Of a DNA stretch of 64,000 nucleotides, positions 1 to 64,000 are shown in pieces; positions within the stretch are counted from its first letter, which is position 1; every line of letters begins with the position of its first letter. The stretch is from NCBI GenBank assembly GCA_004124875.1, contig SCKJ01000001.1:434001-498000 (forward strand), written 5' to 3'. The translations under genes were made by a program, and so were the position numbers. The DNA is from Fidelibacterota bacterium (GTDB lineage: Bacteria > Fidelibacterota > Marinisomatia > SCGC-AAA003-L08 > TS1B11). The notes under the pieces were generated by a model. It saw only the letters and a program-made list of their open reading frames with translations. It was not told where the DNA came from and searched no databases.

Positions 1-159
1 ATATGGATGTCAGGAACTCTCCCACCTCAATATGGCGTAGATGTGGCAAAAGGTTTAACTTAGAGCCGGTTCTGGTGCAGCGCATTGGATTCCGAAGCTG
101 CAGATGAGTATTGAGACGGTTCCGGCATTAAACGATTTCAGATTTGCAGGAATGCATCC

Positions 160-1095
160 GTGAAAGCAATTGTCAGAGGAGATTTGGACGGTATCGTGTC
201 GGCCGCATTGCTCATAGCAATAAAGCAGGTCGACGAAATGGTCGTCGTGCAAATTAAAGATATCGTTGATGGCAATATCGAAATTACCGATCAGGATATC
301 ATTTGCAACCTGCCCTACCACCCCGACTGCTACCTCTGGTTTGATCACCATACCAGCGAGGCGCGCAAAACGCCGCCGATTCCCATTAATTTTCAGGGAG
401 CCTTTGTGCTGGCTGACAGTGCCGCCCGGGTCGTATATGACTATTTTCTTCCTTTCCATCCCAAGCTTGAAAAATATGTTAAGCTGGTAGAGGAGGTGGA
501 CAAGTTTGACCGGGCCGATCTGACCAAAGATGATGTCCTGAACCCCCGGAGCCACGTCATGCTTGGGTTCCTTCTGGATCCACGATCCCGGATGCCCGGC
601 GATGGTGAAAATCGTCTTCGTTTTGAGAAATGGCGCGCCAGGATTCCAGACTTGCTGATTCATGAAGGGATAGAGGATATTTTATCGCTTCAGGAGACGC
701 AGCACTGGGTCAAGGTGTACATGGAAAATCAGGCCGCCGCTATGGAAGTTTACAGAAAAACCACCCGGCTTGAGGGCAATATCATTTACAGCGATTTCAG
801 AGGACTGACAGTGCCCCCAGCGAACAGATTTATCATTTATTCCATGCCCGAATTTTCTGCGGGAAATATAACCGTACAAGTATCGGACGGTGAACCGGAT
901 GTTTGGTATGAAATCTCCATCGGCCATTCCATTTTCAACAGGACTTCTATGGTTGATGTGGGCGACCTTTGCAGCTGGTATGGTGGAGGCGGGCACCGCG
1001 CCGTAGGCGTTTGCAGACCGAGTTCTGATGATGTTGAACAAGTGCTTTCGGAAGTATTGCATGCCTGCCAGGGGGGGTCGATTAGCCACGCTTGA
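160..1095 (+). CDS. DHH/DHHA1-family phosphoesterase
   Basis: A 311-residue protein with the two hallmarks of the DHH superfamily: an N-terminal GDLDG motif (residues 7-11) and a DHH triad near residue 63 (WFDHHTSE), both metal-binding. A glycine-rich GGGGHRAVG near residue 280 is the DHHA1 substrate-binding motif. Family members use manganese to hydrolyse short RNA, cyclic dinucleotides or polyphosphate; the substrate here cannot be read from the sequence. There is no signal peptide, so it is probably cytoplasmic. The start is GTG with an AGG box about nine bases upstream, and it leaves the first motif at the usual distance from the N-terminus. The gene stands alone and ends 36 bases before a strong terminator. 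Family assignment is firm, exact function open. Confidence 0.85.
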   Translation: MKAIVRGDLDGIVSAALLIAIKQVDEMVVVQIKDIVDGNIEITDQDIICNLPYHPDCYLWFDHHTSEARKTPPIPINFQGAFVLADSAARVVYDYFLPFHPKLEKYVKLVEEVDKFDRADLTKDDVLNPRSHVMLGFLLDPRSRMPGDGENRLRFEKWRARIPDLLIHEGIEDILSLQETQHWVKVYMENQAAAMEVYRKTTRLEGNIIYSDFRGLTVPPANRFIIYSMPEFSAGNITVQVSDGEPDVWYEISIGHSIFNRTSMVDVGDLCSWYGGGGHRAVGVCRPSSDDVEQVLSEVLHACQGGSISHA

Positions 1096-1131
1096 TATGC
1101 CCTCCCATTGAGTGAGCCGTGAAAAAGATAT

Positions 1132-1160
1132 GGACCGGATAAAAGTCGGTCCTTTTTTTT
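1132..1160 (+). terminator. Rho-independent terminator after the DHH gene
   Basis: A six-base-pair stem GGACCG/CGGTCC (1132-1137 with 1147-1152) and a nine-base loop are followed directly by eight T residues. It lies just after the DHH phosphoesterase gene and is in the right orientation to end it. Confidence 0.85.
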
Positions 1161-1183
1161 ATGCGGCGCGCGCTGGAGCCCGT

Positions 1184-1231
1184 AAAATAAAAACCCCGGC
1201 GACCTTCATTAAAGGGCGCCGGGGTTCATTT
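1184..1231. terminator. Bidirectional terminator between convergent genes
   Basis: A perfect ten-base-pair stem AACCCCGGCG/CGCCGGGGTT (1192-1201 with 1217-1226). Read on the minus strand it is followed by TTTTTATTTT, so it should end the long minus-strand Ig-repeat gene that stops at 1289. Read on the plus strand it is followed by CATTTTT, a weaker tail. Confidence 0.8.
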
Positions 1232-1288
1232 TTGGTTAGCGCAACCGCGGACCTTGAGGCGCCACGCGGTGGGCTGCAACCTTCATCG

Positions 1289-4200
1289 CTACTTAATGAG
1301 CGACATCTTTATGGTGTTAGTGTATTCCGGTGTCACCATTCGGGCGAAATAGATACCGGTTGACACTGGGTGCCCCATGCTGTCGGAACTGTTCCAAATT
1401 ACTTTGTTGTATCCGGCATGCATGTATCCATTTACCAGTTCGACGATTTTGCGTCCCCTGATGTCGTAGATCGTAATGTTCACTTTTGTCCGGGCCGGCA
1501 TTTCGTACCGCAATGTCGTGACAGGATTGAACGGGTTTGGATAATTCTGGTGCAACGCGAACATCTGGGGCAAGTGATTATCACTCTCCACGGCCAGAGT
1601 CTTGTAGATGATTATCTCAAACGGTCCATTCAACGCCTCAACTGAATCTGCACCCGATAGGGCCCAGATTGACCACCAGAGGCTAAGATTATTGACGCCC
1701 AGATCGTCCATGATGGCAATGAGATCCGTGTAAGGCACCTCAATCCCGGTGCCGACAGTGTCGCGCAACAGGTAGGTTGACTGCTCATCTTCCAGTATGA
1801 AGATGTAAGACACATTTTCGCCGTCGGCATCGGTGCTGACTTCCCATGAAAAGGCCAGTTTCTGTCCGGCCAACTCACTGGAATATTGTATCTCGTGTGC
1901 ATCGACCGGCAGAAGCAGATCGAAATCCGATGGCCTGTCGTTGGCAGCGGCAAACGTGACATTGAAGCGGGAGGTTTCGCTGGCGCCTATCGCATCCGTT
2001 GCCGTGACAGTAATTCCGGCCGTGCCTGACCAGTTGGGCCATGGCACCAGCAGCAGAGTAGTGTCGCCAAATACCTGTTGCACAACGGCGCTGGTATCGC
2101 TCTGCGCTGAGAAGCTGATGGCGTCCCCTTCAATATCAGTGGCGCGTAGCGGAATCCACACTTCCATATCTTCAATCAGGGTCAGATCGGCTATGGTCAC
2201 TATCTCAGGCGCATCATTCACTGCGTTAATGGTCAGGGTAATGTCAGCGGATATCGATGCCGTGCCATCGGACACCGTTATCCGGATGTGGACGATCCCG
2301 AAGAAGTTTTCGCTGGGGATAACAATGAGATTGTCATCGGAAATAAACACCGTGTCCAACCCGTCATCGAGTGTTAAAACGACAATGGTGAGGTCGTCGA
2401 GCTCATCCGCGTCGCTGAAAAAGTCCGTCAGATTCGTGATGATTACCGCGAAGCTTTCATCTTCGTCGATCGATACAGATGGCAGCGTCCCGATGATAAC
2501 CGGGGCATGATTGGTGCCTTCCGGGATGCCTGCGCCAAATCCGGAGAAATGGTCCGTCTGCGCCGACACAGTATGGTTGCCGGTATCGACAACGCTCGGT
2601 ATCAATGCCGTCCACGATCCTTCGCCCTCATCGTAACGAAGTACCACAAGGTCTGTTTCGCTGACGCCGTCTGGAACCTGATCGGGATCATAAGGCACCG
2701 TTATCGTGACCGGCTCATCAAACTGGAGTCCGGATGGACCGAAGAAGAACAAGGGACCCGCGAGCTCTGCTCCTTCGGGTGGCGATGAATAGAGCGATAT
2801 TTCAATATTTACGCTGCCATCAAGGGCTCCACCCGGAATGCTGATGGAGGCAACAGCTTCGCCAGTGCCATCGCTGTCCCAGCTGACCGTGCCGCCGTTT
2901 TCGTCCACCTCTTCACTGACCGCCACCTCATCCACGTTCACGTAAATGGTAACCTGCGCTGAATCTTCACCCCCGTTGCCATCGCTGGCAGTGAAAGTGA
3001 ATACGTCTGAGCCACTGAATCCGGAAGCAGGGGTGTAGGTCAGGTTTGGCGCGTTGCCACTGAGCGATCCGTAATTGGGACCGGCGCTTACGGTGAAGGT
3101 TAAGTCATCGCCGTCAACGTCAGACGCTGTAAGGCTGATATCCACAGTTTCATCCTGACCCGTCGTGACCGTTTGAGCATCAGCCACCGGCGCGTCGTTG
3201 ACGGCATTAACCGTCACATTTACGGTGGCATCAGCGGTGCCCTCGTTCCCATCATCGGCGTGAATGCCAAAGGAGAAATCGCCATCACCTTCGCCGGGCG
3301 TACCGGAGACCGTCGCACCCGAAGCGGAGGCCCAGTCCGGGAGTTGGCCGGTGATGGAGAGGGTAACCTCATCGCCCTCCGCATCATCAGCAGTGGCCGT
3401 GTAGCTGAAAGGTTCATCTTCAGTGGCCGTGGCCGTGGTGGCAGAGGTGATCACCGGCGCGTCGTTGACGGCCGTCACCGTCACATTCACGGTGGCTACA
3501 TCGGTGCCGCCGTTACCGTCGGAGGCAGTAATAGAAAAGCTGAAGTCGCCATCACCTTCGCCGGGCGTACCGGAAACGGTCGCACCCGAAGCGGAGGCCC
3601 AGGCAGGGAGACCGGTGAAGGAGAAACTCACCTGGTCGCCATCGGCATCATCAGCCGTGGCCGTGTAGCTGAAGGGTTCATCTTCAGTGGCCGCGGCCGT
3701 GGTGGCAGAGGTGATCACCGGAGCATCATTGACGGCCGTCACCGTCACATTTACGGTGGCGTCAGCGGTGCCCTCGTTCCCATCATCGGCGTGAATGCCA
3801 AAGGAAAAGTCGCCATCACCTTCACCGGGCGTACCGGAAACGGTCGCACCCGATGCGGATGCCCAGACTGGGAGACCTGTGAAGGAAAAACTCACGGCGT
3901 CTTCTTCGGCATCATCAGCCGTGGCCGTGTAGCTGAAAGGTTCATCTTCAGTGGCCGTGGCCGTGGTGGCAGAGGTGATCACCGGCGCGTCGTTGACGGC
4001 GTTAACGGTGATGGTTACCGTCGCAGCCGAAGAGGTGGCGCTGCCGTCGCTCACCGTAAAAGTAAAACTGTCGCTGCCGTTGAAATTTTCGTCTGGCGTG
4101 TAGGTCAGGTTGGGCGCGCTACCGGACAGGGAGCCGCCCGCAGGCTGCCCGATGCTATATGTCAGCACGTCGCCATCGGCATCGAAGCCGCTTAAGGTCA

Positions 4201-6412
4201 CCAGGACGGCGGTATCTTCGTCCGTCTCCACAGACGACTGGCTGTTGGCCACCGGCGCGTCGTTGACAGCGCTAACGGTGATGGTTACCGTCGCTGCCGC
4301 AGACGAGAGGCTGCCGTCGCTCACCGTAAAGGTGAAACTGTCGCTGCCGTTGAAATTTTTGTCTGGCGTGTAGGTCAGGTTGGGCGCGCTACCGGACAGG
4401 GAGCCGCCGGCAGGCTGCCCGACGCTATATGTCACCACGTCGCCATCGGCATCGAAGCCGCTTAAGGTCACCAGGACGGCGGTATCTTCGTCCGTCTCCA
4501 CAGACTGGCTGTTGGCCACCGGCGCGTCATTGACGGCATTAACGGTGATGGTCACCGTTGCTGCCGCAGACGAGAGGCTGCCGTCGCTCACCGTAAAGGT
4601 GAAACTGTCGCTGCCATTGAAATCGGCATTGGGCTCGTAAGTGAAGGAGCCGTTGGCCTTGACGCTGGCCGAGCCGTTGGCCGGGCCATCCTCAAGCAAG
4701 AAGGTGAACGGGTCGCCATCGGCATCGCTGCCGGAGAGCTGGCCGCTCAATGAGGCGTCTTCGTCAACGGAGAAATCAGCCCCCTCAGCGATGGGAGCAT
4801 CGTTAGAGCCAGTCACATTTACAGTGACCGTCGCCTCCACGGGATCGCTGAAACCGTCGGTGATCGCGTAGATGAACTCATCCAGACCGCTGAAATTAGG
4901 GGTCGGTTCGTAGGTGAGAGTGCCATTGTCAAGAATATGGACGATACCGCTGGCCTGTTTTACAGGCTGAATAGTCAGCGCATCGCCATCGGCGTCAAAA
5001 TCATTGGCCAGTACGTCAAGCACAACAGGATCGGAATCTTCTGCAACGGTGTAAGTATCGTTGTTCGCAACCGGCACATCGTTTACGGCGGTGATCGTAA
5101 TGGATACAGTGGCGGCGGCGGAATTTACTATGCCGTCATTTACCGTGAACGTGAAGCTGTCGCTGCCGTTATAGTTGGCATCGGGAGTGTAAGTGAGGTT
5201 CGCCCCACTACCGGAGAGGGAGCCATTTGCAGGAGAGGCGGCGGTAAACGTCAGGGCATCACCGTCCTCGTCGCTGCCCGTTAAAGTAATGGCAACAGCC
5301 TGATCCTCAGCCGTCGAAACGGACTGGCCGTCGGCTACTGGCGCATCATTGGTAGCCCTGACGGTTACGCTCACAGTGGCGTCATCAGTGCCCCCGTGGC
5401 CATCATCGGCGTGAATACCAAAAGTAAAGTCGCCATCGCCTTCGCCGGGCGTACCGGAGATGGTCGCGCCTGAGGCGGATGCCCAGATGGGGAGTTGGCC
5501 GGTGATGGAGAGGATAACCTCGTCGCCATCGGCGTCGGTGGCCGTGGCCGTGTAGCTGAAGGGTTCATCTTCAGTGGCCGTGGCCGTGGTGGCCGAGGTG
5601 ATCACCGGCGCGTCGTTGACGGCCGTCACCGTCACATTCACGGTGGCTTCAGCGGTGCCGCCGTTACCGTCGGAGGCAGTAATAGAAAAGCTGAAGTCGC
5701 CATCACCTTCGCCGGGCGTACCGGAAACGGTCGCACCCGAAGCGGAGACCCAGGCAGGGAGACCGGTGAAGGAGAAACTCACCTGGTCGCCATCGGCGTC
5801 GGTGGCCGTGGCCGTGTAGCTGAAGGGTTCATCTTCAGTGGCCGCGGCCGTGGTGGCAGAGGTGATCACCGGAGCGCGATTGGGCACATCGCCGGATGTG
5901 ACGGTAACCGTTATGGTGCCGGTGGCGTAATGCTTCTCGTCACTTTCATCGTCCTTCCCTTTTTTCCCTTTGCCCTTCTTTTCTTTTTTGCCTTCGCGGA
6001 TAGTGTAGGTAAAACTGTTCTCGCCGTTGAAACCGGCATCGGGCGTATAGGTCAGTGTACCATCACCATTGTCGGTGACGGTGCCGTTACCAGCCTGGGT
6101 GAAAGAGTCAAGGGCCAGACCGTCGTCCTTGTCATTTCCTTTACCTTTACCTTTATTATTATCAACACCACCGTCAACGCCGTCCTTGGCATTGGGGGTC
6201 AGCACATCGATGGTCACGGCCTCATCCTGCAAGGTCTCCACATTGATGTCAACAGCCGCGAGCTTGTCGTCGTCTGCCCGAAGCGGCGTCCACGGCAGCA
6301 GCAGGACTGCTGCAAGAGCCAGCAGCTGTGCGATGCGCCAAGGGTGTGACTTGGACGCTATTTGTGCTTTACCCTGATAGATTTTTGATATTTTAAAAGT
6401 TGTGCTCATCAT
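1289..6412 (-). CDS. Giant secreted cadherin/Ig-repeat protein with T9SS sorting domain
   Basis: A predicted 1,707-residue exported surface protein. A basic N-terminus and a hydrophobic stretch (ALAAVLLLPW) form a signal peptide ending near residue 46. Then follow Lys/Asp-rich low-complexity insertions and about a dozen repeats of two kinds: an Ig-like type starting APVITSATT and a cadherin-like type with GSDSFTFTVSDG. After these come a ZU5-like segment (IPGGALDGSVNI) and further Ig-like domains. The final 90 residues hold HQNYPNPFNPVTT and end in IKMSLIK, a type IX secretion sorting domain. The repeats are nearly identical at DNA level, indicating recent duplication. The likely role is adhesion or cell-surface structure; no enzymatic domain was seen. 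The start was chosen at 6412 because AAGGAAG lies ten bases upstream; 6409 is an alternative. CRP/FNR-like palindromes precede it. Confidence 0.85.
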   Translation of the reverse strand: MMSTTFKISKIYQGKAQIASKSHPWRIAQLLALAAVLLLPWTPLRADDDKLAAVDINVETLQDEAVTIDVLTPNAKDGVDGGVDNNKGKGKGNDKDDGLALDSFTQAGNGTVTDNGDGTLTYTPDAGFNGENSFTYTIREGKKEKKGKGKKGKDDESDEKHYATGTITVTVTSGDVPNRAPVITSATTAAATEDEPFSYTATATDADGDQVSFSFTGLPAWVSASGATVSGTPGEGDGDFSFSITASDGNGGTAEATVNVTVTAVNDAPVITSATTATATEDEPFSYTATATDADGDEVILSITGQLPIWASASGATISGTPGEGDGDFTFGIHADDGHGGTDDATVSVTVRATNDAPVADGQSVSTAEDQAVAITLTGSDEDGDALTFTAASPANGSLSGSGANLTYTPDANYNGSDSFTFTVNDGIVNSAAATVSITITAVNDVPVANNDTYTVAEDSDPVVLDVLANDFDADGDALTIQPVKQASGIVHILDNGTLTYEPTPNFSGLDEFIYAITDGFSDPVEATVTVNVTGSNDAPIAEGADFSVDEDASLSGQLSGSDADGDPFTFLLEDGPANGSASVKANGSFTYEPNADFNGSDSFTFTVSDGSLSSAAATVTITVNAVNDAPVANSQSVETDEDTAVLVTLSGFDADGDVVTYSVGQPAGGSLSGSAPNLTYTPDKNFNGSDSFTFTVSDGSLSSAAATVTITVSAVNDAPVANSQSSVETDEDTAVLVTLSGFDADGDVLTYSIGQPAGGSLSGSAPNLTYTPDENFNGSDSFTFTVSDGSATSSAATVTITVNAVNDAPVITSATTATATEDEPFSYTATADDAEEDAVSFSFTGLPVWASASGATVSGTPGEGDGDFSFGIHADDGNEGTADATVNVTVTAVNDAPVITSATTAAATEDEPFSYTATADDADGDQVSFSFTGLPAWASASGATVSGTPGEGDGDFSFSITASDGNGGTDVATVNVTVTAVNDAPVITSATTATATEDEPFSYTATADDAEGDEVTLSITGQLPDWASASGATVSGTPGEGDGDFSFGIHADDGNEGTADATVNVTVNAVNDAPVADAQTVTTGQDETVDISLTASDVDGDDLTFTVSAGPNYGSLSGNAPNLTYTPASGFSGSDVFTFTASDGNGGEDSAQVTIYVNVDEVAVSEEVDENGGTVSWDSDGTGEAVASISIPGGALDGSVNIEISLYSSPPEGAELAGPLFFFGPSGLQFDEPVTITVPYDPDQVPDGVSETDLVVLRYDEGEGSWTALIPSVVDTGNHTVSAQTDHFSGFGAGIPEGTNHAPVIIGTLPSVSIDEDESFAVIITNLTDFFSDADELDDLTIVVLTLDDGLDTVFISDDNLIVIPSENFFGIVHIRITVSDGTASISADITLTINAVNDAPEIVTIADLTLIEDMEVWIPLRATDIEGDAISFSAQSDTSAVVQQVFGDTTLLLVPWPNWSGTAGITVTATDAIGASETSRFNVTFAAANDRPSDFDLLLPVDAHEIQYSSELAGQKLAFSWEVSTDADGENVSYIFILEDEQSTYLLRDTVGTGIEVPYTDLIAIMDDLGVNNLSLWWSIWALSGADSVEALNGPFEIIIYKTLAVESDNHLPQMFALHQNYPNPFNPVTTLRYEMPARTKVNITIYDIRGRKIVELVNGYMHAGYNKVIWNSSDSMGHPVSTGIYFARMVTPEYTNTIKMSLIK

Positions 6413-6490
6413 TAACCCGAATCTTCCTTGAATAAGGGCGGACTTCACCCCGGTTTCAGCGCAAGGATACCGCTGATTCCGGCCAATTGC

Positions 6491-6535
6491 AGTGACAGAT
6501 GTCACAGGTTTTACCCTCATGTGACTAATGTCACA
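6491..6535. promoter_or_regulatory. Two CRP/FNR-family-like palindromic operators
   Basis: Two 16-base dyads with the layout TGTGAC-N4-GTCACA: AGTGACAGATGTCACA (6491-6506, one mismatch) and TGTGACTAATGTCACA (6520-6535, perfect). Their centres are 29 bases apart, close to three helical turns. They lie 80-125 bases upstream of the giant Ig-repeat gene (minus strand). The layout matches the TGTGA-N6-TCACA consensus of CRP/FNR-type regulators; which family member binds is not known. Confidence 0.6.
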
Positions 6536-6622
6536 AGTCGCCAAGCGTTGCATTTCCAGTTGCTAATCACTGCCCCCAATATCGGTAAAGTGGTAATTCG
6601 CTGAAGGCGCCCACAATCCATT

Positions 6623-6638
6623 TGTGATATTTATCACG
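6623..6638. promoter_or_regulatory. Third CRP/FNR-like palindrome
   Basis: TGTGATATTTATCACG, a 16-base dyad with five of six arm positions matching, about 103 bases upstream of the pair at 6491-6535 and in the same intergenic region. It may belong to the same promoter. Confidence 0.45.
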
Positions 6639-6665
6639 GGGAATATTGAGCGCCGGACAGTAAAT

Positions 6666-7034
6666 CTACGACAGGAACTGGGCCAATGTGGGTAATTTCC
6701 GGCAAATAATAATCTTATTGCCGTCGGATTGCCGTCGGAAAATGCATCGGGCCGACAGCATATTGAGCAGTTCTGCCGTCTTGCTCGTTAGCTCTTCAAG
6801 GGTAGAGGGCTTTTGCAGGAAGGCGTATTCTTTTTGATGGCCGGCCAAACTTGGGGCAATTTTTTCAGTATGCTCCGACATGTGCAGGACGCGCAGCTCC
6901 GGGCGCCCGGCCCCCAGTCTTTGGGCCAGATCAAGCCCGCTTATCCGCGAATGATAACATCCGTCAGCAGGCGAATAATGCCATAATCGGTCGATAAACG
7001 CAGCCCGGTTCGTGAACTGTCGTTGGCCCGACCA
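6666..7034 (-). pseudogene. Decayed response-regulator receiver domain
   Basis: The minus strand encodes two pieces of a receiver domain in different frames. The first (about 7034-6941) ends with LLTDVIIRG, the phospho-acceptor Asp strand of a receiver, and stops. A one-base shift continues as ISGLDLAQRL, then GRPELRVLHMSEHTE, then FLQKPSTLEELTSKTAELL, the normal order of receiver elements including the conserved Lys-Pro. The arrangement resembles receivers fused to hybrid histidine kinases. No kinase or upstream part remains and there is no convincing start codon. It is best read as a broken remnant, although a sequencing error at the shift would restore only a partial gene. Confidence 0.65.
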
Positions 7035-7139
7035 TAAATATGCTCCTGTGGGGGTGGACAGAGTGATCCGAATGTTCTAAATTGATGCCGGAAATGGATA
7101 ATGATCGGTGGTGATGGTAATAATGAAGGATTCCATGCA

Positions 7140-7991
7140 ATGTCTGAACCCGTAATCCGGCCTGTAACTGAAATCAGGCAGGGCGTTCCTGCCACCGATG
7201 GCGCGGGCGTAAAACTCACGCGCATTCTCGGGACGCACAGTTTAATGAACTATGATCCGTTCCTGCTTTTAGATGAATTCCGAAGTGAAGACCAGCAAGA
7301 TTATATCGCCGGGTTCCCTTCGCATCCCCATCGTGGATTCGAGACCGTCACCTATATGAAACATGGCCGTTTCCGGCACAAGGATTCCATCGGCAATGAA
7401 GGTTTGCTCACCTCCGGAGGGATCCAGTGGATGACGGCGGGCAAAGGCATCATCCACAGCGAAATGCCGGAGGTTGAGGATGGTCTGGTCTGGGGATACC
7501 AACTCTGGCTCAACCTGCCGGCCAAAGATAAAATGATCGAGCCGCGCTACCAGGATATTCAGCCGGACCAGATACCTGTCGTCGAAGAGGAGGGGCGCTG
7601 GGTCAAGGTTATGGCGGGCAATTACAACGGGCAGGAAGGGGCCTCCGAAACGCGCATCCCGGTCATTTATTTTGATGTCCAGCTCAAAGCGGGCATCGAC
7701 TTCTCCCAGCCCATGCCGGTCGATATGAACGGCTTCATCTACCTCTACGAAGGGTCTGCGCAGGTGGGGCCGCCAGATCATGGCGCGGCAGCCTCCAAAG
7801 GTGATCTGGTGCTGCTGGGTGACGGGGACTTGCTCGCATTGACCGCGGGTGATGAAGGCGCGGGCATGCTGGTTATCGCCGGTCAGCGGCTGAATGAACC
7901 CATTGTGCGCGGGGGTCCCTTCGTGATGTCGACCGAAGGCGAATTGCGGCAGGCGTTTCTCGACTACCAGAACGGGGTGCTCGTCAGTTGA
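7140..7991 (+). CDS. Pirin family protein
   Basis: A 283-residue bicupin of the pirin family. The metal-binding signature HPHRGFETVTY lies in the N-terminal cupin, and a later GIIHSEMPE supplies the fourth ligand region. Bacterial pirins have been described as quercetinase-like dioxygenases or as redox-responsive modulators, and the sequence does not choose between these. The start at 7140 is preferred over an in-frame ATG at 7101 because AAGGA sits nine bases upstream. It is probably cytoplasmic. A methyltransferase gene follows 60 bases later on the same strand, so the two may be cotranscribed. Confidence 0.9.
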   Translation: MSEPVIRPVTEIRQGVPATDGAGVKLTRILGTHSLMNYDPFLLLDEFRSEDQQDYIAGFPSHPHRGFETVTYMKHGRFRHKDSIGNEGLLTSGGIQWMTAGKGIIHSEMPEVEDGLVWGYQLWLNLPAKDKMIEPRYQDIQPDQIPVVEEEGRWVKVMAGNYNGQEGASETRIPVIYFDVQLKAGIDFSQPMPVDMNGFIYLYEGSAQVGPPDHGAAASKGDLVLLGDGDLLALTAGDEGAGMLVIAGQRLNEPIVRGGPFVMSTEGELRQAFLDYQNGVLVS

Positions 7992-8051
7992 GCTGCCTCA
8001 ATCTCATTGCGGAAAGAGCATAACATAGGCTCACCGCAGGGAGAGAATAAC

Positions 8052-8867
8052 ATGATCACCTGGCTGGTGCGCGTTCTGCTCAGATGGCCGCCGCTACGCA
8101 GACTCTTCTGGCGCCGTTGGTATCAGGCCCTCACCAAGCGTCAACAGCAGAGCGATTTCGTCTTTATGAATTACGGTTATCGCATCCTCGATGGGAGTGA
8201 GGTTGCCCCCGATTTAGATGAAGAGCATGAGCCCCAGCGCAACTGGATTCAGCTCTATCACCATGTCGCCTCGAAGGCAAACATGACCGGCAAGCAGGTG
8301 GTCGAAGTCGGCTCGGGACGCGGCGGTGGGGCGGCCTATCTGCATCGTTATCTGAAGCCGGCCGACATGCTGGGCATTGATCTGGCATCCAGGGCCGTCG
8401 ATTTTTCCAACCGGGTTCACGGCGCCGACGGCCTCACTTACATGCAGGGGGACGCCGAAGCCCTGCCGCTCGAGGATGCCAGTTGCGATGTGGTCGTTAA
8501 CGTGGAGTCATCGCACTGCTACGGATCAATGCCAAAATTCCTGGCGGAAGTGTCACGTATCCTGCGGCCTGGCGGATATTTCTGTTATGCCGATTTGCGC
8601 ACGGTGGATGGCGCCGCCGTTTTGCACAGGCAACTGGAGGGCACCGGCATGACGATCCTCCACCGGGGAGACCTGGCCGAAAACGTGCTGGCGGCCCTGC
8701 GCGAAGACAATGCGATGAAGCTCGACTACATCCACGAGGTGGCGCCAAAGTGGCTGTGGGAACCGCTGGAGACATTCGCCGGTGTGGAAGGGTCAGCGAT
8801 TTGGCGGGGACTCGAATCGGGCGATACGGTCTATCCCCACTACCTGGCGCAAAAACCGGCGGCCTGA
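8052..8867 (+). CDS. Class I SAM-dependent methyltransferase
   Basis: A 271-residue protein with a Rossmann-type methyltransferase core. Motif I is VVEVGSGRGGG (SAM binding), followed by MLGIDLASRAV (acidic residue of strand 2), GDAEALPLEDASCDVVVNVES (motif II region) and a RPGGYF element after strand 5. The N-terminal segment is rich in Trp, Arg and Leu, which suggests membrane contact. The overall layout, with NYGYRILDG before the core, resembles methyltransferases acting on long-chain lipids such as phthiotriol-type enzymes, but the substrate is inferred only. The start at 8052 has GGGAGAG just upstream. It converges with the channel gene, with six bases between the stops. Confidence 0.85.
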   Translation: MITWLVRVLLRWPPLRRLFWRRWYQALTKRQQQSDFVFMNYGYRILDGSEVAPDLDEEHEPQRNWIQLYHHVASKANMTGKQVVEVGSGRGGGAAYLHRYLKPADMLGIDLASRAVDFSNRVHGADGLTYMQGDAEALPLEDASCDVVVNVESSHCYGSMPKFLAEVSRILRPGGYFCYADLRTVDGAAVLHRQLEGTGMTILHRGDLAENVLAALREDNAMKLDYIHEVAPKWLWEPLETFAGVEGSAIWRGLESGDTVYPHYLAQKPAA

Positions 8868-8873
8868 GCTCGT

Positions 8874-10094
8874 CTAGCCGGCCGAATTGACCAGTGCCGT
8901 GAAATCCGATCCGGTGGGGTGCTGAAAAACTTGCAGGCCGAAATGGGGCAGCACGGCCAGCAGGTGGTCAAAAATGTCGGCCTGGATGCTTTCATACCGC
9001 GCCCAATTCGTATCGCTGGTAAATGCGTACACTTCGATGGGCAGTCCATCTGGTCCCGAATCGAGCTGCCGCACAAGGAGTGTCATATCCTGATGGATGT
9101 CGGGATGATGGCGCAGGTAGGCTTCGATGTAGGCCCGGAATGTCCCCAGGTTCGTCAGCCGCCGGCCGTTGATCAGCAGCTCGTCGCCAATGTTATGCTC
9201 GCTGTTGTACGCGGCAACTTCGGTACGCTTTCGCCGGATGTACGGGCCGAGGAGGTCAATCTGCGCGAAACGGTCCAGGGTCTTCTCATCGCACAATTTT
9301 ATGGATGACATGTCGAGGAAAATGGCGCGCTTGATGCGCCGCCCGCCACTCTGGCTCATACCGCGCCAGTTTTTAAATGAGCCGTCAATCAGCTTGGCCG
9401 TGGGAATGACCGTGACGGTTTTATCCCAATTCTGCACTTTGATGGTGTGCAGGGCAATGTCGATCACGTCCCCATCCGCGCCGAAGGCCGGCATCTCTAT
9501 CCAGTCGCCCACCTGCACCAGATTGGTGGAACTGATCTGCAGGGAAGCGACAAATGACAGGATGGTGTCCCGGAAGACCAGCAGCAACACGGCCGTGAGG
9601 GCGCCCAGGCCGCTGATCAGCACCCACGGAGAGCGGCCGACCAGGATGGCCATGATCACCAGCGCGCCGAATATATACAGGATCAATTTGGCTACCTGGA
9701 CATAGCTTTTCACGCCGAACCGCTTGCCATAGCCGGAATGTTCCAGATAGTCGCCTATGGCGCTGAATGTCGCCCCTGTGCTGATAACCACAATCCAGGC
9801 GATGACGGCCATAATGAGCTGCCGCGCCGCGCCGCTGAACACAGGTAGCAGATAGGCAAAATTGTACAGAATCAGGGCCGGAACAAGGATGCTGAGCCGG
9901 CTGAACACCGAGCGGCTGAACAACATATCGTCCAGCTGCGTGCCACTGCGAGTAATGATGCGCTTCAGAGCACGGTTAATGACCAGGCGGGTAACGAAGA
10001 AGGCCCCCCAGGCAACGGCGATGGCTGCGGCCAGACCCAAAAAGGTCCCGATGGTCGGATATTGATTCAGCCAATTTTGTATAGGGGTTTGCAT
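8874..10094 (-). CDS. MscS-family mechanosensitive channel, YbdG type
   Basis: A 406-residue inner-membrane protein with several N-terminal hydrophobic helices, then the MscS pore and beta-domain region (VGDWIEMPAFGADGDVIDI, VQNWDKTVTVIPT). After it comes FKNWRGMSQSGGRRIKR, a signature of the YbdG/MscM branch. Such channels open under osmotic downshock and release solutes. The C-terminal cytosolic domain appears complete. The start was taken at ATG 10094; an in-frame TTG at 10136 would add 14 residues and neither has a strong ribosome-binding site. It is convergent with the methyltransferase and divergent from the OmpA-like gene. Confidence 0.88.
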   Translation of the reverse strand: MQTPIQNWLNQYPTIGTFLGLAAAIAVAWGAFFVTRLVINRALKRIITRSGTQLDDMLFSRSVFSRLSILVPALILYNFAYLLPVFSGAARQLIMAVIAWIVVISTGATFSAIGDYLEHSGYGKRFGVKSYVQVAKLILYIFGALVIMAILVGRSPWVLISGLGALTAVLLLVFRDTILSFVASLQISSTNLVQVGDWIEMPAFGADGDVIDIALHTIKVQNWDKTVTVIPTAKLIDGSFKNWRGMSQSGGRRIKRAIFLDMSSIKLCDEKTLDRFAQIDLLGPYIRRKRTEVAAYNSEHNIGDELLINGRRLTNLGTFRAYIEAYLRHHPDIHQDMTLLVRQLDSGPDGLPIEVYAFTSDTNWARYESIQADIFDHLLAVLPHFGLQVFQHPTGSDFTALVNSAG

Positions 10095-10273
10095 CGATGT
10101 AGTGGTCAAACTAAGGCCTGGTGGCCCTGAAATCAAGCGGCTTCAAAGTTCAGCTTGGTGGCCGGATGTGACATTTCGGCTTGAGCCGCGGGAGAAATTA
10201 TCCTATGTTTGCAGGAAAATGGGTTGTTCATTCAGAGCAGGTCAGATCATCAGGTAATGAAAGGGGAAAAGTG

Positions 10274-11311
10274 ATGAGGGCGACGACGAGATTCGGTATC
10301 ATGGGGTTCGCGCTGCTGGCGGTGAGCGGCTGTGTCACCACCGGTAAATTCCGCGCCAAGGAAGACGAGGCGCGCCGCTATCAGACCGAGGTGGCGGAAC
10401 TGGCGCGCCAGCATCAGGCCACGCTCGGCGAACTAAGCAGCACCGGCGCCCAGCTTGATGAGCAGACCGCAGCCAGAACTGTGCTGGAGCGCGACACCAC
10501 GCGGCTGCGCAGCACCATCGCCAGTCTGGAAGCCAACAATGCCGACTTGGCCGCCACCCTGCGCGCGAGCAATACCGAGAAAGACGTACTGATTGCCGCC
10601 ATGACCCAGGCCCGGCAGCAGCAGGATGACGTCATCGGTGATCTGCGGCAGGACCTGTCTGAAGCGGATGCGGAGATTGAGCAGCTGGAGGCCGACCTGG
10701 AAGAGCTGGGCAAACAGAGCAAGGAGACCCTGGCGGAGGTGGATGCCAACTACCTGGATCTGGTTGCCGGGCTGCAGAATGAGATTTCCGAAGGTGAAAT
10801 CGTCATTACATCACTCAAGGACAAACTGACGGTCAATATCGTGGATCAGGTGCTGTTCCAGTCGGGTCAGGCATCGGTGAAAGAGGAAGGCCAGCATGTG
10901 CTCGCCAGCCTGGCTGTCGTATTGAAGGCAATTTCGGCGAAGCAGATCCAGATCATCGGCCACACAGACAACGTGCCCATTGGCCGCCGCCTGCGGGCGC
11001 TGTATCCCTCCAACTGGGAGCTCTCAGCGGCGCGGGCAACCCATGTGGCCCGCTTCATGATTGACGACCTCGGTCTCGATCCGCGCCATATCTCCGTCGC
11101 GGGATTTGGGGAGTTCCGTCCGGTGGCCACCAATACGACGGATGAAGGGCGTCAGCGCAACCGCCGCATTGAGATCATCCTGCTCCCTTTCGAGGAGCCG
11201 CCGTTTCTGGAAGTGCCGCCAAGCGCCGCGGCTGATTCCGCCGCGATGGCCGACAGCCTGATGGCGCCGACAGACGACGTCCAGGCAGTTGACAGCACAG
11301 CGGTAGATTGA
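10274..11311 (+). CDS. OmpA/Pal-type peptidoglycan-binding lipoprotein with coiled coil
   Basis: A 345-residue lipoprotein. The signal ends in the lipobox AVSGC, so Cys at about residue 19 should be lipidated. Residues 30-180 form a long Ala/Glu/Gln-rich coiled coil. The C-terminal half is an OmpA domain: HTDNVPIG, YPSNWELSAARA and GQRNRRIE-type residues (GRQRNRRIEIIL) that bind peptidoglycan. A short Ala/Asp-rich tail follows. It probably tethers the outer membrane to the cell wall, or serves as a MotB-like stator fragment. The start at 10274 was chosen because AAGGGG lies just upstream and the signal peptide begins there; an earlier in-frame start at 10181 would bury it. Confidence 0.87.
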   Translation: MRATTRFGIMGFALLAVSGCVTTGKFRAKEDEARRYQTEVAELARQHQATLGELSSTGAQLDEQTAARTVLERDTTRLRSTIASLEANNADLAATLRASNTEKDVLIAAMTQARQQQDDVIGDLRQDLSEADAEIEQLEADLEELGKQSKETLAEVDANYLDLVAGLQNEISEGEIVITSLKDKLTVNIVDQVLFQSGQASVKEEGQHVLASLAVVLKAISAKQIQIIGHTDNVPIGRRLRALYPSNWELSAARATHVARFMIDDLGLDPRHISVAGFGEFRPVATNTTDEGRQRNRRIEIILLPFEEPPFLEVPPSAAADSAAMADSLMAPTDDVQAVDSTAVD

Positions 11312-11329
11312 TGGCTGGGGAGGGGCTGC

Positions 11330-12343
11330 CTAGAAGTGCTTCACCAACCCAAACAAATGCCCGCCGATGCTGTTGGGCAGCGCCAGGAAACTGAGGGTGT
11401 AGCTGAACTCGGTATCGAGGATGATGGCGGCAAGTCTGCTGGACCTGCGGGGCGCCAACCGGTAGCCGATGCCGCCGGTGATGTTCTGCATCGTGGCCTT
11501 CCCTGAATCGGAGAAGAAGGAACTCAGCTGTATGCGCGTATCCAGGCGCGAATCAAAGAATGACTGCCCCACCCCAAGCTGGAAGCCAAAGGTCGTTATT
11601 GCGGCAGTAGTGTCGCCATTTTCGATTATATTTTTGCCGACATAGCCGGCGCCGGGAAGGATATTGACGGCAACCCGCGTGCCAAAATTGGTCACCGTGC
11701 TGTACCCGATGACGAACCGCGGCACATAAACGTCAGCGCTATCCCCGCTTAAAAAGATATCATGCATGTAGACTGATATCCGGTGCGCGCCAAGGTTGAC
11801 GATGGCGCCTGCCTCAAGCATAAGGGCCTGAACCCGGATTCCTTGGCCCGACTGGGTGGTGTCGGCAGACGAGTCGAAAACAAAGACACTGTCGACCTTC
11901 CGGTTCAGGGCTGCGCCAACGGCAAATGAAAGGCCTTCGGACGGGCCGCCACTGCCAAAGCCAAGTCCGTAAGCAAGACGGAAAAATGATTTTTCACGGT
12001 ACTCATCGTCAGCAGTATCGTGTGTTTGGTTTCCACTGGAGATGGCAAAATTGGGGGCCGCCAGCGTTATATGGTGGCCCGAGCCGGTGACGGTGGTCGC
12101 CAGATCAAATGAAATGTGATTATCAGTCGTAAAGGCGAGACCGGCGGGGTTGTCGAACGGAGAAAATATGGCCAGAGTGTTGAAGGCGGAGCCTAGCGTG
12201 AACGTAGATTTCCTGCCAAAGTACTCGAAATCTCTGCTGATAAGATCCTTGGTTGACTGCCCAATAACCGGCTTAGGAGCCAGGATGAGCATCCATGCTA
12301 CGGCTATCAGGATTCGGGTGGATTTGATGTTGGTGAGGGTCAT
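11330..12343 (-). CDS. Predicted outer-membrane protein of unknown function
   Basis: A 337-residue protein with a clear signal peptide (basic residues, then ILIAVAWMLILAPKPVIG) and a body of alternating aromatic and polar residues and glycines typical of a beta-barrel (for example TFGFQLGVGQSFFDSRLDTRIQL). I recognise no specific family. It is the last gene of a three-gene minus-strand run, starting six bases after the stop of the preceding barrel gene, with no Shine-Dalgarno box, which suggests translational coupling. It ends about 20 bases from the convergent OmpA-like gene. Confidence 0.7.
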   Translation of the reverse strand: MTLTNIKSTRILIAVAWMLILAPKPVIGQSTKDLISRDFEYFGRKSTFTLGSAFNTLAIFSPFDNPAGLAFTTDNHISFDLATTVTGSGHHITLAAPNFAISSGNQTHDTADDEYREKSFFRLAYGLGFGSGGPSEGLSFAVGAALNRKVDSVFVFDSSADTTQSGQGIRVQALMLEAGAIVNLGAHRISVYMHDIFLSGDSADVYVPRFVIGYSTVTNFGTRVAVNILPGAGYVGKNIIENGDTTAAITTFGFQLGVGQSFFDSRLDTRIQLSSFFSDSGKATMQNITGGIGYRLAPRRSSRLAAIILDTEFSYTLSFLALPNSIGGHLFGLVKHF

Positions 12344-12348
12344 TTTAG

Positions 12349-13152
12349 TCAGTTGATGAAGTAGGCCAACCGAATGCCCAGCTTCCTTTCGGCTGGCAGC
12401 TCATCATTTAGCCCGTATTCCGAGTCAAACCGCAGCCATGTCTCCAGATTGAGGCTGTCTGTCCAGCGATAGACGGTCGTAATGGCGAAGAACGACTCCT
12501 CCTTCTTCTTCAGGTTCTCCGTGACACCACCCCAGCTCCCTTCCAGATGGAGGCGGATGGGTCCTGAATGCAGGTAATTTTCATCTTCGGCGCCGAAGAA
12601 TATTGAAAGTCCGGCGAAACCATGAAAAGTGGTCAGTTTGGTGGCGACGCCTGTATGGATGGTGGTATGGGTTCCAAAGAGTCTCAAATGCTTGTCGTAA
12701 GTGTAAAACACGCCGTAAGGAAGCGCAAATCCCGCTGCCACGGCGGTCCTGCCCTCGGTTTCGCGATACGATACCAGCTGATATTTTGCCGAAGGAATGA
12801 GAATGGGGATGCCGACACTATCCTGAGCCGCGACGCCATTTTTTAAGTTGGCGTATAGGTAAGTGCTCGTTAGGCTAACCTCCCATTTTCCGCTTTTGCC
12901 GGTATATCCGATCTGGAATGAATGGGGGTCGAGGGATATACTCTCTTTGATGGCCGGTTTGGACGAATAGCTGAGCGCCACGGTCCCAGGGACCTGCAAC
13001 GTTGAAGTGGGAATAAAGGAAAGTCCCGTCACGCCGAAATAGGAGTTGCTGGCTTGGCCCATGAGGGTCGTTGCGGCAACGGCTATCCCGAGGAGTACCT
13101 GCAGCAGTGGGCGGCTGCGGTGAGTTTGGGGCTGATGTTGGTGCAAATGCAT
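12349..13152 (-). CDS. Predicted outer-membrane barrel protein (YjbH-like N-terminus)
   Basis: A 267-residue exported protein: a His/Arg-rich start, the hydrophobic LLQVLLGIAVAATTLMGQ signal, then GVTGLSFIPTSTLQVPGTVAL. The latter resembles the opening of YjbH/YbjH-type outer-membrane proteins ('G.TG..F.PTA....G'). The rest alternates hydrophobic and polar residues as in a barrel and ends with an aromatic residue pair (YFIN). It follows the PEGA protein by a single base and precedes the next barrel by five, so the three genes form one operon. The export prediction is good; the family link is tentative. Confidence 0.65.
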   Translation of the reverse strand: MHLHQHQPQTHRSRPLLQVLLGIAVAATTLMGQASNSYFGVTGLSFIPTSTLQVPGTVALSYSSKPAIKESISLDPHSFQIGYTGKSGKWEVSLTSTYLYANLKNGVAAQDSVGIPILIPSAKYQLVSYRETEGRTAVAAGFALPYGVFYTYDKHLRLFGTHTTIHTGVATKLTTFHGFAGLSIFFGAEDENYLHSGPIRLHLEGSWGGVTENLKKKEESFFAITTVYRWTDSLNLETWLRFDSEYGLNDELPAERKLGIRLAYFIN

Positions 13153-13153
13153 G

Positions 13154-14833
13154 TCAGAGGCCTGTCGTCAGATATAGTGCAATGATCAACGACATCGACA
13201 GCAGCGTTGAAGTGGCATAATTCCGCGGCTTGGCAAATTGATGGGAAACGTCCGCCTGCTGATCGGGAGCGACGGTGACTTCCTGCTCGCTTGAGGCGTA
13301 CGGCAACTTCATGCTGATGACATATTGCCCCCGGTCCACATCCACAATGTTGATGGGTGAGCGGCCCACAAAGGCACCATCCAGGTAGACCCGGGCGTTG
13401 GCAGGGGAAGAAATCACATAGATATTGCCCGGTTTTTCCTGCAGGTCCCGGGTGATTTCCGACAAACTCTCCGGGCGGACATTCACAATCACTTTGGAGG
13501 GGAAATAGTTTTCCTTTTCCAGCGACAGGGTGTAAGCGCCTACGATGGTCTCAAAATTGAAGACCGGTGTGGTGCCAATCATTTTGCGGGGTCCGCCAGC
13601 GTTGTTGGTCATGTAGACGGAGGCCTTATCGGGCCGGGAGGCGATGCTCAGCCGTCCGACTTGGGGCACCAGTTCGGCGTCGATTTCTCTGCGTTCGTTT
13701 GGCGCCAGCAAGATTGAACCAACCCATTCATTGTAATTTTGCCGCGTGATCCTCAGCACCACCTCTCCGGGTGTCAGGTTGCTCAACGTAACCGGTGTCG
13801 TGCCCCTCTGCCGGCCCATAAAGTAGACCGCTGCCCCTTGCGGGTTGGAATCGACAATGAGCATGGCAGGCTGGACTTCCAGGGTCACCTTTACATCGGT
13901 AGGCTGGAAACTGCGCACAACCACTTTGCGGGTCCACTCCTTATAGGTTTCCTTCGTGATGCGCAGTTCGTGCTCGCCTTCCGCGACTTCCTTCAGTGTC
14001 ACTGGCGTATGCCCCACAAGTTTATTGTCGAGGTAGACTTCTGCGTCCGTGGGCTCGGAGCTGATGGTCATAGAGCCCGGCCTTGCAATCAGCGGAATGT
14101 TCAGCTTCTGGGTCATCTTGGGCGACACTTCAATATGGTCCCGCCATTCCACATAGCCGCCGGCCATGACTTTAATCTCGTACCGGCCTTCGATAAGGTT
14201 GGTCATCTTTACCGGCTGCATCGCAGCAGTGGTGCCAATATAGAGACCATCAAGGTAGACCTCCGCGCCGGCGGGGATGGAGTTGATCTCCAGGTTGCCC
14301 ATCCACGGGCGCAGATAGTTGTGCAGCATATTTTTAACCAGCACCACCGTGGCCTTGCGGATGTCGGCCAAATTGCTGGTCTGCACGAAATTTGTTTCCG
14401 CGACTCTGGAAGAACGAATGTCGACCATGCGGGCGTCAATGTGGATGGTATTTTCCAGGTAGGCGATCTCGCCGAGTAGCAGCACTTCCACATCCAGGAC
14501 GTCAATCAGTTTCCGCGACGTGCTTTGAGTCAGACCCAGCTCAACGAGGTTTTTTTCATCAATGACCGCGCGCAGCTGATTGCGTTCGATGGCCACGTAA
14601 TTGGAATTGTTGCGGATCTCCGTAACGATCATGGCCGTCACCGCCTCCGCGAGGCCCATATCTCTCACTTTTTTACTGGCGGATTGGAACGGCAACACTG
14701 CTATGCGCGGTTTTTTTCGAAAGTTTTGCGCGTCGGCAGATTGCGATTGCAACGGAGCGCTGGTGGCGTGGAGACCTGAAGCAAAAGTGAGCAGCAAGCC
14801 GGTGACCACTGCGGTAGACAAGGCTTTCTTCAT
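13154..14833 (-). CDS. CsgG/FlgO-like N-domain plus PEGA-repeat surface protein
   Basis: A 559-residue exported protein. After a signal peptide (residues 1-24) comes a CsgG-like domain (RIAVLPFQS, then IVTEIRNNSNYVAIERNQL and VLLLGEI, about residues 40-175), the fold used by curli secretion lipoproteins. Then follow five PEGA repeats of 70-80 residues (NSIPAGAEVYLDGLYIGTT, SSEPTDAEVYLDNKLVGHTP, DSNPQGAAVYFMG and two more). A hydrophobic C-terminus (TLLSMSLIIALYLTTG) may anchor it. It heads an operon with two outer-membrane proteins and probably takes part in envelope assembly or in recognising surface polymers. GGGGG lies just before the ATG. The upstream 14,834-14,960 stretch is A+T-rich and probably holds the promoter. 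Confidence 0.82.
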   Translation of the reverse strand: MKKALSTAVVTGLLLTFASGLHATSAPLQSQSADAQNFRKKPRIAVLPFQSASKKVRDMGLAEAVTAMIVTEIRNNSNYVAIERNQLRAVIDEKNLVELGLTQSTSRKLIDVLDVEVLLLGEIAYLENTIHIDARMVDIRSSRVAETNFVQTSNLADIRKATVVLVKNMLHNYLRPWMGNLEINSIPAGAEVYLDGLYIGTTAAMQPVKMTNLIEGRYEIKVMAGGYVEWRDHIEVSPKMTQKLNIPLIARPGSMTISSEPTDAEVYLDNKLVGHTPVTLKEVAEGEHELRITKETYKEWTRKVVVRSFQPTDVKVTLEVQPAMLIVDSNPQGAAVYFMGRQRGTTPVTLSNLTPGEVVLRITRQNYNEWVGSILLAPNERREIDAELVPQVGRLSIASRPDKASVYMTNNAGGPRKMIGTTPVFNFETIVGAYTLSLEKENYFPSKVIVNVRPESLSEITRDLQEKPGNIYVISSPANARVYLDGAFVGRSPINIVDVDRGQYVISMKLPYASSEQEVTVAPDQQADVSHQFAKPRNYATSTLLSMSLIIALYLTTGL

Positions 14834-15402
14834 TTTCCCCCAATAATGGATTGACTGTGGGGAGTTTAAGCTTAAATGTTGATTATATCAAAATATTCCG
14901 CTGAAATTTATCATTATGACGATATATTAATTTCCAATGAAAAATTTATAATGACGTGTATTCCGGGGTCTGCAGCTATTGTAGTTGAGAGAATAGGGGC
15001 GGCCCCGGGGGAATTTGAGGGCAGTCAGGGCTTCCCGCCGGGACCTTGGGCATACATGTCTGCGAGGACAGTCAGGAGCACCAAAAGGGTCGATTTAAAA
15101 AGCGTGGCCGGGGATCTTGCCGCGGAAGATCTCATGATCGGCTCCGGCGCCATTAATTCTGATCCTAATCTACCCCTGTCGCTCGCCGTGCGCCGTGACG
15201 AATATCACCCGCTGGAGTCGCATGTGATCCCCGCCACATTGGAGGCGGGCCGGCAGTGTGCCTTAGGCATGGTATCCGGCCGTATCCCACCGTTAAATTT
15301 TCGGTCGGCCAGGGAGCGGTAAATTACAGGAGTCCACTTGCCGGAGAGGGGAGCCGTTCCAGTCGGAGGCGGTCCGGATATGTAAAGGGAGACGAATTGG
15401 AG
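14834..15402. other. Intergenic region, no gene seen
   Basis: A divergent spacer between the PEGA operon and msrA. The first 120 bases are strongly A+T-rich and probably hold promoters. The rest is open in one plus-strand frame (14,876-15,322), but that translation has no domain, no ribosome-binding site and a composition unlike its neighbours, so I do not call it a gene. Confidence 0.5.
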
Positions 15403-15966
15403 ATGGACAACACTCAAGCGGTGCCCAATGATAAAATGCAGACTGCCACCTTGGGGGGCGGCTGTTTCTGGTGCCTCGAGCCGATCTTTTCCGCACTGGC
15501 AGGTGTCGGGCAGGTGCAAGCAGGTTACAGCGGCGGCCAGACTGAAAATCCCACCTACAAAGAGGTCTGCACCGGCACTACAGGCCACGCCGAAGTGGTG
15601 CAGATAATATTCGATCCGGCCAAAGTTTCCTATGCCACGCTGCTGGAGGTGTTTTTCACCATCCACGACCCCACCACCTTAAACCGGCAGGGGGCCGATA
15701 CTGGCACACAGTATCGCTCAGCTGTTTTTTATCACGATAGTCCGCAGCAAACAGTGGCGAAAACGGTTATGGACGGCTTGAGCAAGATGGGGCTCTGGGA
15801 TGATCCCATTGTGACGGAACTGTCGCCATTTGATAAATTTTACACGGCCGAAAATGTTCACCAGGGCTATTTTGAGGCCAACGGCAAAGAACCCTACTGC
15901 CAGATGGTCATCGCCCCGAAAGTGGTCAAATTCCGGCAGAAATTTACGTCGCTGCTGAAAAGCTGA
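15403..15966 (+). CDS. msrA: Peptide methionine-S-sulfoxide reductase MsrA
   Basis: A 187-residue cytoplasmic enzyme that reduces the S form of methionine sulfoxide in proteins. The catalytic GCFWC motif is at residues 20-24 with the nucleophilic Cys at 21. Other family blocks follow: GYSGG, GHAEVVQIIFDP, the QYRSAVFYHD substrate-binding region and YFEANG near the end. Length and order match single-domain MsrA; no MsrB domain is fused. The start at 15,403 is favoured by AAAGGGAG about eleven bases upstream; upstream in-frame codons show no family similarity. It stands as a single gene. Confidence 0.95.
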   Translation: MDNTQAVPNDKMQTATLGGGCFWCLEPIFSALAGVGQVQAGYSGGQTENPTYKEVCTGTTGHAEVVQIIFDPAKVSYATLLEVFFTIHDPTTLNRQGADTGTQYRSAVFYHDSPQQTVAKTVMDGLSKMGLWDDPIVTELSPFDKFYTAENVHQGYFEANGKEPYCQMVIAPKVVKFRQKFTSLLKS

Positions 15967-16136
15967 GACCTGATCCGCACTGTCGCTGAAGCGCCGTTCC
16001 CCTTCCACAAACGCAAAGGAATCATCAATAATCTGCCGCGGAATCCGTTCCGTAGGCAACCTTTTCGAGTTATGCGCCGTCTAACTGTCAGAATTGGAAA
16101 AATTGACGGTTTTAAATCTTAGAAGGGATCAAAATC

Positions 16137-16505
16137 ATGAAAAAGCTAGCCGTTCTATTAACGCTCGCACTCACTGCCAGTTTAACGGCGGTGGCCTTCG
16201 ATGTTGAAGTGCATTTGCCGGGCAGCGTCGAGTCGAACCTGTCCACCACGGTGACCTTAAGCGTGGCGGAAGGGCTGTCTGCCCGCAGCTTCGATGAAGC
16301 GCTCTGGACCGCCCTGGGCAATGTCGCCAACATCGAGTACCAGCTGCCGGAGAACCTGACCACCCTGGATGTGGAGATTCGCGCCGGTGTATATGTCCCC
16401 CAGACGATGCACCTCATATTCGAGCGCGACGATTTTCAGCAGTTGATAGCGGGTCTGGTGAGTCCGGCAATGTTCCTGCGCGAGAGCGTAGAGATCACCT
16501 TTTAA
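16137..16505 (+). CDS. Small exported protein of unknown function
   Basis: A 122-residue protein with a classic signal peptide (KKLAVLLTLALTASLTAVAF) and a compact mature part of about 100 residues containing alternating beta-like stretches (VTLSVAEGLSARSF, HLIFERDDF). It has one strong ribosome-binding site (AGAAGGGATC before the ATG). I recognise no family and see no lipobox. It is monocistronic between msrA and two GC-rich hairpins. A periplasmic location is inferred. Confidence 0.65.
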   Translation: MKKLAVLLTLALTASLTAVAFDVEVHLPGSVESNLSTTVTLSVAEGLSARSFDEALWTALGNVANIEYQLPENLTTLDVEIRAGVYVPQTMHLIFERDDFQQLIAGLVSPAMFLRESVEITF

Positions 16506-16514
16506 TCTTATCCA

Positions 16515-16580
16515 GGGACGCCGCGACAGCGTCCCAGCTCACCCCTAATGGCGTCCCGCAGGCCCCGGCACGACCGGGGC
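16515..16580 (+). terminator. Two GC-rich hairpins, possible terminator
   Basis: Stem GGGACGC/GCGTCCC (16515-16521 with 16529-16535) is followed by stem GCCCCGG/CCGGGGC (16562-16568 with 16574-16580). They lie directly after the small exported protein gene. The T tract is poor (TTGTTGCGTT), so termination is likely but not certain. Confidence 0.45.
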
Positions 16581-16721
16581 TTGTTGCGTTGTCCAGCCAA
16601 CCTTTTGCCGGCTCGCTGTCAAGGCCCATCTCGAAGCCATAGGATTGCCGACTAGGGTATTGGGGCGTAATCTGCGTCTCCGCGGAGAAGCGTCCCTACG
16701 AGCGATTTGTTGGGCGGCACT

Positions 16722-17099
16722 TTAATATGGCAGATCGTCTGGGTGCACATCCTTGTGGTCAGGCTCAGGGTCCTGGCTGAATTTAACAGTTTCGATCGTT
16801 TCCTGGCCCTCTAACAGGGCTTTTGCAACCCGATGCATGCCATCCATAACGCGGCCGTCCGAAGACAGAATTATTGGGTATCTCAAATCAGTCTCTTCAA
16901 TCAAGCGCATATGTTCCACAATTGCTCGGCATGTCGATTTACCATCCTTGTCACCAAACCAAATTGTCTCATCTATTTCTCGGATAGAATCGAGCTTCAC
17001 CCTTTCGCGTTCAAAATTCTTTGTTAACGTTACTAAGCGGTCAACGTCCCACGCGTAATAACCTTGCCTAGATGGACGAAAGTAATACTGTTTTCTCAA
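16722..17099 (-). CDS. ParB-like nuclease-fold domain protein
   Basis: A 125-residue protein whose second half, YPIILSSDGRVMDGMHRVAKALLEG, matches the ParB/sulfiredoxin-like pattern (strand, Gly, 'DGMHR', helix). The N-terminal part (YYFRPSRQGYYAWDVDRLV) is Tyr/Arg-rich. There is no signal peptide and no helix-turn-helix, so it is a stand-alone ParB-like domain rather than a partition protein. Its start is TTG, without a strong Shine-Dalgarno box. It is flanked by TGTTAGGCGGCA upstream and TGCCGCCCAACA downstream, edges that resemble the core sites of integron cassettes. Function unknown. Confidence 0.65.
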   Translation of the reverse strand: MRKQYYFRPSRQGYYAWDVDRLVTLTKNFERERVKLDSIREIDETIWFGDKDGKSTCRAIVEHMRLIEETDLRYPIILSSDGRVMDGMHRVAKALLEGQETIETVKFSQDPEPDHKDVHPDDLPY

Positions 17100-17490
17100 T
17101 TGCGAATTACCCTGTTTTGCCGCCTAACACCTCTTTACGTGGCTTCCGCATAACATGCATCGAATGCCTGTCAGTGGCCATGTCATTGCAGGGCCATTGA
17201 AGCCTGTTCCTGTCATACTATTTGCCGGCTAGGAGAAACGTCAAGGGCCACCCAAAGTTAGGGGATCGCGCTTGTCGTTACAATATTAAGGGATTTTTCA
17301 CTGCCACCTGGCGGTTCAGTTTGCCTACAGGCCTGTTTAGGCGCAACCCGCACGCGGCGGGGCGAACGGATCAGGATTCGTCCAGAATGACCCAGGTCGT
17401 GTCGGCCTCCAGATACGTGAGATAGGTTGGCGAGGGGGACGGCCCGATGCTCCTTGCCAGGCTCCGTCCGGTTGCACCGAGAGGCGCAGT
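17100..17490. other. Intergenic region, no gene seen
   Basis: A 390-base spacer between the ParB-like gene and the desaturase. Apart from the GCCTAAC cassette-like core at its left edge I see no conserved open frame, terminator or operator. Confidence 0.5.
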
Positions 17491-18558
17491 CTAGGTCGTT
17501 TGGGCCTTGAGCAGGTGCTTGATCTCGCGGAAACCGACCAGCCGGTTCTCCAGCTCCCACCACAGGTGCAGCCGGGCCGACTTCAGGCTTTGCCAGAACG
17601 TAAAGGTGGTGACTTTCTGGAAAAACGGGTTCTCCCGGTAGGCCTTCTGCAGCAGATAATTGGGAATTTTCGGCGCGAGGTGATGGATATGATGGAAGCC
17701 GATATTGCCGGTGAACCATTGCAGCAGTTTGGGCAGCTTATAGTAGGAACTGCCGTAGAAGCTCATGGTGGCGTAGTCCCATTCCTCGCTGCGGGCCCAG
17801 ACGGCGCCCTCGTACTGATGCTGCACATAAAACATCCACACCCCCACCAAGCCTGCCATGATAAACAGCGGCAGCTGGATGATAAGCACCGCTTTGAGGC
17901 CAATCCACAATGACAGGCCCGTAATGGCCGCCGCCAGGGCGAGGTTGGTCCAGATGACGCTCCACTGCTCGCGCGAGCGCTGCTTTTTGATGCGGAACCT
18001 GTAGATCACCAGGAAAATCCACGCCGGACCAATGAGCAGCATGACCAGCGGGTGGCGGTAAAGGCGGTAGCCGAGCCGCCGGGACCGTGGGGCGGCCAGG
18101 TATTCCTCCACCGTCATGGTCCATACATCGCCGCCGGTGCCGCGCTTGTTGAGGTCGCCGGAGTTGGCATGGTGGATGGCATGCTCGTGCCGCCACCGGA
18201 AATAGGGGGTAAAGGTGAGCGTCGCCGTCATAAAGCCCACGGCCGTGTTGGCCCATCTTTCCTTGAAAAACGACCCATGCCCGCAATCGTGATTGATGAT
18301 GAAGATGCGCACTAAAAATCCCGCCACCAGGGGCATGAGCGCCAAGGTCAGCCAGTAGCTCACTGCCAGTAACTGGTACAGCGCCACCCACCCGATGACG
18401 TACAGCGTCAGCGTGCTGAGCAGCTGCCACAGCGATTTGGGCAGCGTCGGCGCCTGGTACTTGGCCAGCCACTCCTGCCAGGGGGCCCCATGCAGCTGCT
18501 GCTTGAGCTCGGCCAGGCTGGGGAAATTGCTCTCAGATGCCGGGGAAGTAAAAATCAT
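17491..18558 (-). CDS. Membrane fatty acid desaturase
   Basis: A 355-residue integral-membrane di-iron desaturase. The three histidine boxes are present: HDCGHGSFF (near residue 90), HEHAIHHANSGD (near 125) and GFHHIHHL (near 290), with HQYEGAVW between the last two. Long hydrophobic segments at about residues 50-90 and 165-240 fit four transmembrane helices. It resembles acyl-lipid delta-12/omega-6 type enzymes, which introduce double bonds into membrane lipid acyl chains and help adapt fluidity to cold. The exact regiospecificity cannot be deduced. It is monocistronic, with the start at ATG 18,558. Confidence 0.93.
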   Translation of the reverse strand: MIFTSPASESNFPSLAELKQQLHGAPWQEWLAKYQAPTLPKSLWQLLSTLTLYVIGWVALYQLLAVSYWLTLALMPLVAGFLVRIFIINHDCGHGSFFKERWANTAVGFMTATLTFTPYFRWRHEHAIHHANSGDLNKRGTGGDVWTMTVEEYLAAPRSRRLGYRLYRHPLVMLLIGPAWIFLVIYRFRIKKQRSREQWSVIWTNLALAAAITGLSLWIGLKAVLIIQLPLFIMAGLVGVWMFYVQHQYEGAVWARSEEWDYATMSFYGSSYYKLPKLLQWFTGNIGFHHIHHLAPKIPNYLLQKAYRENPFFQKVTTFTFWQSLKSARLHLWWELENRLVGFREIKHLLKAQTT

Positions 18559-18792
18559 GTCGGGTCGCTTTCAGTGGGAAATCTGCGGGTGTCAGTTATC
18601 ATCTCTGGACGATGGGGAAATTAACATGTTTTTTACCCCGCGCGGCCCAATTTATCTGCCTGGCGGAGTCGGGCGCAAGGGGAGGCAACTGACTGAAGTT
18701 AGCGCTCCGTAAAATGTTCCCCGTCAGCGCCGACAGGATGGACCACCCCTGGCCAAACTCGAAACTTGCAACCTGAGACTTGGAACTCCCCC

Positions 18793-19383
18793 CTACTCCC
18801 TGAAGTAGTAGTTCAGGGTGAAGTTCGTCATCAGGGCCGAGAGGATGGTCCGGCTCTCGGATAAGTAGTTGGCAAAGTCGTCGGTGCGTTCCGTCGAGTG
18901 ATATATCATGTTCAAGGCCGCCTCGCTGCCCACGGAGAACTGGTCGGAGAGAAAATACTCCGCGCCGAAGCCGAAGGTCAGCCCGATGAGGTCGAGGGCG
19001 TCCCGGAGCTCCTTCTTGTCGGACTCACTAAACTCCGAGCCGTTGACCACCGGCAGCAGGTAGAAGACCTCCGCCAGCGTGTAGCTGCGCAGGTCGCCGT
19101 TACGGGCGCCCAGCACCCGGATGCCAACCTTGGGTATGAACAGGTGGATGGAGAAGTCGTAATCGCCCGAATCGTAGTCGTCGCTCCAGCTGCTCTTGTA
19201 TGACAGGGAGAAATAGCCGAGCGCAACGCTGGGCACGATGGTCCTGCCCCCCATGGACCTGGCGCCCAACAGGATCTGCGCGTGGGATATGGGCGCGCCG
19301 CGCTTGAAACTCAGGTTGGGCGGTTGGGCCACGAGCCCCGTAACCATGCCAGCCAGCACGAAGGGTAATATTCTTTTAACCAT
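18793..19383 (-). CDS. Small outer-membrane beta-barrel protein
   Basis: A 196-residue protein with a signal peptide (KRILPFVLAGMVTGLVAQ) and a body typical of an eight-stranded barrel: strands such as SVALGYFSLSYKSSW, IPKVGIRVLGAR, LTFGFGAEYFLSDQFSVGSEAAL and the closing FTLNYYFRE, with the aromatic-rich C-terminus used by the BAM machinery. The function is not known; similar proteins are often labelled OmpW/porin-family. It is single on the minus strand, starting at 19,383. Confidence 0.72.
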   Translation of the reverse strand: MVKRILPFVLAGMVTGLVAQPPNLSFKRGAPISHAQILLGARSMGGRTIVPSVALGYFSLSYKSSWSDDYDSGDYDFSIHLFIPKVGIRVLGARNGDLRSYTLAEVFYLLPVVNGSEFSESDKKELRDALDLIGLTFGFGAEYFLSDQFSVGSEAALNMIYHSTERTDDFANYLSESRTILSALMTNFTLNYYFRE

Positions 19384-19663
19384 GATCAGCCCCTTTAGGT
19401 TGTCTGATGAATCGTGGAATGACGAATTGCCGATTCGTCCGCAGGTAATGTAGCCTTGCAGCAGGAAACAGTTGTCACGGCGGTGTCAAGAAATTGTAAA
19501 AAGAGGGTCATGGCGATTGGGGCCGGAGTAGGAAAGAAGATTGAAAATATTCCGGTCACCTGTTTCTGCACGCAGATTTCAGCGTCCCGGCAATTCGCTG
19601 CCATTCCCCTGCGATAACCGGACTCGAAACGAGCAACTTGTAGCCTGCCGCCCTGCGGTGGCC

Positions 19664-19909
19664 TCACCGCCTGTACAGCAGCGCCATGCTGACGCACTGG
19701 TTCTTGTAGTTTGACTCGGGATCGAGGTTGGCGATTACGTCCCTCAGCCCGACATAGATGTTGCTGCGCAGGGCCAGGCGGGGCGACAGCGTTATGTCGA
19801 AGCCCAACAGCAGCTGCGTATCGAGGTTGAACAGCCGCTCTCCGGCTCGAATGCTGGAACCGGCGAATCCGTCGGGAATATTTCTGATAACCGATCTTCT
19901 GCTGCCTAC
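19664..19909 (-). pseudogene. C-terminal remnant of an outer-membrane barrel gene
   Basis: The minus strand reads AGERLFNLDTQLLLGF, then DITLSPRLALRSNIYVGLRD and ends SMALLYRR with a TGA stop at 19,664, the pattern of the last strands of an outer-membrane barrel. In the same frame there is a stop (TAG) about 80 codons upstream and no usable start or signal peptide, so only the C-terminal part survives. The break lies within 20 bases of the left att repeat, in low-complexity DNA with two near copies of CTGCCTACTG. Confidence 0.55.
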
Positions 19910-19927
19910 TGCCGCTGCCTACTGGAA

Positions 19928-19972
19928 AGTGGGCCCTCCAGGATTCGAACCTGGAACCGACGGATTATGAGT
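19928..19972. repeat. attL: left 45-bp direct repeat with tRNA 3' fragment
   Basis: Identical over 45 bases to 57,657-57,701. Positions 19,930-19,972 correspond to the last 43 bases of the tRNA gene (minus strand), from the anticodon loop to the discriminator base. The 5' half is absent, so this is the displaced original 3' end of the target tRNA gene. Inside the element it reads on into the 16-codon tail that would end the integrase in the circular form. Confidence 0.9.
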
Positions 19973-20016
19973 TCCAAGTCTTCTCCTCGACAAAAGAAAA
20001 ATAGCGACAAAAAAGG

Positions 20017-20295
20017 ATGACAACCAAGCCTCTAGATCGGATTGTGATTTCTGGCTCAAGACCAGCACATGCGGGCTACGGCTTGAAAGGACAATTGTTG
20101 TCTATGGAAGAGGACGAGCAGGTTGCTATGGCGTCGCTATTGGCATGCAATTCGCCCTGGGTCAGCTCGAGTAGTGGGGTTCGGATCGGTGGAGGGACTC
20201 GACGTCATTACCAAAAGATTTGGACGCCACCTCCCCCACTCTCCTTTAAGCTACTATTTCCTCCCGTAAAAATCACGCGAAGCTTGGTGGATTGA
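20017..20295 (+). CDS. Unknown protein, coupled to integrase in the circular form
   Basis: A 92-residue unknown protein with a proline run (WTPPPPLSF) and an acidic EEDEQV motif that recurs in the product of the gene ending at 21,532. Its ATG (20,017) overlaps the TGA (20,018-20,020) that would end the integrase frame if the element ends were joined, so in the excised circle it would be translationally coupled to the integrase. AAAAAAGG precedes the start. In the integrated state no upstream gene reaches it. That coupling is the main reason to accept it as real; the sequence itself has no domain I recognise. Confidence 0.5.
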   Translation: MTTKPLDRIVISGSRPAHAGYGLKGQLLSMEEDEQVAMASLLACNSPWVSSSSGVRIGGGTRRHYQKIWTPPPPLSFKLLFPPVKITRSLVD

Positions 20296-20355
20296 ATTGC
20301 TTTCAAGAACCGAATCGATGGTCCTGAACTATTTTGATTAACGAAGGAACCAATC

Positions 20356-20871
20356 ATGAGTAATACAGATAATACACCATCCACGCTAACTGTTGATGAA
20401 GCAGAACAGATGAGAGCTGCGATGCTTAATCTACCAAATGTCCCGTCGGAACAAGACGACTGGTCCAGACAGCAGGCTGCTGAGGCAAAAAGCTCGTTCA
20501 TCCGTCTTATTAGTATTTCAATTGATCCAACCCAAACCGGGTATGATTTTGCTATCGAAACTGTTGAGTTTCGCTACCGTGGATTCTTCCGATACTTGGG
20601 TTTCTCAAGCTTCACAAAATGGTGCAAGCGATACAATTTCTCCCCCCGCACCATCGCCAAATACTTGAAGACCTATTATGAGTTGTCAGAGGATCGCTCA
20701 GTCTTTCTGGAGGTGTACCAGCATTTAAGCCCATGGAAAATAGAGAAGCTGGTTAAGCCCATACTTGCAGATGAGCCCAAGCAGGCAAATCCCAGCAGTA
20801 GTCCTGAAGAACTAACGGACTGGCTCGAATGGAAATGGGATCTTGAGTCTCGCTTGGAAACGGCAAAATAA
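20356..20871 (+). CDS. Unknown protein with possible helix-turn-helix
   Basis: A 171-residue cytoplasmic protein. The central stretch FTKWCKRYNFSPRTIAKYLKTYYEL has the spacing of a helix-turn-helix (helix, turn around SPRT, recognition-like helix), similar in feel to phage and plasmid proteins that carry a short HTH after an aromatic-rich segment. The C-terminus is acidic and Trp-rich. GAAGGA lies eight bases before the ATG. It is followed by the next gene with a small overlap or gap depending on the start. No family is recognised, so a DNA-binding role is inference. Confidence 0.6.
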   Translation: MSNTDNTPSTLTVDEAEQMRAAMLNLPNVPSEQDDWSRQQAAEAKSSFIRLISISIDPTQTGYDFAIETVEFRYRGFFRYLGFSSFTKWCKRYNFSPRTIAKYLKTYYELSEDRSVFLEVYQHLSPWKIEKLVKPILADEPKQANPSSSPEELTDWLEWKWDLESRLETAK

Positions 20872-20932
20872 ATTGACACACCCGCGGACATTCCCTGCAA
20901 ATACTGCCAGCTCGCAAGAAGAGGACGAGCAG

Positions 20933-21532
20933 GTGAAAACGCCTGGAAAGCACTTCCAGGAGAGTCGATTGGACGCGATCCCACCTATCTTTCGGGACCC
21001 GCATCAACGATTGCTCTACAACTTCTATCCACCACCACCAATCACTTTTCCCGTAACAGACGGTGAAATCGAACAGTTCCCGCGGTTCTTTTCGATGAAG
21101 ACCGTTGATGGACTCAAGCATCGGTTTAGAAAGAGAAGAAGCTTGTACCGGCAATGGTCGCGAGAGGTTGCCAGTAACGCAAGACGTCCAGGCCGCGGCA
21201 AACATATTTTCGTTCTCAAGCCGGAAACCATGAACCGGCTCCTCGATGCAATGGAGTCAATACAGTCGGCCGGGAGTGCGAATGCTCAAGAAGCGCTGTG
21301 GGCAATGTATTTCCAGGGAAAAAATTTTGATGAGATCGAATTGGTAATCAGTAAAAAAACTATTACGCGATTATTAATTCGTGCAGAGAGGATTGTGGGT
21401 GTGATACCTGAGGATGCGCCTGAGGGTCTCACGATTGGTATCCCCACAATCAAACTATCCTATCAGATGTTGAGGTGCGGTAGGGACGGGATATTTGATA
21501 TTCAGCAATACTTTCGTGGGCGTGTGTTTTAA
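20933..21532 (+). CDS. Unknown basic protein with proline motif
   Basis: About 199 residues from GTG 20,933, which has AAGAGG eight bases upstream; a TTG at 20,843 would extend it by 30 residues and overlap the preceding gene. The protein has YPPPPITFPV near its start, then a strongly basic region (HRFRKRRSLYRQWSRE and NARRPGRGKH), and an Ala/Leu-rich second half with ISKKTITRLLIRAERI that could be a helix-turn-helix. The 17 bases at the GTG (GAAGAGGACGAGCAGGT) are repeated exactly at 20,107-20,123 in the first gene. Nucleic-acid binding is plausible from the charge; no family is recognised. Confidence 0.55.
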   Translation: MKTPGKHFQESRLDAIPPIFRDPHQRLLYNFYPPPPITFPVTDGEIEQFPRFFSMKTVDGLKHRFRKRRSLYRQWSREVASNARRPGRGKHIFVLKPETMNRLLDAMESIQSAGSANAQEALWAMYFQGKNFDEIELVISKKTITRLLIRAERIVGVIPEDAPEGLTIGIPTIKLSYQMLRCGRDGIFDIQQYFRGRVF

Positions 21533-21534
21533 TT

Positions 21535-21699
21535 ATGATGAACCTTTGGCTGATGAATGATCAACCTGTCCGATTCGACATGCTCTATGAAAAGCATGTC
21601 ATTTTCGACACGAATATTTTGATGGAAACCCAAATGGATGTGGACCATAGGAACCGGAGATCAATCAATATCAATCTGAAAGGACCTACCGATGGATGA
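21535..21699 (+). CDS. Possible small protein (54 residues)
   Basis: An open frame of 54 codons (starting MMNLWLMNDQPVRFDML) fills the gap between two genes and ends by overlapping the next start (TGA at 21,697-21,699, next ATG at 21,692). It starts three bases after the preceding stop with no clear ribosome-binding site. It also contains an eight-base hairpin GACATGCT/AGCATGTC at 21,577-21,600. It could instead be an untranslated spacer with a weak terminator. Confidence 0.3.
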   Translation: MMNLWLMNDQPVRFDMLYEKHVIFDTNILMETQMDVDHRNRRSININLKGPTDG

Positions 21700-22234
21700 C
21701 ATAGCAACGCTTCCCAGAATAATCGAAGGCACGCTCCACCGTACGCTGACGGACGAGGACCTGAAGGCCATATTTAGAATCAAAAGTTTCTGGTCGCTGT
21801 ATTACGCCTCTCTCGTGATTACAGGAATTCGGCCTGTGGATTTGGCGATGCTATGCCAGTGGAATCTCAACCGGGAGGGGAGCAACATCGGGTACTACAG
21901 ACAAGGGACAACGGAGCATCGGGAAGTATCAGTGCCACCCAATTTCCTTAATCTGTTCCCCGAGGATAGACCCAACGACGAGCCGCTCTTCCCGGCACTC
22001 TATTCTGATATCGATGATTTCGAGTTTCGTTCGGAGCAACTCAACGAAAACCTCGGGCCAGTCGCTGATTTTCTTGAGGCTCTCTTGGCTGCCGCAGGAA
22101 GGCCAGTCGCGTCCCTGATGGCCTTCAAGGTGACGCACGATGAAGCGCAGCAGGGCGAAAACGATGTACTCTACCAAATTCTCATCTCACGCCTCAATGA
22201 TGCGAGGGGTGTTTTTGAGATGCCCCAATCGTAA
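21692..22234 (+). CDS. Tyrosine-recombinase-like protein lacking half of the active site
   Basis: A 180-residue protein. SLYYASLVITGIRPVDLAML (about residues 35-53) matches box I of tyrosine recombinases, with Arg47 in the place of the first catalytic arginine. It is followed by a beta-hairpin-like GYYRQGTTEHREVSVPP and a 'LFP' segment, as in integrase catalytic domains. The expected H-x-x-R box, GH/W and tyrosine nucleophile are not visible in the remaining 80 residues, and there is no N-terminal core-binding domain. AAAGGA is eight bases before the ATG, so it looks translated rather than decayed. It may be a directionality or regulatory factor derived from a recombinase. Confidence 0.5.
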   Translation: MDDIATLPRIIEGTLHRTLTDEDLKAIFRIKSFWSLYYASLVITGIRPVDLAMLCQWNLNREGSNIGYYRQGTTEHREVSVPPNFLNLFPEDRPNDEPLFPALYSDIDDFEFRSEQLNENLGPVADFLEALLAAAGRPVASLMAFKVTHDEAQQGENDVLYQILISRLNDARGVFEMPQS

Positions 22235-22265
22235 TGAGTGAATCATTCAGACTAGGGAGATGAGC

Positions 22266-22886
22266 ATGAAGATCATCGATCCAATCAACGTCCAAACCTT
22301 TGATCTCAGGGAAGCAATCTCGAGCCTGATCGGGGCTCGACTGCAACTCGGCCAAACCTTGTATTTTACATTTCAGACGATCAACAAGAATATGAAAAAG
22401 CACAAATACACACTTGCGCAATTTCTGAGAATTATCTCATTTTCTTACCCCCGGATGTCAAGACGATCCTTATCACGAAGCTACCGCGTGTTCGAGCGGC
22501 TTGTTGTCGAATGTGGCTTTTGGATCACTGATTTGCAGGAGATCGATTTTATCCTGATGTCAAAAGTTGCCGAATGCCGGAACATCATGGCCCTAACCCG
22601 CCGAGAGATTATCGTGCAAATCCGTGATCGGACAGAGGCCGGCGACTCGTATGCCCAGATCTCGAAGAAACTGGACGGAATCCTAGCCCACTATCGGGAA
22701 CATCCACCACGCATACCCGAGGGAGTGCTAGATTTCGACCACCGCCTTTCGGACGTTAAAATGCATTTCAACCTCACGGATTCAGCGAAAGACCCACCTC
22801 CAGCCCCACTCAATGTACCGATGGATTTTCCGGGATTAGATCTACCTCGCGTTGTCCTTCCTTGGGATAAACCGGAACCTGAATGA
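22266..22886 (+). CDS. Unknown protein with proline-rich C-terminus
   Basis: About 206 residues. The start at 22,266 is preferred to 22,260 because GGGAG ends six bases before it. The middle (TLAQFLRIISFSYPRMSRRSLSRSYR) is basic and helical; EIIVQIRDRTEAGDSYAQISKKLD looks like a helix-turn-helix of resolvase type ('G.S...I...L'). The last 50 residues are proline-rich (DPPPAPLNVPMDFPGLDLP) and acidic. It closes the left-end block of same-strand genes of the element. A DNA-binding role is inferred only from the helical spacing. Confidence 0.55.
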   Translation: MKIIDPINVQTFDLREAISSLIGARLQLGQTLYFTFQTINKNMKKHKYTLAQFLRIISFSYPRMSRRSLSRSYRVFERLVVECGFWITDLQEIDFILMSKVAECRNIMALTRREIIVQIRDRTEAGDSYAQISKKLDGILAHYREHPPRIPEGVLDFDHRLSDVKMHFNLTDSAKDPPPAPLNVPMDFPGLDLPRVVLPWDKPEPE

Positions 22887-23268
22887 ATCCATCGGGCCAC
22901 CTGCGATTTCTTCTATCGGAAGATTGGTCTTGATAGATGGGCCTCCTGAGCCCGCAAACCTTTCCTCTTTTTCCTGAGAAGGGCCGAATCTGTGCCAACA
23001 GTGGCTCATTTTTTGGCGACTTAATTATGGTTATTCACACTGAATACGTACTCACAATTCACAGGGTACCGTTCTCATCAGAAATTGTGAGCCCCATCAC
23101 ATTGGCTTCGCAGTTTGATTGCTCTGTTGATAAGTATGAGTTACATTCGCGTAGTTGGCCGGAACAATTTAGTATTGTTGTTAAACAGGTTCCAGGGAGA
23201 CGGAAATTTTTGCCTTTTACAGTCCTGCGAGGCAACCTGCTTCAGCAGCGAGATCTATAAAAAGATCG
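22887..23268. other. Intergenic region before the cohesin/dockerin operon
   Basis: About 380 bases without a convincing gene. A frame from 22,937 to 23,260 is open but has no ribosome-binding site or recognisable product. The region must contain the promoter of the following three-gene operon; I could not place it. Confidence 0.45.
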
Positions 23269-24516
23269 TTGTCTCTGCTAATATTTGCGACAACCCTTCT
23301 CGCACAAGAAAAACCTACCCTCGCTGTACTTGAATTCGATGGCTTTGGTATTTCTGCACCCGAAATCGCTGCATTAACAAATCGTCTGCGCACCAACATG
23401 ACACAACTCGGTACCTACCGGATTGTAGAACGTGGTTTGATGATTGAGATAATGAAAGAGCAGGATTTTCAACTTGCAGGCTGTACTTCAGATGAATGTG
23501 CCGTGGAGATCGGCCAACTATTGGGCGTCCAACTTATGCTTTCTGGCAGTATTGGAAAGGTAGGCAATACCTGGACAATTGAGATGCGCTTGGTGGATGT
23601 TGAGACGGGTCAAGCAATTAAGTCAACTTTCTATGATACGCAAGGATCAATAGATATTGTGCTCACCGAGGGAATGGGGTCTGCAGCTCGCAGAATATCA
23701 GGTCTCGATGCTGTCGAGATATCTACAGTTACGGCTGGGCCAATAGATGCCCCCACACCAAGGCCGGCTGTGGTGAGCATTCAGACCAATCCTGTGGGCG
23801 CAGTCATTTTTGTGAATGATATAGACCGTGGTGTTACACCAATGGACGCCTTCGTAATTCCTGCCGGCAGCAATCAGAAGATCACGGCACGTCTTGATCG
23901 TTTTCATCCTGTTGATACTACGCTCTCAGGCCAGTCTGGAGAACTATTGATTCTAAAATTGTCTCTAAAACCGATGAACGGATACATCGCCTTCGATGGC
24001 ACAGAAGGATCATTAGTGAAAATTGGCGGAAGGGCCATAGGCAAAACGCCAATTCCTAATGAGGAGTTGCAGATGGGAACCTATGCTCTGGCCATCAGCA
24101 AACCCGCACACTACACGTTCAGGGCCAATGCTACAGTGCTTTATGATCATATCACCACCGTCGATTATGTGCTGAAGACAATACCAAAGGCGCCAGCCGT
24201 AGTTTTATCTACTATTCTGCCTGGAAGTGGCCAACTCTACCACGGTCAAAAGCGAGGATTATTTTTTCTGGCTGCCTCAGTAGGGCTAGCATACCTAGGC
24301 TATAATGAGCATCTGATACTACAGGATAACGAGCGCCGATATCTCTCCTATCTGCAAGAGTATAACAACGAGACCGATATCGATGCCGCCCTACAGAAGC
24401 GTGCCCTCGCTCAGTTCAGATTCGATGCCATGCTAACTGCCGGGCGTCAGCGGGATCTATACATCACCAGTTTAGGTGGCCTGTGGACCATCAATATTCT
24501 GGACATTGTTTTCTGA
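23269..24516 (+). CDS. CsgG/FlgO-like domain plus PEGA-type surface protein
   Basis: About 415 residues. The N-terminus is hydrophobic (LLIFATTLLAQ) and ends like a signal peptide. Residues 15-150 form a CsgG-like domain (TLAVLEFDGF, RTNMTQLGTYRIVERGLM, GVQLMLSGSIG). A PEGA-like repeat follows (IQTNPVGAVIFVNDIDRGVTP), then a second, weaker one, and the C-terminus has a hydrophobic pair around LPGSGQLYHGQKRGLFFLAASVGLAYLGY typical of DUF5683-like membrane tails. The start is uncertain: TTG 23,269 is the only standard codon, yet in-frame residues RSIKR just upstream would complete the signal peptide. Its stop overlaps the next start (TGATG), so it heads a coupled operon for surface presentation. 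Confidence 0.72.
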   Translation: MSLLIFATTLLAQEKPTLAVLEFDGFGISAPEIAALTNRLRTNMTQLGTYRIVERGLMIEIMKEQDFQLAGCTSDECAVEIGQLLGVQLMLSGSIGKVGNTWTIEMRLVDVETGQAIKSTFYDTQGSIDIVLTEGMGSAARRISGLDAVEISTVTAGPIDAPTPRPAVVSIQTNPVGAVIFVNDIDRGVTPMDAFVIPAGSNQKITARLDRFHPVDTTLSGQSGELLILKLSLKPMNGYIAFDGTEGSLVKIGGRAIGKTPIPNEELQMGTYALAISKPAHYTFRANATVLYDHITTVDYVLKTIPKAPAVVLSTILPGSGQLYHGQKRGLFFLAASVGLAYLGYNEHLILQDNERRYLSYLQEYNNETDIDAALQKRALAQFRFDAMLTAGRQRDLYITSLGGLWTINILDIVF

Positions 24517-25334
24517 TGGCACCCCTGCGATACTTGATTCCGTGCGGAGTAGTGCTTCTGGCAACTTGTGCAAAATATCCCTCGGAACCCGGCTTTGACA
24601 ATCCCGTCATCCCTGGTGACCCCAACTATGAGGCTCCTCAAACAACTATTCTGTCGGGCCCAGCAGAGGCTTCAGTGATTGACTCCCACACGGTGACGTT
24701 CGTCTGGGCGGGAAACAGGAATGAGATGCAGTTCACCTATCAGCTGAATGAGACAAGCTGGTCGGGATGGAATACTGACACAAGCATGGCCCTCCAGTAT
24801 CTGGATGAGGGGGCATACACATTTGCCGTTAAAGGCCGATATATCTCTGGCGTCGAGGAAGATTTAGCCGTTAGCCGTGCATTCACAATCGACGACATTC
24901 ACGGGCCTGCCCTGCGGCTCTACCCAAGATTGAAACAGACCGGCCTGTTCATGTCAAACTCTCTCGAAATCATGCTTGAAGAGGTGACTGATGTTATGAT
25001 TGTAGCGGTGACCCTTTCCTTTGATCCCGCCAAGCTGGAAGTTAATCAGATCGAGGTATATGTTGACGAGCGTTCGATCCTGAAGACCTCTGGGGGCACG
25101 GTTATCCCGTTTTGGTCTATCGACAACTCTGCCGGAACAGCCTCGGTGGATGTGGCAACAGTCACTGGTTCTCCGGCCGGGGTTTCAGGTACTGGCGCTA
25201 TCGCCAAAATCTATTTTACAGCCAAGGGAAGTGGCCAGTTCATTATCAGCGCGGAGGAGTCCTCTATTCGCGATCCCAGCAACAATGAAATCACGATCAC
25301 TGAATTTGTAGGAGCACTGGTGACCATCAAGTGA
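24516..25334 (+). CDS. Cohesin-domain lipoprotein
   Basis: A 272-residue lipoprotein. The signal ends VVLLATC, so the Cys is lipidated and the protein sits in the membrane. Residues 40-130 form an Ig/FN3-like domain (TVTFVWAGNRNEMQFTYQL). The C-terminal 130 residues are a cohesin-type fold: VMIVAVTLSFDPAKLEV, then GVSGTGAIAKIYFTAKGSG and the closing SIRDPSNNEITI. Cohesins bind dockerins; the next gene, whose GTG start overlaps this stop (GTGA), encodes a dockerin-like module. I infer a membrane-anchored receptor for that giant protein. It is translationally coupled on both sides. Confidence 0.78.
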   Translation: MAPLRYLIPCGVVLLATCAKYPSEPGFDNPVIPGDPNYEAPQTTILSGPAEASVIDSHTVTFVWAGNRNEMQFTYQLNETSWSGWNTDTSMALQYLDEGAYTFAVKGRYISGVEEDLAVSRAFTIDDIHGPALRLYPRLKQTGLFMSNSLEIMLEEVTDVMIVAVTLSFDPAKLEVNQIEVYVDERSILKTSGGTVIPFWSIDNSAGTASVDVATVTGSPAGVSGTGAIAKIYFTAKGSGQFIISAEESSIRDPSNNEITITEFVGALVTIK

Positions 25335-28300
25335 TTGATTCCCGCCACGCCTTATTGATAACTCTGGCGGTGTTTCTCACTTTAGGACACCTTTCTGCCC
25401 AAACCGTCACCGGCTTCGTGACCCTGACGGACGTTACCGGCACGGAGGCGCTCAACTTCCCGGAAGGAGACACGCTGTATGTTAAGCTAGTGGACAGCGA
25501 CCGCGACCTGGACAACCTGATCGCCGACCAGGTGTCGGTGAGCCTGAGCAGCGCCTTTGAGTCCACCACTGAGAGCCTGACCCTGACCGAGACGGACCTT
25601 TCCAGCGGCCTGTTCATGGGCTGGATGCTGTTTGACGCGGTGAGTGGCCTGGCAGTGACTGATGGGGTGCTGCAGGTGGAGCAGGGCAACCAGCTTACCG
25701 TCAGCTACACCGATCCGGCGGATGACTTCGGCAACCAGAGCATCTTGACAGACAACGCCTACTATAATGTTTCCCTGGCCAGCGGGATCATCGCGGTGAA
25801 CACCACCTGGACCAAGGCCACCTCGCCCTACCTGGTCACCGGTGATGTGACGGTGAACCCGAATATTACCTTGACCATCGAGCCGGGGGTGGAGGTGCGC
25901 TTCCAACCTGTCAGTGACGACCAGAGCGGAGGCCTCGATGCCAACCGTACGGAGCTGCGCATACGGGGGGGGACCTTGCGGGCTGAGGGCACAGTCACCG
26001 ACAGCATCATTTTTACTTCCAACGCTGAAGTTCCCGGTACCGGTGACTGGTACGGCATAGTCCAGGATAGCCTGAATAATGGCAGTATTAACGGCCATAT
26101 CATTATCACCTACAGCCGCTTCGAGTATCACTCTGTCGGCATCAAGGTTTACCAGTATGCTGATTATAGCGTTGTTGATACGATCAGGGTTGAGCATAGC
26201 CATTTCCGCCAGGGAGGGCGGGTGATCAGCAGTCAGAATGGTGGCCAACGCTACATCGTCTTTAACGATAACCTGGTGGATGACGGTGGCGGCATCTATT
26301 ATCCTGACCAGATTCGAGGGGCAGTGATCCAGCGGAACATTTTTAATAAGTCGAGCATTTACTTCAGTTCTCCAGACGGTGCGGTGCAGATCAGAGACAA
26401 CAGTTTTAACGGCATTGGTCCGAATAACTCTGAATGGGCTATTAATATAAGCTGGGGCAGGGGTGCAGAGATTACCGGGAATACCCTTACCAGTACACAG
26501 TATGGAATTAATGTTTATGGTGCGTATGGTGGATCTTATCTGATCGCCGACAACAGTTTGGACAGTGTCTATTATGCCCAGATACAGATCCAGCAAATTC
26601 CCAATATTACCATCCGCAACAACACCATTACGAATGGCCGCAATAATGATAACAGTTATGCCGGCATCTATATCTGGAACTGGGATATCTACTCGACCCA
26701 GGCGGTGATCCGGGGCAACACTATCACCGGTGGCAACTCCCCAGGTATGTATCTAAACCGGGTCTCGGGCATCATTGACAGCAACATCGTGCAGAACAAT
26801 ACCAGAGGTGGTATCTACCTGACAGGTGAGTTCGGCTATACCTCGATTGACTCCATTCTTTACAATACCATCACCGGCAATGGGGCACCCTATTACGGCA
26901 TCTACCTGAACGGCTACACCCGGCCGGTGCTGCAGTACAACAACCTCCACGATAATGCTTCCTACGATGTTTACGGCAATATAGCAGCTTCTACTCTGGA
27001 GACCATCGATGCCCGTTTCAACTGGTGGGGAACCACCACCACCACAGCCTTCAATGCCGGCGGCAACCCCAAGAACATTGCCAAGATCTACGACCTGTAT
27101 GATGATGCCACTCTCGGGTTTGTTAACTATGGGCAGTGGCTATCAATGGAAGTCAACATCACCGATATTCTGCCGCCTGAAACTATTGCTGATCTGTCAG
27201 CCTCCAACCCGACGTCTAATACCATCGACCTGACATGGACCTCGCCCGCCGATGATGGGGCCAGTGGCAATGCCTCTAACTATGAGCTGCGCTTTAGCAG
27301 TTCAACCATCGATGATGCCAACTGGGGCAGCGCTACGCAAGTAACCACTGGGGTGCCGACCCCAGCCACGGCAGGCGCCACGGAGCAGATGACGGTGACC
27401 GGCCTTAGCCCCAGCACGGCCTATTATATTGCCATCAAGAGCAGTGATGGCGCCGGTAATGTATCGGCCCTTTCCAACGTCACCAACAGCACGACTGCGC
27501 CACCGGACCTGACCGCCCCCAGCGCCATAACCGACCTGGCTCTATCACAGGCCACATCGCGAACGATAACGCTGCAATGGAGTGCGCCCGGTGATGACGA
27601 TGCCGTCGGCACCGCTGCAAGTTATGATGTGCGGCTATCATTGTCGGCCATTGATGACAATAATTTTGCTGCGGCTACGGCTATTACCGAAAATGTGCCG
27701 GCGCCATCGGTATCAGGCAGCAGTGAGCAACTGCTCATCACCGGGCTGGAACCCTATACCACCTACTATTTTGCCATAAAGACCAGCGATGAGGCTGACA
27801 ATGTATCGGCTATTTCCAATATCGCTACCGGTAGTACCGCCGAGGCGCCGTCCTTTTCGCCTGACCTGGTATGGGGCAAGTTCCATCAGGACCGGCAAAA
27901 CAGCGGTCGCTCGCCGGTTAATGGCGCGGCGCAAGATACGATACTGTGGAAATTCGCCACAGGCGGCGTGATCAACTCTTCCCCCACCCTTGATGCAGAA
28001 GGCGCCATTTACTTCGGCTCAGAGGACGGGAACCTCTATGCCCTGAATCCTGATACCACGCTGAAGTGGTCTTATGATGTCGGTGGAGGCATATCCGCAG
28101 CGCCGCTGCTTGCAACCTTGAACTTCCTTTATGTGGGCTCGAAGAATGGGCGATTCTATGCCTTTAATCGAGCCACAGGCGACACCATCTGGAGCTATAA
28201 TGCCGGTGATCAGATCATTTCATCTGCCACCATTGATCAAGGTGGCCGGGTCTATTTCGGCTCTATTAACGGCACACTTTACTGCCTTGACAGTGAAACC

Positions 28301-31300
28301 GGGGCGCCGTTTTGGACCAGGAGCATTGGAACCCGTATTTATGCCTCACCTGCGCTATCAATCGATGACTCGACTGTATATGTGGGCGGGTACGATGGGA
28401 AAATTTATGCAGTCAGCGTCGATACCGGTGGTGTACGGTGGTCTTACTCGACCGGGAGCCAGATATATGGCTCAGCCGCCGTTGATTCTTCAGGAGTTGT
28501 GTATGTGGGAGCGGCCAACGGCAATCTGTATGCCATCAATGGCGATGGGACGCTGAAATGGCAGTATGCCACAGGTGGCGCCATCTTCTATTCCTCACCC
28601 GCATTTGGAACAGGCGGTCAAATCTATATTGGCTCTGATGACAAGAGTTTACACGCCATAAAGCGCAGCGATGGAACCAGCCTATGGACTTATGCCACAG
28701 GAGGGGTTGTTAGAAACGCGCCCGCTGTAACCGCTGAGGGCAACATATACTTCTCCTCCGCTGACAGTAGCGTCTATGGACTTTCAACTTCTGGTAGCCT
28801 TGTATGGTCACGGAAAATCGGCGGCGCGGTCCAGTTATCATCCGTTGGGGTTGGCCCCATTGGGAACCTTTATGTGGGCGCCTATGACAACTATATGTAC
28901 AAGGTGGGCACAACAGATACGATTCCTCCTGCCGTTCCCCAGAACTTTGCCGCCCAAGGTGGAGATTTAGAAGTCACGCTAACCTGGTCATCTGCCCAAG
29001 AGTTCGATCTGTCGAAGTACATCCTGTATAGGAGCACTTCGGACGGATTCACGCCCCAGAGCAGTGATTCACTCGCACTGCCTGGAAAAAGCGACACGAC
29101 ATTTTGGGATACGACAGTCGTCAATGATGTCAGCTACTACTACCGCCTGGTCGCCCTGGACATTGCCGGGAATAGAAGTGCAGCCACGCCCCAAGTTGGA
29201 GCTACACCCACTGATTTGCCGCCGAGAATTCCGATCGACTTCGTCGCCAACAACGGAGATGGAGTTGTTGGACTGGGATGGTCGGCAAATACTGATCGGG
29301 ACTTGGCAGGATATGTTCTGTACCGCAGCGATCAAGCAGGATTCGTACCTGGCGCGAGCGATTCATTGACCTTTATTGCCAAGCCTGCAACGACTTACCA
29401 AGATAGTACGGTAATAAATGGGCTCACTTTTTACTATCGATTAAAAGCCGTCGACTTAACCGGATTTAGAAGCCTCGCAAGCGCCGAGGTTACAGGTGAA
29501 CCGAGAGATTTTACTCCGCCAGAGCCTCCCCAGAATGTAGCCGTAGCCGATGGTGATAAACAGGTTACTTTAAGCTGGACAGCCAACACCGAGCCCGATA
29601 TCGAGGGATACATCATTTACCGCAGTGAGGTTATCAATTTCACTGCCACAGATAACGATTCGCTAGGCATCACGCTCCATCCCCAAACCAGTTTTATCGA
29701 TACGGGATTGGTGAATGATCAGACTTACTACTATCGCATTGTGGCTGTCGATAGTTTGTGGAATAAAAGCGCGGTGAGCGATCAGCTGACAGGCCGGCCG
29801 ACTGATCAAACACCTCCTGCAGCGATTACCGATTTAACGATTACCAGCCAGACGTCAAGATCGATTTCTATCAGTTGGACAGCGCCAGGAGATGATGGGT
29901 CGACTGGAAGGGCCACAGAATATGATCTGCGTTATTCGTCAGCGACCATTGACGATCAAAATTTCGATAGTGCAACACGCGTCACAGCCGATGTCCCTGC
30001 GCCAGATACAGCTGGGATCTCCCAACTCTATACGGTGACCAGCTTGGACGCCAATACAACCTACTACCTGACGATCAAAACGGTTGATGATAAAGGCAAT
30101 GCCTCATCGATCTCAAATGTCGTAAGCAGTCTAACAGATGCCTTACCTGTGCTGTCGGATCGATCACCTTGGGGTAAGTTCCATCACGACCTGCAAAACA
30201 GCGGTTACACATCGATTCCGGGAACAGTGACCGACTCGGTCATCTGGGAGTATCCCACATTGAGCGTGGTTAATTCCTCACCCACAATCGACTGGGAGGG
30301 AGTCGTTTACTTTGGCTCAGAGGATGGATACGTTTATGCTCTTGATCCTACGGGGACCCTTAAGTGGAGCTATCAAACTGGCGGGGGAGTCTCGGCATCT
30401 CCCTTAGTCGCCACGCTGAACCGGCTCTATGTCGGCTCGAAAAGTGGCATATTTTACGGGTTTAACAGAGAAACTGGCGACACAGTGTGGACCTACCAGG
30501 TGGGCGATCAGATTATCTCATCAGCCACTGTGGACCATACCGGAAAGCTCTTTTTCGGTTCAATCAATGGAGTGTTGTACTCTCTTGATGCCGAGACAGG
30601 TGAATTGATCTGGCAGACATCATTGGGAAACAGGATATACGGGTCGCCGGCTCTCTCACATGATGACTCGACCCTCTATATCGGTGGATATGATGGGCTA
30701 ATCTATGCTGTTGGTACAAAAACGGGAACAGTGAAGTGGTCAAGATCTACGGGCAGTCCTATTTATGGGGCGGCGGCAGTGGATCCAGATGGCAATATCC
30801 TGATTGGCTCATCAAATGGAATTTTGTATGCATTAAGCCCAGTGGATACTCTCCTGTGGCAATATTCCGCGGGTGCTGCAATATTCTACTCATCCCCAAC
30901 AATAGGCTTGCACTCAACAGTCTATGTGGGGTCCGATGATAACAAATTGCATGCGGTAAACCTGAAAAATGGCGTCGGTAAATGGACCTATGCAGCCGCA
31001 GGGGACGTTCGCTCATCACCATTAGTAGCAGGCAATGGTCTTGTTTACTTTGCCTCGGGTGATAGCAATCTATATGCTGTCGATACAAGTGGCGCACTTT
31101 TCTTTAAGAGAAAATTAGGCGGAGCAGTTCAACTGTCTTCACCCGGCATTGATTTTGATGGAAATGTGTACATTGGGTCTTACGACAATATTATGCAGAA
31201 GATAGGATCGCCATTTGGAAGTCAGCTTGCAGTGCGGATATCATCAAATGGCATTGGCGAGGTCTCAGGGGACATCCCCATCGATTTCGTCATATCAAAC

Positions 31301-33460
31301 ACAGATCCAACACCAGTGGGGCTCCTTGCACAGTATTCGCTTGTTGAGGGCTCGTGGAACATAGCGACTGTTTCGGGAGATACTTCCCAAATTGCCTTCG
31401 CTAATTATGCCGGCCAGTTGATCTGGAGCACCGTTACAGATTTGCCCGGAGTTGACCAATCAGATATTCAGTTCAGACTCAGCCCTTACACCGATACCAC
31501 CGGTGTAGCTGACACCCTTGTATTCCAAATAGACAATAACCTGCCTCCTGGCATCATTCTGGATGAACTGGTGGGCGAACAATCTGGGGATATCACAATA
31601 CCATACCAGCTAGTAGACGCGGAGGGAGATTCTCTCGACATTCTTTCAGAATACTACAACAGTACCCTGCAGAGCTGGGTAAAGGCTGCGACAACTGGGA
31701 TCACTCAAGGTATCACCCAATATGGTGGCGCAATCCTCTGGAACAGTTTGAACGATTTGCCTAACGGCCTGGGGTTCTACGATTTTCGAATCTCGCCTAA
31801 GGATAATGACCCAGGAAGGGCCGATACTGTCACGATTTTAATTGACAACATTGGAGCGCCCGTACTAAGTCTCTCAGGGACTCCCGTTGAAGAAGTTTCG
31901 GGCGATATCACGTTTGGGTTTTCTGTCAATGATGATGAAGGAGATCCGATCTTCCTGATGGCAAGCTATTCCCTTAATTCCGGATCGACCTGGGTTAGCG
32001 CCACGGTTTCAGGCGATACCGCTCTGGCAGGTTCGACTCAGTACGCTGGTGGGGTAATTTGGCATTCGAATATTGATGCGCCGGGTTGGGACTTATTTAG
32101 TGCCCGGTTCAGTCTTGTACCCTCCGATTCTCGTGAAGGGTTGGGCGATCAAACCAGTGATTTTCACTTGGATAATAATGAGCCACCAAGTATATCAATT
32201 CAACTTCCCAGCGATACAATTTCTGCCTATGCCGACATCAGCTACAGCATCAGCGATGCAGAAAATGACACGATTTCCGTTCTTGCAGAGTATTCACTTG
32301 ATGGCAAAACTTGGGGTGTATCGACACTAACAGGAGATCGTACCAATGTATCTCAGTCCGGTTATTCTGACGTGACAACTTGGGATCTCATCACCGATAT
32401 CGGTTTTCATCGTCGCACTGGAGTCCAGCTCCGTTTTTCGCCTGCTGACAAGGATGTGGGTATTTCATCGAGTATCGAGAATGTTTCGATTTTGAATTAC
32501 GCCGGAGATTACAATGGCGATTTAATAATTGGCGTTGATGATTTGGTACATTTCGCAGCCGCGTGGAATGCAGATCCACAATACCTGACGTATGAGCTAG
32601 GTCCTGCAACGGGAGCCGTTCCGGATCTTATACCTGTAGTTGATGGCATCATGAATATTGAGGATCTTGCTGTCTTCGCGCAAATGTGGAATTGGAGTTT
32701 TGCCAATACCGGCTTCGCAAAATCGTTCCCAACCTTGGCAAAGACGATTACTTCGGAATCCTCTTTAAGGTTGATTCAGAAAATACCGGATGATATCTGG
32801 AGTTGGGACGGCAGGATTTTCATCAGGCTTGAAGGAGATTTATCGTCTAGTCTGATGATGGTTGAGGGGCTTCTCTCCGTGGATGGTTCGCAGATGCGAC
32901 TCGCACGCTTTTCAAATGGCGGGGCGATGGCTGAACACTGGTCATCAGTACCTCTGTTTATGCAGACCTCGGAAGATAGTAGCCAATATATCTTTGCCTT
33001 AGCCGGCCTTGGAGTACGAGAGTATGAAGCTGGGGGAGAAGACCTCCCGATTATGGTCTTCGAAGTTGATCTGACTGATCCAGGTACCCAAAATCTATCT
33101 ATGGACTACACGCTTTGGAACCGCAAAGGCGAGCCGGTCGAGTCTGGAACGATTAATCTTGAGGTTGAGAATCTCCTGCCGACTAAATATGCTTTGCACC
33201 AAAACTACCCGAATCCCTTCAATCCTACCACGACCATTAGGTACCAGCTACCGCGAGCCTCCAGAGTCCAACTGCGGGTATATAATTTGCTGGGGCAGGA
33301 GATTATTCGGCTGGTGGATAAAGATCTGGGACCGGGGTACCATCAGGTTATTTGGGACGGCAGGGACCGCTCTGGGCGAGCAGCATCCTCTGGTATCTAC
33401 ATAGTCAGATTGACTACGCAAGGATACGCCAAATCGATAAAATTGGTGCTGCTGAAGTAG
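25331..33460 (+). CDS. Giant T9SS protein: beta-helix, FN3, two PQQ propellers, dockerin-like
   Basis: 2,709 residues. Order: signal peptide (1-24); an Ig-like N-domain; a right-handed parallel beta-helix (about 155-610, IEPGVEVRFQP then Asn/Gly-rich rungs); two FN3 domains (614-835); a PQQ-type propeller (about 844-1195, starting WGKFHQDRQNSG with repeated YVGSxxGxLYA blades); four FN3 domains (1197-1600); a second propeller (1610-1960, WGKFHHDLQNSG); four SGDI-type Ig repeats (1964-2390); a dockerin-like pair of calcium loops (DYNGDLIIGVDDL and PVVDGIMNIEDL, 2391-2457); a beta domain; and a T9SS sorting tail (HQNYPNPFNPTTTIRY to the end). The two propellers are internal duplications. GTG start overlapping the cohesin gene. 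Probably a large cell-surface scaffold. Confidence 0.85.
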   Translation: MIDSRHALLITLAVFLTLGHLSAQTVTGFVTLTDVTGTEALNFPEGDTLYVKLVDSDRDLDNLIADQVSVSLSSAFESTTESLTLTETDLSSGLFMGWMLFDAVSGLAVTDGVLQVEQGNQLTVSYTDPADDFGNQSILTDNAYYNVSLASGIIAVNTTWTKATSPYLVTGDVTVNPNITLTIEPGVEVRFQPVSDDQSGGLDANRTELRIRGGTLRAEGTVTDSIIFTSNAEVPGTGDWYGIVQDSLNNGSINGHIIITYSRFEYHSVGIKVYQYADYSVVDTIRVEHSHFRQGGRVISSQNGGQRYIVFNDNLVDDGGGIYYPDQIRGAVIQRNIFNKSSIYFSSPDGAVQIRDNSFNGIGPNNSEWAINISWGRGAEITGNTLTSTQYGINVYGAYGGSYLIADNSLDSVYYAQIQIQQIPNITIRNNTITNGRNNDNSYAGIYIWNWDIYSTQAVIRGNTITGGNSPGMYLNRVSGIIDSNIVQNNTRGGIYLTGEFGYTSIDSILYNTITGNGAPYYGIYLNGYTRPVLQYNNLHDNASYDVYGNIAASTLETIDARFNWWGTTTTTAFNAGGNPKNIAKIYDLYDDATLGFVNYGQWLSMEVNITDILPPETIADLSASNPTSNTIDLTWTSPADDGASGNASNYELRFSSSTIDDANWGSATQVTTGVPTPATAGATEQMTVTGLSPSTAYYIAIKSSDGAGNVSALSNVTNSTTAPPDLTAPSAITDLALSQATSRTITLQWSAPGDDDAVGTAASYDVRLSLSAIDDNNFAAATAITENVPAPSVSGSSEQLLITGLEPYTTYYFAIKTSDEADNVSAISNIATGSTAEAPSFSPDLVWGKFHQDRQNSGRSPVNGAAQDTILWKFATGGVINSSPTLDAEGAIYFGSEDGNLYALNPDTTLKWSYDVGGGISAAPLLATLNFLYVGSKNGRFYAFNRATGDTIWSYNAGDQIISSATIDQGGRVYFGSINGTLYCLDSETGAPFWTRSIGTRIYASPALSIDDSTVYVGGYDGKIYAVSVDTGGVRWSYSTGSQIYGSAAVDSSGVVYVGAANGNLYAINGDGTLKWQYATGGAIFYSSPAFGTGGQIYIGSDDKSLHAIKRSDGTSLWTYATGGVVRNAPAVTAEGNIYFSSADSSVYGLSTSGSLVWSRKIGGAVQLSSVGVGPIGNLYVGAYDNYMYKVGTTDTIPPAVPQNFAAQGGDLEVTLTWSSAQEFDLSKYILYRSTSDGFTPQSSDSLALPGKSDTTFWDTTVVNDVSYYYRLVALDIAGNRSAATPQVGATPTDLPPRIPIDFVANNGDGVVGLGWSANTDRDLAGYVLYRSDQAGFVPGASDSLTFIAKPATTYQDSTVINGLTFYYRLKAVDLTGFRSLASAEVTGEPRDFTPPEPPQNVAVADGDKQVTLSWTANTEPDIEGYIIYRSEVINFTATDNDSLGITLHPQTSFIDTGLVNDQTYYYRIVAVDSLWNKSAVSDQLTGRPTDQTPPAAITDLTITSQTSRSISISWTAPGDDGSTGRATEYDLRYSSATIDDQNFDSATRVTADVPAPDTAGISQLYTVTSLDANTTYYLTIKTVDDKGNASSISNVVSSLTDALPVLSDRSPWGKFHHDLQNSGYTSIPGTVTDSVIWEYPTLSVVNSSPTIDWEGVVYFGSEDGYVYALDPTGTLKWSYQTGGGVSASPLVATLNRLYVGSKSGIFYGFNRETGDTVWTYQVGDQIISSATVDHTGKLFFGSINGVLYSLDAETGELIWQTSLGNRIYGSPALSHDDSTLYIGGYDGLIYAVGTKTGTVKWSRSTGSPIYGAAAVDPDGNILIGSSNGILYALSPVDTLLWQYSAGAAIFYSSPTIGLHSTVYVGSDDNKLHAVNLKNGVGKWTYAAAGDVRSSPLVAGNGLVYFASGDSNLYAVDTSGALFFKRKLGGAVQLSSPGIDFDGNVYIGSYDNIMQKIGSPFGSQLAVRISSNGIGEVSGDIPIDFVISNTDPTPVGLLAQYSLVEGSWNIATVSGDTSQIAFANYAGQLIWSTVTDLPGVDQSDIQFRLSPYTDTTGVADTLVFQIDNNLPPGIILDELVGEQSGDITIPYQLVDAEGDSLDILSEYYNSTLQSWVKAATTGITQGITQYGGAILWNSLNDLPNGLGFYDFRISPKDNDPGRADTVTILIDNIGAPVLSLSGTPVEEVSGDITFGFSVNDDEGDPIFLMASYSLNSGSTWVSATVSGDTALAGSTQYAGGVIWHSNIDAPGWDLFSARFSLVPSDSREGLGDQTSDFHLDNNEPPSISIQLPSDTISAYADISYSISDAENDTISVLAEYSLDGKTWGVSTLTGDRTNVSQSGYSDVTTWDLITDIGFHRRTGVQLRFSPADKDVGISSSIENVSILNYAGDYNGDLIIGVDDLVHFAAAWNADPQYLTYELGPATGAVPDLIPVVDGIMNIEDLAVFAQMWNWSFANTGFAKSFPTLAKTITSESSLRLIQKIPDDIWSWDGRIFIRLEGDLSSSLMMVEGLLSVDGSQMRLARFSNGGAMAEHWSSVPLFMQTSEDSSQYIFALAGLGVREYEAGGEDLPIMVFEVDLTDPGTQNLSMDYTLWNRKGEPVESGTINLEVENLLPTKYALHQNYPNPFNPTTTIRYQLPRASRVQLRVYNLLGQEIIRLVDKDLGPGYHQVIWDGRDRSGRAASSGIYIVRLTTQGYAKSIKLVLLK

Positions 33461-33506
33461 TTTTCTCCCTCTCCCGTTGCCCTTATATTCCAGAATAATC
33501 CTGTTG

Positions 33507-33525
33507 AAATTCGTATATGTAATAT
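33507..33525 (+). repeat. Direct repeat copy 1 (AAATTCGTATATGTAATAT)
   Basis: It matches 34,005-34,023 at 18 of 19 positions. It is followed directly by a strong hairpin. Confidence 0.6.
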
Positions 33526-33526
33526 A

Positions 33527-33553
33527 GATGCGGGGACTCCAACTCCTCGCATC
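33527..33553 (+). terminator. Hairpin after the giant gene
   Basis: Stem GATGCGGGGA with TCCTCGCATC (33,527-33,536 with 33,544-33,553, one G-T pair) and a seven-base loop, 66 bases after the giant gene. There is no T tract, so it may end transcription only weakly or stabilise the mRNA 3' end. Confidence 0.45.
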
Positions 33554-34004
33554 GCCCCAATTTCGATTCCCAACAAACCTCAGTTAGATGGGTGAAATCG
33601 CTGCAGATATTTGGGATCATCCAGTTTTTGGCCGTCATAGGGTGAAATATCTATCCCCGTTCCATGAATAAGCGCGTATTCATAACGTGACGACGTACCT
33701 CATTTTGAGGCAAAAGAGGCGTGAATTATCAACCGTCTGCTATTTTTCCCGAGAGAAGATCGATTTTAAGGGGTATAATCATAGCCAGAGCTAATCATAC
33801 GGTTGGCGGAGAAATCAGGCCAGGCCGCCAATTGTGTGTTTTGAAACCATATTTTCACAGTTTTCATCCACAATTAGAACTGTTGAGAACATTGACATTG
33901 AGATTTGGCAAACACTAAATCGAGTCAAGCAATCCATCCAAATCTCTGCAGACATCTGTAAACCATCCAATCCTCACACTCAAATTCGGAAAAATTGCCT
34001 CTTA

Positions 34005-34023
34005 AAATTCGTATATGTAGTAT
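34005..34023 (+). repeat. Direct repeat copy 2 (AAATTCGTATATGTAGTAT)
   Basis: Second copy, about 190 bases before the resolvase start. It too is followed by an imperfect inverted repeat (GAAGC...GCTTC). Confidence 0.6.
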
Positions 34024-34216
34024 GAAGCGGAGAAATTTTAGTCCCTCGTGGAGCTGAATTTCCTGCTTCGATTAAACCTTCATTTGATCGGCCACGGCTT
34101 CCATGTTCAATAACCTGTCAAATCTGGCTGAATAACGCCTAAAAACTCATCTAATAATCAAAGTCCAGCAAATGCGGTTCACATCCGTTTGTTGGACAGA
34201 TACGAAAGGAATGCCT

Positions 34217-34795
34217 ATGCTGATCGGTTACGCGCGAGTCAGTACGGCTGACCAAACTATCGATTTGCAGATTGATGCGCTTGAGGACGCCGGGTGTTCG
34301 AAGATATTCACGGACATAATCAGCGGTTCTAAAATTGCGCGCCCCGGACTTGACGATGCCCTGGCATATCTACGTGAGGGCGATACGCTCGTCGTTTGGA
34401 AACTCGATCGATTGGGCAGATCATTGAAGCATCTAATCGAAATCATCACACACCTAAATGAAGAGGGAAAAGAGTTCAAGTCGTTGCAGGAAAGCCTCGA
34501 TACGGCAACGCCAACCGGGAAGTTGATTTTTCATGTCCTGGGCGCGTTGGCCGAATTTGAGAGATCCTTGATTCGGGAGAGAACCAAAGCGGGACTGGCG
34601 GCCGCGAGAGCTCGGGGCAGGATTGGAGGGCGCCCTCGCGTTTTGAACAAGCGGAATGTGGCCCTGGTTAAATCGATGCTGGCAGACCCCTCCGGCACTG
34701 TTAAAGAGGTTGCAGAGACACTCGGTGTTTCGCGAGCGACGATTTACAACTATTTGAAACAAGAAAACAAGCCAACACCAAAGGAGTTAACATGA
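34217..34795 (+). CDS. Serine recombinase of the resolvase/invertase family
   Basis: A 192-residue enzyme of the small serine recombinase class (Tn3 resolvase/Hin type). The N-terminus MLIGYARVSTADQ carries the catalytic serine in ARVST (near residue 9). LVVWKLDRLGRS holds the conserved Arg residues, and EFERSLIRERTKAGLAAARARG is the long E-helix. A C-terminal helix-turn-helix of Hin type follows (VKEVAETLGVSRATIYNYLK). All key residues appear present. The start at 34,217 has AAAGGA six bases upstream; ATG 34,211 is too close to that box. It may resolve element multimers or invert DNA. The next small gene overlaps its stop (ATGA), so the two are coupled. Confidence 0.93.
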   Translation: MLIGYARVSTADQTIDLQIDALEDAGCSKIFTDIISGSKIARPGLDDALAYLREGDTLVVWKLDRLGRSLKHLIEIITHLNEEGKEFKSLQESLDTATPTGKLIFHVLGALAEFERSLIRERTKAGLAAARARGRIGGRPRVLNKRNVALVKSMLADPSGTVKEVAETLGVSRATIYNYLKQENKPTPKELT

Positions 34796-34929
34796 CCCAA
34801 TCTCAAATCATCAAAGCGGCCAGTAGAGGCCAGATGGTGCTCAGTATCGCTCTGCTCATCCTCCAAATCGCAAGCCTGCTCAAAGGCCGCGGGGCAGGGA
34901 GCCATGCCGGAACCCCGGCTGCCTCGTAA
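34792..34929 (+). CDS. Small predicted membrane protein (45 residues)
   Basis: A 45-codon gene whose ATG overlaps the resolvase stop (ATGA), with AAGGAG six bases upstream. The protein has one hydrophobic helix, MVLSIALLILQIASLL, between a polar N-terminus and a Gly/Ala-rich tail, so a single membrane span. It overlaps the next gene by 26 bases. No family is recognised. Its strong ribosome-binding site and coupling support translation. Confidence 0.6.
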   Translation: MTQSQIIKAASRGQMVLSIALLILQIASLLKGRGAGSHAGTPAAS

Positions 34930-35134
34930 AGGTAAGGACCAGGTGGTGGACGTTCAGATTCGCCACCTGGTTTTAGGTCTTCTGGCTGTGGGGGCCATCC
35001 TGGCCCTGATCTCGGTAGGCGGCAAGATCGTGGTCGAACGGGGCCGCATCCGCAGGCAGCAGGACTTGCTCGATGGCGCCCAGGCGCTGCTCGCAATGAT
35101 TCAACAGCTAAAAGAGAGAGGGAAATCAACGTGA
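34904..35134 (+). CDS. Small membrane protein with coiled-coil tail
   Basis: 76 residues: a basic N-terminus, one transmembrane helix (HLVLGLLAVGAILALISVGG), then a charged helical tail (VERGRIRRQQDLLDGAQALL). GGGAG precedes the ATG at a good distance. The topology is that of small phage accessory proteins such as spanin or holin partners, but no family is recognised. It overlaps both neighbours (26 bases upstream, GTGA downstream), as part of a tightly coupled run from the resolvase to the zinc-ribbon genes. Confidence 0.62.
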   Translation: MPEPRLPRKGKDQVVDVQIRHLVLGLLAVGAILALISVGGKIVVERGRIRRQQDLLDGAQALLAMIQQLKERGKST

Positions 35135-35382
35135 GCGGTAAAATCAGATTCACCATCACCAATGAGAGTCTGGGGCAGATGGTCGATATCGTTGCCGGGG
35201 GCGCATTGCTGGCGAGCAACGCCTTCCTGGTCTTTTCGGGCCTGAAAGAGCAGGCGGATAACAGGCGCAGGCAGCAGACGGCATCGAGGTTGCAGGGCTT
35301 TGCGGAGCTGGCAGCCGGCCTGGCCGCTTTGGCCCGGGTGATCGGGCAGAGCCTGGAACGCCATAATGGTTCGGGCAGCTAA
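35131..35382 (+). CDS. Small unknown protein, possible membrane-associated
   Basis: 83 residues from GTG 35,131, which overlaps the preceding stop (GTGA). A hydrophobic stretch IVAGGALLASNAFLVFSGL is followed by a basic QADNRRRQQ segment and an Ala/Leu-rich helix. It may insert in the membrane like its two upstream neighbours. It overlaps the following zinc-ribbon gene by 17 bases. No family is recognised. Confidence 0.55.
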   Translation: MSGKIRFTITNESLGQMVDIVAGGALLASNAFLVFSGLKEQADNRRRQQTASRLQGFAELAAGLAALARVIGQSLERHNGSGS

Positions 35383-35911
35383 AATCTATGAGCCGGGTGA
35401 CAGGCGGCTGTTCTCGAACAACCTGCAGTGCTACAGTTGCGGCAACACCCGTTCCTTTTCCATCGATCTGCGCCTACGCCACAAGGTAGAGGTAACGCCG
35501 GCAGGTATTGAGGTGAGCCTGGATAGGGCCAAGACTGATAAGGTCCTGCAGGCCCTCCAGCGCAATCTCTGCAAGGTTCTTGATGGCGGCTTCTACCGCG
35601 ACAACCCCCGAATCCACTGCGCTAACTGTGAGGAGGGCGAAACGGTGGACATGGTCGAACGCATCCTCGATGTCTGCTGGATGGAAGGCTGCCCGGGCTG
35701 CTGGTACTGCGGAAACTTCATCCCCAAGGATGACCTCATCGAGACCTGCAGCGACTGTCTGGTACAGAATGAGGGACAGGTGAATGAGGAAGGCTGCCTT
35801 TACAGCTGCCCGAATTACGACCAAGGCCTATCCCAAGTCCGCGATCATTACGGAATATCGTTGGATTCCTTAAGAAAACAACTGGGCTACCCTGATCCCC
35901 CTGCCGGTTGA
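35366..35911 (+). CDS. Zinc-ribbon protein, paralogue 1
   Basis: 181 residues with several CxxC pairs: CYSCGN near residue 22, CANCEEG near 85, then CWYCGN, CSDC and CPNY in the C-terminal third, enough to bind two or three zinc ions. The opening pattern 'CxxCGNxxxFxxDL' is shared with the next two genes, which therefore look like paralogues. ILDVCWMEGCPGCWYC is an additional Cys-rich segment unique to this copy. Function unknown; zinc-ribbon proteins of this size usually bind nucleic acid or RNA polymerase. A terminator follows at 35,947. Confidence 0.65.
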   Translation: MVRAAKIYEPGDRRLFSNNLQCYSCGNTRSFSIDLRLRHKVEVTPAGIEVSLDRAKTDKVLQALQRNLCKVLDGGFYRDNPRIHCANCEEGETVDMVERILDVCWMEGCPGCWYCGNFIPKDDLIETCSDCLVQNEGQVNEEGCLYSCPNYDQGLSQVRDHYGISLDSLRKQLGYPDPPAG

Positions 35912-35946
35912 AGGTCGAATCTGCCGGCAGGCGGGATGCCCAACCG

Positions 35947-35978
35947 GGGCCAGAGGCTTTACGCTTCTGGCCCTTTTT
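35947..35978 (+). terminator. Rho-independent terminator inside the gene run
   Basis: Stem GGGCCAGAGGC with GCTTCTGGCCC (one G-T pair), a five-base loop and TTTTT. It separates the first zinc-ribbon gene from the second and may work as an attenuator, since the downstream genes continue on the same strand within 21 bases. Confidence 0.85.
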
Positions 35979-35998
35979 CATTCATGGAGGGATTTTAA

Positions 35999-36409
35999 AT
36001 GAGACTGATCTGCTCGAGCTGCGGAAACTATCGGCATTTTGTCTGCGATGTGGAATCTATCGCCATCGTGGAGCCGACGCCATCGGGTCTGCAGGTGAAA
36101 GACCGGGACCGGGACGGAACTTTTGACAGCGGCAGTTGGGTGCGCATGGGGATCGAAGAACTCGTTGACTACTGCTGCCGGGAGGACCTTGGCGCGCTGG
36201 TCAAAGATGCTTCCACCGGACGCCTCATCAACCCCCGCATCACCTGCGGCCGCTGTGGCAGCAGATCTGTCTGCGTCCCTTACCGGTCATGGCAGCCCCC
36301 ACGCCCAGACCTGTCTCTCGATGAAGAAATCACCCAAAACCGTAATGAGCTGTTGTGGCTCAGAAAGGAGCGCCAGCGCTATGGAAATCAACTGCCCCTG
36401 CGGCAATAG
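35999..36409 (+). CDS. Zinc-ribbon protein, paralogue 2
   Basis: 136 residues: CSSCGNYRHFVCDV at the start, then VEPTPSGLQVKDRDRDG, and CGRCGSRSV near residue 82 completing a four-Cys zinc ribbon. The tail (EEITQNRNELLWLRKERQR) is helical and charged. It shares the opening pattern with its neighbours. GGAGG lies well placed before the ATG. It overlaps the third paralogue by 29 bases. Function unknown. Confidence 0.65.
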   Translation: MRLICSSCGNYRHFVCDVESIAIVEPTPSGLQVKDRDRDGTFDSGSWVRMGIEELVDYCCREDLGALVKDASTGRLINPRITCGRCGSRSVCVPYRSWQPPRPDLSLDEEITQNRNELLWLRKERQRYGNQLPLRQ

Positions 36410-36647
36410 TCAGTCCTTCGTGCTCCCTCTCTGGGCCAAGGTGACGTTTATGATTGAGGAGAGCGGTGACATCAAAATCCTGCATACCAAGCCCCTTGAA
36501 TCGCTGGAGGAAAAACTGATCGATCAGGGCAAATCATCCTTCAATCTCACCTGCTCCGAATGCGGGGGTGATGATGTTCAGGTCCAGTTTCAGCCGGCGG
36601 GCACCGGGCAGGAAGACCGCAAGCGCAAAGCATTGGAGGCTCTATGA
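36381..36647 (+). CDS. Zinc-ribbon protein, paralogue 3
   Basis: 88 residues from ATG 36,381 (AAGGAG upstream), the shortest of the three. CPCGNSQSFVLPLWAKV opens it, and CSECGGDDVQVQF supplies the second Cys pair of the ribbon, with a helical tail rich in Lys and Glu. A longer reading of the same frame from 36,123 runs through paralogue 2 and lacks any signal, so I reject that start. It overlaps the next gene by ATGA. Confidence 0.65.
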   Translation: MEINCPCGNSQSFVLPLWAKVTFMIEESGDIKILHTKPLESLEEKLIDQGKSSFNLTCSECGGDDVQVQFQPAGTGQEDRKRKALEAL

Positions 36648-37489
36648 ACGGCGACTACAAAACCCAAATCACCGAGCGAGTTAAGGAAGGGGTCAACAAC
36701 TGGGTCGGGGAGCTTAAGACCAAGCATCCGGAACTGCTGCTGACCCGCCAGTGGCGCGCTCTCTGGCCGCGGGGATTTGAGGAGGGGCACAATGTTGTGC
36801 CGGTGGTGACCTCAGCCAAGCAGGGTCAACATCTGGTGGCTGAAGCCAGCTTTGTGCTGCCCGCATCCATGGAGCTCGATTTGGATGCCTTGGAACTGTC
36901 GCTCAAGGATGAGGCCTACGCTTCCGGCGCTCAAGTTCAGGCAGCTTCTGAGGCCAACGATCCCCTGGGAACACTCAGCAGTTTGGTGCGAGGCATCAAC
37001 GGTTTTCTGGAGAGTCTGGCGGGCAAGCAGGCGCCTGTGGTGTCATCGGATCCACTGAGTACTATCAACCCACGCCCATTCTCGGCGGCCTCCCCCCTGT
37101 CCATCCAGCGGCCGTGGGAGAGCCATGCGTTGCAGGACATCACCCAGGTGGAGGATATCCGTCAGGCTATGGCTAAAAGTCCTTATTTGCCGGAGTGGTA
37201 CGCCACGATCTCCAGCCAGAAAGTGGCGGATGATCTGCTCACCCGGCTCGCTGAAGGTTACCTGCATCAACGGTCTCTGGGACGCACCAGCGGCCTCAAA
37301 GACTACTTCGAGCTGTACACCGCCTACCTGAAAAAAGAGAACAAGGTGCACGAGTTCTGCTCCTACAAAGGGAAGCCGGTGAAACTAGACGACCGCGGAT
37401 TCTGCACTGAGAGTTACTGCAGTAAGAAGCCGTTCCAGGCGGTCTGTCCCCGCACGTCACTGCGCTTCGGAGCCCACCCTGATGACTAA
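36644..37489 (+). CDS. Unknown protein of the replication-like cluster
   Basis: 281 residues, ATG overlapping the preceding stop. No signal peptide or membrane segment. The N-terminal half has a run VVPVVTSAKQGQHLVAEASFVLP of beta character; the C-terminus contains four cysteines (FCSYKG, FCTESYCSKK, AVCPR) that could form a small zinc site. It lies between zinc-ribbon genes and a DNA sliding clamp, so a role in element replication or repair is inferred from context only. No family is recognised. Confidence 0.55.
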   Translation: MNGDYKTQITERVKEGVNNWVGELKTKHPELLLTRQWRALWPRGFEEGHNVVPVVTSAKQGQHLVAEASFVLPASMELDLDALELSLKDEAYASGAQVQAASEANDPLGTLSSLVRGINGFLESLAGKQAPVVSSDPLSTINPRPFSAASPLSIQRPWESHALQDITQVEDIRQAMAKSPYLPEWYATISSQKVADDLLTRLAEGYLHQRSLGRTSGLKDYFELYTAYLKKENKVHEFCSYKGKPVKLDDRGFCTESYCSKKPFQAVCPRTSLRFGAHPDD

Positions 37490-37512
37490 ACCAAAAAATG
37501 AAAGGAGGCCCT

Positions 37513-38628
37513 ATGCTGGCCACACTCAAACGCCTGCTGCCCATGGCCGAAAAGATCGTGGACCGAAGGTCATCGCTGCAGATACTGCGAACCATCTGTC
37601 TGGAAAACAAGATGGCTCGTGTCACCGATCTGGAGAGCACGCTGGTGGTGCCGATCAACAATGGTATCTCTGCGTGTCTGCCTCTTGATCTACTCAGGAA
37701 GCTGCTTAAATCCAAGCCTGCCAATCTGCAGATCGAGCCGTCCGGGTCCCGTCTAGTGCTGGTCCATGATGGCCGGCGGCTGAGCTTCAAAGGGCTACAA
37801 ACAGACGATTTTCCGGAGATACCATCCGGGAAGTTCAATGAGATTGGCAAGTGGCCTCGGGAGCTCTTTGGAGAGCTGTTGCTGCAGAGCCGGTTTACCT
37901 CGACAGATGAATTAAAACCGAGTCTTCAAGGCGTTCATCTGGTGCAGATCGGCAACGAGATCGAGACTCAGGCTACCGACTCGCATGTCCTTCGCTTTCG
38001 CCGTGGCCTGAAGATTAGTGCCGGCAAACCGTTTGAAGGGACTCTGCCGGTGAAACCGCTACAGCTATTGGCGCGGATCGCCAAAGGCAATACCACCGTG
38101 GCTGCGTCGAGCGATCATCTGCGCTTTTCACTCCCCGGCGGAATCACGCTCTACGTCCGCCTATTAAGCGAGAAATACCCGGATGTGGCAAGCGTCATCC
38201 CCAAGGCGTTCACCGGTAGCGCTGTTGTGAATCGGGAGGAGTTGCTGACCCTGGTCAATGCGGCCACGCCGTTTGCAGATAAAGAGACCAACCTGATGAT
38301 GCTCGAGACCGGAGAAGGTTCAGCGATCATGACCGTTGAAAACCAGCAGGTAGAGACGAAGTGGGAGGCGACCCTGAAGCTCTCTGAACAACAAGGTGGC
38401 ACTCTGCGCATCGGCTTCAACTTAAAATTGCTCGAGCGAGTGCTGTCGCTGCAGCAGTCACCAACCGTCCTTTGGCAGTTTACGAATCAATCAAGCGCCT
38501 CCATGTTTACCGAGATTGGTGAGCAGTGGGAGTCCGGCGCTCAAACCATCATAATGCCTATTCGACTAAAAATGGAGAAAACTCATGAAAACGAAAAACG
38601 TGATCATCGACAAACCGCAGCAGCTTAG
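37513..38628 (+). CDS. DNA polymerase III beta subunit (sliding clamp) homologue
   Basis: 371 residues, close to the usual 366. Clamp features in order: ILRTICLENKMARVTDLE (domain 1 opening), an EIP segment near residue 105, LQGVHLVQIG, ATDSHVLRF, LPVKPLQLLARI, LPGGITLYVRLLSEKYPDVASV, then FADKETNLMML and the terminal IIMPIRL, the counterpart of the conserved C-terminal MPMRL. The protein forms a ring around DNA that tethers polymerases. After MPIRL come about 19 extra residues that overlap the next gene, so the natural stop has probably been lost. An element-borne clamp is unusual; it probably serves element replication. AAAGGAGG sets the start at 37,513. Confidence 0.83.
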   Translation: MLATLKRLLPMAEKIVDRRSSLQILRTICLENKMARVTDLESTLVVPINNGISACLPLDLLRKLLKSKPANLQIEPSGSRLVLVHDGRRLSFKGLQTDDFPEIPSGKFNEIGKWPRELFGELLLQSRFTSTDELKPSLQGVHLVQIGNEIETQATDSHVLRFRRGLKISAGKPFEGTLPVKPLQLLARIAKGNTTVAASSDHLRFSLPGGITLYVRLLSEKYPDVASVIPKAFTGSAVVNREELLTLVNAATPFADKETNLMMLETGEGSAIMTVENQQVETKWEATLKLSEQQGGTLRIGFNLKLLERVLSLQQSPTVLWQFTNQSSASMFTEIGEQWESGAQTIIMPIRLKMEKTHENEKRDHRQTAAA

Positions 38629-39385
38629 CGATGAAATTGAAGGGTTCCGGCTCGATGCCATCGACGCGGAAGCGAACTACACGGTGGCACGATTGCGCCT
38701 CTGCAGAGACTCGCAGAGCCACGAGCCGGTACTGTTCTACTCCCAGGAACTCTCACGCAACTTCAAGAATCCGGACGACCCATTTGCCAGACGGCACCTG
38801 ATCAGGGCGTTCGTGCCGGGTCAGTTCGGGGCGGCAGCTGACGAGGCCATCACCTCCAAGTTTCAGGATTCGTTGTTGGCCCACAAGCCAACCATTTCTG
38901 ACTACTCGCCACTGTCTGACATCCACTCTGAGAAGATGTCGCTCTTTATGGATGAGGAGACAGCGCAGTTTTTGGAGGATCAGGAGATCCGAGTTGACGG
39001 CCTGGCTGAGGACTTCCAGTCGATCGAATCAATCTCCGCCAACGCCTACATGGAGGGCATTGCCTTTGATGCTTCCCAACTCAAACGAGAACTGGGTAGG
39101 ATCAAGGCTCAATGCGCCGTTCTCAAAGGCGAAATGGCTGATCATTTTGAGGAGCCGATTGAGCCCAATCTTATATCGGAAGATTTGTTCGCCGAAGCCC
39201 TTGCCAGGCAGACCAAAATGCCGCAAGGAATGATGCAGTCCTACCTGCTCGTTCGCGAGCAAATGGTCGAGGTTGAAAAGCAGCTGGGCGAGTTCGATGC
39301 GGCGGTATTTTCTGAAACAGCAAGCAAAATTTGCCTGCCCAAAGCGGTCGAGTTGTTGCCACTACTGCCGGCTATGGCAAGCTAG
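38585..39385 (+). CDS. Unknown protein next to the clamp gene
   Basis: 266 residues, acidic and largely helical (LEDQEIRVDGLAEDFQ, LKRELGRIKAQCAVLKGEM). GGAG is well placed before the ATG. It overlaps the clamp gene by 44 bases and is followed 12 bases later by radC, so all three are likely cotranslated. No family, membrane segment or metal motif is recognised. Context suggests a role with the clamp, which is unproven. Confidence 0.55.
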   Translation: MKTKNVIIDKPQQLSDEIEGFRLDAIDAEANYTVARLRLCRDSQSHEPVLFYSQELSRNFKNPDDPFARRHLIRAFVPGQFGAAADEAITSKFQDSLLAHKPTISDYSPLSDIHSEKMSLFMDEETAQFLEDQEIRVDGLAEDFQSIESISANAYMEGIAFDASQLKRELGRIKAQCAVLKGEMADHFEEPIEPNLISEDLFAEALARQTKMPQGMMQSYLLVREQMVEVEKQLGEFDAAVFSETASKICLPKAVELLPLLPAMAS

Positions 39386-39397
39386 AAAGGAGGCATC

Positions 39398-39853
39398 ATG
39401 GTCGATGATTATCTGATGAATCGGGTTTCAGATGAGGATCTGCGGAAGGCTTATTCGGCCCGCTTCTCCATGAAAATGGGTGAGGTCTTAACCGGCAGTC
39501 AGCAGGTCGCTGATCATCTACAGGCCATGCTGGCAGGTCGGACCCGGGAGACTGTCGTGGTGATATTCCTGGATGCAAGGAACGCCTTCATCGGCAGCGA
39601 GATTTGCTTTGAGGGTACGGTGACCCAAGCGGTGATCTTCCCCAGGGAGATTGTTAAAGTGGCGCTGCTGAAAAATGCAGCGTCCCTCATTCTTGGGCAC
39701 AATCATCCGAGCGGGCAGACTCGACCAAGCACCGACGATCAGGAGATCACGAGGAAGCTTAAGCGCGCCTGCGAGCTGGTCGACATCCCACTTTTGGACC
39801 ACGTGATTGTGGGCGACGGCTACTTCTCATTTGCTGACCAAAACATCCTATAA
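39398..39853 (+). CDS. radC: RadC-family JAB/MPN protein
   Basis: 151 residues forming the MPN+ (JAB) domain of RadC. The metal-binding motif HNHPSG is at residues 101-106, followed by an Asp near 114 (TRPSTDD), and a Glu-bearing strand lies upstream. The helix-hairpin-helix N-domain of chromosomal RadC is missing, as in the short versions carried by phages, plasmids and islands. The biochemical role is unsettled; a metal-dependent hydrolase acting on DNA ends or branched DNA has been proposed. It follows the clamp cluster, with AAAGGAGG before its ATG. Confidence 0.9.
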   Translation: MVDDYLMNRVSDEDLRKAYSARFSMKMGEVLTGSQQVADHLQAMLAGRTRETVVVIFLDARNAFIGSEICFEGTVTQAVIFPREIVKVALLKNAASLILGHNHPSGQTRPSTDDQEITRKLKRACELVDIPLLDHVIVGDGYFSFADQNIL

Positions 39854-39866
39854 ATAGGAGGGAATT

Positions 39867-40058
39867 ATGAAGATTGGCTTTGTCCAGCCTGAGGAAGAAA
39901 TCGTAGACGATGTCGGTTTTATCGAAACAGCACTCGGCAGGGGTTCTGCAGATATGAGTTGGCCCTCCTGGGTGTTGATGATCTTCCTTCATTTCTGCAT
40001 CGTGCAGGTGATCATCACTTTTGCCAAAGAGCTGTTCAATTTCTTCTTCTCACGCTAA
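39867..40058 (+). CDS. Small membrane protein (63 residues)
   Basis: 63 residues: an acidic N-terminus (QPEEEIVDDVGF) and a C-terminal hydrophobic helix (WPSWVLMIFLHFCIVQVIITF) ending FFFSR. AGGAGGG lies just before the ATG. It is the last gene before the structured leader at 40,109. Function unknown; the tail-anchored topology is inferred. Confidence 0.6.
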   Translation: MKIGFVQPEEEIVDDVGFIETALGRGSADMSWPSWVLMIFLHFCIVQVIITFAKELFNFFFSR

Positions 40059-40108
40059 TTCAAATCAGGCGGGCTTGTCTAGCCTGCCCCTCAATCATAA
40101 CTTGCCAA

Positions 40109-40226
40109 TGTAACACGATCAGTAGTCTACGATAGTACCGAGCAATTACCCATAACAGAAAGACTCGGGGGAAGAATCCTCTGCAGCCGCCTGTAATGGG
40201 TAGCTCGGGCTATTGATCGTGTTACA
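40109..40226 (+). ncRNA. Long imperfect hairpin, candidate regulatory RNA
   Basis: TGTAACACGATCA (40,109-40,121) pairs with TGATCGTGTTACA (40,214-40,226), 13 base pairs that extend to about 20 with wobbles. Inside, CCGAGC (40,138-40,143) pairs with GCTCGG (40,203-40,208), TACCCAT (40,147-40,153) with ATGGGTA (40,196-40,202), and ACAG with CTGT, with a GGGGGA/TCCTCT apical hairpin. No known riboswitch class is recognised. It lies 106 bases before the start of the CsgG-like gene. A transposon-derived (MITE-like) palindrome is the main alternative; no target-site duplication is visible. Confidence 0.55.
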
Positions 40227-40250
40227 ACTGTCGATACACCTGGGTCTGGC

Positions 40251-40331
40251 TGCAGGGGATTTTTCATTCTCCTGCAAATGGCTCCGGTTTCTGATGGTGA
40301 GTTCTTGCAACACGATCAACGGAGTCCTATC
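40251..40331 (+). promoter_or_regulatory. Leader with hairpin, alternative pairing partner and start region
   Basis: TGCAGGGGA (40,251-40,259) pairs with TTCTCCTGCA (to 40,276). Further on, AACACGATCA (40,309-40,318) repeats the left arm of the big hairpin and could pair with TGATCGTGTT (40,214-40,223) instead. That second pairing would run to within two bases of the GGAG ribosome-binding site (40,321-40,324) of the CsgG-like gene. Confidence 0.45.
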
Positions 40332-42122
40332 ATGATCATCAAACCAAAACGCCGAGATTTCTTGCTGTCCCTGCTGTTACTGAACACTGTCGCGGCCCAG
40401 AAACTAGAGAACATCACTGTCCTGCCTTTTAGCGGATGGACCGGAAATGCCAGATCTGCGCAGGAGTATCAGAACGCTCTCACCGATAAAATCGCCACCA
40501 AGATCATTCAGTCTCACCGCTTTAACGTCATCGACCGGACCCACTTGGACAAGGTGCTTGCCGAGCAGGATCTGCATCTGACTGGCCTCATAGATGAGTC
40601 CACAGCTGTGCAAATGGGCAAAATAGCGGGAGTGAACAAGCTCATTATCGGCAGTTTCACCCGCAGCAGCACGGAACTACATAAAGCCGTCTATTCCAGT
40701 GGACAAAAAATCTCTGACGCCTACTACTCGGCAGTGGTACAGACGTCCATCAAACTGCTCGATGTGCAGAGCGGGCGTTACCTGGAGGCAGCTGAAGCCG
40801 AAGGTACGGGCAAGAGCTCGGACCAACGCAATGCTCTGCTCAATGCGCTTGATGAAGTTGCTGCAGCGGTCATCACGAGCTTTGAGAAGTACTTCGCTAT
40901 CCAGGCCGTGATCACATCGGTAGACAAGGCCAGGGTCACCTTGAACCGCGGTTCGATGGGCGGCGTAAAAGCAGGGATGGACTTTCTGGTTTATGACCTG
41001 CCGATTACGCCGGGCCAGGCCATGCCGACAATCGAATCAGGCAACGAGTCCATTGGCATTGTTCGTATCATCTCAGCCGAGAGCGAATCGGCCCTTGGCA
41101 GAATAATGGCTGGCTTTGACAAGGTGCAGGCCGGCCATCTTATTAGGGAGACCAAGACTGAGGTGAACACCCTGGCCATGGTACTGGACAAGACCGGCAA
41201 GCAGGTCATTATCAATGCGGGCATCGATCTAGGCATCAAAGCAGGCATGACTTTCGATGTTGTCACCGCTGGCCGGGAGATCACCGACCCGATGACCGGC
41301 GAGGTATTCCGTACTTCACCAGTCAAAGTCGGCATCATCTACATCACCAATCCCGGCACTCGTTCATCTGAGGCGAAGATCATCAAGGGTCAGGAAAAGA
41401 TTGATGCAGGTATGTGGATATTGGAGCGGGAGACGGCCATGGTCAGCGTCTCTGCATCTCTTTCAGTTGGGCTCCTCAGCGCCAATTTTGCGCCCAACAC
41501 GGTTGTCGACACGTTCACCGTTAATAACAAGTTCACCGGCATCCATGAGGTGATTGTCGATTACTCCGATTATGAACCCATTACCGGTGGCCTGGTATTT
41601 CAACTAACAGGCGTGCGCCGGGACCTGGTGCAGGGGTACTCGGTTGGTTTTGCCTTTAACTATTTCAGCTATACGGGCGATGTGAGCGCCTGGGCACTGG
41701 ATATAATGGCCACATATGACCTTGCGCTGGTGCCTGATAGGCTCACGATTTCGCCAGGTCTAACAATAGGTTACGGTATTGCCTCACAGGATCTGCCAGG
41801 CGGAATTGTTGCCCAAATCAGCGACAATGTCAGTTCGTCCTTATCCTCCGGCGGCATATCGATCACGCCACAGGTGAGCCTGCAAGCAAAGATGGGGAGC
41901 CTGACCATCACCGGCGACATCGCCTACCGCCTCTGGAACATCAGTAGTTGGTCTTATGATGTGAACACCGGCAAAAAGGATGACTCTGGAAATGATGAAA
42001 CCGAATCCTTTGAGCTCGATCCTGGCATGATCCCCTACCCTGAAATATCCGTGGGAGGCCTCTACTTCACTTTCGGTCTCTCGATTGAGGATTTCTGGTC
42101 GAAGATGACCAATCTGTTTTAA
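40332..42122 (+). CDS. CsgG-like exported protein with C-terminal beta-barrel-like half
   Basis: 596 residues. Signal peptide MIIKPKRRDFLLSLLLLNTVAAQ; then a CsgG/FlgO-like domain (NITVLPFSGW, KIIQSHRFNVIDRTHL, GKIAGVNKLIIGSFT, about residues 25-200). A middle segment (RVTLNRGSMGGVKAGMDFLV, twice repeated as VIINAGIDLGIKAGMTFDVV) resembles FlgT-type C-domains. The last 200 residues have alternating beta strands ending in LYFTFGLSIEDFW, as in an outer-membrane barrel. Homologues act in secretion or anchoring of surface fibres. GGAG is eight bases before the ATG 40,332; an upstream in-frame ATG at 40,278 lies inside the structured leader and is rejected. Confidence 0.78.
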   Translation: MIIKPKRRDFLLSLLLLNTVAAQKLENITVLPFSGWTGNARSAQEYQNALTDKIATKIIQSHRFNVIDRTHLDKVLAEQDLHLTGLIDESTAVQMGKIAGVNKLIIGSFTRSSTELHKAVYSSGQKISDAYYSAVVQTSIKLLDVQSGRYLEAAEAEGTGKSSDQRNALLNALDEVAAAVITSFEKYFAIQAVITSVDKARVTLNRGSMGGVKAGMDFLVYDLPITPGQAMPTIESGNESIGIVRIISAESESALGRIMAGFDKVQAGHLIRETKTEVNTLAMVLDKTGKQVIINAGIDLGIKAGMTFDVVTAGREITDPMTGEVFRTSPVKVGIIYITNPGTRSSEAKIIKGQEKIDAGMWILERETAMVSVSASLSVGLLSANFAPNTVVDTFTVNNKFTGIHEVIVDYSDYEPITGGLVFQLTGVRRDLVQGYSVGFAFNYFSYTGDVSAWALDIMATYDLALVPDRLTISPGLTIGYGIASQDLPGGIVAQISDNVSSSLSSGGISITPQVSLQAKMGSLTITGDIAYRLWNISSWSYDVNTGKKDDSGNDETESFELDPGMIPYPEISVGGLYFTFGLSIEDFWSKMTNLF

Positions 42123-42202
42123 TCCCAAGATTATTATCTCAAATCGAGATTGATTCAACATACTTGATAAAAATTAATACTGTCTATAAGGAGGGAACCC
42201 TC

Positions 42203-43288
42203 ATGAAACACACACCTAGTAATTTTATTTTTTTATTGCTGATAATTGGATGTGATATGGGAAGCACCGATTCGATTTATCGCGAGAATCTCCAAAGGAC
42301 TGGAGTATCGATAGAAGATCCAATTGGTGATAATCCCAACGTGAGTCTTTTGAGTGATTGGTTATGGACCCAGGAGCAGATGGCATCCCCCGTAATATCC
42401 GGCGGATCTATCATAAGCGGCGGCTTGACCATCTCAAAACTGAAAGCGACGGACGGCGAACTTAAATGGAGCAAGAATGCCCCCGGTCGGTTCGTTACCG
42501 GAACACCGATTATTTCTGGTAAGCAAATATTTTTCCTCTCCGGCCAAAGCTATCTGAGTGCGTTTAGATTGAAGGATGGCGAGAAACTCTGGTCCACCAA
42601 AGTGGCGCCTGTTTGGCAGGTCATCTCACCCCTCGTTGTCGATGGCAGAGTCATAATCTCAACATCGGAATCAACCGTATTGGCATTTGACCAAGATGAC
42701 GGAAGATTGTTGTGGCGGCATGCGCTCGATGGCAAGTCATACACTTCAGCCTCATATAATAACAATATCGTCTATGTCGGTTCAATGGCAGGAGCCTATG
42801 CCTTAAATGTTGGAGACGGTTCAGAAGTTTGGCATACTCCCAATTACCACATAGTAACAATCATCGTCTATTCCGACAACCATTTATATTATGGAATAGG
42901 CGAGGGAGACATTATTGCGCTGGATGCCTCAAATGGCGAACTGTTATGGAAGTATAACACTGGGAGTGAGATTTCTTCATCTCTTGCCGTGGACCAGACC
43001 TCAATATATGTGGGCAATGCGGGAGGAAAATTAGTAAGCATTGAGAAACAGACAGGCTCCTTACAATGGTCTTACGATGTTGACACTCTCATTCGCTCCT
43101 CATCAACTGTTGCTGGTGATGTTATTTACTTTGGAGATATGAATGGGGTAGTGCACGCATTGGATAAATACAGTGGCCAAAAAATATGGACCGTCGACGT
43201 CGGTGGGCCTATTCGAGTATCGCCGACTCTTTCTAAAGACGGACTCATCGTCTACACTGATGAAGGGGACCTCTACAGGCTAAAATAA
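42203..43288 (+). CDS. PQQ-repeat beta-propeller lipoprotein (BamB-like fold)
   Basis: 361 residues. Signal with lipobox (LLLIIGC), so lipidated at Cys. The body is a seven- or eight-bladed PQQ-type propeller: repeats such as KATDGELKWSK, RLKDGEKLWSTK, ALDASNGELLWKYNTG and ALDKYSGQKIWTVDVG. The fold is that of BamB, a scaffold for protein contacts. It closely resembles in style the two propellers of the giant dockerin protein, so a related surface complex is plausible. AAGGAGGG precedes ATG 42,203. The transcription unit ends at the terminator at 43,313. Confidence 0.83.
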   Translation: MKHTPSNFIFLLLIIGCDMGSTDSIYRENLQRTGVSIEDPIGDNPNVSLLSDWLWTQEQMASPVISGGSIISGGLTISKLKATDGELKWSKNAPGRFVTGTPIISGKQIFFLSGQSYLSAFRLKDGEKLWSTKVAPVWQVISPLVVDGRVIISTSESTVLAFDQDDGRLLWRHALDGKSYTSASYNNNIVYVGSMAGAYALNVGDGSEVWHTPNYHIVTIIVYSDNHLYYGIGEGDIIALDASNGELLWKYNTGSEISSSLAVDQTSIYVGNAGGKLVSIEKQTGSLQWSYDVDTLIRSSSTVAGDVIYFGDMNGVVHALDKYSGQKIWTVDVGGPIRVSPTLSKDGLIVYTDEGDLYRLK

Positions 43289-43312
43289 AGGTACGCCCAA
43301 AGCTGCGCAATT

Positions 43313-43347
43313 AAAGCCACCTGATCAATGATTGGGTGGCTTTTTTT
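43313..43347 (+). terminator. Strong Rho-independent terminator
   Basis: Stem AAAGCCACC with GGTGGCTTT (43,313-43,321 with 43,335-43,343) followed by a T tract. It ends the CsgG-like/PQQ unit and isolates the defence-like block downstream. Confidence 0.92.
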
Positions 43348-43478
43348 ATCTTCGAGATGGGGCCTAGAAGCATACCCAGCACTGTGGGGTCAAAAGGTAA
43401 TTTTGAGAGCGCAGAGAGGTGCTGTGCAAGCTATGAAGTGGATCTACTAGGTCGATCTGAGCCTGTACGTTCATATAT

Positions 43479-43593
43479 GATGCCACCATCGGTAGGAAGG
43501 TGGCATCCATGATTGGATTCATTTGTCACTTCCAATTTTCATATCCAAGTAATAGATTCGCCTTCGTACCCATAGTGTATATATTGTCGACAA
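43479..43593 (+). promoter_or_regulatory. Hairpin and palindrome before the ParB-helicase operon
   Basis: A nine-base-pair stem GATGCCACC/GGTGGCATC (43,479-43,487 with 43,499-43,507) without a T tract, and a perfect palindrome TTGTCGACAA (43,584-43,593) some 56 bases before the ParB-like start. The palindrome could be an operator, possibly autoregulatory. The rest of the 300-base spacer shows nothing else. Confidence 0.4.
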
Positions 43594-43649
43594 AATGAAT
43601 ACCGAATCTGATTTTTGAGGGAAGGATAGCCGCAAATAAGGAGAGTCAA

Positions 43650-45053
43650 ATGCCCGCAATAACGACATCAGCAACGCGTGAAATAATCGATGATTTCGCG
43701 CAGGAAATTCAGCATCGATTGACAAAAACTCCGAAGCCATCCATGGAAGTGATCAATTTTAGAAATGAAACAAAAGAAAAGCGTGAACGACCGATAGTTA
43801 GTGTCCCCATCGAAATTCTTCGATACAGGAAGAATAATGGGCGTATAGCCTCAGATGTTCTCGATCACGAGCGAAATGTAGGTATGTTGGATGAAAAGGA
43901 TGAACTTTCCCAAGAGACGATAAGAGATTTTCTTGAGAAGAAAGACCCGGAGCGCACGGAAGTCCTAAAGAAAGACATCATTCATAAGGGGCAACGGGAA
44001 CCCGCAATTATAACTTGTGATGGTTTCCTCGTCAATGGCAATCGCCGAAAAATGGTGCTTCAGATGCTCCAGCATGAGTTCCCCAACGAGGATGAGTACA
44101 GATTTATGAACGTCGTAATCTTGCCAGGAAAAAATGAAGAGGGAGGCCCACCGACACTACTCGAAATTGAACAGATTGAAAACCGCTACCAACTCCAGAG
44201 TGACGGTAGATCAGAATATTACGGATTCGATCGTGCCCTATCTATCGAGAGGAAAATTGAATTTGGATTCTCTCTTGAGGCTCAGTTGCGTGACGATCCA
44301 CAATATGTGAATGGCACACCCAAGGAAATCAAGATAGCAGTTAAAGAATATCAAAAGAAATATATTCAGCCGCTAAGATGTGTTGATCGATACCTTGCCC
44401 AGTTTGGACGTGAAGGACTTTATCGAACAATCTCGACAGGAATGTCGGACCCCGAAGGCCGTTGGCAGGCATTTATTGACTACAGCAATGCCTATATGAG
44501 CATTTTCAGCAATCCAAAAAATCTTTTAAAGTTTGGAATCGAGGAAGATGAAATCGGCGAAATTGAGGAGGCTGCTTTTGATATTATTAGACTCCGAACA
44601 GTGCCTGACATGCCTAAGGTTCATACAATTATGCGGAATTTACCCAAGTATTGTCGCACCAACGAAGGCAAGAATGCTATTAAATCGATAGCGCAAAAAG
44701 TAGGCCCCATTTTATCAAGTGAGGAATCAATTGATGAGAACGGCAAACATTTATCGATCCAAGAAATTGATGCAAAATGGGCTGCCAAAAACATCGAGAC
44801 GATCACCTATCACATCAAGACTGCATCGCGAAGCCATGAATCATTGAAGGAAAGGGAAACACCGCTTGAGTTACTAGAAGCAGCGTATAAAAAACTCACA
44901 CATGAAGACATGGATCTGGAGTCAATAGCGATCAATGATCTTGATAAGGCCCGGAAGTTGGCGGTAAAAGTTAAAAATCGTGCTAGCGACTTAGAGAGCC
45001 AAATATATCACTTCAAGAAAGATTTAAAACGCCTTAAGAATAAAAAGTCGTGA
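43650..45053 (+). CDS. ParB-like nuclease-domain protein of a defence-like operon
   Basis: 467 residues. Residues 48-140 form a ParB N-terminal-like domain: IVSVPIEILRYRKNNGR, an inserted charged loop, then PAIITCDGFLVNGNRRKML-type sequence with the NGNRR box (129-133) of ParB-fold proteins. The rest is helical and ends in a coiled coil of Lys-rich residues (DLESQIYHFKKDLKRLKNK). It has no partition helix-turn-helix. AAGGAG precedes the ATG, and its stop overlaps the helicase start (GTGA). In defence contexts ParB-like proteins act as ATP- or CTP-dependent sensors or nucleases; the role here is inference. Confidence 0.75.
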   Translation: MPAITTSATREIIDDFAQEIQHRLTKTPKPSMEVINFRNETKEKRERPIVSVPIEILRYRKNNGRIASDVLDHERNVGMLDEKDELSQETIRDFLEKKDPERTEVLKKDIIHKGQREPAIITCDGFLVNGNRRKMVLQMLQHEFPNEDEYRFMNVVILPGKNEEGGPPTLLEIEQIENRYQLQSDGRSEYYGFDRALSIERKIEFGFSLEAQLRDDPQYVNGTPKEIKIAVKEYQKKYIQPLRCVDRYLAQFGREGLYRTISTGMSDPEGRWQAFIDYSNAYMSIFSNPKNLLKFGIEEDEIGEIEEAAFDIIRLRTVPDMPKVHTIMRNLPKYCRTNEGKNAIKSIAQKVGPILSSEESIDENGKHLSIQEIDAKWAAKNIETITYHIKTASRSHESLKERETPLELLEAAYKKLTHEDMDLESIAINDLDKARKLAVKVKNRASDLESQIYHFKKDLKRLKNKKS

Positions 45054-46945
45054 TCAAGATTCTGACTGAGGGTGATCAACTGGTGATTCAAGTAGAGGAA
45101 GGAGACCTGGAGCCACGTCATGCCAGTCAATTTGTATATTGGGGCTTCGAGTATGATTCAAAGAGAAGAAGGTATACCGCGCCTGAAGCAGGCAAATTAA
45201 CATTATTACAAAAAGTGACTGCTTATCTGGAAAAATCTGGGCATTCTCCCCGACTCAGTGCAGAATTAGAGTCAGTCCTCCAAAGAATAAAGACTGCCGA
45301 AATAGCTCTGAGTATGGCACTTGATGCCGGAATGAAACTTAAAGATGGGGCGGTCGACATGCTTAAGGCCCAGGAGTTTAGCGACTATCTAAAAATGAAT
45401 TTGCCACGACGGTTGAAAGAACATCAGATAAAAGCGGCCCTCCACTTATTGGCGGTTCAAAACGGTGCGAATTTTTCGGTGCCTGGAAGTGGTAAAACAA
45501 CGGTCGTCTTGGCTGTATTCCATCTACTCCGGCATCTCGGAGAAGTCGATGCTCTATTTGTTGTTGGTCCACCAGCCTGTTTTGGTCCTTGGCGGACCGA
45601 ATACAAAGAAACGCTAGGCAAATCGCCCACCTATGAAATACTTGCTGGAGGCAACGTAGATGATCGCCGCACAAAGTACTTAGTCAATCCGGACTCCGTT
45701 TGTGACCTATACCTTACAACCTTCCAAACGCTCCAACGGGATTGGGAGAAAGTGCGCATACTTTTCGAAAAACAAGGTGTCAAATTCTATTTGGTGGTGG
45801 ACGAAGCCCATTACATCAAGCAAATTAACGGTGCTTGGGCAGAGGCAGTTTTGAACGTGGCGAGTCATGCGGTGCGTAGAACAATTCTGACTGGTACTCC
45901 ATACCCCCAATCCTACGCTGATGCCTTTAATCTCTTTGATGTTCTATGGCCGGAGCGCCCTCCTATATCTGCCACGGATCGCCACAGGGTGCAGTATCTC
46001 ACACAGAAAAACCACCTGCCTGAGGCTGCCGAAATCCTCAAAGAAACAGTTGGGCCGTTATTCTATCGAGTACGCAAACCCGATTTAGGGCTTGCACCTC
46101 AGATATTTCATGCACCGATACAAATAAAAATGAACAAATATGAAAGACTCGTATATGACTCGATCCTGGATAAAATACAGGAACTCTCGCAATCAGATTA
46201 TTTCCGAGATATTGATCTGCTCATGCGCTTACGCAGGGGTAGAATGATACGCCTGCGTCAATGTGTTTCATACTCAGCACTACTTAGATCAGCCATAACT
46301 GAGTACACTGAAAACCTTCTTGAAGGCGATATGGCGCTTTCTGATGTTATAATGCGCTACGATGAACTTGAGACTCCGGGGAAAATTGAGACGTTGTTAC
46401 CAATTCTTCAGAACCTATTGGATCGTGGTGAAAAGGTAGTCATCTGGTCAAATTTCGTACAAACCCTGGAATTGTTATGTGAAAGAGCGAATACTTCAGA
46501 TCACCATTCTAAATTGATCTACGGCGCGACACCAATCCAATCCACAAATTTCAGTGATGAGATGACACGGGAAGAAATCATCCAGCAGTTTTTGCGCCCT
46601 GATAGTGGGGTGGATGTGCTCGTTGCAAACCCTGCGGCATGTGCAGAATCTATATCATTGCACAAGTCATGCTCTTATGCGATCTACTACGACCTTTCGT
46701 ATAACAGTGCACAATACTTACAATCTCTTGATCGAATTCATCGCGTCGGCGGATCGGAAGACAAATCCGCGAATTACATATTCCTCCAATATGAGAATAG
46801 CATTGATGCGGATATCTTATCGAATGTCAGGACGAAAGCGGAAAATATGAGCCAAGTAATTGATCTGGATTATGCTATCTATTCACTTGATATGTTTGAG
46901 GAAGATGAAGAGCTGGGGGCTTATGCGAGAATCTTTAACAAATAA
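45050..46945 (+). CDS. SNF2-type superfamily 2 helicase/translocase
   Basis: 631 residues. Walker A VPGSGKTT (residues 144-151), DEAH box with HYIK (251-257), motif III TGTP (281-284) and the C-terminal lobe with VVIWSNFVQTLELL and QSLDRIHRVGG (motif VI arginines). This is the SNF2/Rad54-like family of double-stranded-DNA translocases. A 110-residue N-domain of unknown fold precedes it. The GTG start overlaps the ParB-like stop; its own 3' end overlaps the nuclease gene by 23 bases. In the operon it probably couples ATP hydrolysis to DNA scanning for the neighbouring nuclease and methylase. Confidence 0.9.
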   Translation: MIKILTEGDQLVIQVEEGDLEPRHASQFVYWGFEYDSKRRRYTAPEAGKLTLLQKVTAYLEKSGHSPRLSAELESVLQRIKTAEIALSMALDAGMKLKDGAVDMLKAQEFSDYLKMNLPRRLKEHQIKAALHLLAVQNGANFSVPGSGKTTVVLAVFHLLRHLGEVDALFVVGPPACFGPWRTEYKETLGKSPTYEILAGGNVDDRRTKYLVNPDSVCDLYLTTFQTLQRDWEKVRILFEKQGVKFYLVVDEAHYIKQINGAWAEAVLNVASHAVRRTILTGTPYPQSYADAFNLFDVLWPERPPISATDRHRVQYLTQKNHLPEAAEILKETVGPLFYRVRKPDLGLAPQIFHAPIQIKMNKYERLVYDSILDKIQELSQSDYFRDIDLLMRLRRGRMIRLRQCVSYSALLRSAITEYTENLLEGDMALSDVIMRYDELETPGKIETLLPILQNLLDRGEKVVIWSNFVQTLELLCERANTSDHHSKLIYGATPIQSTNFSDEMTREEIIQQFLRPDSGVDVLVANPAACAESISLHKSCSYAIYYDLSYNSAQYLQSLDRIHRVGGSEDKSANYIFLQYENSIDADILSNVRTKAENMSQVIDLDYAIYSLDMFEEDEELGAYARIFNK

Positions 46946-47876
46946 ATTCGATGCATTTCAAGGACTTGAATGGCACAATGTTCTTGAGTTGCTAGAGGTT
47001 CTTCAAGGAAATAAATATAATAAGAAGGACTATATCAAACAGAGGTATAGTTCACAAGCATCAAATTTTAGTGAAACGCTTGCTTTTGCCGTCTCGCTCG
47101 GCGCAATACAAGAAGAGAATGGGCGTGTTCGATCCCTCAAAATATTTCAATCTTCCAATGAGGCTAAAATTCACGATTGGTTTATTAAGCGTATTTTAAA
47201 ACGCCGAAGCCGCTACCGGACACGGATATTCCAATACTTGCGTTTGTTCTGTATTACAGATGGGCAACCTACATACTGTCCCCCGTCTGTATCCCGACAC
47301 AAGGATAGCCATGTTAGAAACGTCCTTATGGAACTGGGAATCGTATCATATGATGAAAAGCATGACTCCTATCAAATATCAAATCAATATTTTGACCATT
47401 ATGCGTTGGCATGTGATAGCGCTAAAATTAAGAAGCCCGAAACACTGCGTGCCTCGATCCGCTCCAGGGAATTAATTGGTTTGGCAGCGGAAAAAGCCGT
47501 CATGTTATTCGAACAAAGCCGATTGGGTAGTAACTTTGCTAATCGTGTCAAGCATGTTGCTTTACAGAATTCCTCGGCCGGCTATGATATACGAAGTGTA
47601 ACGATTGAGGATGGCGGTGTCATTATCCCAAGATATATTGAAGTAAAAGCCGTTTCGTTCTCATCTTTTCAATTCCATTGGACTCGAAATGAGGTCCATG
47701 TGGCAAGACAGTTAGCAGATTGGTATTTTCTGTATTTGATCCCCGTAAAGGGCCATTCTCGCTTTATCAGCCGCGAGATTAAAATTATTGCCAATCCGCA
47801 TTCTGTGGTTCTTCGAACACCTGGCACTTGGCTTGTCGAACCTGATGTATTACTATGCTGTCTTCGAGAAGAATAA
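46923..47876 (+). CDS. DUF3883-like protein with PD-(D/E)XK nuclease signature
   Basis: 317 residues from ATG 46,923 (GGGGG just upstream, overlapping the helicase gene). The C-terminal half matches DUF3883: GLAAEKAVMLFEQSRL, VKHVALQNSSAGYDIRSV, RYIEVKAVS, then HWTRNEVHVARQLADWYFLYLI. Glu190, Asp222, Glu240 and Lys242 fit the PD-(D/E)XK metal-dependent nuclease layout. The N-terminal 150 residues are helical and may read DNA or contact the helicase. An earlier in-frame ATG at 46,860 lies inside the helicase gene and is rejected. It is probably the effector nuclease of the operon. Confidence 0.8.
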   Translation: MRESLTNKFDAFQGLEWHNVLELLEVLQGNKYNKKDYIKQRYSSQASNFSETLAFAVSLGAIQEENGRVRSLKIFQSSNEAKIHDWFIKRILKRRSRYRTRIFQYLRLFCITDGQPTYCPPSVSRHKDSHVRNVLMELGIVSYDEKHDSYQISNQYFDHYALACDSAKIKKPETLRASIRSRELIGLAAEKAVMLFEQSRLGSNFANRVKHVALQNSSAGYDIRSVTIEDGGVIIPRYIEVKAVSFSSFQFHWTRNEVHVARQLADWYFLYLIPVKGHSRFISREIKIIANPHSVVLRTPGTWLVEPDVLLCCLREE

Positions 47877-47945
47877 TTGACTTTTGAAAAGATTCTCCCC
47901 ATGACAACTGAATATATATCGCCCACCCATACAGAAGAATCACTG

Positions 47946-48854
47946 ATGGCAAAACCCGTCAAAGCACCATTTGGCTACTATGGTGCTAAGCAAAATATTG
48001 CCCGAAAGATAATCAACACTCTTCCACCACATAATGCATGGGTGGAAGGATTCTGCGGTTCTGCAGCGCTTACGCTTGCTAAGCATCCGGTTCCGATAGA
48101 AGTTATCAATGACCTTGATGGACAGATTGTGAATCTATTTAACCAACTTCGTAATAATAGCGAGGCTCTTTGTAGGGCAGTTGCACTCACACCCTATGCG
48201 CGAGAAGAATTCGAGCAGGCACGTGCACCATTTGGTGCAGATCTCGATCCTCTTGAACGCGCTCGGAGATTTCTTGTCAAGACCATGATGACCGTAAATG
48301 GCACATATGGGTCATCAGGAAGTGGATTTTCTTATTCTTCTTCATATGCAAGGGAGGGAAAAGAAGCCCGTGTGAATCGTTGGTATAACTTGCCAGCACG
48401 TCTTGAGAAAGTTGTAGATCGACTCCGTGGGATACGAATAGAAAACCGCGATGCCCTTGAACTAATTGAGATGTTCAGAAACCGTCCTGCAACCCTAATG
48501 TATCTTGATCCACCCTACTACACTCAAACCGATCATAAGTACGTGATTGATGCAAACGATAGGCAGTTCCACTTGAATTTGCTTAAGGCCTGCAAGAGGG
48601 CCCGTTGCATGCTACTCATTAGCGGATACGAGAACGATTTGTATGATGAACAATTGACTCAGGAGGATGGGTGGAAGAAGTGGATCATTGAAACCCACAC
48701 GCGCGATACTTCAGGGAAAAGTTACGCACGATCCGAAGTACTGTGGATGAACAGGCAGTTTCAAAAGGCCAAATTGCAAGGAAAAATCCCGATCCTCTTG
48801 AGGAAGAAGGAGCGATATGATAACAAAATCAATCCGCCACGAGGAAGGGATTAA
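47946..48854 (+). CDS. DNA adenine methyltransferase (Dam/D12 class)
   Basis: About 302 residues from ATG 47,946. The opening VKAPFGYYGAK is the usual start of D12 methylases, followed by the SAM-binding VEGFCGSAAL (33-42) and the catalytic DPPY (188-191, LMYLDPPYYTQ). A Ser/Tyr-rich loop (GSSGSGFSYSSSY) may be the target-recognition hairpin. It methylates N6 of adenine, normally in a short palindrome such as GATC; the site cannot be predicted. Alternative starts (TTG 47,877, ATG 47,901) would add residues with no family counterpart. As the last gene of the ParB-helicase-nuclease operon it probably protects host DNA. Confidence 0.93.
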   Translation: MAKPVKAPFGYYGAKQNIARKIINTLPPHNAWVEGFCGSAALTLAKHPVPIEVINDLDGQIVNLFNQLRNNSEALCRAVALTPYAREEFEQARAPFGADLDPLERARRFLVKTMMTVNGTYGSSGSGFSYSSSYAREGKEARVNRWYNLPARLEKVVDRLRGIRIENRDALELIEMFRNRPATLMYLDPPYYTQTDHKYVIDANDRQFHLNLLKACKRARCMLLISGYENDLYDEQLTQEDGWKKWIIETHTRDTSGKSYARSEVLWMNRQFQKAKLQGKIPILLRKKERYDNKINPPRGRD

Positions 48855-48977
48855 TCGAATTATTGCTTATGCTGCTTCAGGAGCTGGCGATCGGAATTCC
48901 CCTGTTTTCCTTAATGAGCGAACCGTACTTTTATAATAATAGGCACCACAATTCTTACGTTTAATTTGTGAACAAAC

Positions 48978-49886
48978 TTGAATAATCCGCCGACGCTCGT
49001 ATTATTTCGAAACCACCCTAAAAGCCAGATTTTGAATGAACAGCTTCTCAGCTCACTGCAAGCGCTGGAAACGTGCTACTTCTTAATTGCTCTCGGTAGA
49101 TTTCCTCATGCACTGACGACCTGTGCGATCTCCATTGAGAGCGCAATGCAAGCCTCTTCAACTCTGATGATGACGGCTAAAAATTCGTTACAAGATGGAT
49201 TTAAAAAGGCAAGGAAATTGCGAAATGGGTTCAACGAGATTAGTTCTGATAAATTTGAAAGATTCAGGGTAGCTCGGAATCGAATAACGCATGAAGGCTT
49301 CAGTCCAAAGGATGATGATGAATCGGCTCGACTACTAATCGAAGTAGGGTTTCCGTTACTCTTGCTCTGTTACCGCGAATTGCATTCCTTTGATCTAATG
49401 GATGCACTCATTGTTGAGTTGAATGAGCATCTCCAAATCGCAAATAGAGTATACAAGCTTGTAAGAAAGGATAAAAATCTCCATAATATTGAAATTCAAT
49501 ACTGTTTTGACAGTTTCGCTCAATGTCTCCGGCTTCAATTAAAGGGAAATTTTTTACCCGATTGGGAAGAGGATGTGCTAATCAAATCGGAGAACATTGG
49601 TACAAAATTTGGGGCGATGGAATTAATTCTTAACAAAGTTTCAGACTTGTTTGGAGATTACGAAAGATTTAACTGCCCCGTATGCCAAGATGTTGACTCA
49701 GTGCTTGGATCAATCGACATGGATTACCTTCACTTGGGGGATGTATTAATTCAAAGAATGGTTTGCGGCTCATGTGGTTTTACAATCGGATTTGGGAAAC
49801 CACATTTAGCCATGGAATTGCTCCGAGAACAGATTGATAAGGTGGAGTCGAAAATATTGAAAGAGTATGGCATTAATCAAACCTAG
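48978..49886 (+). CDS. HEPN-domain protein with C-terminal zinc ribbon
   Basis: 302 residues. A helical domain contains VARNRITHEGF, where R100-N101-...-H105 fits the Rx4-6H active-site motif of HEPN ribonucleases. The C-terminal third has CPVCQ near residue 235 and CGSCGF near 265, a zinc-ribbon pair. HEPN proteins act as toxins or RNA-cleaving defence effectors. The start is TTG 48,978; no better codon exists in frame. It lies 123 bases after the methylase on the same strand and overlaps the following gene by 20 bases, so it heads a second small operon. Confidence 0.65.
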   Translation: MNNPPTLVLFRNHPKSQILNEQLLSSLQALETCYFLIALGRFPHALTTCAISIESAMQASSTLMMTAKNSLQDGFKKARKLRNGFNEISSDKFERFRVARNRITHEGFSPKDDDESARLLIEVGFPLLLLCYRELHSFDLMDALIVELNEHLQIANRVYKLVRKDKNLHNIEIQYCFDSFAQCLRLQLKGNFLPDWEEDVLIKSENIGTKFGAMELILNKVSDLFGDYERFNCPVCQDVDSVLGSIDMDYLHLGDVLIQRMVCGSCGFTIGFGKPHLAMELLREQIDKVESKILKEYGINQT

Positions 49887-50175
49887 AGCCCTCCAATATT
49901 TTAAGAAGTACGGACTTCTCGAGACTATAAAATGGGTTGAAGAAGATTTACGGAATACCTCCAAAGCGGACCTTGAGCTGCTCTCAACCGTGGACTTTGC
50001 CACCCTCGAGTTGGACAGAGAGGGGAATGCTATTTCAGTGATAACCGTACGCGACCTTATCGCCAGCGAACCTGAATGGGCAGCCAAACTGGACCAGGAG
50101 CCGTTCTCGGGCGAGAATATCGCCACGGCATTGAAGAAGCTGGGAGAGTTGTTTGGGGATGGGGAAACAAGTTGA
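49867..50175 (+). CDS. Unknown small protein after the HEPN gene
   Basis: 102 residues, mainly helical and acidic (WVEEDLRNTSKADLELL, EPEWAAKLDQEPF). The ATG lies inside the HEPN gene, and the stop overlaps the next start (TGATG). No family. It could be an antitoxin-like partner of the HEPN protein by position, but nothing in the sequence shows this. Confidence 0.5.
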   Translation: MALIKPRALQYFKKYGLLETIKWVEEDLRNTSKADLELLSTVDFATLELDREGNAISVITVRDLIASEPEWAAKLDQEPFSGENIATALKKLGELFGDGETS

Positions 50176-50789
50176 TGAAGGCAAATCCATGGTGGCTTTA
50201 CTTAACAACGATTGTCAGCATAGCGATCGCGGTCCGTCTTTCAACGCTACCATTGCCTGCGCCAATCTTTAGTCTACCAGTGTTTGCATTAGCAATCTGG
50301 CAGATCAAGGAGATACTATCACGGTCAATAGCCCACCACGATAGAATTGTGGAGAGAGAGAATGATCGATTGCAGGAAAAAGCGGCTCAAACTCTAAAGC
50401 TGGCCAGCGATCAAAACCTAGAAGCGCGCTGGTCGATACAGGAACTATGGGAGAGAACTGTCTGGCTAGCCAAAAACTTCAAAGAATTATGGCCAGGTGG
50501 AGATAAATCCCAAGACCGAATCGATGGGTATTTAAGCAATCTTCAGGATTACGATGAGTTCTTGACCAACGAATCAATCAATCTGCCAAATACCATCAGG
50601 GAACCAGCCCAGACGATTTTCCAATCAATCCATGAATATAAAAGAGGGAAAGATATGAGATGGGATCCACCTTATGATCCCGAATACAGCTTAGAGGGCG
50701 GCAAGATGATGTCCTCGGGCGCAAAGAGCTTGAATAAGGCTTTTGGCGAGCTTCAGAAAGCGATACGGGATGAATATGGGGTGGAGTGA
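50175..50789 (+). CDS. Membrane-anchored protein of unknown function
   Basis: 204 residues from ATG 50,175, overlapping the preceding stop. Residues 8-45 hold two close hydrophobic helices (WWLYLTTIVSIAIAV, IFSLPVFALAIW), followed by a long charged cytoplasmic part (RIVERENDRLQEKAAQTLKL) with coiled-coil character. Membrane-anchored proteins with such tails are frequent in abortive-infection modules, but no family is recognised here. It is part of the HEPN-HNH run. Confidence 0.6.
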   Translation: MKANPWWLYLTTIVSIAIAVRLSTLPLPAPIFSLPVFALAIWQIKEILSRSIAHHDRIVERENDRLQEKAAQTLKLASDQNLEARWSIQELWERTVWLAKNFKELWPGGDKSQDRIDGYLSNLQDYDEFLTNESINLPNTIREPAQTIFQSIHEYKRGKDMRWDPPYDPEYSLEGGKMMSSGAKSLNKAFGELQKAIRDEYGVE

Positions 50790-50800
50790 GGACATGCCAG

Positions 50801-51814
50801 ATGAACACTGAAGCACAGCCAACCGAACAGCACACGAAGGCGTGCATCTTCTGTTTTCGTACTGATTTGGAGACTGAGTTTTCTGAGGAACACATTATTC
50901 CCCAAAGCATAGGCGGGAGGCTTGTGCTGGATCAAGTTTGCAAAGAATGCAATGATCAGTTAGGACATCAAGTCGACGTCGACATTCTCAAAATTCCCGA
51001 GATATTGAAGGCTTTGGAGTTTCTAAACATACCTTACAATCGTGAAGGTATTCTGCGTTCATACTATGATGTTCAGGGAAAGAGCCCGGAAGGGCCAAGA
51101 AATATCAGAGCTACCGCTAGCGGTTTCGAACCTCTCCCTCAGCAAATGCCGGACGGAAGTTTGCTCACTCCTGATGATAGGGCGATTGAAGATCTAACTA
51201 GAAGGGTCATGAGAGATGAGCGACTAATTGAGGCTGGATTAACTCCAGCACAAATACAGGCAGAGCTGAAGAATCTAATCAGAGCATATAATCAGTCCAA
51301 TCCAGGTGACGTGATAGACTGGCCTGCATTGGGTGTGAAACTGGTTAGGAGGCAGGGGAAAACAACTATTCGAATTCAGTCACGGAAAACTCCTCAAATC
51401 CATAGACTGATGGCCAAAATAGCCTACGAGTTCTTGTTCTTTATCGGTTGGCGAGAGTTCTTAATAAACCGACAAGTTGCTGAACCGCTTTTTAATGCCA
51501 TCCAAGGTGAAACTGACGATAATCCCGCCTACTTTCTGCGACTTGATCCGCTTTCAAATGAATTCGTTCCCATTCATACTATAGAACTACATACCCATCG
51601 CGGGATGACCGAGGTGTACATCCTATTATTTGGAAGAATTGGCTACCGAGTAACTACCATGGCCCTACTCCCTGACTATCTAAAATTCATTGGAGATCAA
51701 TATGGCATCGATGATATTATTGGAATCCATTTCCAACAGCGTTTAGATGGTGAATTAGGCTTCCATGCCATAACTGCTGACGGGGAATACATATGGCTCG
51801 GACAGAAGGAGTAG
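50801..51814 (+). CDS. HNH endonuclease-domain protein
   Basis: 337 residues. The N-terminus has the HNH layout: CIFC near residue 15, EEHIIPQSIGG near 30 with the catalytic His, and CKECN near 46, with Cys pairs holding zinc. The remaining 280 residues are unfamiliar (IRAYNQSNPGDVIDW; GWREFLINRQVAEP) and may bind DNA or sense a signal. A start at ATG 50,801 (GAGG upstream) is preferred to GTG 50,786. HNH proteins of this kind are common effectors in anti-phage islands. Confidence 0.78.
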   Translation: MNTEAQPTEQHTKACIFCFRTDLETEFSEEHIIPQSIGGRLVLDQVCKECNDQLGHQVDVDILKIPEILKALEFLNIPYNREGILRSYYDVQGKSPEGPRNIRATASGFEPLPQQMPDGSLLTPDDRAIEDLTRRVMRDERLIEAGLTPAQIQAELKNLIRAYNQSNPGDVIDWPALGVKLVRRQGKTTIRIQSRKTPQIHRLMAKIAYEFLFFIGWREFLINRQVAEPLFNAIQGETDDNPAYFLRLDPLSNEFVPIHTIELHTHRGMTEVYILLFGRIGYRVTTMALLPDYLKFIGDQYGIDDIIGIHFQQRLDGELGFHAITADGEYIWLGQKE

Positions 51815-51885
51815 GCCATGACCAGTGGAATGCTGCCAATATCAATTTTATAGAAAAAGTCAATTTCGCGGCAAATTCTGCTTAA
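51793..51885 (+). CDS. Possible 30-residue protein
   Basis: A 30-codon frame with GGGGAA seven bases before its ATG, overlapping the end of the HNH gene. It ends IEKVNFAANSA; a related string (KKINFDTNPA) follows the stop codon of the gene at 52,449-52,868. The shared ending, with several third-position changes, suggests that the 30-base repeats were once coding. Weak evidence for expression. Confidence 0.25.
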   Translation: MARTEGVGHDQWNAANINFIEKVNFAANSA

Positions 51886-51911
51886 AGGGTAGAACAACAA
51901 AAGGAGCGCCA

Positions 51912-52382
51912 GTGAAAGAAAACGACGATAGAGATAAAATAGTAGAAATCTTGCAAGGTTACACATGGACATATGCAGATAAGGATCCAGTGGCACTGAG
52001 CATTATCCGCGATCGGATCGAGTCTGCTGCCAGGATCCGGAAGATGCATTTCTATTCGGAATTAGTTACCGGTGTTGTCTTCCACCTACCAAACGTGCAT
52101 GAGGGCCGGGATTACGAGATTCAAACCGATGAGTGGCAGGGACTAGACCGTCGAATTATTGGCGACTTTCTGGGTAAACTTTCTGGCCAAAGCTTCATTG
52201 ATCACGGCTTCATGCTTAGTGCTATTGTGATTGGAAAATATGAGAACCAGCCAAGCGACTTCTTCTTCGATTGGATGAAGGAAATAAATATTCTGACAGA
52301 TCTTAATGAGCCAACAATCTTAAAATTTTGGGCAGAGCAAGTAAAGAAGATATTCAGCCATTACGCATCTGGGGGAGGGTGA
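51912..52382 (+). CDS. Unknown soluble protein
   Basis: 156 residues from GTG 51,912, set by AAAGGAG five bases upstream; a longer reading from 51,825 lacks a ribosome-binding site. No signal peptide or membrane segment. Segments such as RKMHFYSELVTGVVFHLP and DRRIIGDFLGKLSGQSF have alternating strand and helix. No family is recognised. It is part of the accessory run between HNH and Mrr genes. Confidence 0.55.
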   Translation: MKENDDRDKIVEILQGYTWTYADKDPVALSIIRDRIESAARIRKMHFYSELVTGVVFHLPNVHEGRDYEIQTDEWQGLDRRIIGDFLGKLSGQSFIDHGFMLSAIVIGKYENQPSDFFFDWMKEINILTDLNEPTILKFWAEQVKKIFSHYASGGG

Positions 52383-52448
52383 GATGGGGATTCGAGCTAC
52401 GGCGTTTGATATGAGATACATGTGGCCAGCCGAAACGGAGCAGAGACA

Positions 52449-52868
52449 ATGATTGAAGGACAATTCGTCACTTTTCCAATCGATAGAAAGTCTGCAAACC
52501 AGGTCACTGAGGGCAATGTGCTTTTAAGAAAGACCAAAGAGGATTCCGACTTATTTACTGGTATGATTGTACGAATTGTGCCTCTTGATAGTGGCCGCTC
52601 TATTACCCGCAAACTGAAGCTGGCCAACACTGGATTGAAATCTGATGAGATCGGGCTACATACTGAATCAAAACGACGGATGTACGGAAACTTACCGCGA
52701 CCAGATGAAGTGCTTCACCTACTCATCAAGCCTGCAAATTTGATCCATCGCATCACGTTTTATGCAACGCATTCGGGCTTGCCTAATTGGGTAAATAACT
52801 TGATTGCCATAGCAGGAATAGTTGGAATAGTTCTTGGATTTGCGAAGTGGGCTTTGGGGATGTTTTGA
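52449..52868 (+). CDS. Unknown protein with C-terminal membrane helix
   Basis: 139 residues from ATG 52,449 (GGAG upstream). The body is beta-rich (EGQFVTFPIDRKSANQ, GMIVRIVPLDSGRSI), and the last 25 residues form a membrane helix (LIAIAGIVGIVLGFAKWALGMF), so it is tail-anchored. The stop codon is followed in frame by KKINFDTNPA and a second stop, similar to the ending of the small frame at 51,793. No family is recognised. Confidence 0.55.
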   Translation: MIEGQFVTFPIDRKSANQVTEGNVLLRKTKEDSDLFTGMIVRIVPLDSGRSITRKLKLANTGLKSDEIGLHTESKRRMYGNLPRPDEVLHLLIKPANLIHRITFYATHSGLPNWVNNLIAIAGIVGIVLGFAKWALGMF

Positions 52869-52936
52869 AAAAAAATCAACTTCGATACGAATCCCGCTTA
52901 ATAGCGCGGCTGTAAAAAACTGAAAGGAAGTTGAAC

Positions 52937-53953
52937 ATGACAGTCTGGATGGTAAGAGCGGGTTCAAGTGGTGAGCGAGAAACCTTTGCCCTCGATAACA
53001 ATGTTGTGGTCATCGGTTTTGATGATGTTCCTGATATGAACAAAATTGATTCTTGGGATGAACTCAAGAATATCATGCGTGAAGCAGGCCCTGGCCAGAA
53101 AAAGGGGGCCATCTCCAACTGGTCAGGACAGGTTTGGGCGTTCGCCAAGTCGATCGAAGTTCATGATCTTATTGTTCTTCCACTAAAGTTGGAGAGTGGG
53201 ATTGCAATTGGTGAAGTTGTTTCTGGGTATAAGTATGTCGCTAATAATCCAGAAGGGGCAATGCATACATTACCGGTAAAATGGCTATCAAAGGCGATAC
53301 CGCGCAGCAAATTTAGCCAGGATTTGCTTTACTCGTTTGGTGCCTTCATGACGGTATGTCGGATCCAACGCAACAACGCCGAAGAACGAATTCGCGCAGT
53401 CCTGAAAGGCAAATCGTCGCTTGTTATACCTGATTTAAGTGATGATAGTAATATTTCCGATGAAACCGCAATGATCGACCTCGAGGAGATTGGTCGCGAT
53501 GCCATTGAAGTGCATATACGGCAAGAGTTCAAAGGTCATAAGTTCGCAAGATTGATTGCATCCATTCTGAAGGCGCAAGGCTACAACACTGCACTATCAC
53601 CTCCTGGTGCAGATGGTGGGGTAGATATCATGGCAGGCAAGGGCACGCTTGGGTTTAGCTCACCCAGACTTTGCGTGCAGGTCAAATCGGGCGGTGGCCA
53701 ACAGCCCATCACTGAAATACGTGCCCTGACGGGTGTCATGAAAGAATTCGGAGCGGATCAGGGTTTGTATGTTTCAATGGATGGATTCAAGAGATCTGTT
53801 GTTGCAGAACGTTCGAAACGTTTTTTTCAGGTCAGATTATGGGATTTGAGCGATGTGATCAGAGCACTTCAGGATAACTATGATAGTTTGCCTGACGACT
53901 TGAAGGCGGAACTTCACCTTAAGCGGGTCTGGACTCTAGTGCCAGGTGAATGA
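52937..53953 (+). CDS. Mrr-type restriction endonuclease with EVE-like N-domain
   Basis: 338 residues. The C-terminal half is an Mrr catalytic domain: a GYNTALSPPGADGGVDI block (Asp226 and Asp230) and CVQVKSGGG (QxK, residues 248-250), the PD-(D/E)XK metal site of type IV enzymes. The N-terminal 110 residues (VWMVRAG, NNVVVIGF, IAIGEVVSGYKY) resemble the small DNA-reading domains (PUA/EVE-like) often fused to Mrr, which detect modified bases. It probably cuts foreign methylated or hypermodified DNA. GAAAGGAAG places the start at 52,937. The small gene at 53,950 overlaps its stop. Confidence 0.87.
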   Translation: MTVWMVRAGSSGERETFALDNNVVVIGFDDVPDMNKIDSWDELKNIMREAGPGQKKGAISNWSGQVWAFAKSIEVHDLIVLPLKLESGIAIGEVVSGYKYVANNPEGAMHTLPVKWLSKAIPRSKFSQDLLYSFGAFMTVCRIQRNNAEERIRAVLKGKSSLVIPDLSDDSNISDETAMIDLEEIGRDAIEVHIRQEFKGHKFARLIASILKAQGYNTALSPPGADGGVDIMAGKGTLGFSSPRLCVQVKSGGGQQPITEIRALTGVMKEFGADQGLYVSMDGFKRSVVAERSKRFFQVRLWDLSDVIRALQDNYDSLPDDLKAELHLKRVWTLVPGE

Positions 53954-54084
53954 GAGTGGAGTCCACTGAAACACAAATTGTCAAGCAGATGCACCTGCCT
54001 GCCGATCGATCGCTGTGGCCATTGCAGGAGTATATCCACACGCACAATGTGGAGCTGGAGATCGCCGTGATCGATAGAGCCTAA
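53950..54084 (+). CDS. Possible small protein (44 residues)
   Basis: A 44-codon frame whose ATG overlaps the Mrr stop (ATGA) and whose stop abuts the next start (TAA-ATG). The product (MRVESTETQIVKQMHLP and onward) is hydrophilic with no recognised motif. The exact packing between two genes favours real translation; no ribosome-binding site beyond AGGTGA. Confidence 0.4.
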   Translation: MRVESTETQIVKQMHLPADRSLWPLQEYIHTHNVELEIAVIDRA

Positions 54085-54831
54085 ATGTCTAATCTCATAT
54101 CAGAAGAATTTTCATTACAACTCCATCTGGACCTACATAGTCTTGGGATTCTTGAGAGCTGCCTGAATGAACATCTGTGTCCTGAATTGAAAGAATTAGT
54201 AGAGTACAAGTTCAACGAGCTTAAAACACAATATCCTCAGCCAGCAGATAGGCCTCGACAGCCGAAGTCAATCGGAAGTGACGGGCCTGGCAAGCGAGTC
54301 TATGAAGAGAATGCGTGGAAAAATTATCACGATGACCTTAAGAATTGGCACTTGATCCCAATTAAGAAGAGGTTGAGAAAACTTGATAAAATAATATCGA
54401 AAAATGAGAAAATAATCAGGAACCAAGGCGATAACAGCATCCTGCTAGCTGAAATGAAATACGCCAAACTTTTAAGTGAGACTATTGAAAATTGGTGCTT
54501 TGGCGAGTATGGGCACCTCCCGATGAAGCAGTCAGGCAAGAAAGGCATCCGTAACATAGATAAATATTCTCATCTCAAGGAGCATAAAAAATTATTCCCA
54601 GATTTAGCAAACGAGTTAATAAAAATGGGTCTCCTTGAACAAAGCCGGATATACCCCGAGGAAAATATTCCAAATGACATGGAAGAAGCAATCTACCTAC
54701 TAAACTCATTTGAGCATGTCGTTTATCATCACCCGAACCACGCACCTGGATTTAGGATCTCTAGTGTGAAACAAATACCCTCTGATGATTCAGGTGTCCC
54801 CCAAGATTTCTTGGTTTACACACAAAAATGA
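54085..54831 (+). CDS. Unknown helical protein
   Basis: 248 residues, strongly charged and helical, including a Lys-rich coiled coil (RLRKLDKIISKNEKIIRNQG). No signal, membrane segment or catalytic motif is seen. It directly follows the 44-codon frame without a spacer. It closes the same-strand run that starts at the HEPN gene. A spacer of about 210 bases with no clear feature follows. Confidence 0.55.
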   Translation: MSNLISEEFSLQLHLDLHSLGILESCLNEHLCPELKELVEYKFNELKTQYPQPADRPRQPKSIGSDGPGKRVYEENAWKNYHDDLKNWHLIPIKKRLRKLDKIISKNEKIIRNQGDNSILLAEMKYAKLLSETIENWCFGEYGHLPMKQSGKKGIRNIDKYSHLKEHKKLFPDLANELIKMGLLEQSRIYPEENIPNDMEEAIYLLNSFEHVVYHHPNHAPGFRISSVKQIPSDDSGVPQDFLVYTQK

Positions 54832-55039
54832 TGATTTGAGAATTCTCTCCCCTCCCAGCAATCCCGACTAGTTTTTCTCTCTCCCCGACCCACTCCCGAT
54901 CTATTTTCTGAGCATCTATCTACTTTTGTATTTTCCAACTTAACTCAACTGCGCAGGCGATCTCAGTGCCCGCATCTCATTGGTAGGGTGAAATAGGCTG
55001 AAATAGCGAGCACAATAATTCCAATCTGGAGAATAACCA

Positions 55040-55954
55040 ATGGCAAAATACTTCGCACCGTTTCCATCAGATTGGATTTTCTCAGGAGTCGTCAGAGAAC
55101 TCGGCAAATCAGTTTGGCTACTATTGTTCCTTCTCGATACCACTGTAAAATCGATTGATAAAATCGGATTGGTATACGGGGGTGAACCACTTCAGGACGA
55201 TTTTTTCACAGAGGAACTTGGTATTCATCGGAACACACTTGCGCGGTATAGAAAGCGATTGGAGGAAGCTGGGTTCATCTACACGCGAACAGTGTGGGGT
55301 TCTATGAAACAATGGTTCGTGATAGGAACGGAGAAGCATACGAAGCTGAAAGCGACTCCCAAGCAAGTTCAACTCGCTCTTTCCATAAGAGCGCATATTA
55401 ACAATGTTTCCAAATCAGACCTTGAACTGATCCTGAATCCGTCATTTTTCGATCTTCTGACCAATTATAATGCACCCGCGATTAGATCTGGGGAAGTGAG
55501 CTCCAACAATGTTATGGCTCCCCCCAATAATGGTGCGCCTATTAAAGACAATACATTAGACGAGAAAGGGGACGACGGAGAGAGCAGAATGATGGGGCCG
55601 GTAAGAAAGAAAAAAAACGATTTGGATGATGAGTTTATCCCTGCAGATGTTAGTATTGAAACGGAAGAAGTATTACAGATTTACCGGGCATATATGCAGC
55701 TATTAGGATCGAACAGTGAGACACCAGATAAACATGATTCTGTCTTGATACATGAAGCACTAGAGCATGAAGGTCTAGACGGTCTTAAAGGAGCAATCAA
55801 CAATTATACTGCCGAGTTAGAAATTCGTGGAGACAAATGGCGCGTGTATTCTTTATTTGAATTTCTTAAACGAGATATGTATTCGAGGTTCTTGAACACC
55901 GCCTATGGTACGAAGCCTAACTATAGTAGCCCCGATGATGATATTCCATTTTGA
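55040..55954 (+). CDS. Winged-helix replication-initiator-like protein
   Basis: 304 residues. The first 100 (DWIFSGVVRELGKSVWLLLF, then FTEELGIHRNTLARYRKRLEEAGFI) form a winged helix as found at the N-terminus of phage and plasmid replisome organisers. A linker with charged runs (RKKKNDLDDEF) leads to a small C-terminal domain. GGAG precedes the ATG. Its place between the accessory genes and excisionase/integrase fits an element replication or regulatory protein. The family is tentative. Confidence 0.62.
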   Translation: MAKYFAPFPSDWIFSGVVRELGKSVWLLLFLLDTTVKSIDKIGLVYGGEPLQDDFFTEELGIHRNTLARYRKRLEEAGFIYTRTVWGSMKQWFVIGTEKHTKLKATPKQVQLALSIRAHINNVSKSDLELILNPSFFDLLTNYNAPAIRSGEVSSNNVMAPPNNGAPIKDNTLDEKGDDGESRMMGPVRKKKNDLDDEFIPADVSIETEEVLQIYRAYMQLLGSNSETPDKHDSVLIHEALEHEGLDGLKGAINNYTAELEIRGDKWRVYSLFEFLKRDMYSRFLNTAYGTKPNYSSPDDDIPF

Positions 55955-55963
55955 ATAAAGACA

Positions 55964-56203
55964 ATGACTGATCGTGCCAAATATTGTCCCTGCTGCGGAG
56001 ATTACCAGGAGCGGTACCTTACGGTTGATTCCGCAGCCAAGATCTATGATATAAGCTCGGCGGGGATTCGCGGGATGTTGAGAAGAAGAGAGATAACATA
56101 CTACAAGATAGGAACGCGTACCCGGATCGCGAAATCCGATTTGGATAATTTGTTGGTCAAACATTCATCGGTGCGCGAGATCGTGCCGCAATTGGATGTT
56201 TGA
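55964..56203 (+). CDS. Excisionase-like helix-turn-helix protein
   Basis: 79 residues: CPCC at the start and a MerR/excisionase-type winged helix, LTVDSAAKIYDISSAGIRGML, then ITYYKIGTRTRIAKSDLDNLL, the pattern of 'helix_turn_helix, excisionase' domains. It bends DNA at att sites to steer the integrase towards excision, or represses it. It lies ten bases after the replication-like gene and overlaps the next frame by four bases. The position two genes before the integrase supports the assignment. Confidence 0.82.
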   Translation: MTDRAKYCPCCGDYQERYLTVDSAAKIYDISSAGIRGMLRRREITYYKIGTRTRIAKSDLDNLLVKHSSVREIVPQLDV

Positions 56204-56418
56204 TTAAAGGAATCAGGCCGTCTATATTGGATGCAATTAAAATGCCAGAACCAAGAGCAAATTCACCGACTGAAATTATAATCTCAAAATGTCTGCAGAC
56301 ATTTGGATCGAGCAACAAGGCGATAGAAAAATTCGCCTTTGAGAACACTCGCTCGTATCATGGACAGATCACGAAAGATCCCAATGATTGGGTGCGAGTC
56401 CGAGTGAATAATGGCTAA
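56200..56418 (+). CDS. Unknown small protein before the integrase
   Basis: 72 residues if the TTG 56,200 (overlapping the preceding stop) is used; an ATG at 56,242 would give 58. No family. Segments EIIISKCLQTFGSSNKAIEKF look helical. Its end overlaps the integrase start by eight bases, implying coupling. Confidence 0.4.
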   Translation: MIKGIRPSILDAIKMPEPRANSPTEIIISKCLQTFGSSNKAIEKFAFENTRSYHGQITKDPNDWVRVRVNNG

Positions 56419-57713
56419 ACGTCTCCCAATAAGCCCCATCTATTCCAAGCTGCCCCAAAAGAATTTTTTTGATTGGTGGGATGACAAGACCCAACGATAT
56501 GTTAAATGCGCCGGGTTCGTCCTTGATTTTTGGGACAACGAATCGCAGACTAGAATTAGGCGTAGGATCAAGGAGGACTATCAGACAGCTAAGAAAGCCT
56601 ACACTGAATTGAAGGCCCTTCAAGCGGATGGCAATGAGTCACTCCCGATACTTATCATGAGAGACAAAATTAAAACTCTGGGCGATCTGTTTCAAAAGTA
56701 CGAGGAGGCGAAAACAGAGCCTTCATTGCGTAATAGACAGGCCAGATCGCAGGGGACTATAGATCCGTACCAGAACATCTGTTAACGGCTTTAGAACGGC
56801 AATAGGACGCAACCCTGTCCTTTCTACGGTCACGCCTGCAGTCGTAGAAAAGTATATCAAGTACCGTCTTGATCTAGGCAGGGAAACAGGGGGTATCAAT
56901 ACGGATCTGAGAACCCTCCAAGCCTTGTTTGCCTGGGCGCTCAAGCGGAATATCGTAATCAGTAACGCCTTCGCGGTGGTTGACAAGTTTCCCACAAAAG
57001 ACCCTGAGCCGCGACCATTATCACCAGTTGAGCTTGAGCGGCTCTTCAAGGCAAACCCACCCGGCAGTAAGTGGTATCCATTTCTGATGACGTATATGCT
57101 GACCGGCGCGAGGTTGTCTGAAATCCTTATGCCGAAGTTTTCATGGGCTGACATTGACTTTGAGAATGAACGATTCAGGCTGCCCATCAGGAAGGGGAAT
57201 AAATCTTCCGAGTTCCCATTAGACGAAGTTCTCTTGGAAATATTCAGAGAATTGAAGCAAAATCCTTATGAGAAGTACAATACCAAGGATGCCAAGGCGG
57301 ACTCCCAGTATCCCTTTCCCTTTACACCGGATTATATATCTCATAAAATCTCTAGACTCATGGCTGAGGCTGGAATAGATGCATCTACACATGATCTTCG
57401 AGATTCCTTCGTTTCACATCTAATCTACTTGGGATTTAACCTCGAAGATGTCTCCAAGCTGGCAGGCCACTCCTCTATAAAAGTGACAGAGCAACACTAC
57501 TTCAAGCAGTTGGAAGACAGGCGCAGGGAGATGCTCAGCAGCTTGGGTGAGCATATTCAAGATGCAGCAAAAACGCTGACAAAAAACGCTGACAATGAGG
57601 GGTCGAGAGTGGTCGATCCTGACACACTATCTGATACGGCCATCGACGATCTACTGAGTGGGCCCTCCAGGATTCGAACCTGGAACCGACGGATTATGAG
57701 TCCGGCGCTCTAA
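56411..57713 (+). pseudogene. Tyrosine integrase, broken by one frameshift
   Basis: The N-terminal piece (56,411-56,785) holds the arm-binding part and the start of the core-binding domain, ending after GTIDPY. A one-base shift near 56,766-56,784 continues with RTSVNGFRTAIGRNP and the full catalytic domain: Arg in TGARLSE, Lys in RKGNK, HDLRDS (H-x-L-R), GHSS and the nucleophilic Tyr in QHYFK. Removing one C from TACCAG restores a single frame of about 433 residues. The last 55 bases run antisense into the tRNA, so the integrated form ends in SPAL. Without correction the enzyme would be inactive. Programmed frameshifting or a sequencing error are the alternatives. Confidence 0.8.
57657..57701. 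repeat. attR: right 45-bp direct repeat inside the tRNA
   Basis: Identical to 19,928-19,972. It supplies the 3' half of the intact tRNA and at the same time encodes the last integrase codons on the other strand. The repeat ends just past the anticodon loop, so the crossover lies in the 3' half of the tRNA. Confidence 0.9.
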
Positions 57714-57731
57714 CCGTTGAGCTAAGGGCCC
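57659..57731 (-). tRNA. tRNA with CAU anticodon, probably tRNA-Ile2
   Basis: 73 nucleotides, no encoded CCA. Acceptor GGGCCCT/AGGGCCC, D-arm GCTC/GAGC, anticodon loop CTCATAA (anticodon CAU at 57,696-57,698), T-arm CCAGG-TTCGAAT-CCTGG, discriminator A. A CAU anticodon means elongator tRNA-Met, initiator, or tRNA-Ile2 with lysidine; the GG..CCTTAGCTCA start fits Ile2 best. One mismatch at the top of the anticodon stem. It is the integration target of the island; the 3' half is now supplied by the element. Confidence 0.9.
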
Positions 57732-57757
57732 GGCTGTTTCAGCGGTGAAAGTTACCT

Positions 57758-58585
57758 CTAGGGACCCGCCGTAGAAAAGGCTATGGTGCCACTCCCGGCG
57801 GTCAGCACTCCATCGTTGCCGTTGTCCGAGTGGTCGGTTTCGGTCTCACCGGCGCTTGCCAGTGCGTTAAAGCGCCACAGTCCCATCAGCGGGTCCAGCC
57901 CCGTAGCGGAGTAACGCCGGGTAAGCTTGCCGGGGTTCTCGTAGCGGAACTGCATCTCGCTGGTGGGGATCACCTTGCGCCACAGACGCACCTCATCAAT
58001 GGCGCCGTACCAGAAATTGCTCAGGTTCGTAACATCGTTAGGCGCTCCGCCCCAGTTGGCCCCGATCAGGGCGTCGGTACCGGCCACATCGATGTCGAAG
58101 TTGATGTCCGAGGAGGCCAGCAAGGTCCCGTTGCCAAACACTTTAACGGTAACGCCGTCGTAGGTCAGCACAATCAGGGTGAAAACGCCGGGATCGTTCC
58201 AGTCGCAGCCGGGCACTTCCAGGCTGCTCTCTCCCTCCAAACTGAGCACAAACTGGTTGCCCATGGTCACCAGTATGCGGTCATCCTGCAGCGGCGCCCG
58301 GAAAATACCGACCTCGGCGCCGCCCTGCTCATCGCCAATCATAAACAGGGTGGGTAGTACCTCCGATACGGATGACGGCAGAGAGTCTCCGGCGGCGCGA
58401 ATCTCGACGGAAAACAGATCGTCGGAGAAAAAGCCGAGACTGGTGCTGTCGCGCACCTCTCCGGCCGCCTGGCGGTTTTCAATGCGCACGTAAGACCCGC
58501 CCGACAGCAGCAGCGACCGGATCGGTTTCTCCGGCGCCTGGCAGGCGGCCAGCAGGAGGGCCACGAGGGTCAGGCGGCGCATCAA
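57758..58585 (-). CDS. LamG-domain lipoprotein
   Basis: 275 residues. Lipobox LLLAAC gives a lipidated Cys near residue 15. The rest is a concanavalin/LamG-like jelly roll, ending with FWYGAIDEVRLWRKVIPTSEM, the signature 'G.IDEVRLW' of LamG-like domains that bind sugars or proteins. It probably sits on the outer membrane surface. Its start overlaps the FN3 lipoprotein stop (ATGA), and the tRNA follows 26 bases after its stop; both are on the minus strand. Confidence 0.85.
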   Translation of the reverse strand: MMRRLTLVALLLAACQAPEKPIRSLLLSGGSYVRIENRQAAGEVRDSTSLGFFSDDLFSVEIRAAGDSLPSSVSEVLPTLFMIGDEQGGAEVGIFRAPLQDDRILVTMGNQFVLSLEGESSLEVPGCDWNDPGVFTLIVLTYDGVTVKVFGNGTLLASSDINFDIDVAGTDALIGANWGGAPNDVTNLSNFWYGAIDEVRLWRKVIPTSEMQFRYENPGKLTRRYSATGLDPLMGLWRFNALASAGETETDHSDNGNDGVLTAGSGTIAFSTAGP

Positions 58586-60855
58586 GGGAGAGTGGCGGGG
58601 GTTATTTCGTTGCTGATGGCCGACCGCCCCACTTTATCGACCAGGACAATGCGGTAGGCAAGCTGACGGCCCCCTTCCAATTCGTCTCCGGCGTCAGTAA
58701 AGTTGGTAATGTCAATGTCTTCCACGGAGCCGATCTGGTGGTAGGTCGTCCCGGCATCACCAGGCGACTCTCCGGCCGTCACATCGTTGCGCCACACCTC
58801 GTAGCGCGAAAACAGCAGGGTGTTGAGGACCGGAAAGTTCCAGTCGGCTTTGGTCCAGGTCAGGGGGATGGTCGTGGCGGTGGCGCCCGCACCAGGGCTG
58901 AGGGTCACCGCGGTCGGCTCGGCATACAGGGTGTCGCCGGCAATATTGCTGGCGTTGTAGCCGCCCGCGATATCGTAGGTGAGCACAGCGTAACGGTAGA
59001 CCGGCAGGGCCGTCAGGTCAGCGGTAATCAGATTGGGGTCGTTGTCCTCATAGGTAATGGTATCTCCAAGGGCAGGTTGCTGGGCGGAAATCACGGCGAC
59101 CAGGGCGCAGTCGCCAGAGGTGACGCAGTCGGCAATGTCATCGCCATCTTTATCATCGAAGATTTCATTTTCGTTATTGGACCGGACCACGGCATAATGA
59201 TCGAATTCGACAGGCGGCTCGGCGGACGGGAGCCAGGCCACCTTGAAAAACCATAGCACGGTCGGCTCCACGAGCGTGATCTTCGCCGGCAGGATGTCCC
59301 CTGTGGTCGCCTCCGCCGTGGCGCTGTCCTGGGCCCCGCTTGTATCGGTGACGGTCAGGGTGTAGCGGTAGGTGGTTTTGCGCTGCAGGCCGGTGTCGGT
59401 GTAACTGGTAAGACCTGACGCGCTGGCAGTGAAAATTTCTCCCCCCCCGTCGCGCGTAAGCGCATAGCCGGCAAAGTCGTCCGGCAGGTAGGTGTAGGGA
59501 GTCCAGGAGAGCCCCAGCGAGTATTTCTGCTGGTCACTGACCCCCAGTCCGCCGCTCCACACATCGGTTATGTTCAAGGTGGTCAGTTCCACGACATCGC
59601 TCCACTGGATATTGTTGCGGCTGTCGTGGTGTCGCATGGCAAACTGATAGTTTTGCCCCTGCGACAGTCCATCATCGGTATACAGGATGCCGGAGCCGGC
59701 CACATTCTGACGCACTACCTGTGTGCTGTTTGAGTCGACACTGCCGGTGGTTGACCGGTAGAGGGTAATCCAGCTGGAATCTTCCTGCACGGGGACCCGC
59801 AGCCACTGCAACGTGGCGGAGTATTTGCTGACCCCCTGGGCCGATGGCACCAGGATCGGCGCGTCCAGCGAGTCGGTCCTGACGGGCAGCACGTTAGTAA
59901 CGGAAAATGTGTCGGCGTAGGCGGCGGAATCAATGACGTGGAGGTAGTAGAAATAATCGCTGCTGGCCGTCAGGCCCGTGTCGAGGTAGGCGCTGGCCGT
60001 GGGCTCAATCCGGTCGATGGAATCGAGGTCGGCCTCCATTTCCGTCGGGCCGCGATGCAGCCGGTAATAGAGCACATCAATCGAGCCGGCAGTCCAGCTG
60101 AGCAACGCCGTGTACTTGGTGGGCGCGGTGCCGATGGTCAGGCTGACGGGTTGCGGCAGCAAGGTATGGACGCGTGTCACAGAATCGCTGGGGGTGGAGC
60201 GTCCAAACTTGTCATGCACATAAACGCGATAATTGTAGCCGCTGTTTTCGTCCAGCCCAAAAGGGGTGACGCCGTCCCCATTGTCGGTGAAAATCGTCAA
60301 GCTCCGATCCTCGATGCGCGCCACCGAGTCGGACGCCTGAGTCACCGTTTCGCTGGTATCCCGGTAAAGCATATAGTGGGAGAAATCGAAATCGACCGAC
60401 TGCTCCCACGCCAGTGTCGCGGTATGCTTGGTGATGGTCCCGGCTGGCAGCATTTTCACCGCCAGCGGAGGCAACCCTTCGTTGTCGAGGTAAAACAGAC
60501 GTTCGGCCACCCCCTTGTTGCCGGTCTCATCCTCGGCCACGGCCGTGAGGCTTACGGCGCTGGAGACCGTGGTGCAGTCGGCATAGGCAGTGGTGTTCAA
60601 CAGAAGCGTATACGGGGCGGATACCAGAACTTCGAGCGTCTCGCCGTCCAGCGCGAATTTCACCTGTTTAATCTTAACATTGTCGCTGGCAATGGCGCGG
60701 ATGGTCTCCACGCCGCTTAAAATGGTGAATTCGGCGGGAAAGCTGAAGCGGATGGCCGGGGGTATGGTGTCTTTATCATCGCCGCCGCAGCCCACCAGTA
60801 TCAGACCATAGATCATTCCGGCGAGCGCTCCCCGAAGTCGGCCTGGCTTCCTCAT
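58582..60855 (-). CDS. FN3-repeat surface lipoprotein
   Basis: 757 residues from ATG 60,855. Lipobox ILVGC; then an Ig-like domain (RFSFPAEFTILSGVETIRA, with DNVKIKQVKFALDG), and six or so FN3 domains recognisable by 'YLDTGLTASSDYFYYLHVID', 'YTDTGLQRKTTYRYTLTV' and similar repeats. No enzyme domain. It resembles the FN3 units of the giant dockerin protein on the island. It probably forms a stalk that displays or links other surface proteins. It is coupled to the LamG gene by a four-base overlap and follows the secreted protein gene by 18 bases. Confidence 0.83.
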   Translation of the reverse strand: MRKPGRLRGALAGMIYGLILVGCGGDDKDTIPPAIRFSFPAEFTILSGVETIRAIASDNVKIKQVKFALDGETLEVLVSAPYTLLLNTTAYADCTTVSSAVSLTAVAEDETGNKGVAERLFYLDNEGLPPLAVKMLPAGTITKHTATLAWEQSVDFDFSHYMLYRDTSETVTQASDSVARIEDRSLTIFTDNGDGVTPFGLDENSGYNYRVYVHDKFGRSTPSDSVTRVHTLLPQPVSLTIGTAPTKYTALLSWTAGSIDVLYYRLHRGPTEMEADLDSIDRIEPTASAYLDTGLTASSDYFYYLHVIDSAAYADTFSVTNVLPVRTDSLDAPILVPSAQGVSKYSATLQWLRVPVQEDSSWITLYRSTTGSVDSNSTQVVRQNVAGSGILYTDDGLSQGQNYQFAMRHHDSRNNIQWSDVVELTTLNITDVWSGGLGVSDQQKYSLGLSWTPYTYLPDDFAGYALTRDGGGEIFTASASGLTSYTDTGLQRKTTYRYTLTVTDTSGAQDSATAEATTGDILPAKITLVEPTVLWFFKVAWLPSAEPPVEFDHYAVVRSNNENEIFDDKDGDDIADCVTSGDCALVAVISAQQPALGDTITYEDNDPNLITADLTALPVYRYAVLTYDIAGGYNASNIAGDTLYAEPTAVTLSPGAGATATTIPLTWTKADWNFPVLNTLLFSRYEVWRNDVTAGESPGDAGTTYHQIGSVEDIDITNFTDAGDELEGGRQLAYRIVLVDKVGRSAISNEITPATLP

Positions 60856-60873
60856 GCGGCCCGCCGTCATGGT

Positions 60874-62073
60874 TCATCGGTCCGTGATGACCGGATCGAG
60901 CACCACCCACTGATCGGTCACAATGCCCGAGGCGTTCCGGCGGACAGCCAGCACATCGGCGCCCAGCCGGGGGTATTTAAAGGTAGTGCTCTCCACAACC
61001 TCGCCCTCGCTGGTGTAAAATGCCTGCCGCACAAGCCGGTCCTTTTTGTCATAAATAAGGGCAAAGACCTGCCTGATCTCCCCCTCCGCCGAAAGGACCG
61101 TACCGCGGATGGTCCTTTTTTTCGTCTCCTCGTCGACGCTGCTGCTGTAAGTATAGTAGTAGGAGATCTGTCCGTGTCCGTTCAGCACCTGCACTGACCG
61201 CAGGGTGTCATTCTCCCCGGTGGTGATGGCGACCTGCCATCCGGGCTTTACCAGGCTGTAGGAACTGATAAAGAGATAAGGATGCACATTGATCAGCGAG
61301 CCAGACCCGTCGCCTTCAAATATCAACTCCACGTACTGGCTGCCACCTTCTGCGTCACGACGATAATTGAGGGTATATTGCAGCTGCCAACCGGTGTTGT
61401 AATGCTGCACCTGCTGAATAATATCCTGCGCATCATGCAGCGCGCGGAAATAGGAGCGCCCCTCCAGCCTTTTTTTCTTGCGCACATACCCTTTGCCTTT
61501 GAGATTCCTGAAATCCCATTGGCGAAAATAGCGCACCAGCGGTGGCGAACCCGATGGCGGCTGGAATTTACCTCCCGCCAGAGCTGCCTGACGCGCGCGC
61601 CAGCGGCCCGGCTCCACATACCTCACTCGCAGCAGATATCCGTGGGGTCCGTAGACAGCATGAAAATGGGGTTGCCGCGCCGCCGCCTTAACGGTGATTT
61701 CCCGGCCCAGAATGGTCTCGCGCGTGAGGGGCGAGGAAAAGTATTTGTGGGTGTAGCCGCCGCCCTCCTGACCTTCAAAGCCGCGGACTCTCATGATCAG
61801 TGAGTCGACATCGCCCTGCACGGCCTCGGCCAGCGCATCGATGATCTCCAGTGCCCTGGTCTCGGTCAACCCCTCCGGGCCGGCCGACTTGAACAGTTCG
61901 CGCGCCGCCTCCCAGTGACGCTGGAGGTCCGGTGGCTCGTAATAGCCAGTGGCAGTGGCAGTGGCAGTAGCAGTGGCGGGGGCGGGGGCGGCGCTATCTG
62001 CCTCGACTTCATCCTGTCCAGCAGCCGGCAGGAAAAAAACCAGTATTGCGATGAGGGGCGCAAACTGCCGCAC
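60874..62073 (-). CDS. Secreted protein of unknown function
   Basis: 399 residues with a signal peptide (APLIAILVFFLPAAGQ). Just after it lies a Thr-Ala repeat (TATATATAT) encoded by five tandem CAGTGG-type hexamers. The rest contains aromatic-rich beta segments (QLQYTLNYRRDAEGGSQYVELIFEG, ISYYYTYSSSVDEETKKRTI) like those of 'toxin-antitoxin YwqK-like' or MORN-type repeats: GEIRQVFALIYDKKDRLVRQ. No specific family is assigned. It is the third gene of the run after dnaG. Confidence 0.68.
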   Translation of the reverse strand: MRQFAPLIAILVFFLPAAGQDEVEADSAAPAPATATATATATGYYEPPDLQRHWEAARELFKSAGPEGLTETRALEIIDALAEAVQGDVDSLIMRVRGFEGQEGGGYTHKYFSSPLTRETILGREITVKAAARQPHFHAVYGPHGYLLRVRYVEPGRWRARQAALAGGKFQPPSGSPPLVRYFRQWDFRNLKGKGYVRKKKRLEGRSYFRALHDAQDIIQQVQHYNTGWQLQYTLNYRRDAEGGSQYVELIFEGDGSGSLINVHPYLFISSYSLVKPGWQVAITTGENDTLRSVQVLNGHGQISYYYTYSSSVDEETKKRTIRGTVLSAEGEIRQVFALIYDKKDRLVRQAFYTSEGEVVESTTFKYPRLGADVLAVRRNASGIVTDQWVVLDPVITDR

Positions 62074-62076
62074 GGC

Positions 62077-62527
62077 TCAGTTGACCCGGCTCAGGAGGAA
62101 AAATGCCGAGGAAATCATGCCCAGTCCGATGAGGGCCGTAAATACGGTGCCCTGCTCGTAAGCGGCCAACTGGCGCTCCAGGTCCAGCCAGGCCATTTCC
62201 ACGCTTGTCGTTTTGCCGGGCTTCACCAGCACCTGATAGGTTCCCGCCTCAATCACGTTGGTGATGGTCCTGCGTTGGCGGTGGGTCCAGTGGGACCCAT
62301 TTGAACTCCGGTCCAAAAAAGCTCACATGGTACCACCCGGGAATCAGGATGAGGGTATCTGCGAGGGGGGTATGTCCGAGGGAGCGGCCATCCAGAAAAA
62401 TCTCCACAAAATCGACATCGGCGGTGATGTCAAGATAGCCGACCGTCGGCTCGCGAACAGTCGCCTGGCCCAGTGCCGGGCCACTGAGCAGACAGAGGGT
62501 GGTCAATATCGGTAGCAGACGAATCAT
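62077..62527 (-). pseudogene. PEGA-domain membrane protein, frameshifted
   Basis: Two frames are needed. The first (start ATG 62,527) gives a signal peptide (LLPILTTLCLLSGPALGQ) and a PEGA domain: GYLDITADVDFVEIFLDGRS, then HTPLADTLILIPGWYHVSF, and stops at 62,249. The second continues with TITNVIEAGTYQVLVKPGKT and a C-terminal membrane helix (TVFTALIGLGMISSAFFLL). A one-base change between 62,264 and 62,285 would join them into a protein of about 150 residues. It is either a true frameshift or an assembly error. It lies between the DUF481 gene and the secreted protein gene. Confidence 0.7.
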
Positions 62528-62582
62528 CACGGTTTCCCGAAGCAATCTAGCCGAATCGGGGGGGAGAGTCAAGGGCCTCAGG

Positions 62583-63371
62583 TCAGAAGCTGAAGGCCAG
62601 CCCGTTGGTGACGGAAAGATCAAGGGACTGGGCAACTCCGGCAGCCGGCTCGCTGTCATAGCGCAGATTTAGGGTGATTACCAGGATGAGTTTCCTGGTA
62701 ATGTTCACGTTCACGCTGCTTTCGAGGAGCACCCGGTAGTCGCGGGTTGGATCCCTCGTATCAAACTGAAAATAGCCTGTGGCCGCCAGCGCAAGGCGAT
62801 CGTCAATCTTGTAGTTCACGACCATGTAGTTGGTCGACCGCAGCAACTGCATGTCATCCTCTGTGGCGTCGGTTCCGCCCGGTATGTTGGTTACCTCGCG
62901 CTCCCACATCAGGCCGAAGCCGTTGACCAAACTTAGCGAGCGGCCTTTGGCCGTATCGGGCCTGGAAGTGTACGACTTCAGTCTCACGCCACCCCCCGCC
63001 AGCTGCCGGTTGGAGAGGTTAATCGATTTGTCGTATTCCTGCTGGAGAAATCCTTCCAGAAAAAGTTTTTCGTTGATGGCCTTCACGCTGCGCGCGTGCA
63101 AAAATCCTTTGTTGCTGAACTCGGCGTCTCCGCTTTTTCCCTGGCTTAGTTTGGCGGCCACAAAATTGTGGCCCCAACTGCTGCGATGGTCGACACGCAT
63201 GGAGCTGTTGATGGTCAGCAGCTCGGAGTTTCCCACCAGCAGTCCGAAATCCCCCCCCAGCGCGCCGCTCCATCCCAGGGCGGCGCCGGCGCCCCGCATG
63301 GCCTCAGTATTGACTTGCGCCAGGAGGGAGGAGAGCAGCGCTACGCTGGTCACGAGGGCCGGTTTAATCAT
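62583..63371 (-). CDS. DUF481 outer-membrane protein (YdiY-like)
   Basis: 262 residues from ATG 63,371 (AGGG upstream; GTG 63,377 is an alternative). Signal peptide (VTSVALLSSLLAQ), then the DUF481 pattern: GLLVGNSELLTINSSMRVDH, GDAEFSNKGFLHARSV, FLEGFLQQEYDKSINL and beta strands to the terminal LAFSF, an outer-membrane barrel ending in an aromatic residue. Related proteins are salt-induced in E. coli (YdiY). It starts two bases after the dnaG stop. Confidence 0.83.
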   Translation of the reverse strand: MIKPALVTSVALLSSLLAQVNTEAMRGAGAALGWSGALGGDFGLLVGNSELLTINSSMRVDHRSSWGHNFVAAKLSQGKSGDAEFSNKGFLHARSVKAINEKLFLEGFLQQEYDKSINLSNRQLAGGGVRLKSYTSRPDTAKGRSLSLVNGFGLMWEREVTNIPGGTDATEDDMQLLRSTNYMVVNYKIDDRLALAATGYFQFDTRDPTRDYRVLLESSVNVNITRKLILVITLNLRYDSEPAAGVAQSLDLSVTNGLAFSF

Positions 63372-63373
63372 AC

Positions 63374-64000
63374 TCACGCCCTGTATTTATCGAACTGGTG
63401 AGATAATTCGGTGAGGCTTTGCCGCAAGGCTGCCACTTCCTTCAGGATATCCTGGGATGGCACTCCGGCGCCCTGTTCTGCTGCCCGCAGGTCGAGCCGG
63501 CGTTCCTCGATGCGGCTTTGCAGCGAGTCACGGTAGAGCGCAGTCAGGCAGTCGATGGCCAGTGACAGCAAATCGCCGGACTCATCGCCGGCCATCACCA
63601 TGCCGCTGAGCAGCTGCTGGTGGGCCTGATCGGGCAGACGCGTCATCACCTGGCCGACTTCAGGAATAGTGGCGTCCGCCAGCGTCGGTCCCAGCAGCTC
63701 CCAGATCCGTTTCAGGGCTGCGTGGGTGAACAGTTCCGGCGTGACTTCATCGACCAGCAGATTCAACACTTCGATATGGTCCTGAAACGCCAGGCGTATC
63801 AGGGTCATCTGGGCCTTATGGGAACGGGTCGGCTCTACCAGGATCACTTTGAGCTCGTCAGGGCCGGTCTCACTCTGCCGCGGGGCTATCTTCGGCAGCG
63901 CCTCGATCGACCGGTGCAGGTGCGCCTCACTGACCCCGGTCAGTTCGGCCAGCCGCTTAAGGTGCAGCTCTTTCACCAGCGGGTCGGCAATGGGCGCCAG
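63374..64000 (-). CDS. dnaG: DNA primase DnaG, C-terminal part (runs off the window)
   Basis: The frame stays open to the window edge, so only the last 209 codons are seen. DPLVKELHLKRLAELTGVSE is the linker and start of the helicase-binding (DnaB-contact) domain of bacterial primase, followed by helical segments (HAALKRIWELLGPTL, AIDCLTALYRDSLQSRIEERR) typical of the DnaG C-terminal bundle. The zinc-binding and TOPRIM parts lie beyond 64,000. Surface-protein genes follow closely, an unusual neighbourhood for dnaG. Confidence 0.85.
   Translation of the reverse strand: MAPIADPLVKELHLKRLAELTGVSEAHLHRSIEALPKIAPRQSETGPDELKVILVEPTRSHKAQMTLIRLAFQDHIEVLNLLVDEVTPELFTHAALKRIWELLGPTLADATIPEVGQVMTRLPDQAHQQLLSGMVMAGDESGDLLSLAIDCLTALYRDSLQSRIEERRLDLRAAEQGAGVPSQDILKEVAALRQSLTELSHQFDKYRA

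Follow-up and report, generated by a model that had tools for sequence, protein, structure and literature searches.

The window analysed here is a 64,000-nucleotide stretch (G000:C7:434001-498000) of a 3.02-Mb Ca. Neomarinimicrobiota genome (G000), and the searches described below as covering the phylum were made against 245 genomes of that phylum. An earlier note on this DNA had spoken of an island that carries its own DNA sliding clamp, and the island itself is borne out by a 45-bp direct repeat (19928-19972 and 57657-57701) corresponding to the 3' end of tRNA-Met. The G+C content between the repeats is mostly below that of the flanks, and the 3' end of a tyrosine integrase gene overlaps the tRNA-Met gene. 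With both the repeat and the integrase present, the island is a tRNA-integrated mobile element. It contains a run of genes, here called the cassette, that recurs in other genomes. The features of the island are as follows, in window coordinates:

19928..57701, no strand: integrated island, repeat to repeat, 37.8 kb (45-bp direct repeat)
34172..34795, plus strand: serine recombinase, 5' of the cassette (PF00239, 1.9e-48)
34904..35134, plus strand: S1, small protein with one hydrophobic helix (tblastn; hydropathy maximum 2.49)
35131..35382, plus strand: S2, small, moderately hydrophobic protein (tblastn at the equivalent position in other loci; hydropathy)
35366..35911, plus strand: A, zinc-ribbon-like protein with 12 invariant cysteines, labelled by inspection (alignment of 12 rows)
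35999..36409, plus strand: B, zinc-ribbon-like protein related to A (tblastn)
36381..36647, plus strand: C, small zinc-ribbon-like protein (tblastn, start codon)
36644..37489, plus strand: D, 281 aa, four invariant cysteines towards the C-terminal end (alignment of 8 rows)
37513..38628, plus strand: E, by homology a second beta sliding clamp (alternative start 37498)
38585..39385, plus strand: F, the most conserved cassette protein, overlapping the clamp gene (alignment of 9 rows)
39398..39853, plus strand: RadC, JAB domain only (PF04002, 4.5e-42)
39982..40264, plus strand: conserved, strongly folding element 3' of RadC (identity to G193:C1, fold z-scores)
56411..57713, plus strand: tyrosine integrase in two frames, 56411-56785 and 56925-57713 (PF00589, 8.6e-21, for the second piece)
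57658..57731, minus strand: tRNA-Met, the integration site (ARAGORN)

As the earlier note had it, a full-length beta-clamp homologue is followed by an overlapping gene and a short RadC. The clamp ORF spans 37498-38628 (376 aa), and the alternative start at 37513, which gives 371 aa, agrees with the start of a 90%-identical homologue (L003/L034). The C-terminal (8.6e-9) and central (1.8e-6) Pfam clamp domains each score above the curated cut-off, and the N-terminal domain reaches 18.4 bits, under its 24.4-bit cut-off. The protein also matches phrog_947 ('DNA polymerase processivity factor') over residues 8-358 (9.2e-46), as well as solved clamp structures (best 1.3e-18). On the whole, these matches place it in the bacterial beta sliding clamp superfamily, with a diverged N-terminal domain. 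The 19 residues past MPIRL, previously described as a read-through tail, belong to a single open frame and reflect the 44-bp overlap of the clamp gene with F. Similar C-terminal tails, of 16 to 19 residues, are present in four relatives (two copies in G193 and those of G190 and G023), and three other island clamps stop 2-3 residues past MPVRL/MPVSL.

That the host already encodes a clamp proves correct: the only other clamp of G000 is a dnaN at G000:C7:207027-208109, which adjoins a RecF-like ORF (RecF by eye) and whose product is 27% identical to the island clamp. Because G000 keeps its own dnaN elsewhere, the island clamp is a second clamp. In a tree of 39 clamps, which omits two long-branch rows (phage Perkons and an Alteromonas plasmid) and the partial G190:C229 copy, 10 island clamps group together in a single clade (support 100/100, stem 2.24). 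The 23 host-phylum clamps, to which the island clamp is 25-28% identical, fall outside this clade, as do three phage and two plasmid clamps. The clamp is therefore an element-borne second copy rather than the sole, host-grouping dnaN that the earlier note had considered as the opposite outcome. It aligns with chromosomal DnaN over its full length and three domains, and has most cleft residues as well as the MPxR end in common with it; it differs in its separate, long-stem clade, in changes at Arg176 and the dimer interface, in being a second copy and in having no dnaA/recF neighbours.

Residues are given in E. coli numbering, and the positions are those that we take to form the partner cleft, the dimer interface and the DNA-facing surface. 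L155, T172, H175 and P242 of the cleft are retained in 10/10 island clamps, M362 and P363 in all nine clamps that reach them and L177 in 9/10. R176, on the other hand, is V, L, I or M in every one of the ten, compared with R in 21/23 host-phylum clamps (K and Q in the others), so that the partner cleft appears largely kept apart from this one loss. R246 is uninformative because it is S in 21/23 host clamps as well. At the interface, F106 is replaced by L, V or I in 10/10 island clamps (Y in 23/23 host clamps), I272 by P in nine and E in one (I or V in the 23 host clamps), and E304 by A, S or T in 9/9 (E in the 23 host clamps); the three positions have changed jointly, and E298 is retained in 7/9. 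The residue check proposed in the earlier note thus separates a mostly kept cleft from an altered interface. Clamps might also compete, as it suggested, but with its interface altered the island clamp more probably forms a homodimer of its own than mixed dimers with host DnaN. On the DNA-facing side, R24 is present in 7/10 island clamps vs. 23/23 host clamps, a partial loss that speaks slightly against full equivalence in DNA binding, and net charges range from -14 to +6 in island clamps and from -25 to -5 in host clamps. From these residues we infer that the island clamp is probably a ring that pairs with itself and can still bind partners.

The clamp gene is part of a conserved gene order, which in all loci read is S1, S2, A, (A2, N6-MTase-like), B, C, D, clamp, F, (H), (RadC), (I), with optional genes in brackets; I is FmdB-like by eye. 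S1 has tblastn matches at the equivalent position in L035, L039, L042, L043, L093 and L094. Queries with A and B cross-match within the window (tblastn, 2e-4 to 3e-4), and a listed ORF at 36123-36647 is an over-extended version of C. None of A, B, C, D and F has a Pfam family above the cut-off. D gave no PDB match of note and F no meaningful PDB or PHROG match, and a PADLOC scan of clamp, F and RadC, which left A-D aside, returned no family for any of the three. Fold predictions for F and D, from two-sequence alignments each, have low mean pLDDT values of 45.1 and 40.9. Homologues of F are 46-87% identical to the window protein in the 9-row alignment. In RadC, H101, H103, S111 and D114 are invariant (5 rows), and this HNH, S and D set is presumably the JAB metal motif. 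Together with the PF04002 match, the seemingly intact motif assigns the protein to the RadC-like JAB family. According to an excerpt of PMC5512222, mobile elements and prophages carry RadC domains; our protein shares with the mobile-element RadC described there that it is a JAB-only RadC on an integrated element, and differs in that it comes last in a clamp operon of which it is not a constant member.

Three cassette copies include an N6-MTase-like gene between A and B (L040 690-1703, L039 6830-7708 and L042 4221-5141), and the L040 and L042 versions finish with a zinc-ribbon-like stretch that looks similar to A/B by eye. A further locus (L061 2-514, G190:C155) has the start of A fused to mid-F at a short shared stretch, with B to E gone, which is either a deletion or an assembly artefact. 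DNA similarity between G000 and G193:C20 spans 36720-39838 and ends near the end of RadC. For this pair, dN/dS by a simple counting method is 0.21 for D (partial, since the G193:C20 contig starts inside it), 0.14 for the clamp, 0.12 for F and 0.07 for RadC (dS 1.26), and the cassette genes are under purifying selection.

In a protein search of the 245 phylum genomes, cassette clamps were seen in 8 genomes as 11 copies, scoring at least 155.9 bits, compared with 108.6 bits for the best other clamp. The D profile matches 11/245 of these genomes, and D or F is present in 12/245. The F profile finds 10/392 genomes, every one within the phylum; the genomes of this set that come from other phyla, about 147 (392 minus 245), give no match. 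Several genomes hold two or three diverged cassette copies. A clamp is present in 11/12 cassette copies with a readable clamp position; in G181, D is followed directly by F, the cassette contains no clamp, and the single clamp of the genome lies elsewhere. A cassette without D at G193:C1 was also considered and rejected, as tblastn reveals S1 to D there. By tblastn, F is absent from plasmids and phages, D from plasmids and A from phages. No relative was confirmed in IMG/VR, either with single queries (clamp, F, D and A) or with the clamp alignment, though these scans required exact short motifs, so that relatives may be missed. The open-licence PubMed Central literature yielded nothing on this cassette, and the clamp operon with its dedicated ring has so far been seen in one phylum only. 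The earlier note had called element copies of the clamp rare. The island clamp has matches in 58 records of plasmids, among them megabase replicons, and in 19 of phages, and it is the conserved cassette around the clamp that is unusual.

The window genome also contains a 61-bp fragment of F in an intergenic region (G000:C17:111529-111594; L065 10029-10094, minus strand), 82% identical to F of G193:C1. It is best read as a relic, a trace of an earlier cassette copy; a CRISPR spacer was considered and dropped, since there is one lone copy with 82% identity to an F gene.

Both pieces of the island's tyrosine integrase align to a full-length integrase (L070 3780-4985), and the split over two frames means that the island may no longer mobilise itself, or reflects an assembly error. 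A copy of the serine recombinase, 66% identical, precedes the cassette in G190:C72, and L039 has a remnant of it. Right of RadC, a restriction-like run at 43650-53953 encodes an SNF2 helicase, a NOV_C protein, a D12 adenine methyltransferase, an HNH protein and an Mrr-type protein, the last of which matches PADLOC PDC-S02 at 1e-132. A three-gene cargo run (a PEGA/CsgG-like protein, a second gene and a giant protein; window 23269-33460, L034 4949-12490) is on the left side of the cassette in G000 and on its right side in G193:C20.

A second delimited element is found in G193:C1, with repeats at 382091 (44/46 bases), 418095 and 422901, the last within tRNA-Phe. Its cassette lies at about 399.4-404.7 kb; the element also encodes a DUF5906 primase-helicase, and its integrase is situated immediately inside the repeat at 418095. 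The region G193:C1:382091-422946 has three tRNA-Phe repeats with integrases before two of them, and seems to consist of two elements in tandem. A 1270-aa protein inside the second delimited element (L069 238-4050) matches phrog_18693, of unknown function, at 6e-135. G190:C374 is collinear with G193:C1 behind the cassette, DUF5906 included. DUF5906 also lies beside the G213:C40 cassette copy and occurs in 4/12 cassette genomes. Integrases adjoin tRNA-Phe in G156 and G213:C40, and in G023 the integrase is directly behind the cassette. No integrase was seen in the stretches read of G193:C20, G196 and G213:C3, and some other contigs are short. The cassette is common to elements that differ in other genes, integrase genes being what else they share. 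Independent replication of the island, in the form suggested in the earlier note, is so far not supported: no primase, polymerase or clamp loader was recognised among the island proteins scanned, a subset of its ORFs, and the DUF5906 primase-helicase is absent from the whole G000 genome.

Behind RadC, the element at 39982-40264 is 79.6% identical to its counterpart in G193:C1 over 285 bp, compared with 67-69% for matched stretches inside the cassette genes. Read as the plus strand, both fold far better than shuffled sequences, with z-scores of -5.9 (window) and -7.4 (G193:C1). Copies occur in 3/245 genomes (window 39982-40264, L035 11789-12067 and L100 10-69), one of them only a contig-end fragment. 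Of 67 hairpin pairs, compared in two sequences only, 52 are unchanged, six are kept despite change (five one-sided, one two-sided) and nine are broken or gapped. The single Rfam match lies outside the hairpin and scores far below the gathering threshold. The tail downstream is in parts complementary to the hairpin interior. The element may act as a regulatory RNA, serve as an origin hairpin or be a site of recombination.

An important question is which proteins the ring might bind. F abuts or overlaps the clamp gene in 9/9 copies having both, and its M118, L120 and F121 are invariant (9 alignment rows). The motif M[NS]LF is present in 10/11 F copies covering this stretch, with MMLF in G181, and five of the 11 read QxMNLF; the window protein has SEKMSLF, without the Q. 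For comparison, E. coli delta has QAMSLF, and the clamp-binding consensus is given as QL(S/D)LF, with much variation, in an excerpt of PMC9690074. These resemblances provide a lead, suggesting F as a likely clamp partner via MxLF. On the other hand, the whole stretch is conserved and is kept in the clampless G181, so MxLF may not be a clamp motif.

How could these components work together? The reading that we prefer, and to which we attach about even confidence, is that the cassette is a DNA-maintenance module of integrative elements, with a self-pairing ring loaded by the host and F as a likely partner. The module would comprise two small membrane-type proteins, three zinc-ribbon-like proteins, the Cys4 protein D, the clamp and F, joined in some copies by further proteins such as RadC, encoded as an operon that appears to reside in tRNA-integrated elements of Neomarinimicrobiota. 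The ring would pair with itself rather than with host DnaN and would be placed on DNA by the host clamp loader; use of the host loader is most likely because neither a loader nor a polymerase is encoded among the cassette and island proteins scanned. Through its largely kept hydrophobic cleft, the clamp may tether cassette proteins, F foremost, and host enzymes to the element DNA during copying, repair or excision. In favour of this reading are the fixed gene order, the clamp in 11/12 readable cassette copies, the single clamp clade, the dN/dS values, the kept cleft residues beside the jointly changed interface, the position and MxLF of F, and the elements with tRNA repeats, integrases or DUF5906. 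The clampless cassette of G181 implies that the clamp is not indispensable, or that the host clamp substitutes for it. The lack of a recognised replication gene in the window island and the frameshifted integrase count against a maintenance module, as do the loss of Arg176 from every island clamp and the copies (G193:C20, G196 and G213:C3) whose stretches read contain no integrase. A more ambitious version, which we regard as less likely than not, is that S1-S2-A-B-C-D-clamp-F forms a new multi-protein machine: a membrane-linked zinc-ribbon complex that would travel along the element DNA on a dedicated clamp, which the rebuilt dimer interface would keep from mixing with the host ring, with the hairpin nearby in some elements, and that would be the core of undescribed Neomarinimicrobiota integrative elements.

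Among the rival explanations we rank defence cargo first and transcription as in T4 second, followed by a substitute or decoy clamp and a phage leftover, which are about equally unlikely. As cargo for conflict, in defence or counter-defence, the cassette would encode a complex that is tethered by the clamp and detects or acts on DNA that is invading or being replicated. The restriction-like run and the Mrr-type PDC-S02 protein on the same island, the N6-MTase-like gene in three cassette copies, the diverged copies in several genomes and the patchy distribution (12/245) are all compatible with this, but PADLOC models match none of clamp, F and RadC, and a cassette common to elements with differing other genes resembles a core more than a cargo. 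We consider defence unlikely, though not far-fetched.

A role in transcription, with the clamp loaded at nicks or forks and tethering zinc-ribbon proteins and host RNA polymerase to late promoters of the element, could account for an operon with three zinc-ribbon-like proteins and no polymerase. However, zinc ribbons are not specific, as they are found in many replication proteins too, no sigma-like or gp33-like protein was recognised, and a kinship of the clamp to gp45 would be hypothetical. We consider this role improbable. Clamp-driven transcription is established in T4 according to an excerpt of PMC7892883, and gp45 resembles the island clamp in being a mobile-element clamp with non-polymerase partners, a likeness by analogy only.

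It is similarly improbable, and slightly more so, that the gene is an ordinary phage or plasmid clamp surviving in the remains of a prophage, outside any special module. The phrog_947 match and the occurrence of clamps on phages and plasmids would fit, and such clamps (e.g. p081 of Rhizobium phage 16-3) share with ours their location on mobile DNA and the lack of an own loader in the stretches seen. Those compared are only 22-30% identical to the island clamp, however, and lie outside its clade, and their neighbours (RecA-like/Sak4, Cas4-type exonuclease, HNH, sigma factor) differ from the cassette genes, for which the phage, plasmid and IMG/VR searches gave no confirmed relatives in the combinations described above. 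Fixed gene order and purifying selection also argue against decay.

In griselimycin and mycoplanecin producers, second DnaN copies stand in for a poisoned host clamp. Such compounds bind the clamp cleft, and the change at Arg176 in 10/10 island clamps might suit a substitute for a poisoned host clamp, or a decoy competing for host clamp partners, but at 25-28% identity to host clamps the replacement of DnaN with its many partners is unlikely, and we give this explanation about as little weight as the phage leftover. Excerpts of PMC10817943 report that an antibiotic producer has another dnaN close to transposase genes, a putative gene for self-resistance; griR/mypR are like the island clamp in being a second genomic dnaN, near transposase genes, yet known resistance dnaN genes lie in biosynthetic clusters, whereas here a very diverged clamp sits in a conserved cassette operon of DNA type with no biosynthetic cluster.

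The finding is larger than the clamp of the earlier note, as it concerns a conserved operon with a dedicated ring. In it, a clamp on mobile DNA has become fixed together with five larger families (A, B, C, D and F) without a Pfam match above the cut-off. The operon marks a family of integrative elements to which, in a literature search on the phylum, no paper was devoted, and it offers a handle on the purpose of a dedicated second ring in bacteria and on whether two rings can function in one cell without mixing.

Follow-up and report, generated by a model that had tools for sequence, protein, structure and literature searches.

The window, by which we mean the entire 64,000-nt stretch of DNA analysed here, harbors an integrative island of 37.7 kb bounded by 45-bp perfect direct repeats (att; 19928–19972 and 57657–57701), of which the right copy lies in tRNA-Met with a tyrosine integrase (56925–57713) beside it. 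The genes of the island include that for a divergent DNA polymerase III β clamp (DnaN; 37498–38628), which is conserved beside RadC in the related G001 island. They also include genes for NOV_C, D12 methyltransferase, HNH and Mrr-type proteins (46860–53953), which, together with a SNF2 helicase (45050–46945) and a 467-aa protein with no Pfam match (43650–45053), look like a restriction or defence cluster. The subject of this work is another cargo element of the same tRNA-Met island, a predicted conserved, pseudoknotted RNA of ~157 nt and the genes 3′ of it:

40075..40103, + strand: promoter TTGTCT-17-TAACTT, ending 5 nt upstream of P1
40109..40265, + strand: structured RNA, from the predicted transcript start (40109) to the end of the U-tract (40265); based on homologues, covariance models, covariation and checked segmentation
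40109..40125, + strand: P1 left arm (complementarity, swap test, covariation)
40138..40143, + strand: P2 left arm, CCGAGC (folding, covariation)
40147..40158, + strand: P3 left arm (swap test, covariation)
40162..40169, + strand: segment a (GACTCGGG), partner of a′ (40239–40246), its 3′ part also beginning the local a-b hairpin (swap test, covariation)
40176..40188, + strand: segment b (ATCCTCTGCAGCC), partner of b′ (40248–40260) or part of the local a-b hairpin
40191..40202, + strand: P3 right arm (swap test, covariation)
40203..40208, + strand: P2 right arm, GCTCGG (folding, covariation)
40210..40226, + strand: P1 right arm (complementarity, swap test, covariation)
40239..40246, + strand: segment a′ (CCTGGGTC) (swap test, covariation)
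40248..40260, + strand: segment b′ (GGCTGCAGGGGAT) (swap test, covariation)
40250..40276, + strand: hairpin around the T-run, offering b′ another partner (sequence reading, MFE fold); similar in G001, not general
40260..40264, + strand: U-tract 3′ of b′, possibly a point of intrinsic termination; it overlaps b′ by one base, its first T
40309..40318, + strand: third copy of AACACGATCA, specific to the window
40332..42122, + strand: CsgG-like exported protein (Pfam CsgG, 7.2e-15), the putative controlled gene, with the ribosome-binding site (RBS) GGAG at 40321–40324
42164..43288, + strand: PQQ/BamB-like propeller lipoprotein (Pfam PQQ_2, 1.7e-40), probably of the same operon

The start listed for the CsgG-like gene among the open reading frames (40278) is too early, the RBS indicating ATG 40332 as the likely one. 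The preliminary description of this DNA had recognized the CsgG-like character of the gene, to which the Pfam match attests, and had placed a 118-base hairpin in its leader. On the + strand this stretch (40109–40226) folds at −60.3 kcal/mol (z −8.6, with no shuffle as stable), while the − strand has a weaker excess stability (z −6.5), and its 17-nt, 94% complementary arms lie exactly where they had been described. The hairpin is thus real, but it is only the larger part of the conserved object, which extends to 40265. From 5′ to 3′ the latter comprises P1 left, a linker, P2, P3, a, a short loop, b, P3′, P2′, P1′, a short linker, a′, b′, and a T-rich tract. Two further helices, a·a′ (6–8 pairs) and b·b′ (7–13 pairs; all 13 of 13 positions are paired in the window), connect the apical loop to the 3′ tail, crossing P1–P3. 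The linkers measure 3–12 nt between P1 and a′ and, on one side only, 4–28 nt between P1 and P3. The copy in G002 additionally has another a′ sequence (ATACCTGAGTATG) in its P2-P3 linker (L069, about 7295–7310) and a b-like TTTCCCCC downstream of b′.

No match to the window RNA was recovered with the covariance models of the 4227 families of Rfam 15, either at gathering or at relaxed thresholds, in keeping with the earlier impression that no known class fits; a search with six further loci (L048, L075, L077, L078, L082, L046) likewise returned nothing above the cut-off over the RNA, and the sub-threshold matches there are weak and at chance level. Our literature search found no paper describing such an RNA in Marinimicrobia. 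A dispersed repeat unrelated to the gene (REP, MITE), which the preliminary description had named as one of two observations that would count against it, was rejected: the source genome has a single full-length match to the palindrome, and no genome has more than two (G054). A coding explanation was likewise set aside on reading the sequences, since stops close the open frame that spans the RNA in G049, G221, L059, and G095 (HSGETSPGSDPQGLFG) in the window, G001, and G002.

Besides the window copy we retrieved 16 relatives, 15 of them in Neomarinimicrobiota and one in a Desulfobacterales MAG. DNA searches of related genomes yielded G001 (same genus), G004, G095, G049, G221, and G002; a gapped pattern scan of genome contigs added the Desulfobacterales copy (L059); and two covariance models added G054 (two copies, the second hereinafter G054b), G114, G058, G232, G144, G129, G229, and G131. 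Of these, G004 is cut by a contig start and G095 is decayed. A covariance score with E of 0.1 or below was reached by approximately 15 of 245 Neomarinimicrobiota genomes, almost all of which have a single copy, and a few of the weakest such matches (e.g., G140) were left out of the count of relatives. We also set aside as unconvincing the weak covariance matches L079, L080, L081, and L102, and dismissed as chance the pattern-scan matches in Enterobacteria, Dehalococcoidia, Aminicenantes, and Alphaproteobacteria, which have neither P1 nor the tail structure. The distribution of the RNA is therefore sparse and accessory. Among the 395 Desulfobacterota searched, the single MAG with L059 was the only positive; the stretch that it has in common with the Neomarinimicrobiota loci is only 290–390 bp, which fits horizontal transfer, and the copy may alternatively be Neomarinimicrobiota DNA contaminating the MAG. 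We found no sign of viral spread, there being no match among the viral contigs, phages, or plasmids searched.

The copies were segmented by hand, and the joined segments were compared to the real DNA in 11 of them. The sequence of P1 is almost wholly different from copy to copy, yet it pairs in all except the decayed G095. In a partner-swap test, P1, P3, a·a′, and b·b′ were each best matched within their own copy, all of 50,000 permutations being worse (an earlier run on the first 11 copies used 20,000), and for the local a-b hairpin only 4 of 50,000 swaps were equally good. When 15 copies are aligned without gaps, 97.3% of the cells are paired and 37 of 45 pairs show two-sided change (8 of the 12 aligned pairs in b·b′), with covariation in P1–P3 as well as in the long-range a·a′ and b·b′ helices. 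The covariation score is 0.62, as against 0.20 in shuffled alignments (0 of 500 as high) and no more than 0.09 when the controls are slid; this alignment, with its trimmed, N-padded linkers and hand-chosen register, is biased toward structure, while the swap test and the complementarity within single copies are independent of it. Covariation over homologous leaders, one of the checks that the preliminary description had suggested, thus yields strong compensatory change. On this comparative evidence, the window element and its relatives constitute a real, new, and well-supported family of structured RNAs with five covarying helices, two of them crossing, and, judging from its position, a regulatory leader.

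The G·U pairs outnumber A·C mismatches by 35 to 4 (p=3e-7), from which it follows that selection acts on the sense RNA and neither on double-stranded DNA nor on the antisense strand. This asymmetry bears on the idea of a DNA-level element, that is, a cruciform or a recombination site for the exchange of cargo cassettes. The comparison of the islands would be compatible with it: the window and G001 have the same core genes 5′ of the RNA (DnaN-like, RadC, and a 63-aa ORF) and diverge immediately 3′ of it into differing cargo, and the RNA with a gene, or with about 190 nt, is common to distant genomes. Nevertheless, the constraint is not symmetric between the strands as in a cruciform or att site, the distance to the promoter is fixed, and a cruciform would have no need of the a′ and b′ pseudoknots, leaving this explanation hardly tenable. 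The copies in G001, G004, G232, and G054b each have an integrase or a DUF5906 primase-type protein in their vicinity. As to the ~190 nt 3′ of the RNA, the conserved stretch there in L065, L061, L048, and even the Desulfobacterales copy L059 contains an apparent terminal fragment of a receiver domain from a response regulator (MTAYLNTEL...RLFEKPFKKRVLIGKVR).

Of the 16 copies, 13 have a motif of the form TTG-N20-TAnnnT whose end falls within 3–7 nt, and in fact at 4–5 nt, 5′ of P1; the control rate is 0.2%. In form it is similar to the TTG / TAnnTTTG promoters known from Bacteroidetes; a scan for E. coli-type promoters did not list the window promoter (40075–40103). At the other end, the T fraction over the 7 nt 3′ of b′ is 0.76, as opposed to 0.35 over the next 50 (16 copies), with imperfect U-tracts in G054, G054b, G232, G229, and G131. 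The next gene is codirectional with the RNA in all 15 readable cases, usually at a distance of 42–200 nt, and its product is exported or lipoprotein-like in 13 of 15 (signals judged by eye). These first genes code for an LPP20-like lipoprotein (G001, G004, G054; the Pfam match, in G054 only, is slightly below the cut-off), a Fib_succ_major lipoprotein (G058), Sel1 (G232), LamG (G129), a T9SS-type propeller or β-helix (G095, G221, G229), an OMP barrel followed by CsgG (L059), a small exported protein (G144), and a membrane-anchored HNH (G131); in G049 a short ORF precedes a large exported protein, and in G054b the ORF is non-exported and cytosolic-looking. The RNA is hence linked to exported-protein cargo generally, not to CsgG specifically; the functions are heterogeneous, and the gene context points to no ligand or regulator. 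The island has a second surface-protein cargo (23269–33460: a CsgG/PEGA/DUF5683 protein, a 283-aa ORF, and a 2709-aa ORF), without this RNA upstream.

The promoter and the U-rich 3′ end could also delimit an independent, trans-acting small RNA of ~157 nt that has a terminator of its own and is merely a frequent neighbor of the gene within the cassette, the more so as four copies (G049, G221, G095, L059) are about 250–480 nt from the next gene with conserved DNA between. We consider this unlikely, while giving it real weight: the gene is always codirectional and mostly too near for a second promoter, and a comparison of the window with G001 shows the RNA retained before exchanged cargo.

We instead tentatively favor, with somewhat less than even confidence, a cis-acting pseudoknotted leader that serves as a transcription attenuator for the exported-protein cargo of mobile islands. 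The RNA, its helices, the promoter, and the codirectional gene can be read in the sequence, and we infer from them termination and switching, perhaps by a ligand, along the following lines. Segment b has two prospective partners, the 3′ part of a with the loop (CAGGGGAA) locally and b′ at long range. In the OFF state, a′ would capture a, freeing b for b′, and the GC-rich b·b′ stem abutting the U-tract would act as an intrinsic terminator. In the ON state, the local a-b hairpin would be kept, its 5′ arm CAGGGGAA mimicking b′, so that no terminator forms and transcription reads through into the gene. P1–P3 would be the sensing module for a metabolite, protein, or other signal. P1 could coexist with a·a′ and b·b′ only if P3 folds back beside it, as the large one-sided linkers would permit; alternatively, if P1 and a·a′ are incompatible, P1 itself may be one side of the switch. 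An intrinsic terminator stem is expected to abut its U-tract, and the b·b′ stem has an invariant G-C immediately 5′ of the tract, while the weak a′-b′ hairpin ends 2–4 nt too early; for this reason we assign termination to a·a′ with b·b′ and read-through to a-b.

The swap test, covariation, the competing a-b hairpin, the G·U excess, the promoter spacing, the U-rich tract, and the near codirectional gene with its mostly exported product all support this attenuator. Against it stand the b·b′ loop of ~60 nt, the imperfect U-tracts, the four distant genes, the heterogeneous cargo, and the cytosolic-looking follower of G054b. The loop, long for an intrinsic terminator, accounts for the terminator scan of the window finding none. 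A related possibility is an unconditional leader that provides processive antitermination or mRNA stabilization for long acquired surface-protein operons. EAR, put, and ops/RfaH are such 5′ leader elements of surface or horizontally acquired operons, EAR being pseudoknotted. Our RNA shares with them the tie to such operons and, with EAR, the pseudoknotting; the otherwise unrelated functions of its mobile exported-protein cargo and the large pseudoknotted 5′ structure beginning at the promoter would fit such a leader. It differs in lacking a sequence or covariance match to them in Rfam and in having a terminator-like tail. The a-b hairpin competing with b·b′, plus the U-tract, indicate a conditional device, and we regard an unconditional leader as improbable.

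The preliminary description had proposed an RNA switch of another sort, in which the right arm of P1 would have two alternative partners, the left arm and a copy before the RBS, so that the RBS is exposed or hidden. This copy, the third of AACACGATCA, does lie two bases 5′ of GGAG and 13 nt 5′ of ATG 40332, and is improbable by chance (0 of 500 shuffles have a 10-nt exact copy within 110 nt 3′ of the RNA). However, it is absent from all 13 other relatives whose 3′ flank is long enough for the comparison, and we accordingly rejected it as a general switch. Moreover, the arm excludes the RBS itself, the 17 pairs of P1 are far more stable, and TTGCAACACGATCAA agrees at 15 of 15 bases with the right arm of P1 in G004 when the latter is reverse-complemented. 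The third copy may thus have been left behind by another copy of the element, or have been added locally to the control in one strain, and translational control by it appears very improbable. What stands of the proposed switch is the structured leader, its compensatory evolution, and the existence of mutually exclusive pairings, albeit different ones: the conserved alternatives of a-b versus a·a′ with b·b′, the latter entering the U-tract by way of b′, suggest that control is exerted on transcription and not by occluding the RBS.

The RNA is akin to pseudoknotted transcription-terminating riboswitches and attenuators in being a structured leader close to the promoter, with pairings that compete, a U-tract 5′ of the gene, and a codirectional target. 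Covarying, aptamer-like, and located in a 5′ leader, its conserved structure is of the kind expected of a riboswitch, and the a-b hairpin may be an exclusive alternative to a·a′ with b·b′ and the U-tract. The RNA differs from such systems in having no known ligand or Rfam match, in being sparse and mobile, and in that its targets are linked by export rather than by pathway. It also recalls the orphan candidate structured RNAs of comparative genomics, which covary in a conserved genetic context with function unassigned, but is absent from the Rfam families. In an evenly poised judgment, it may stand for a previously undescribed class of regulatory RNAs with pseudoknots, perhaps riboswitches whose ligand is yet to be discovered or sensors of host state, which mobile islands would use as an exchangeable control leader in front of any surface-protein cargo. 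This would suggest how such islands control foreign surface or secreted proteins, by means of one promoter-bearing RNA leader with exchangeable cargo. To our knowledge, there has been almost no RNA biology of the Neomarinimicrobiota phylum so far; the pairing scheme allows exact compensatory mutants to be designed, and the gene context makes a search for the ligand or regulator feasible. Finally, the long rod-like form and own promoter are reminiscent of 6S RNA (RF00013), but a symmetric central bubble is missing from the window RNA, whose tail takes part in two pseudoknots. We rejected this identity; the sole match to RF00013 in the source genome is elsewhere (C16:64792–64966; 37.2 bits, below the cut-off) and is probably the 6S RNA of this organism.
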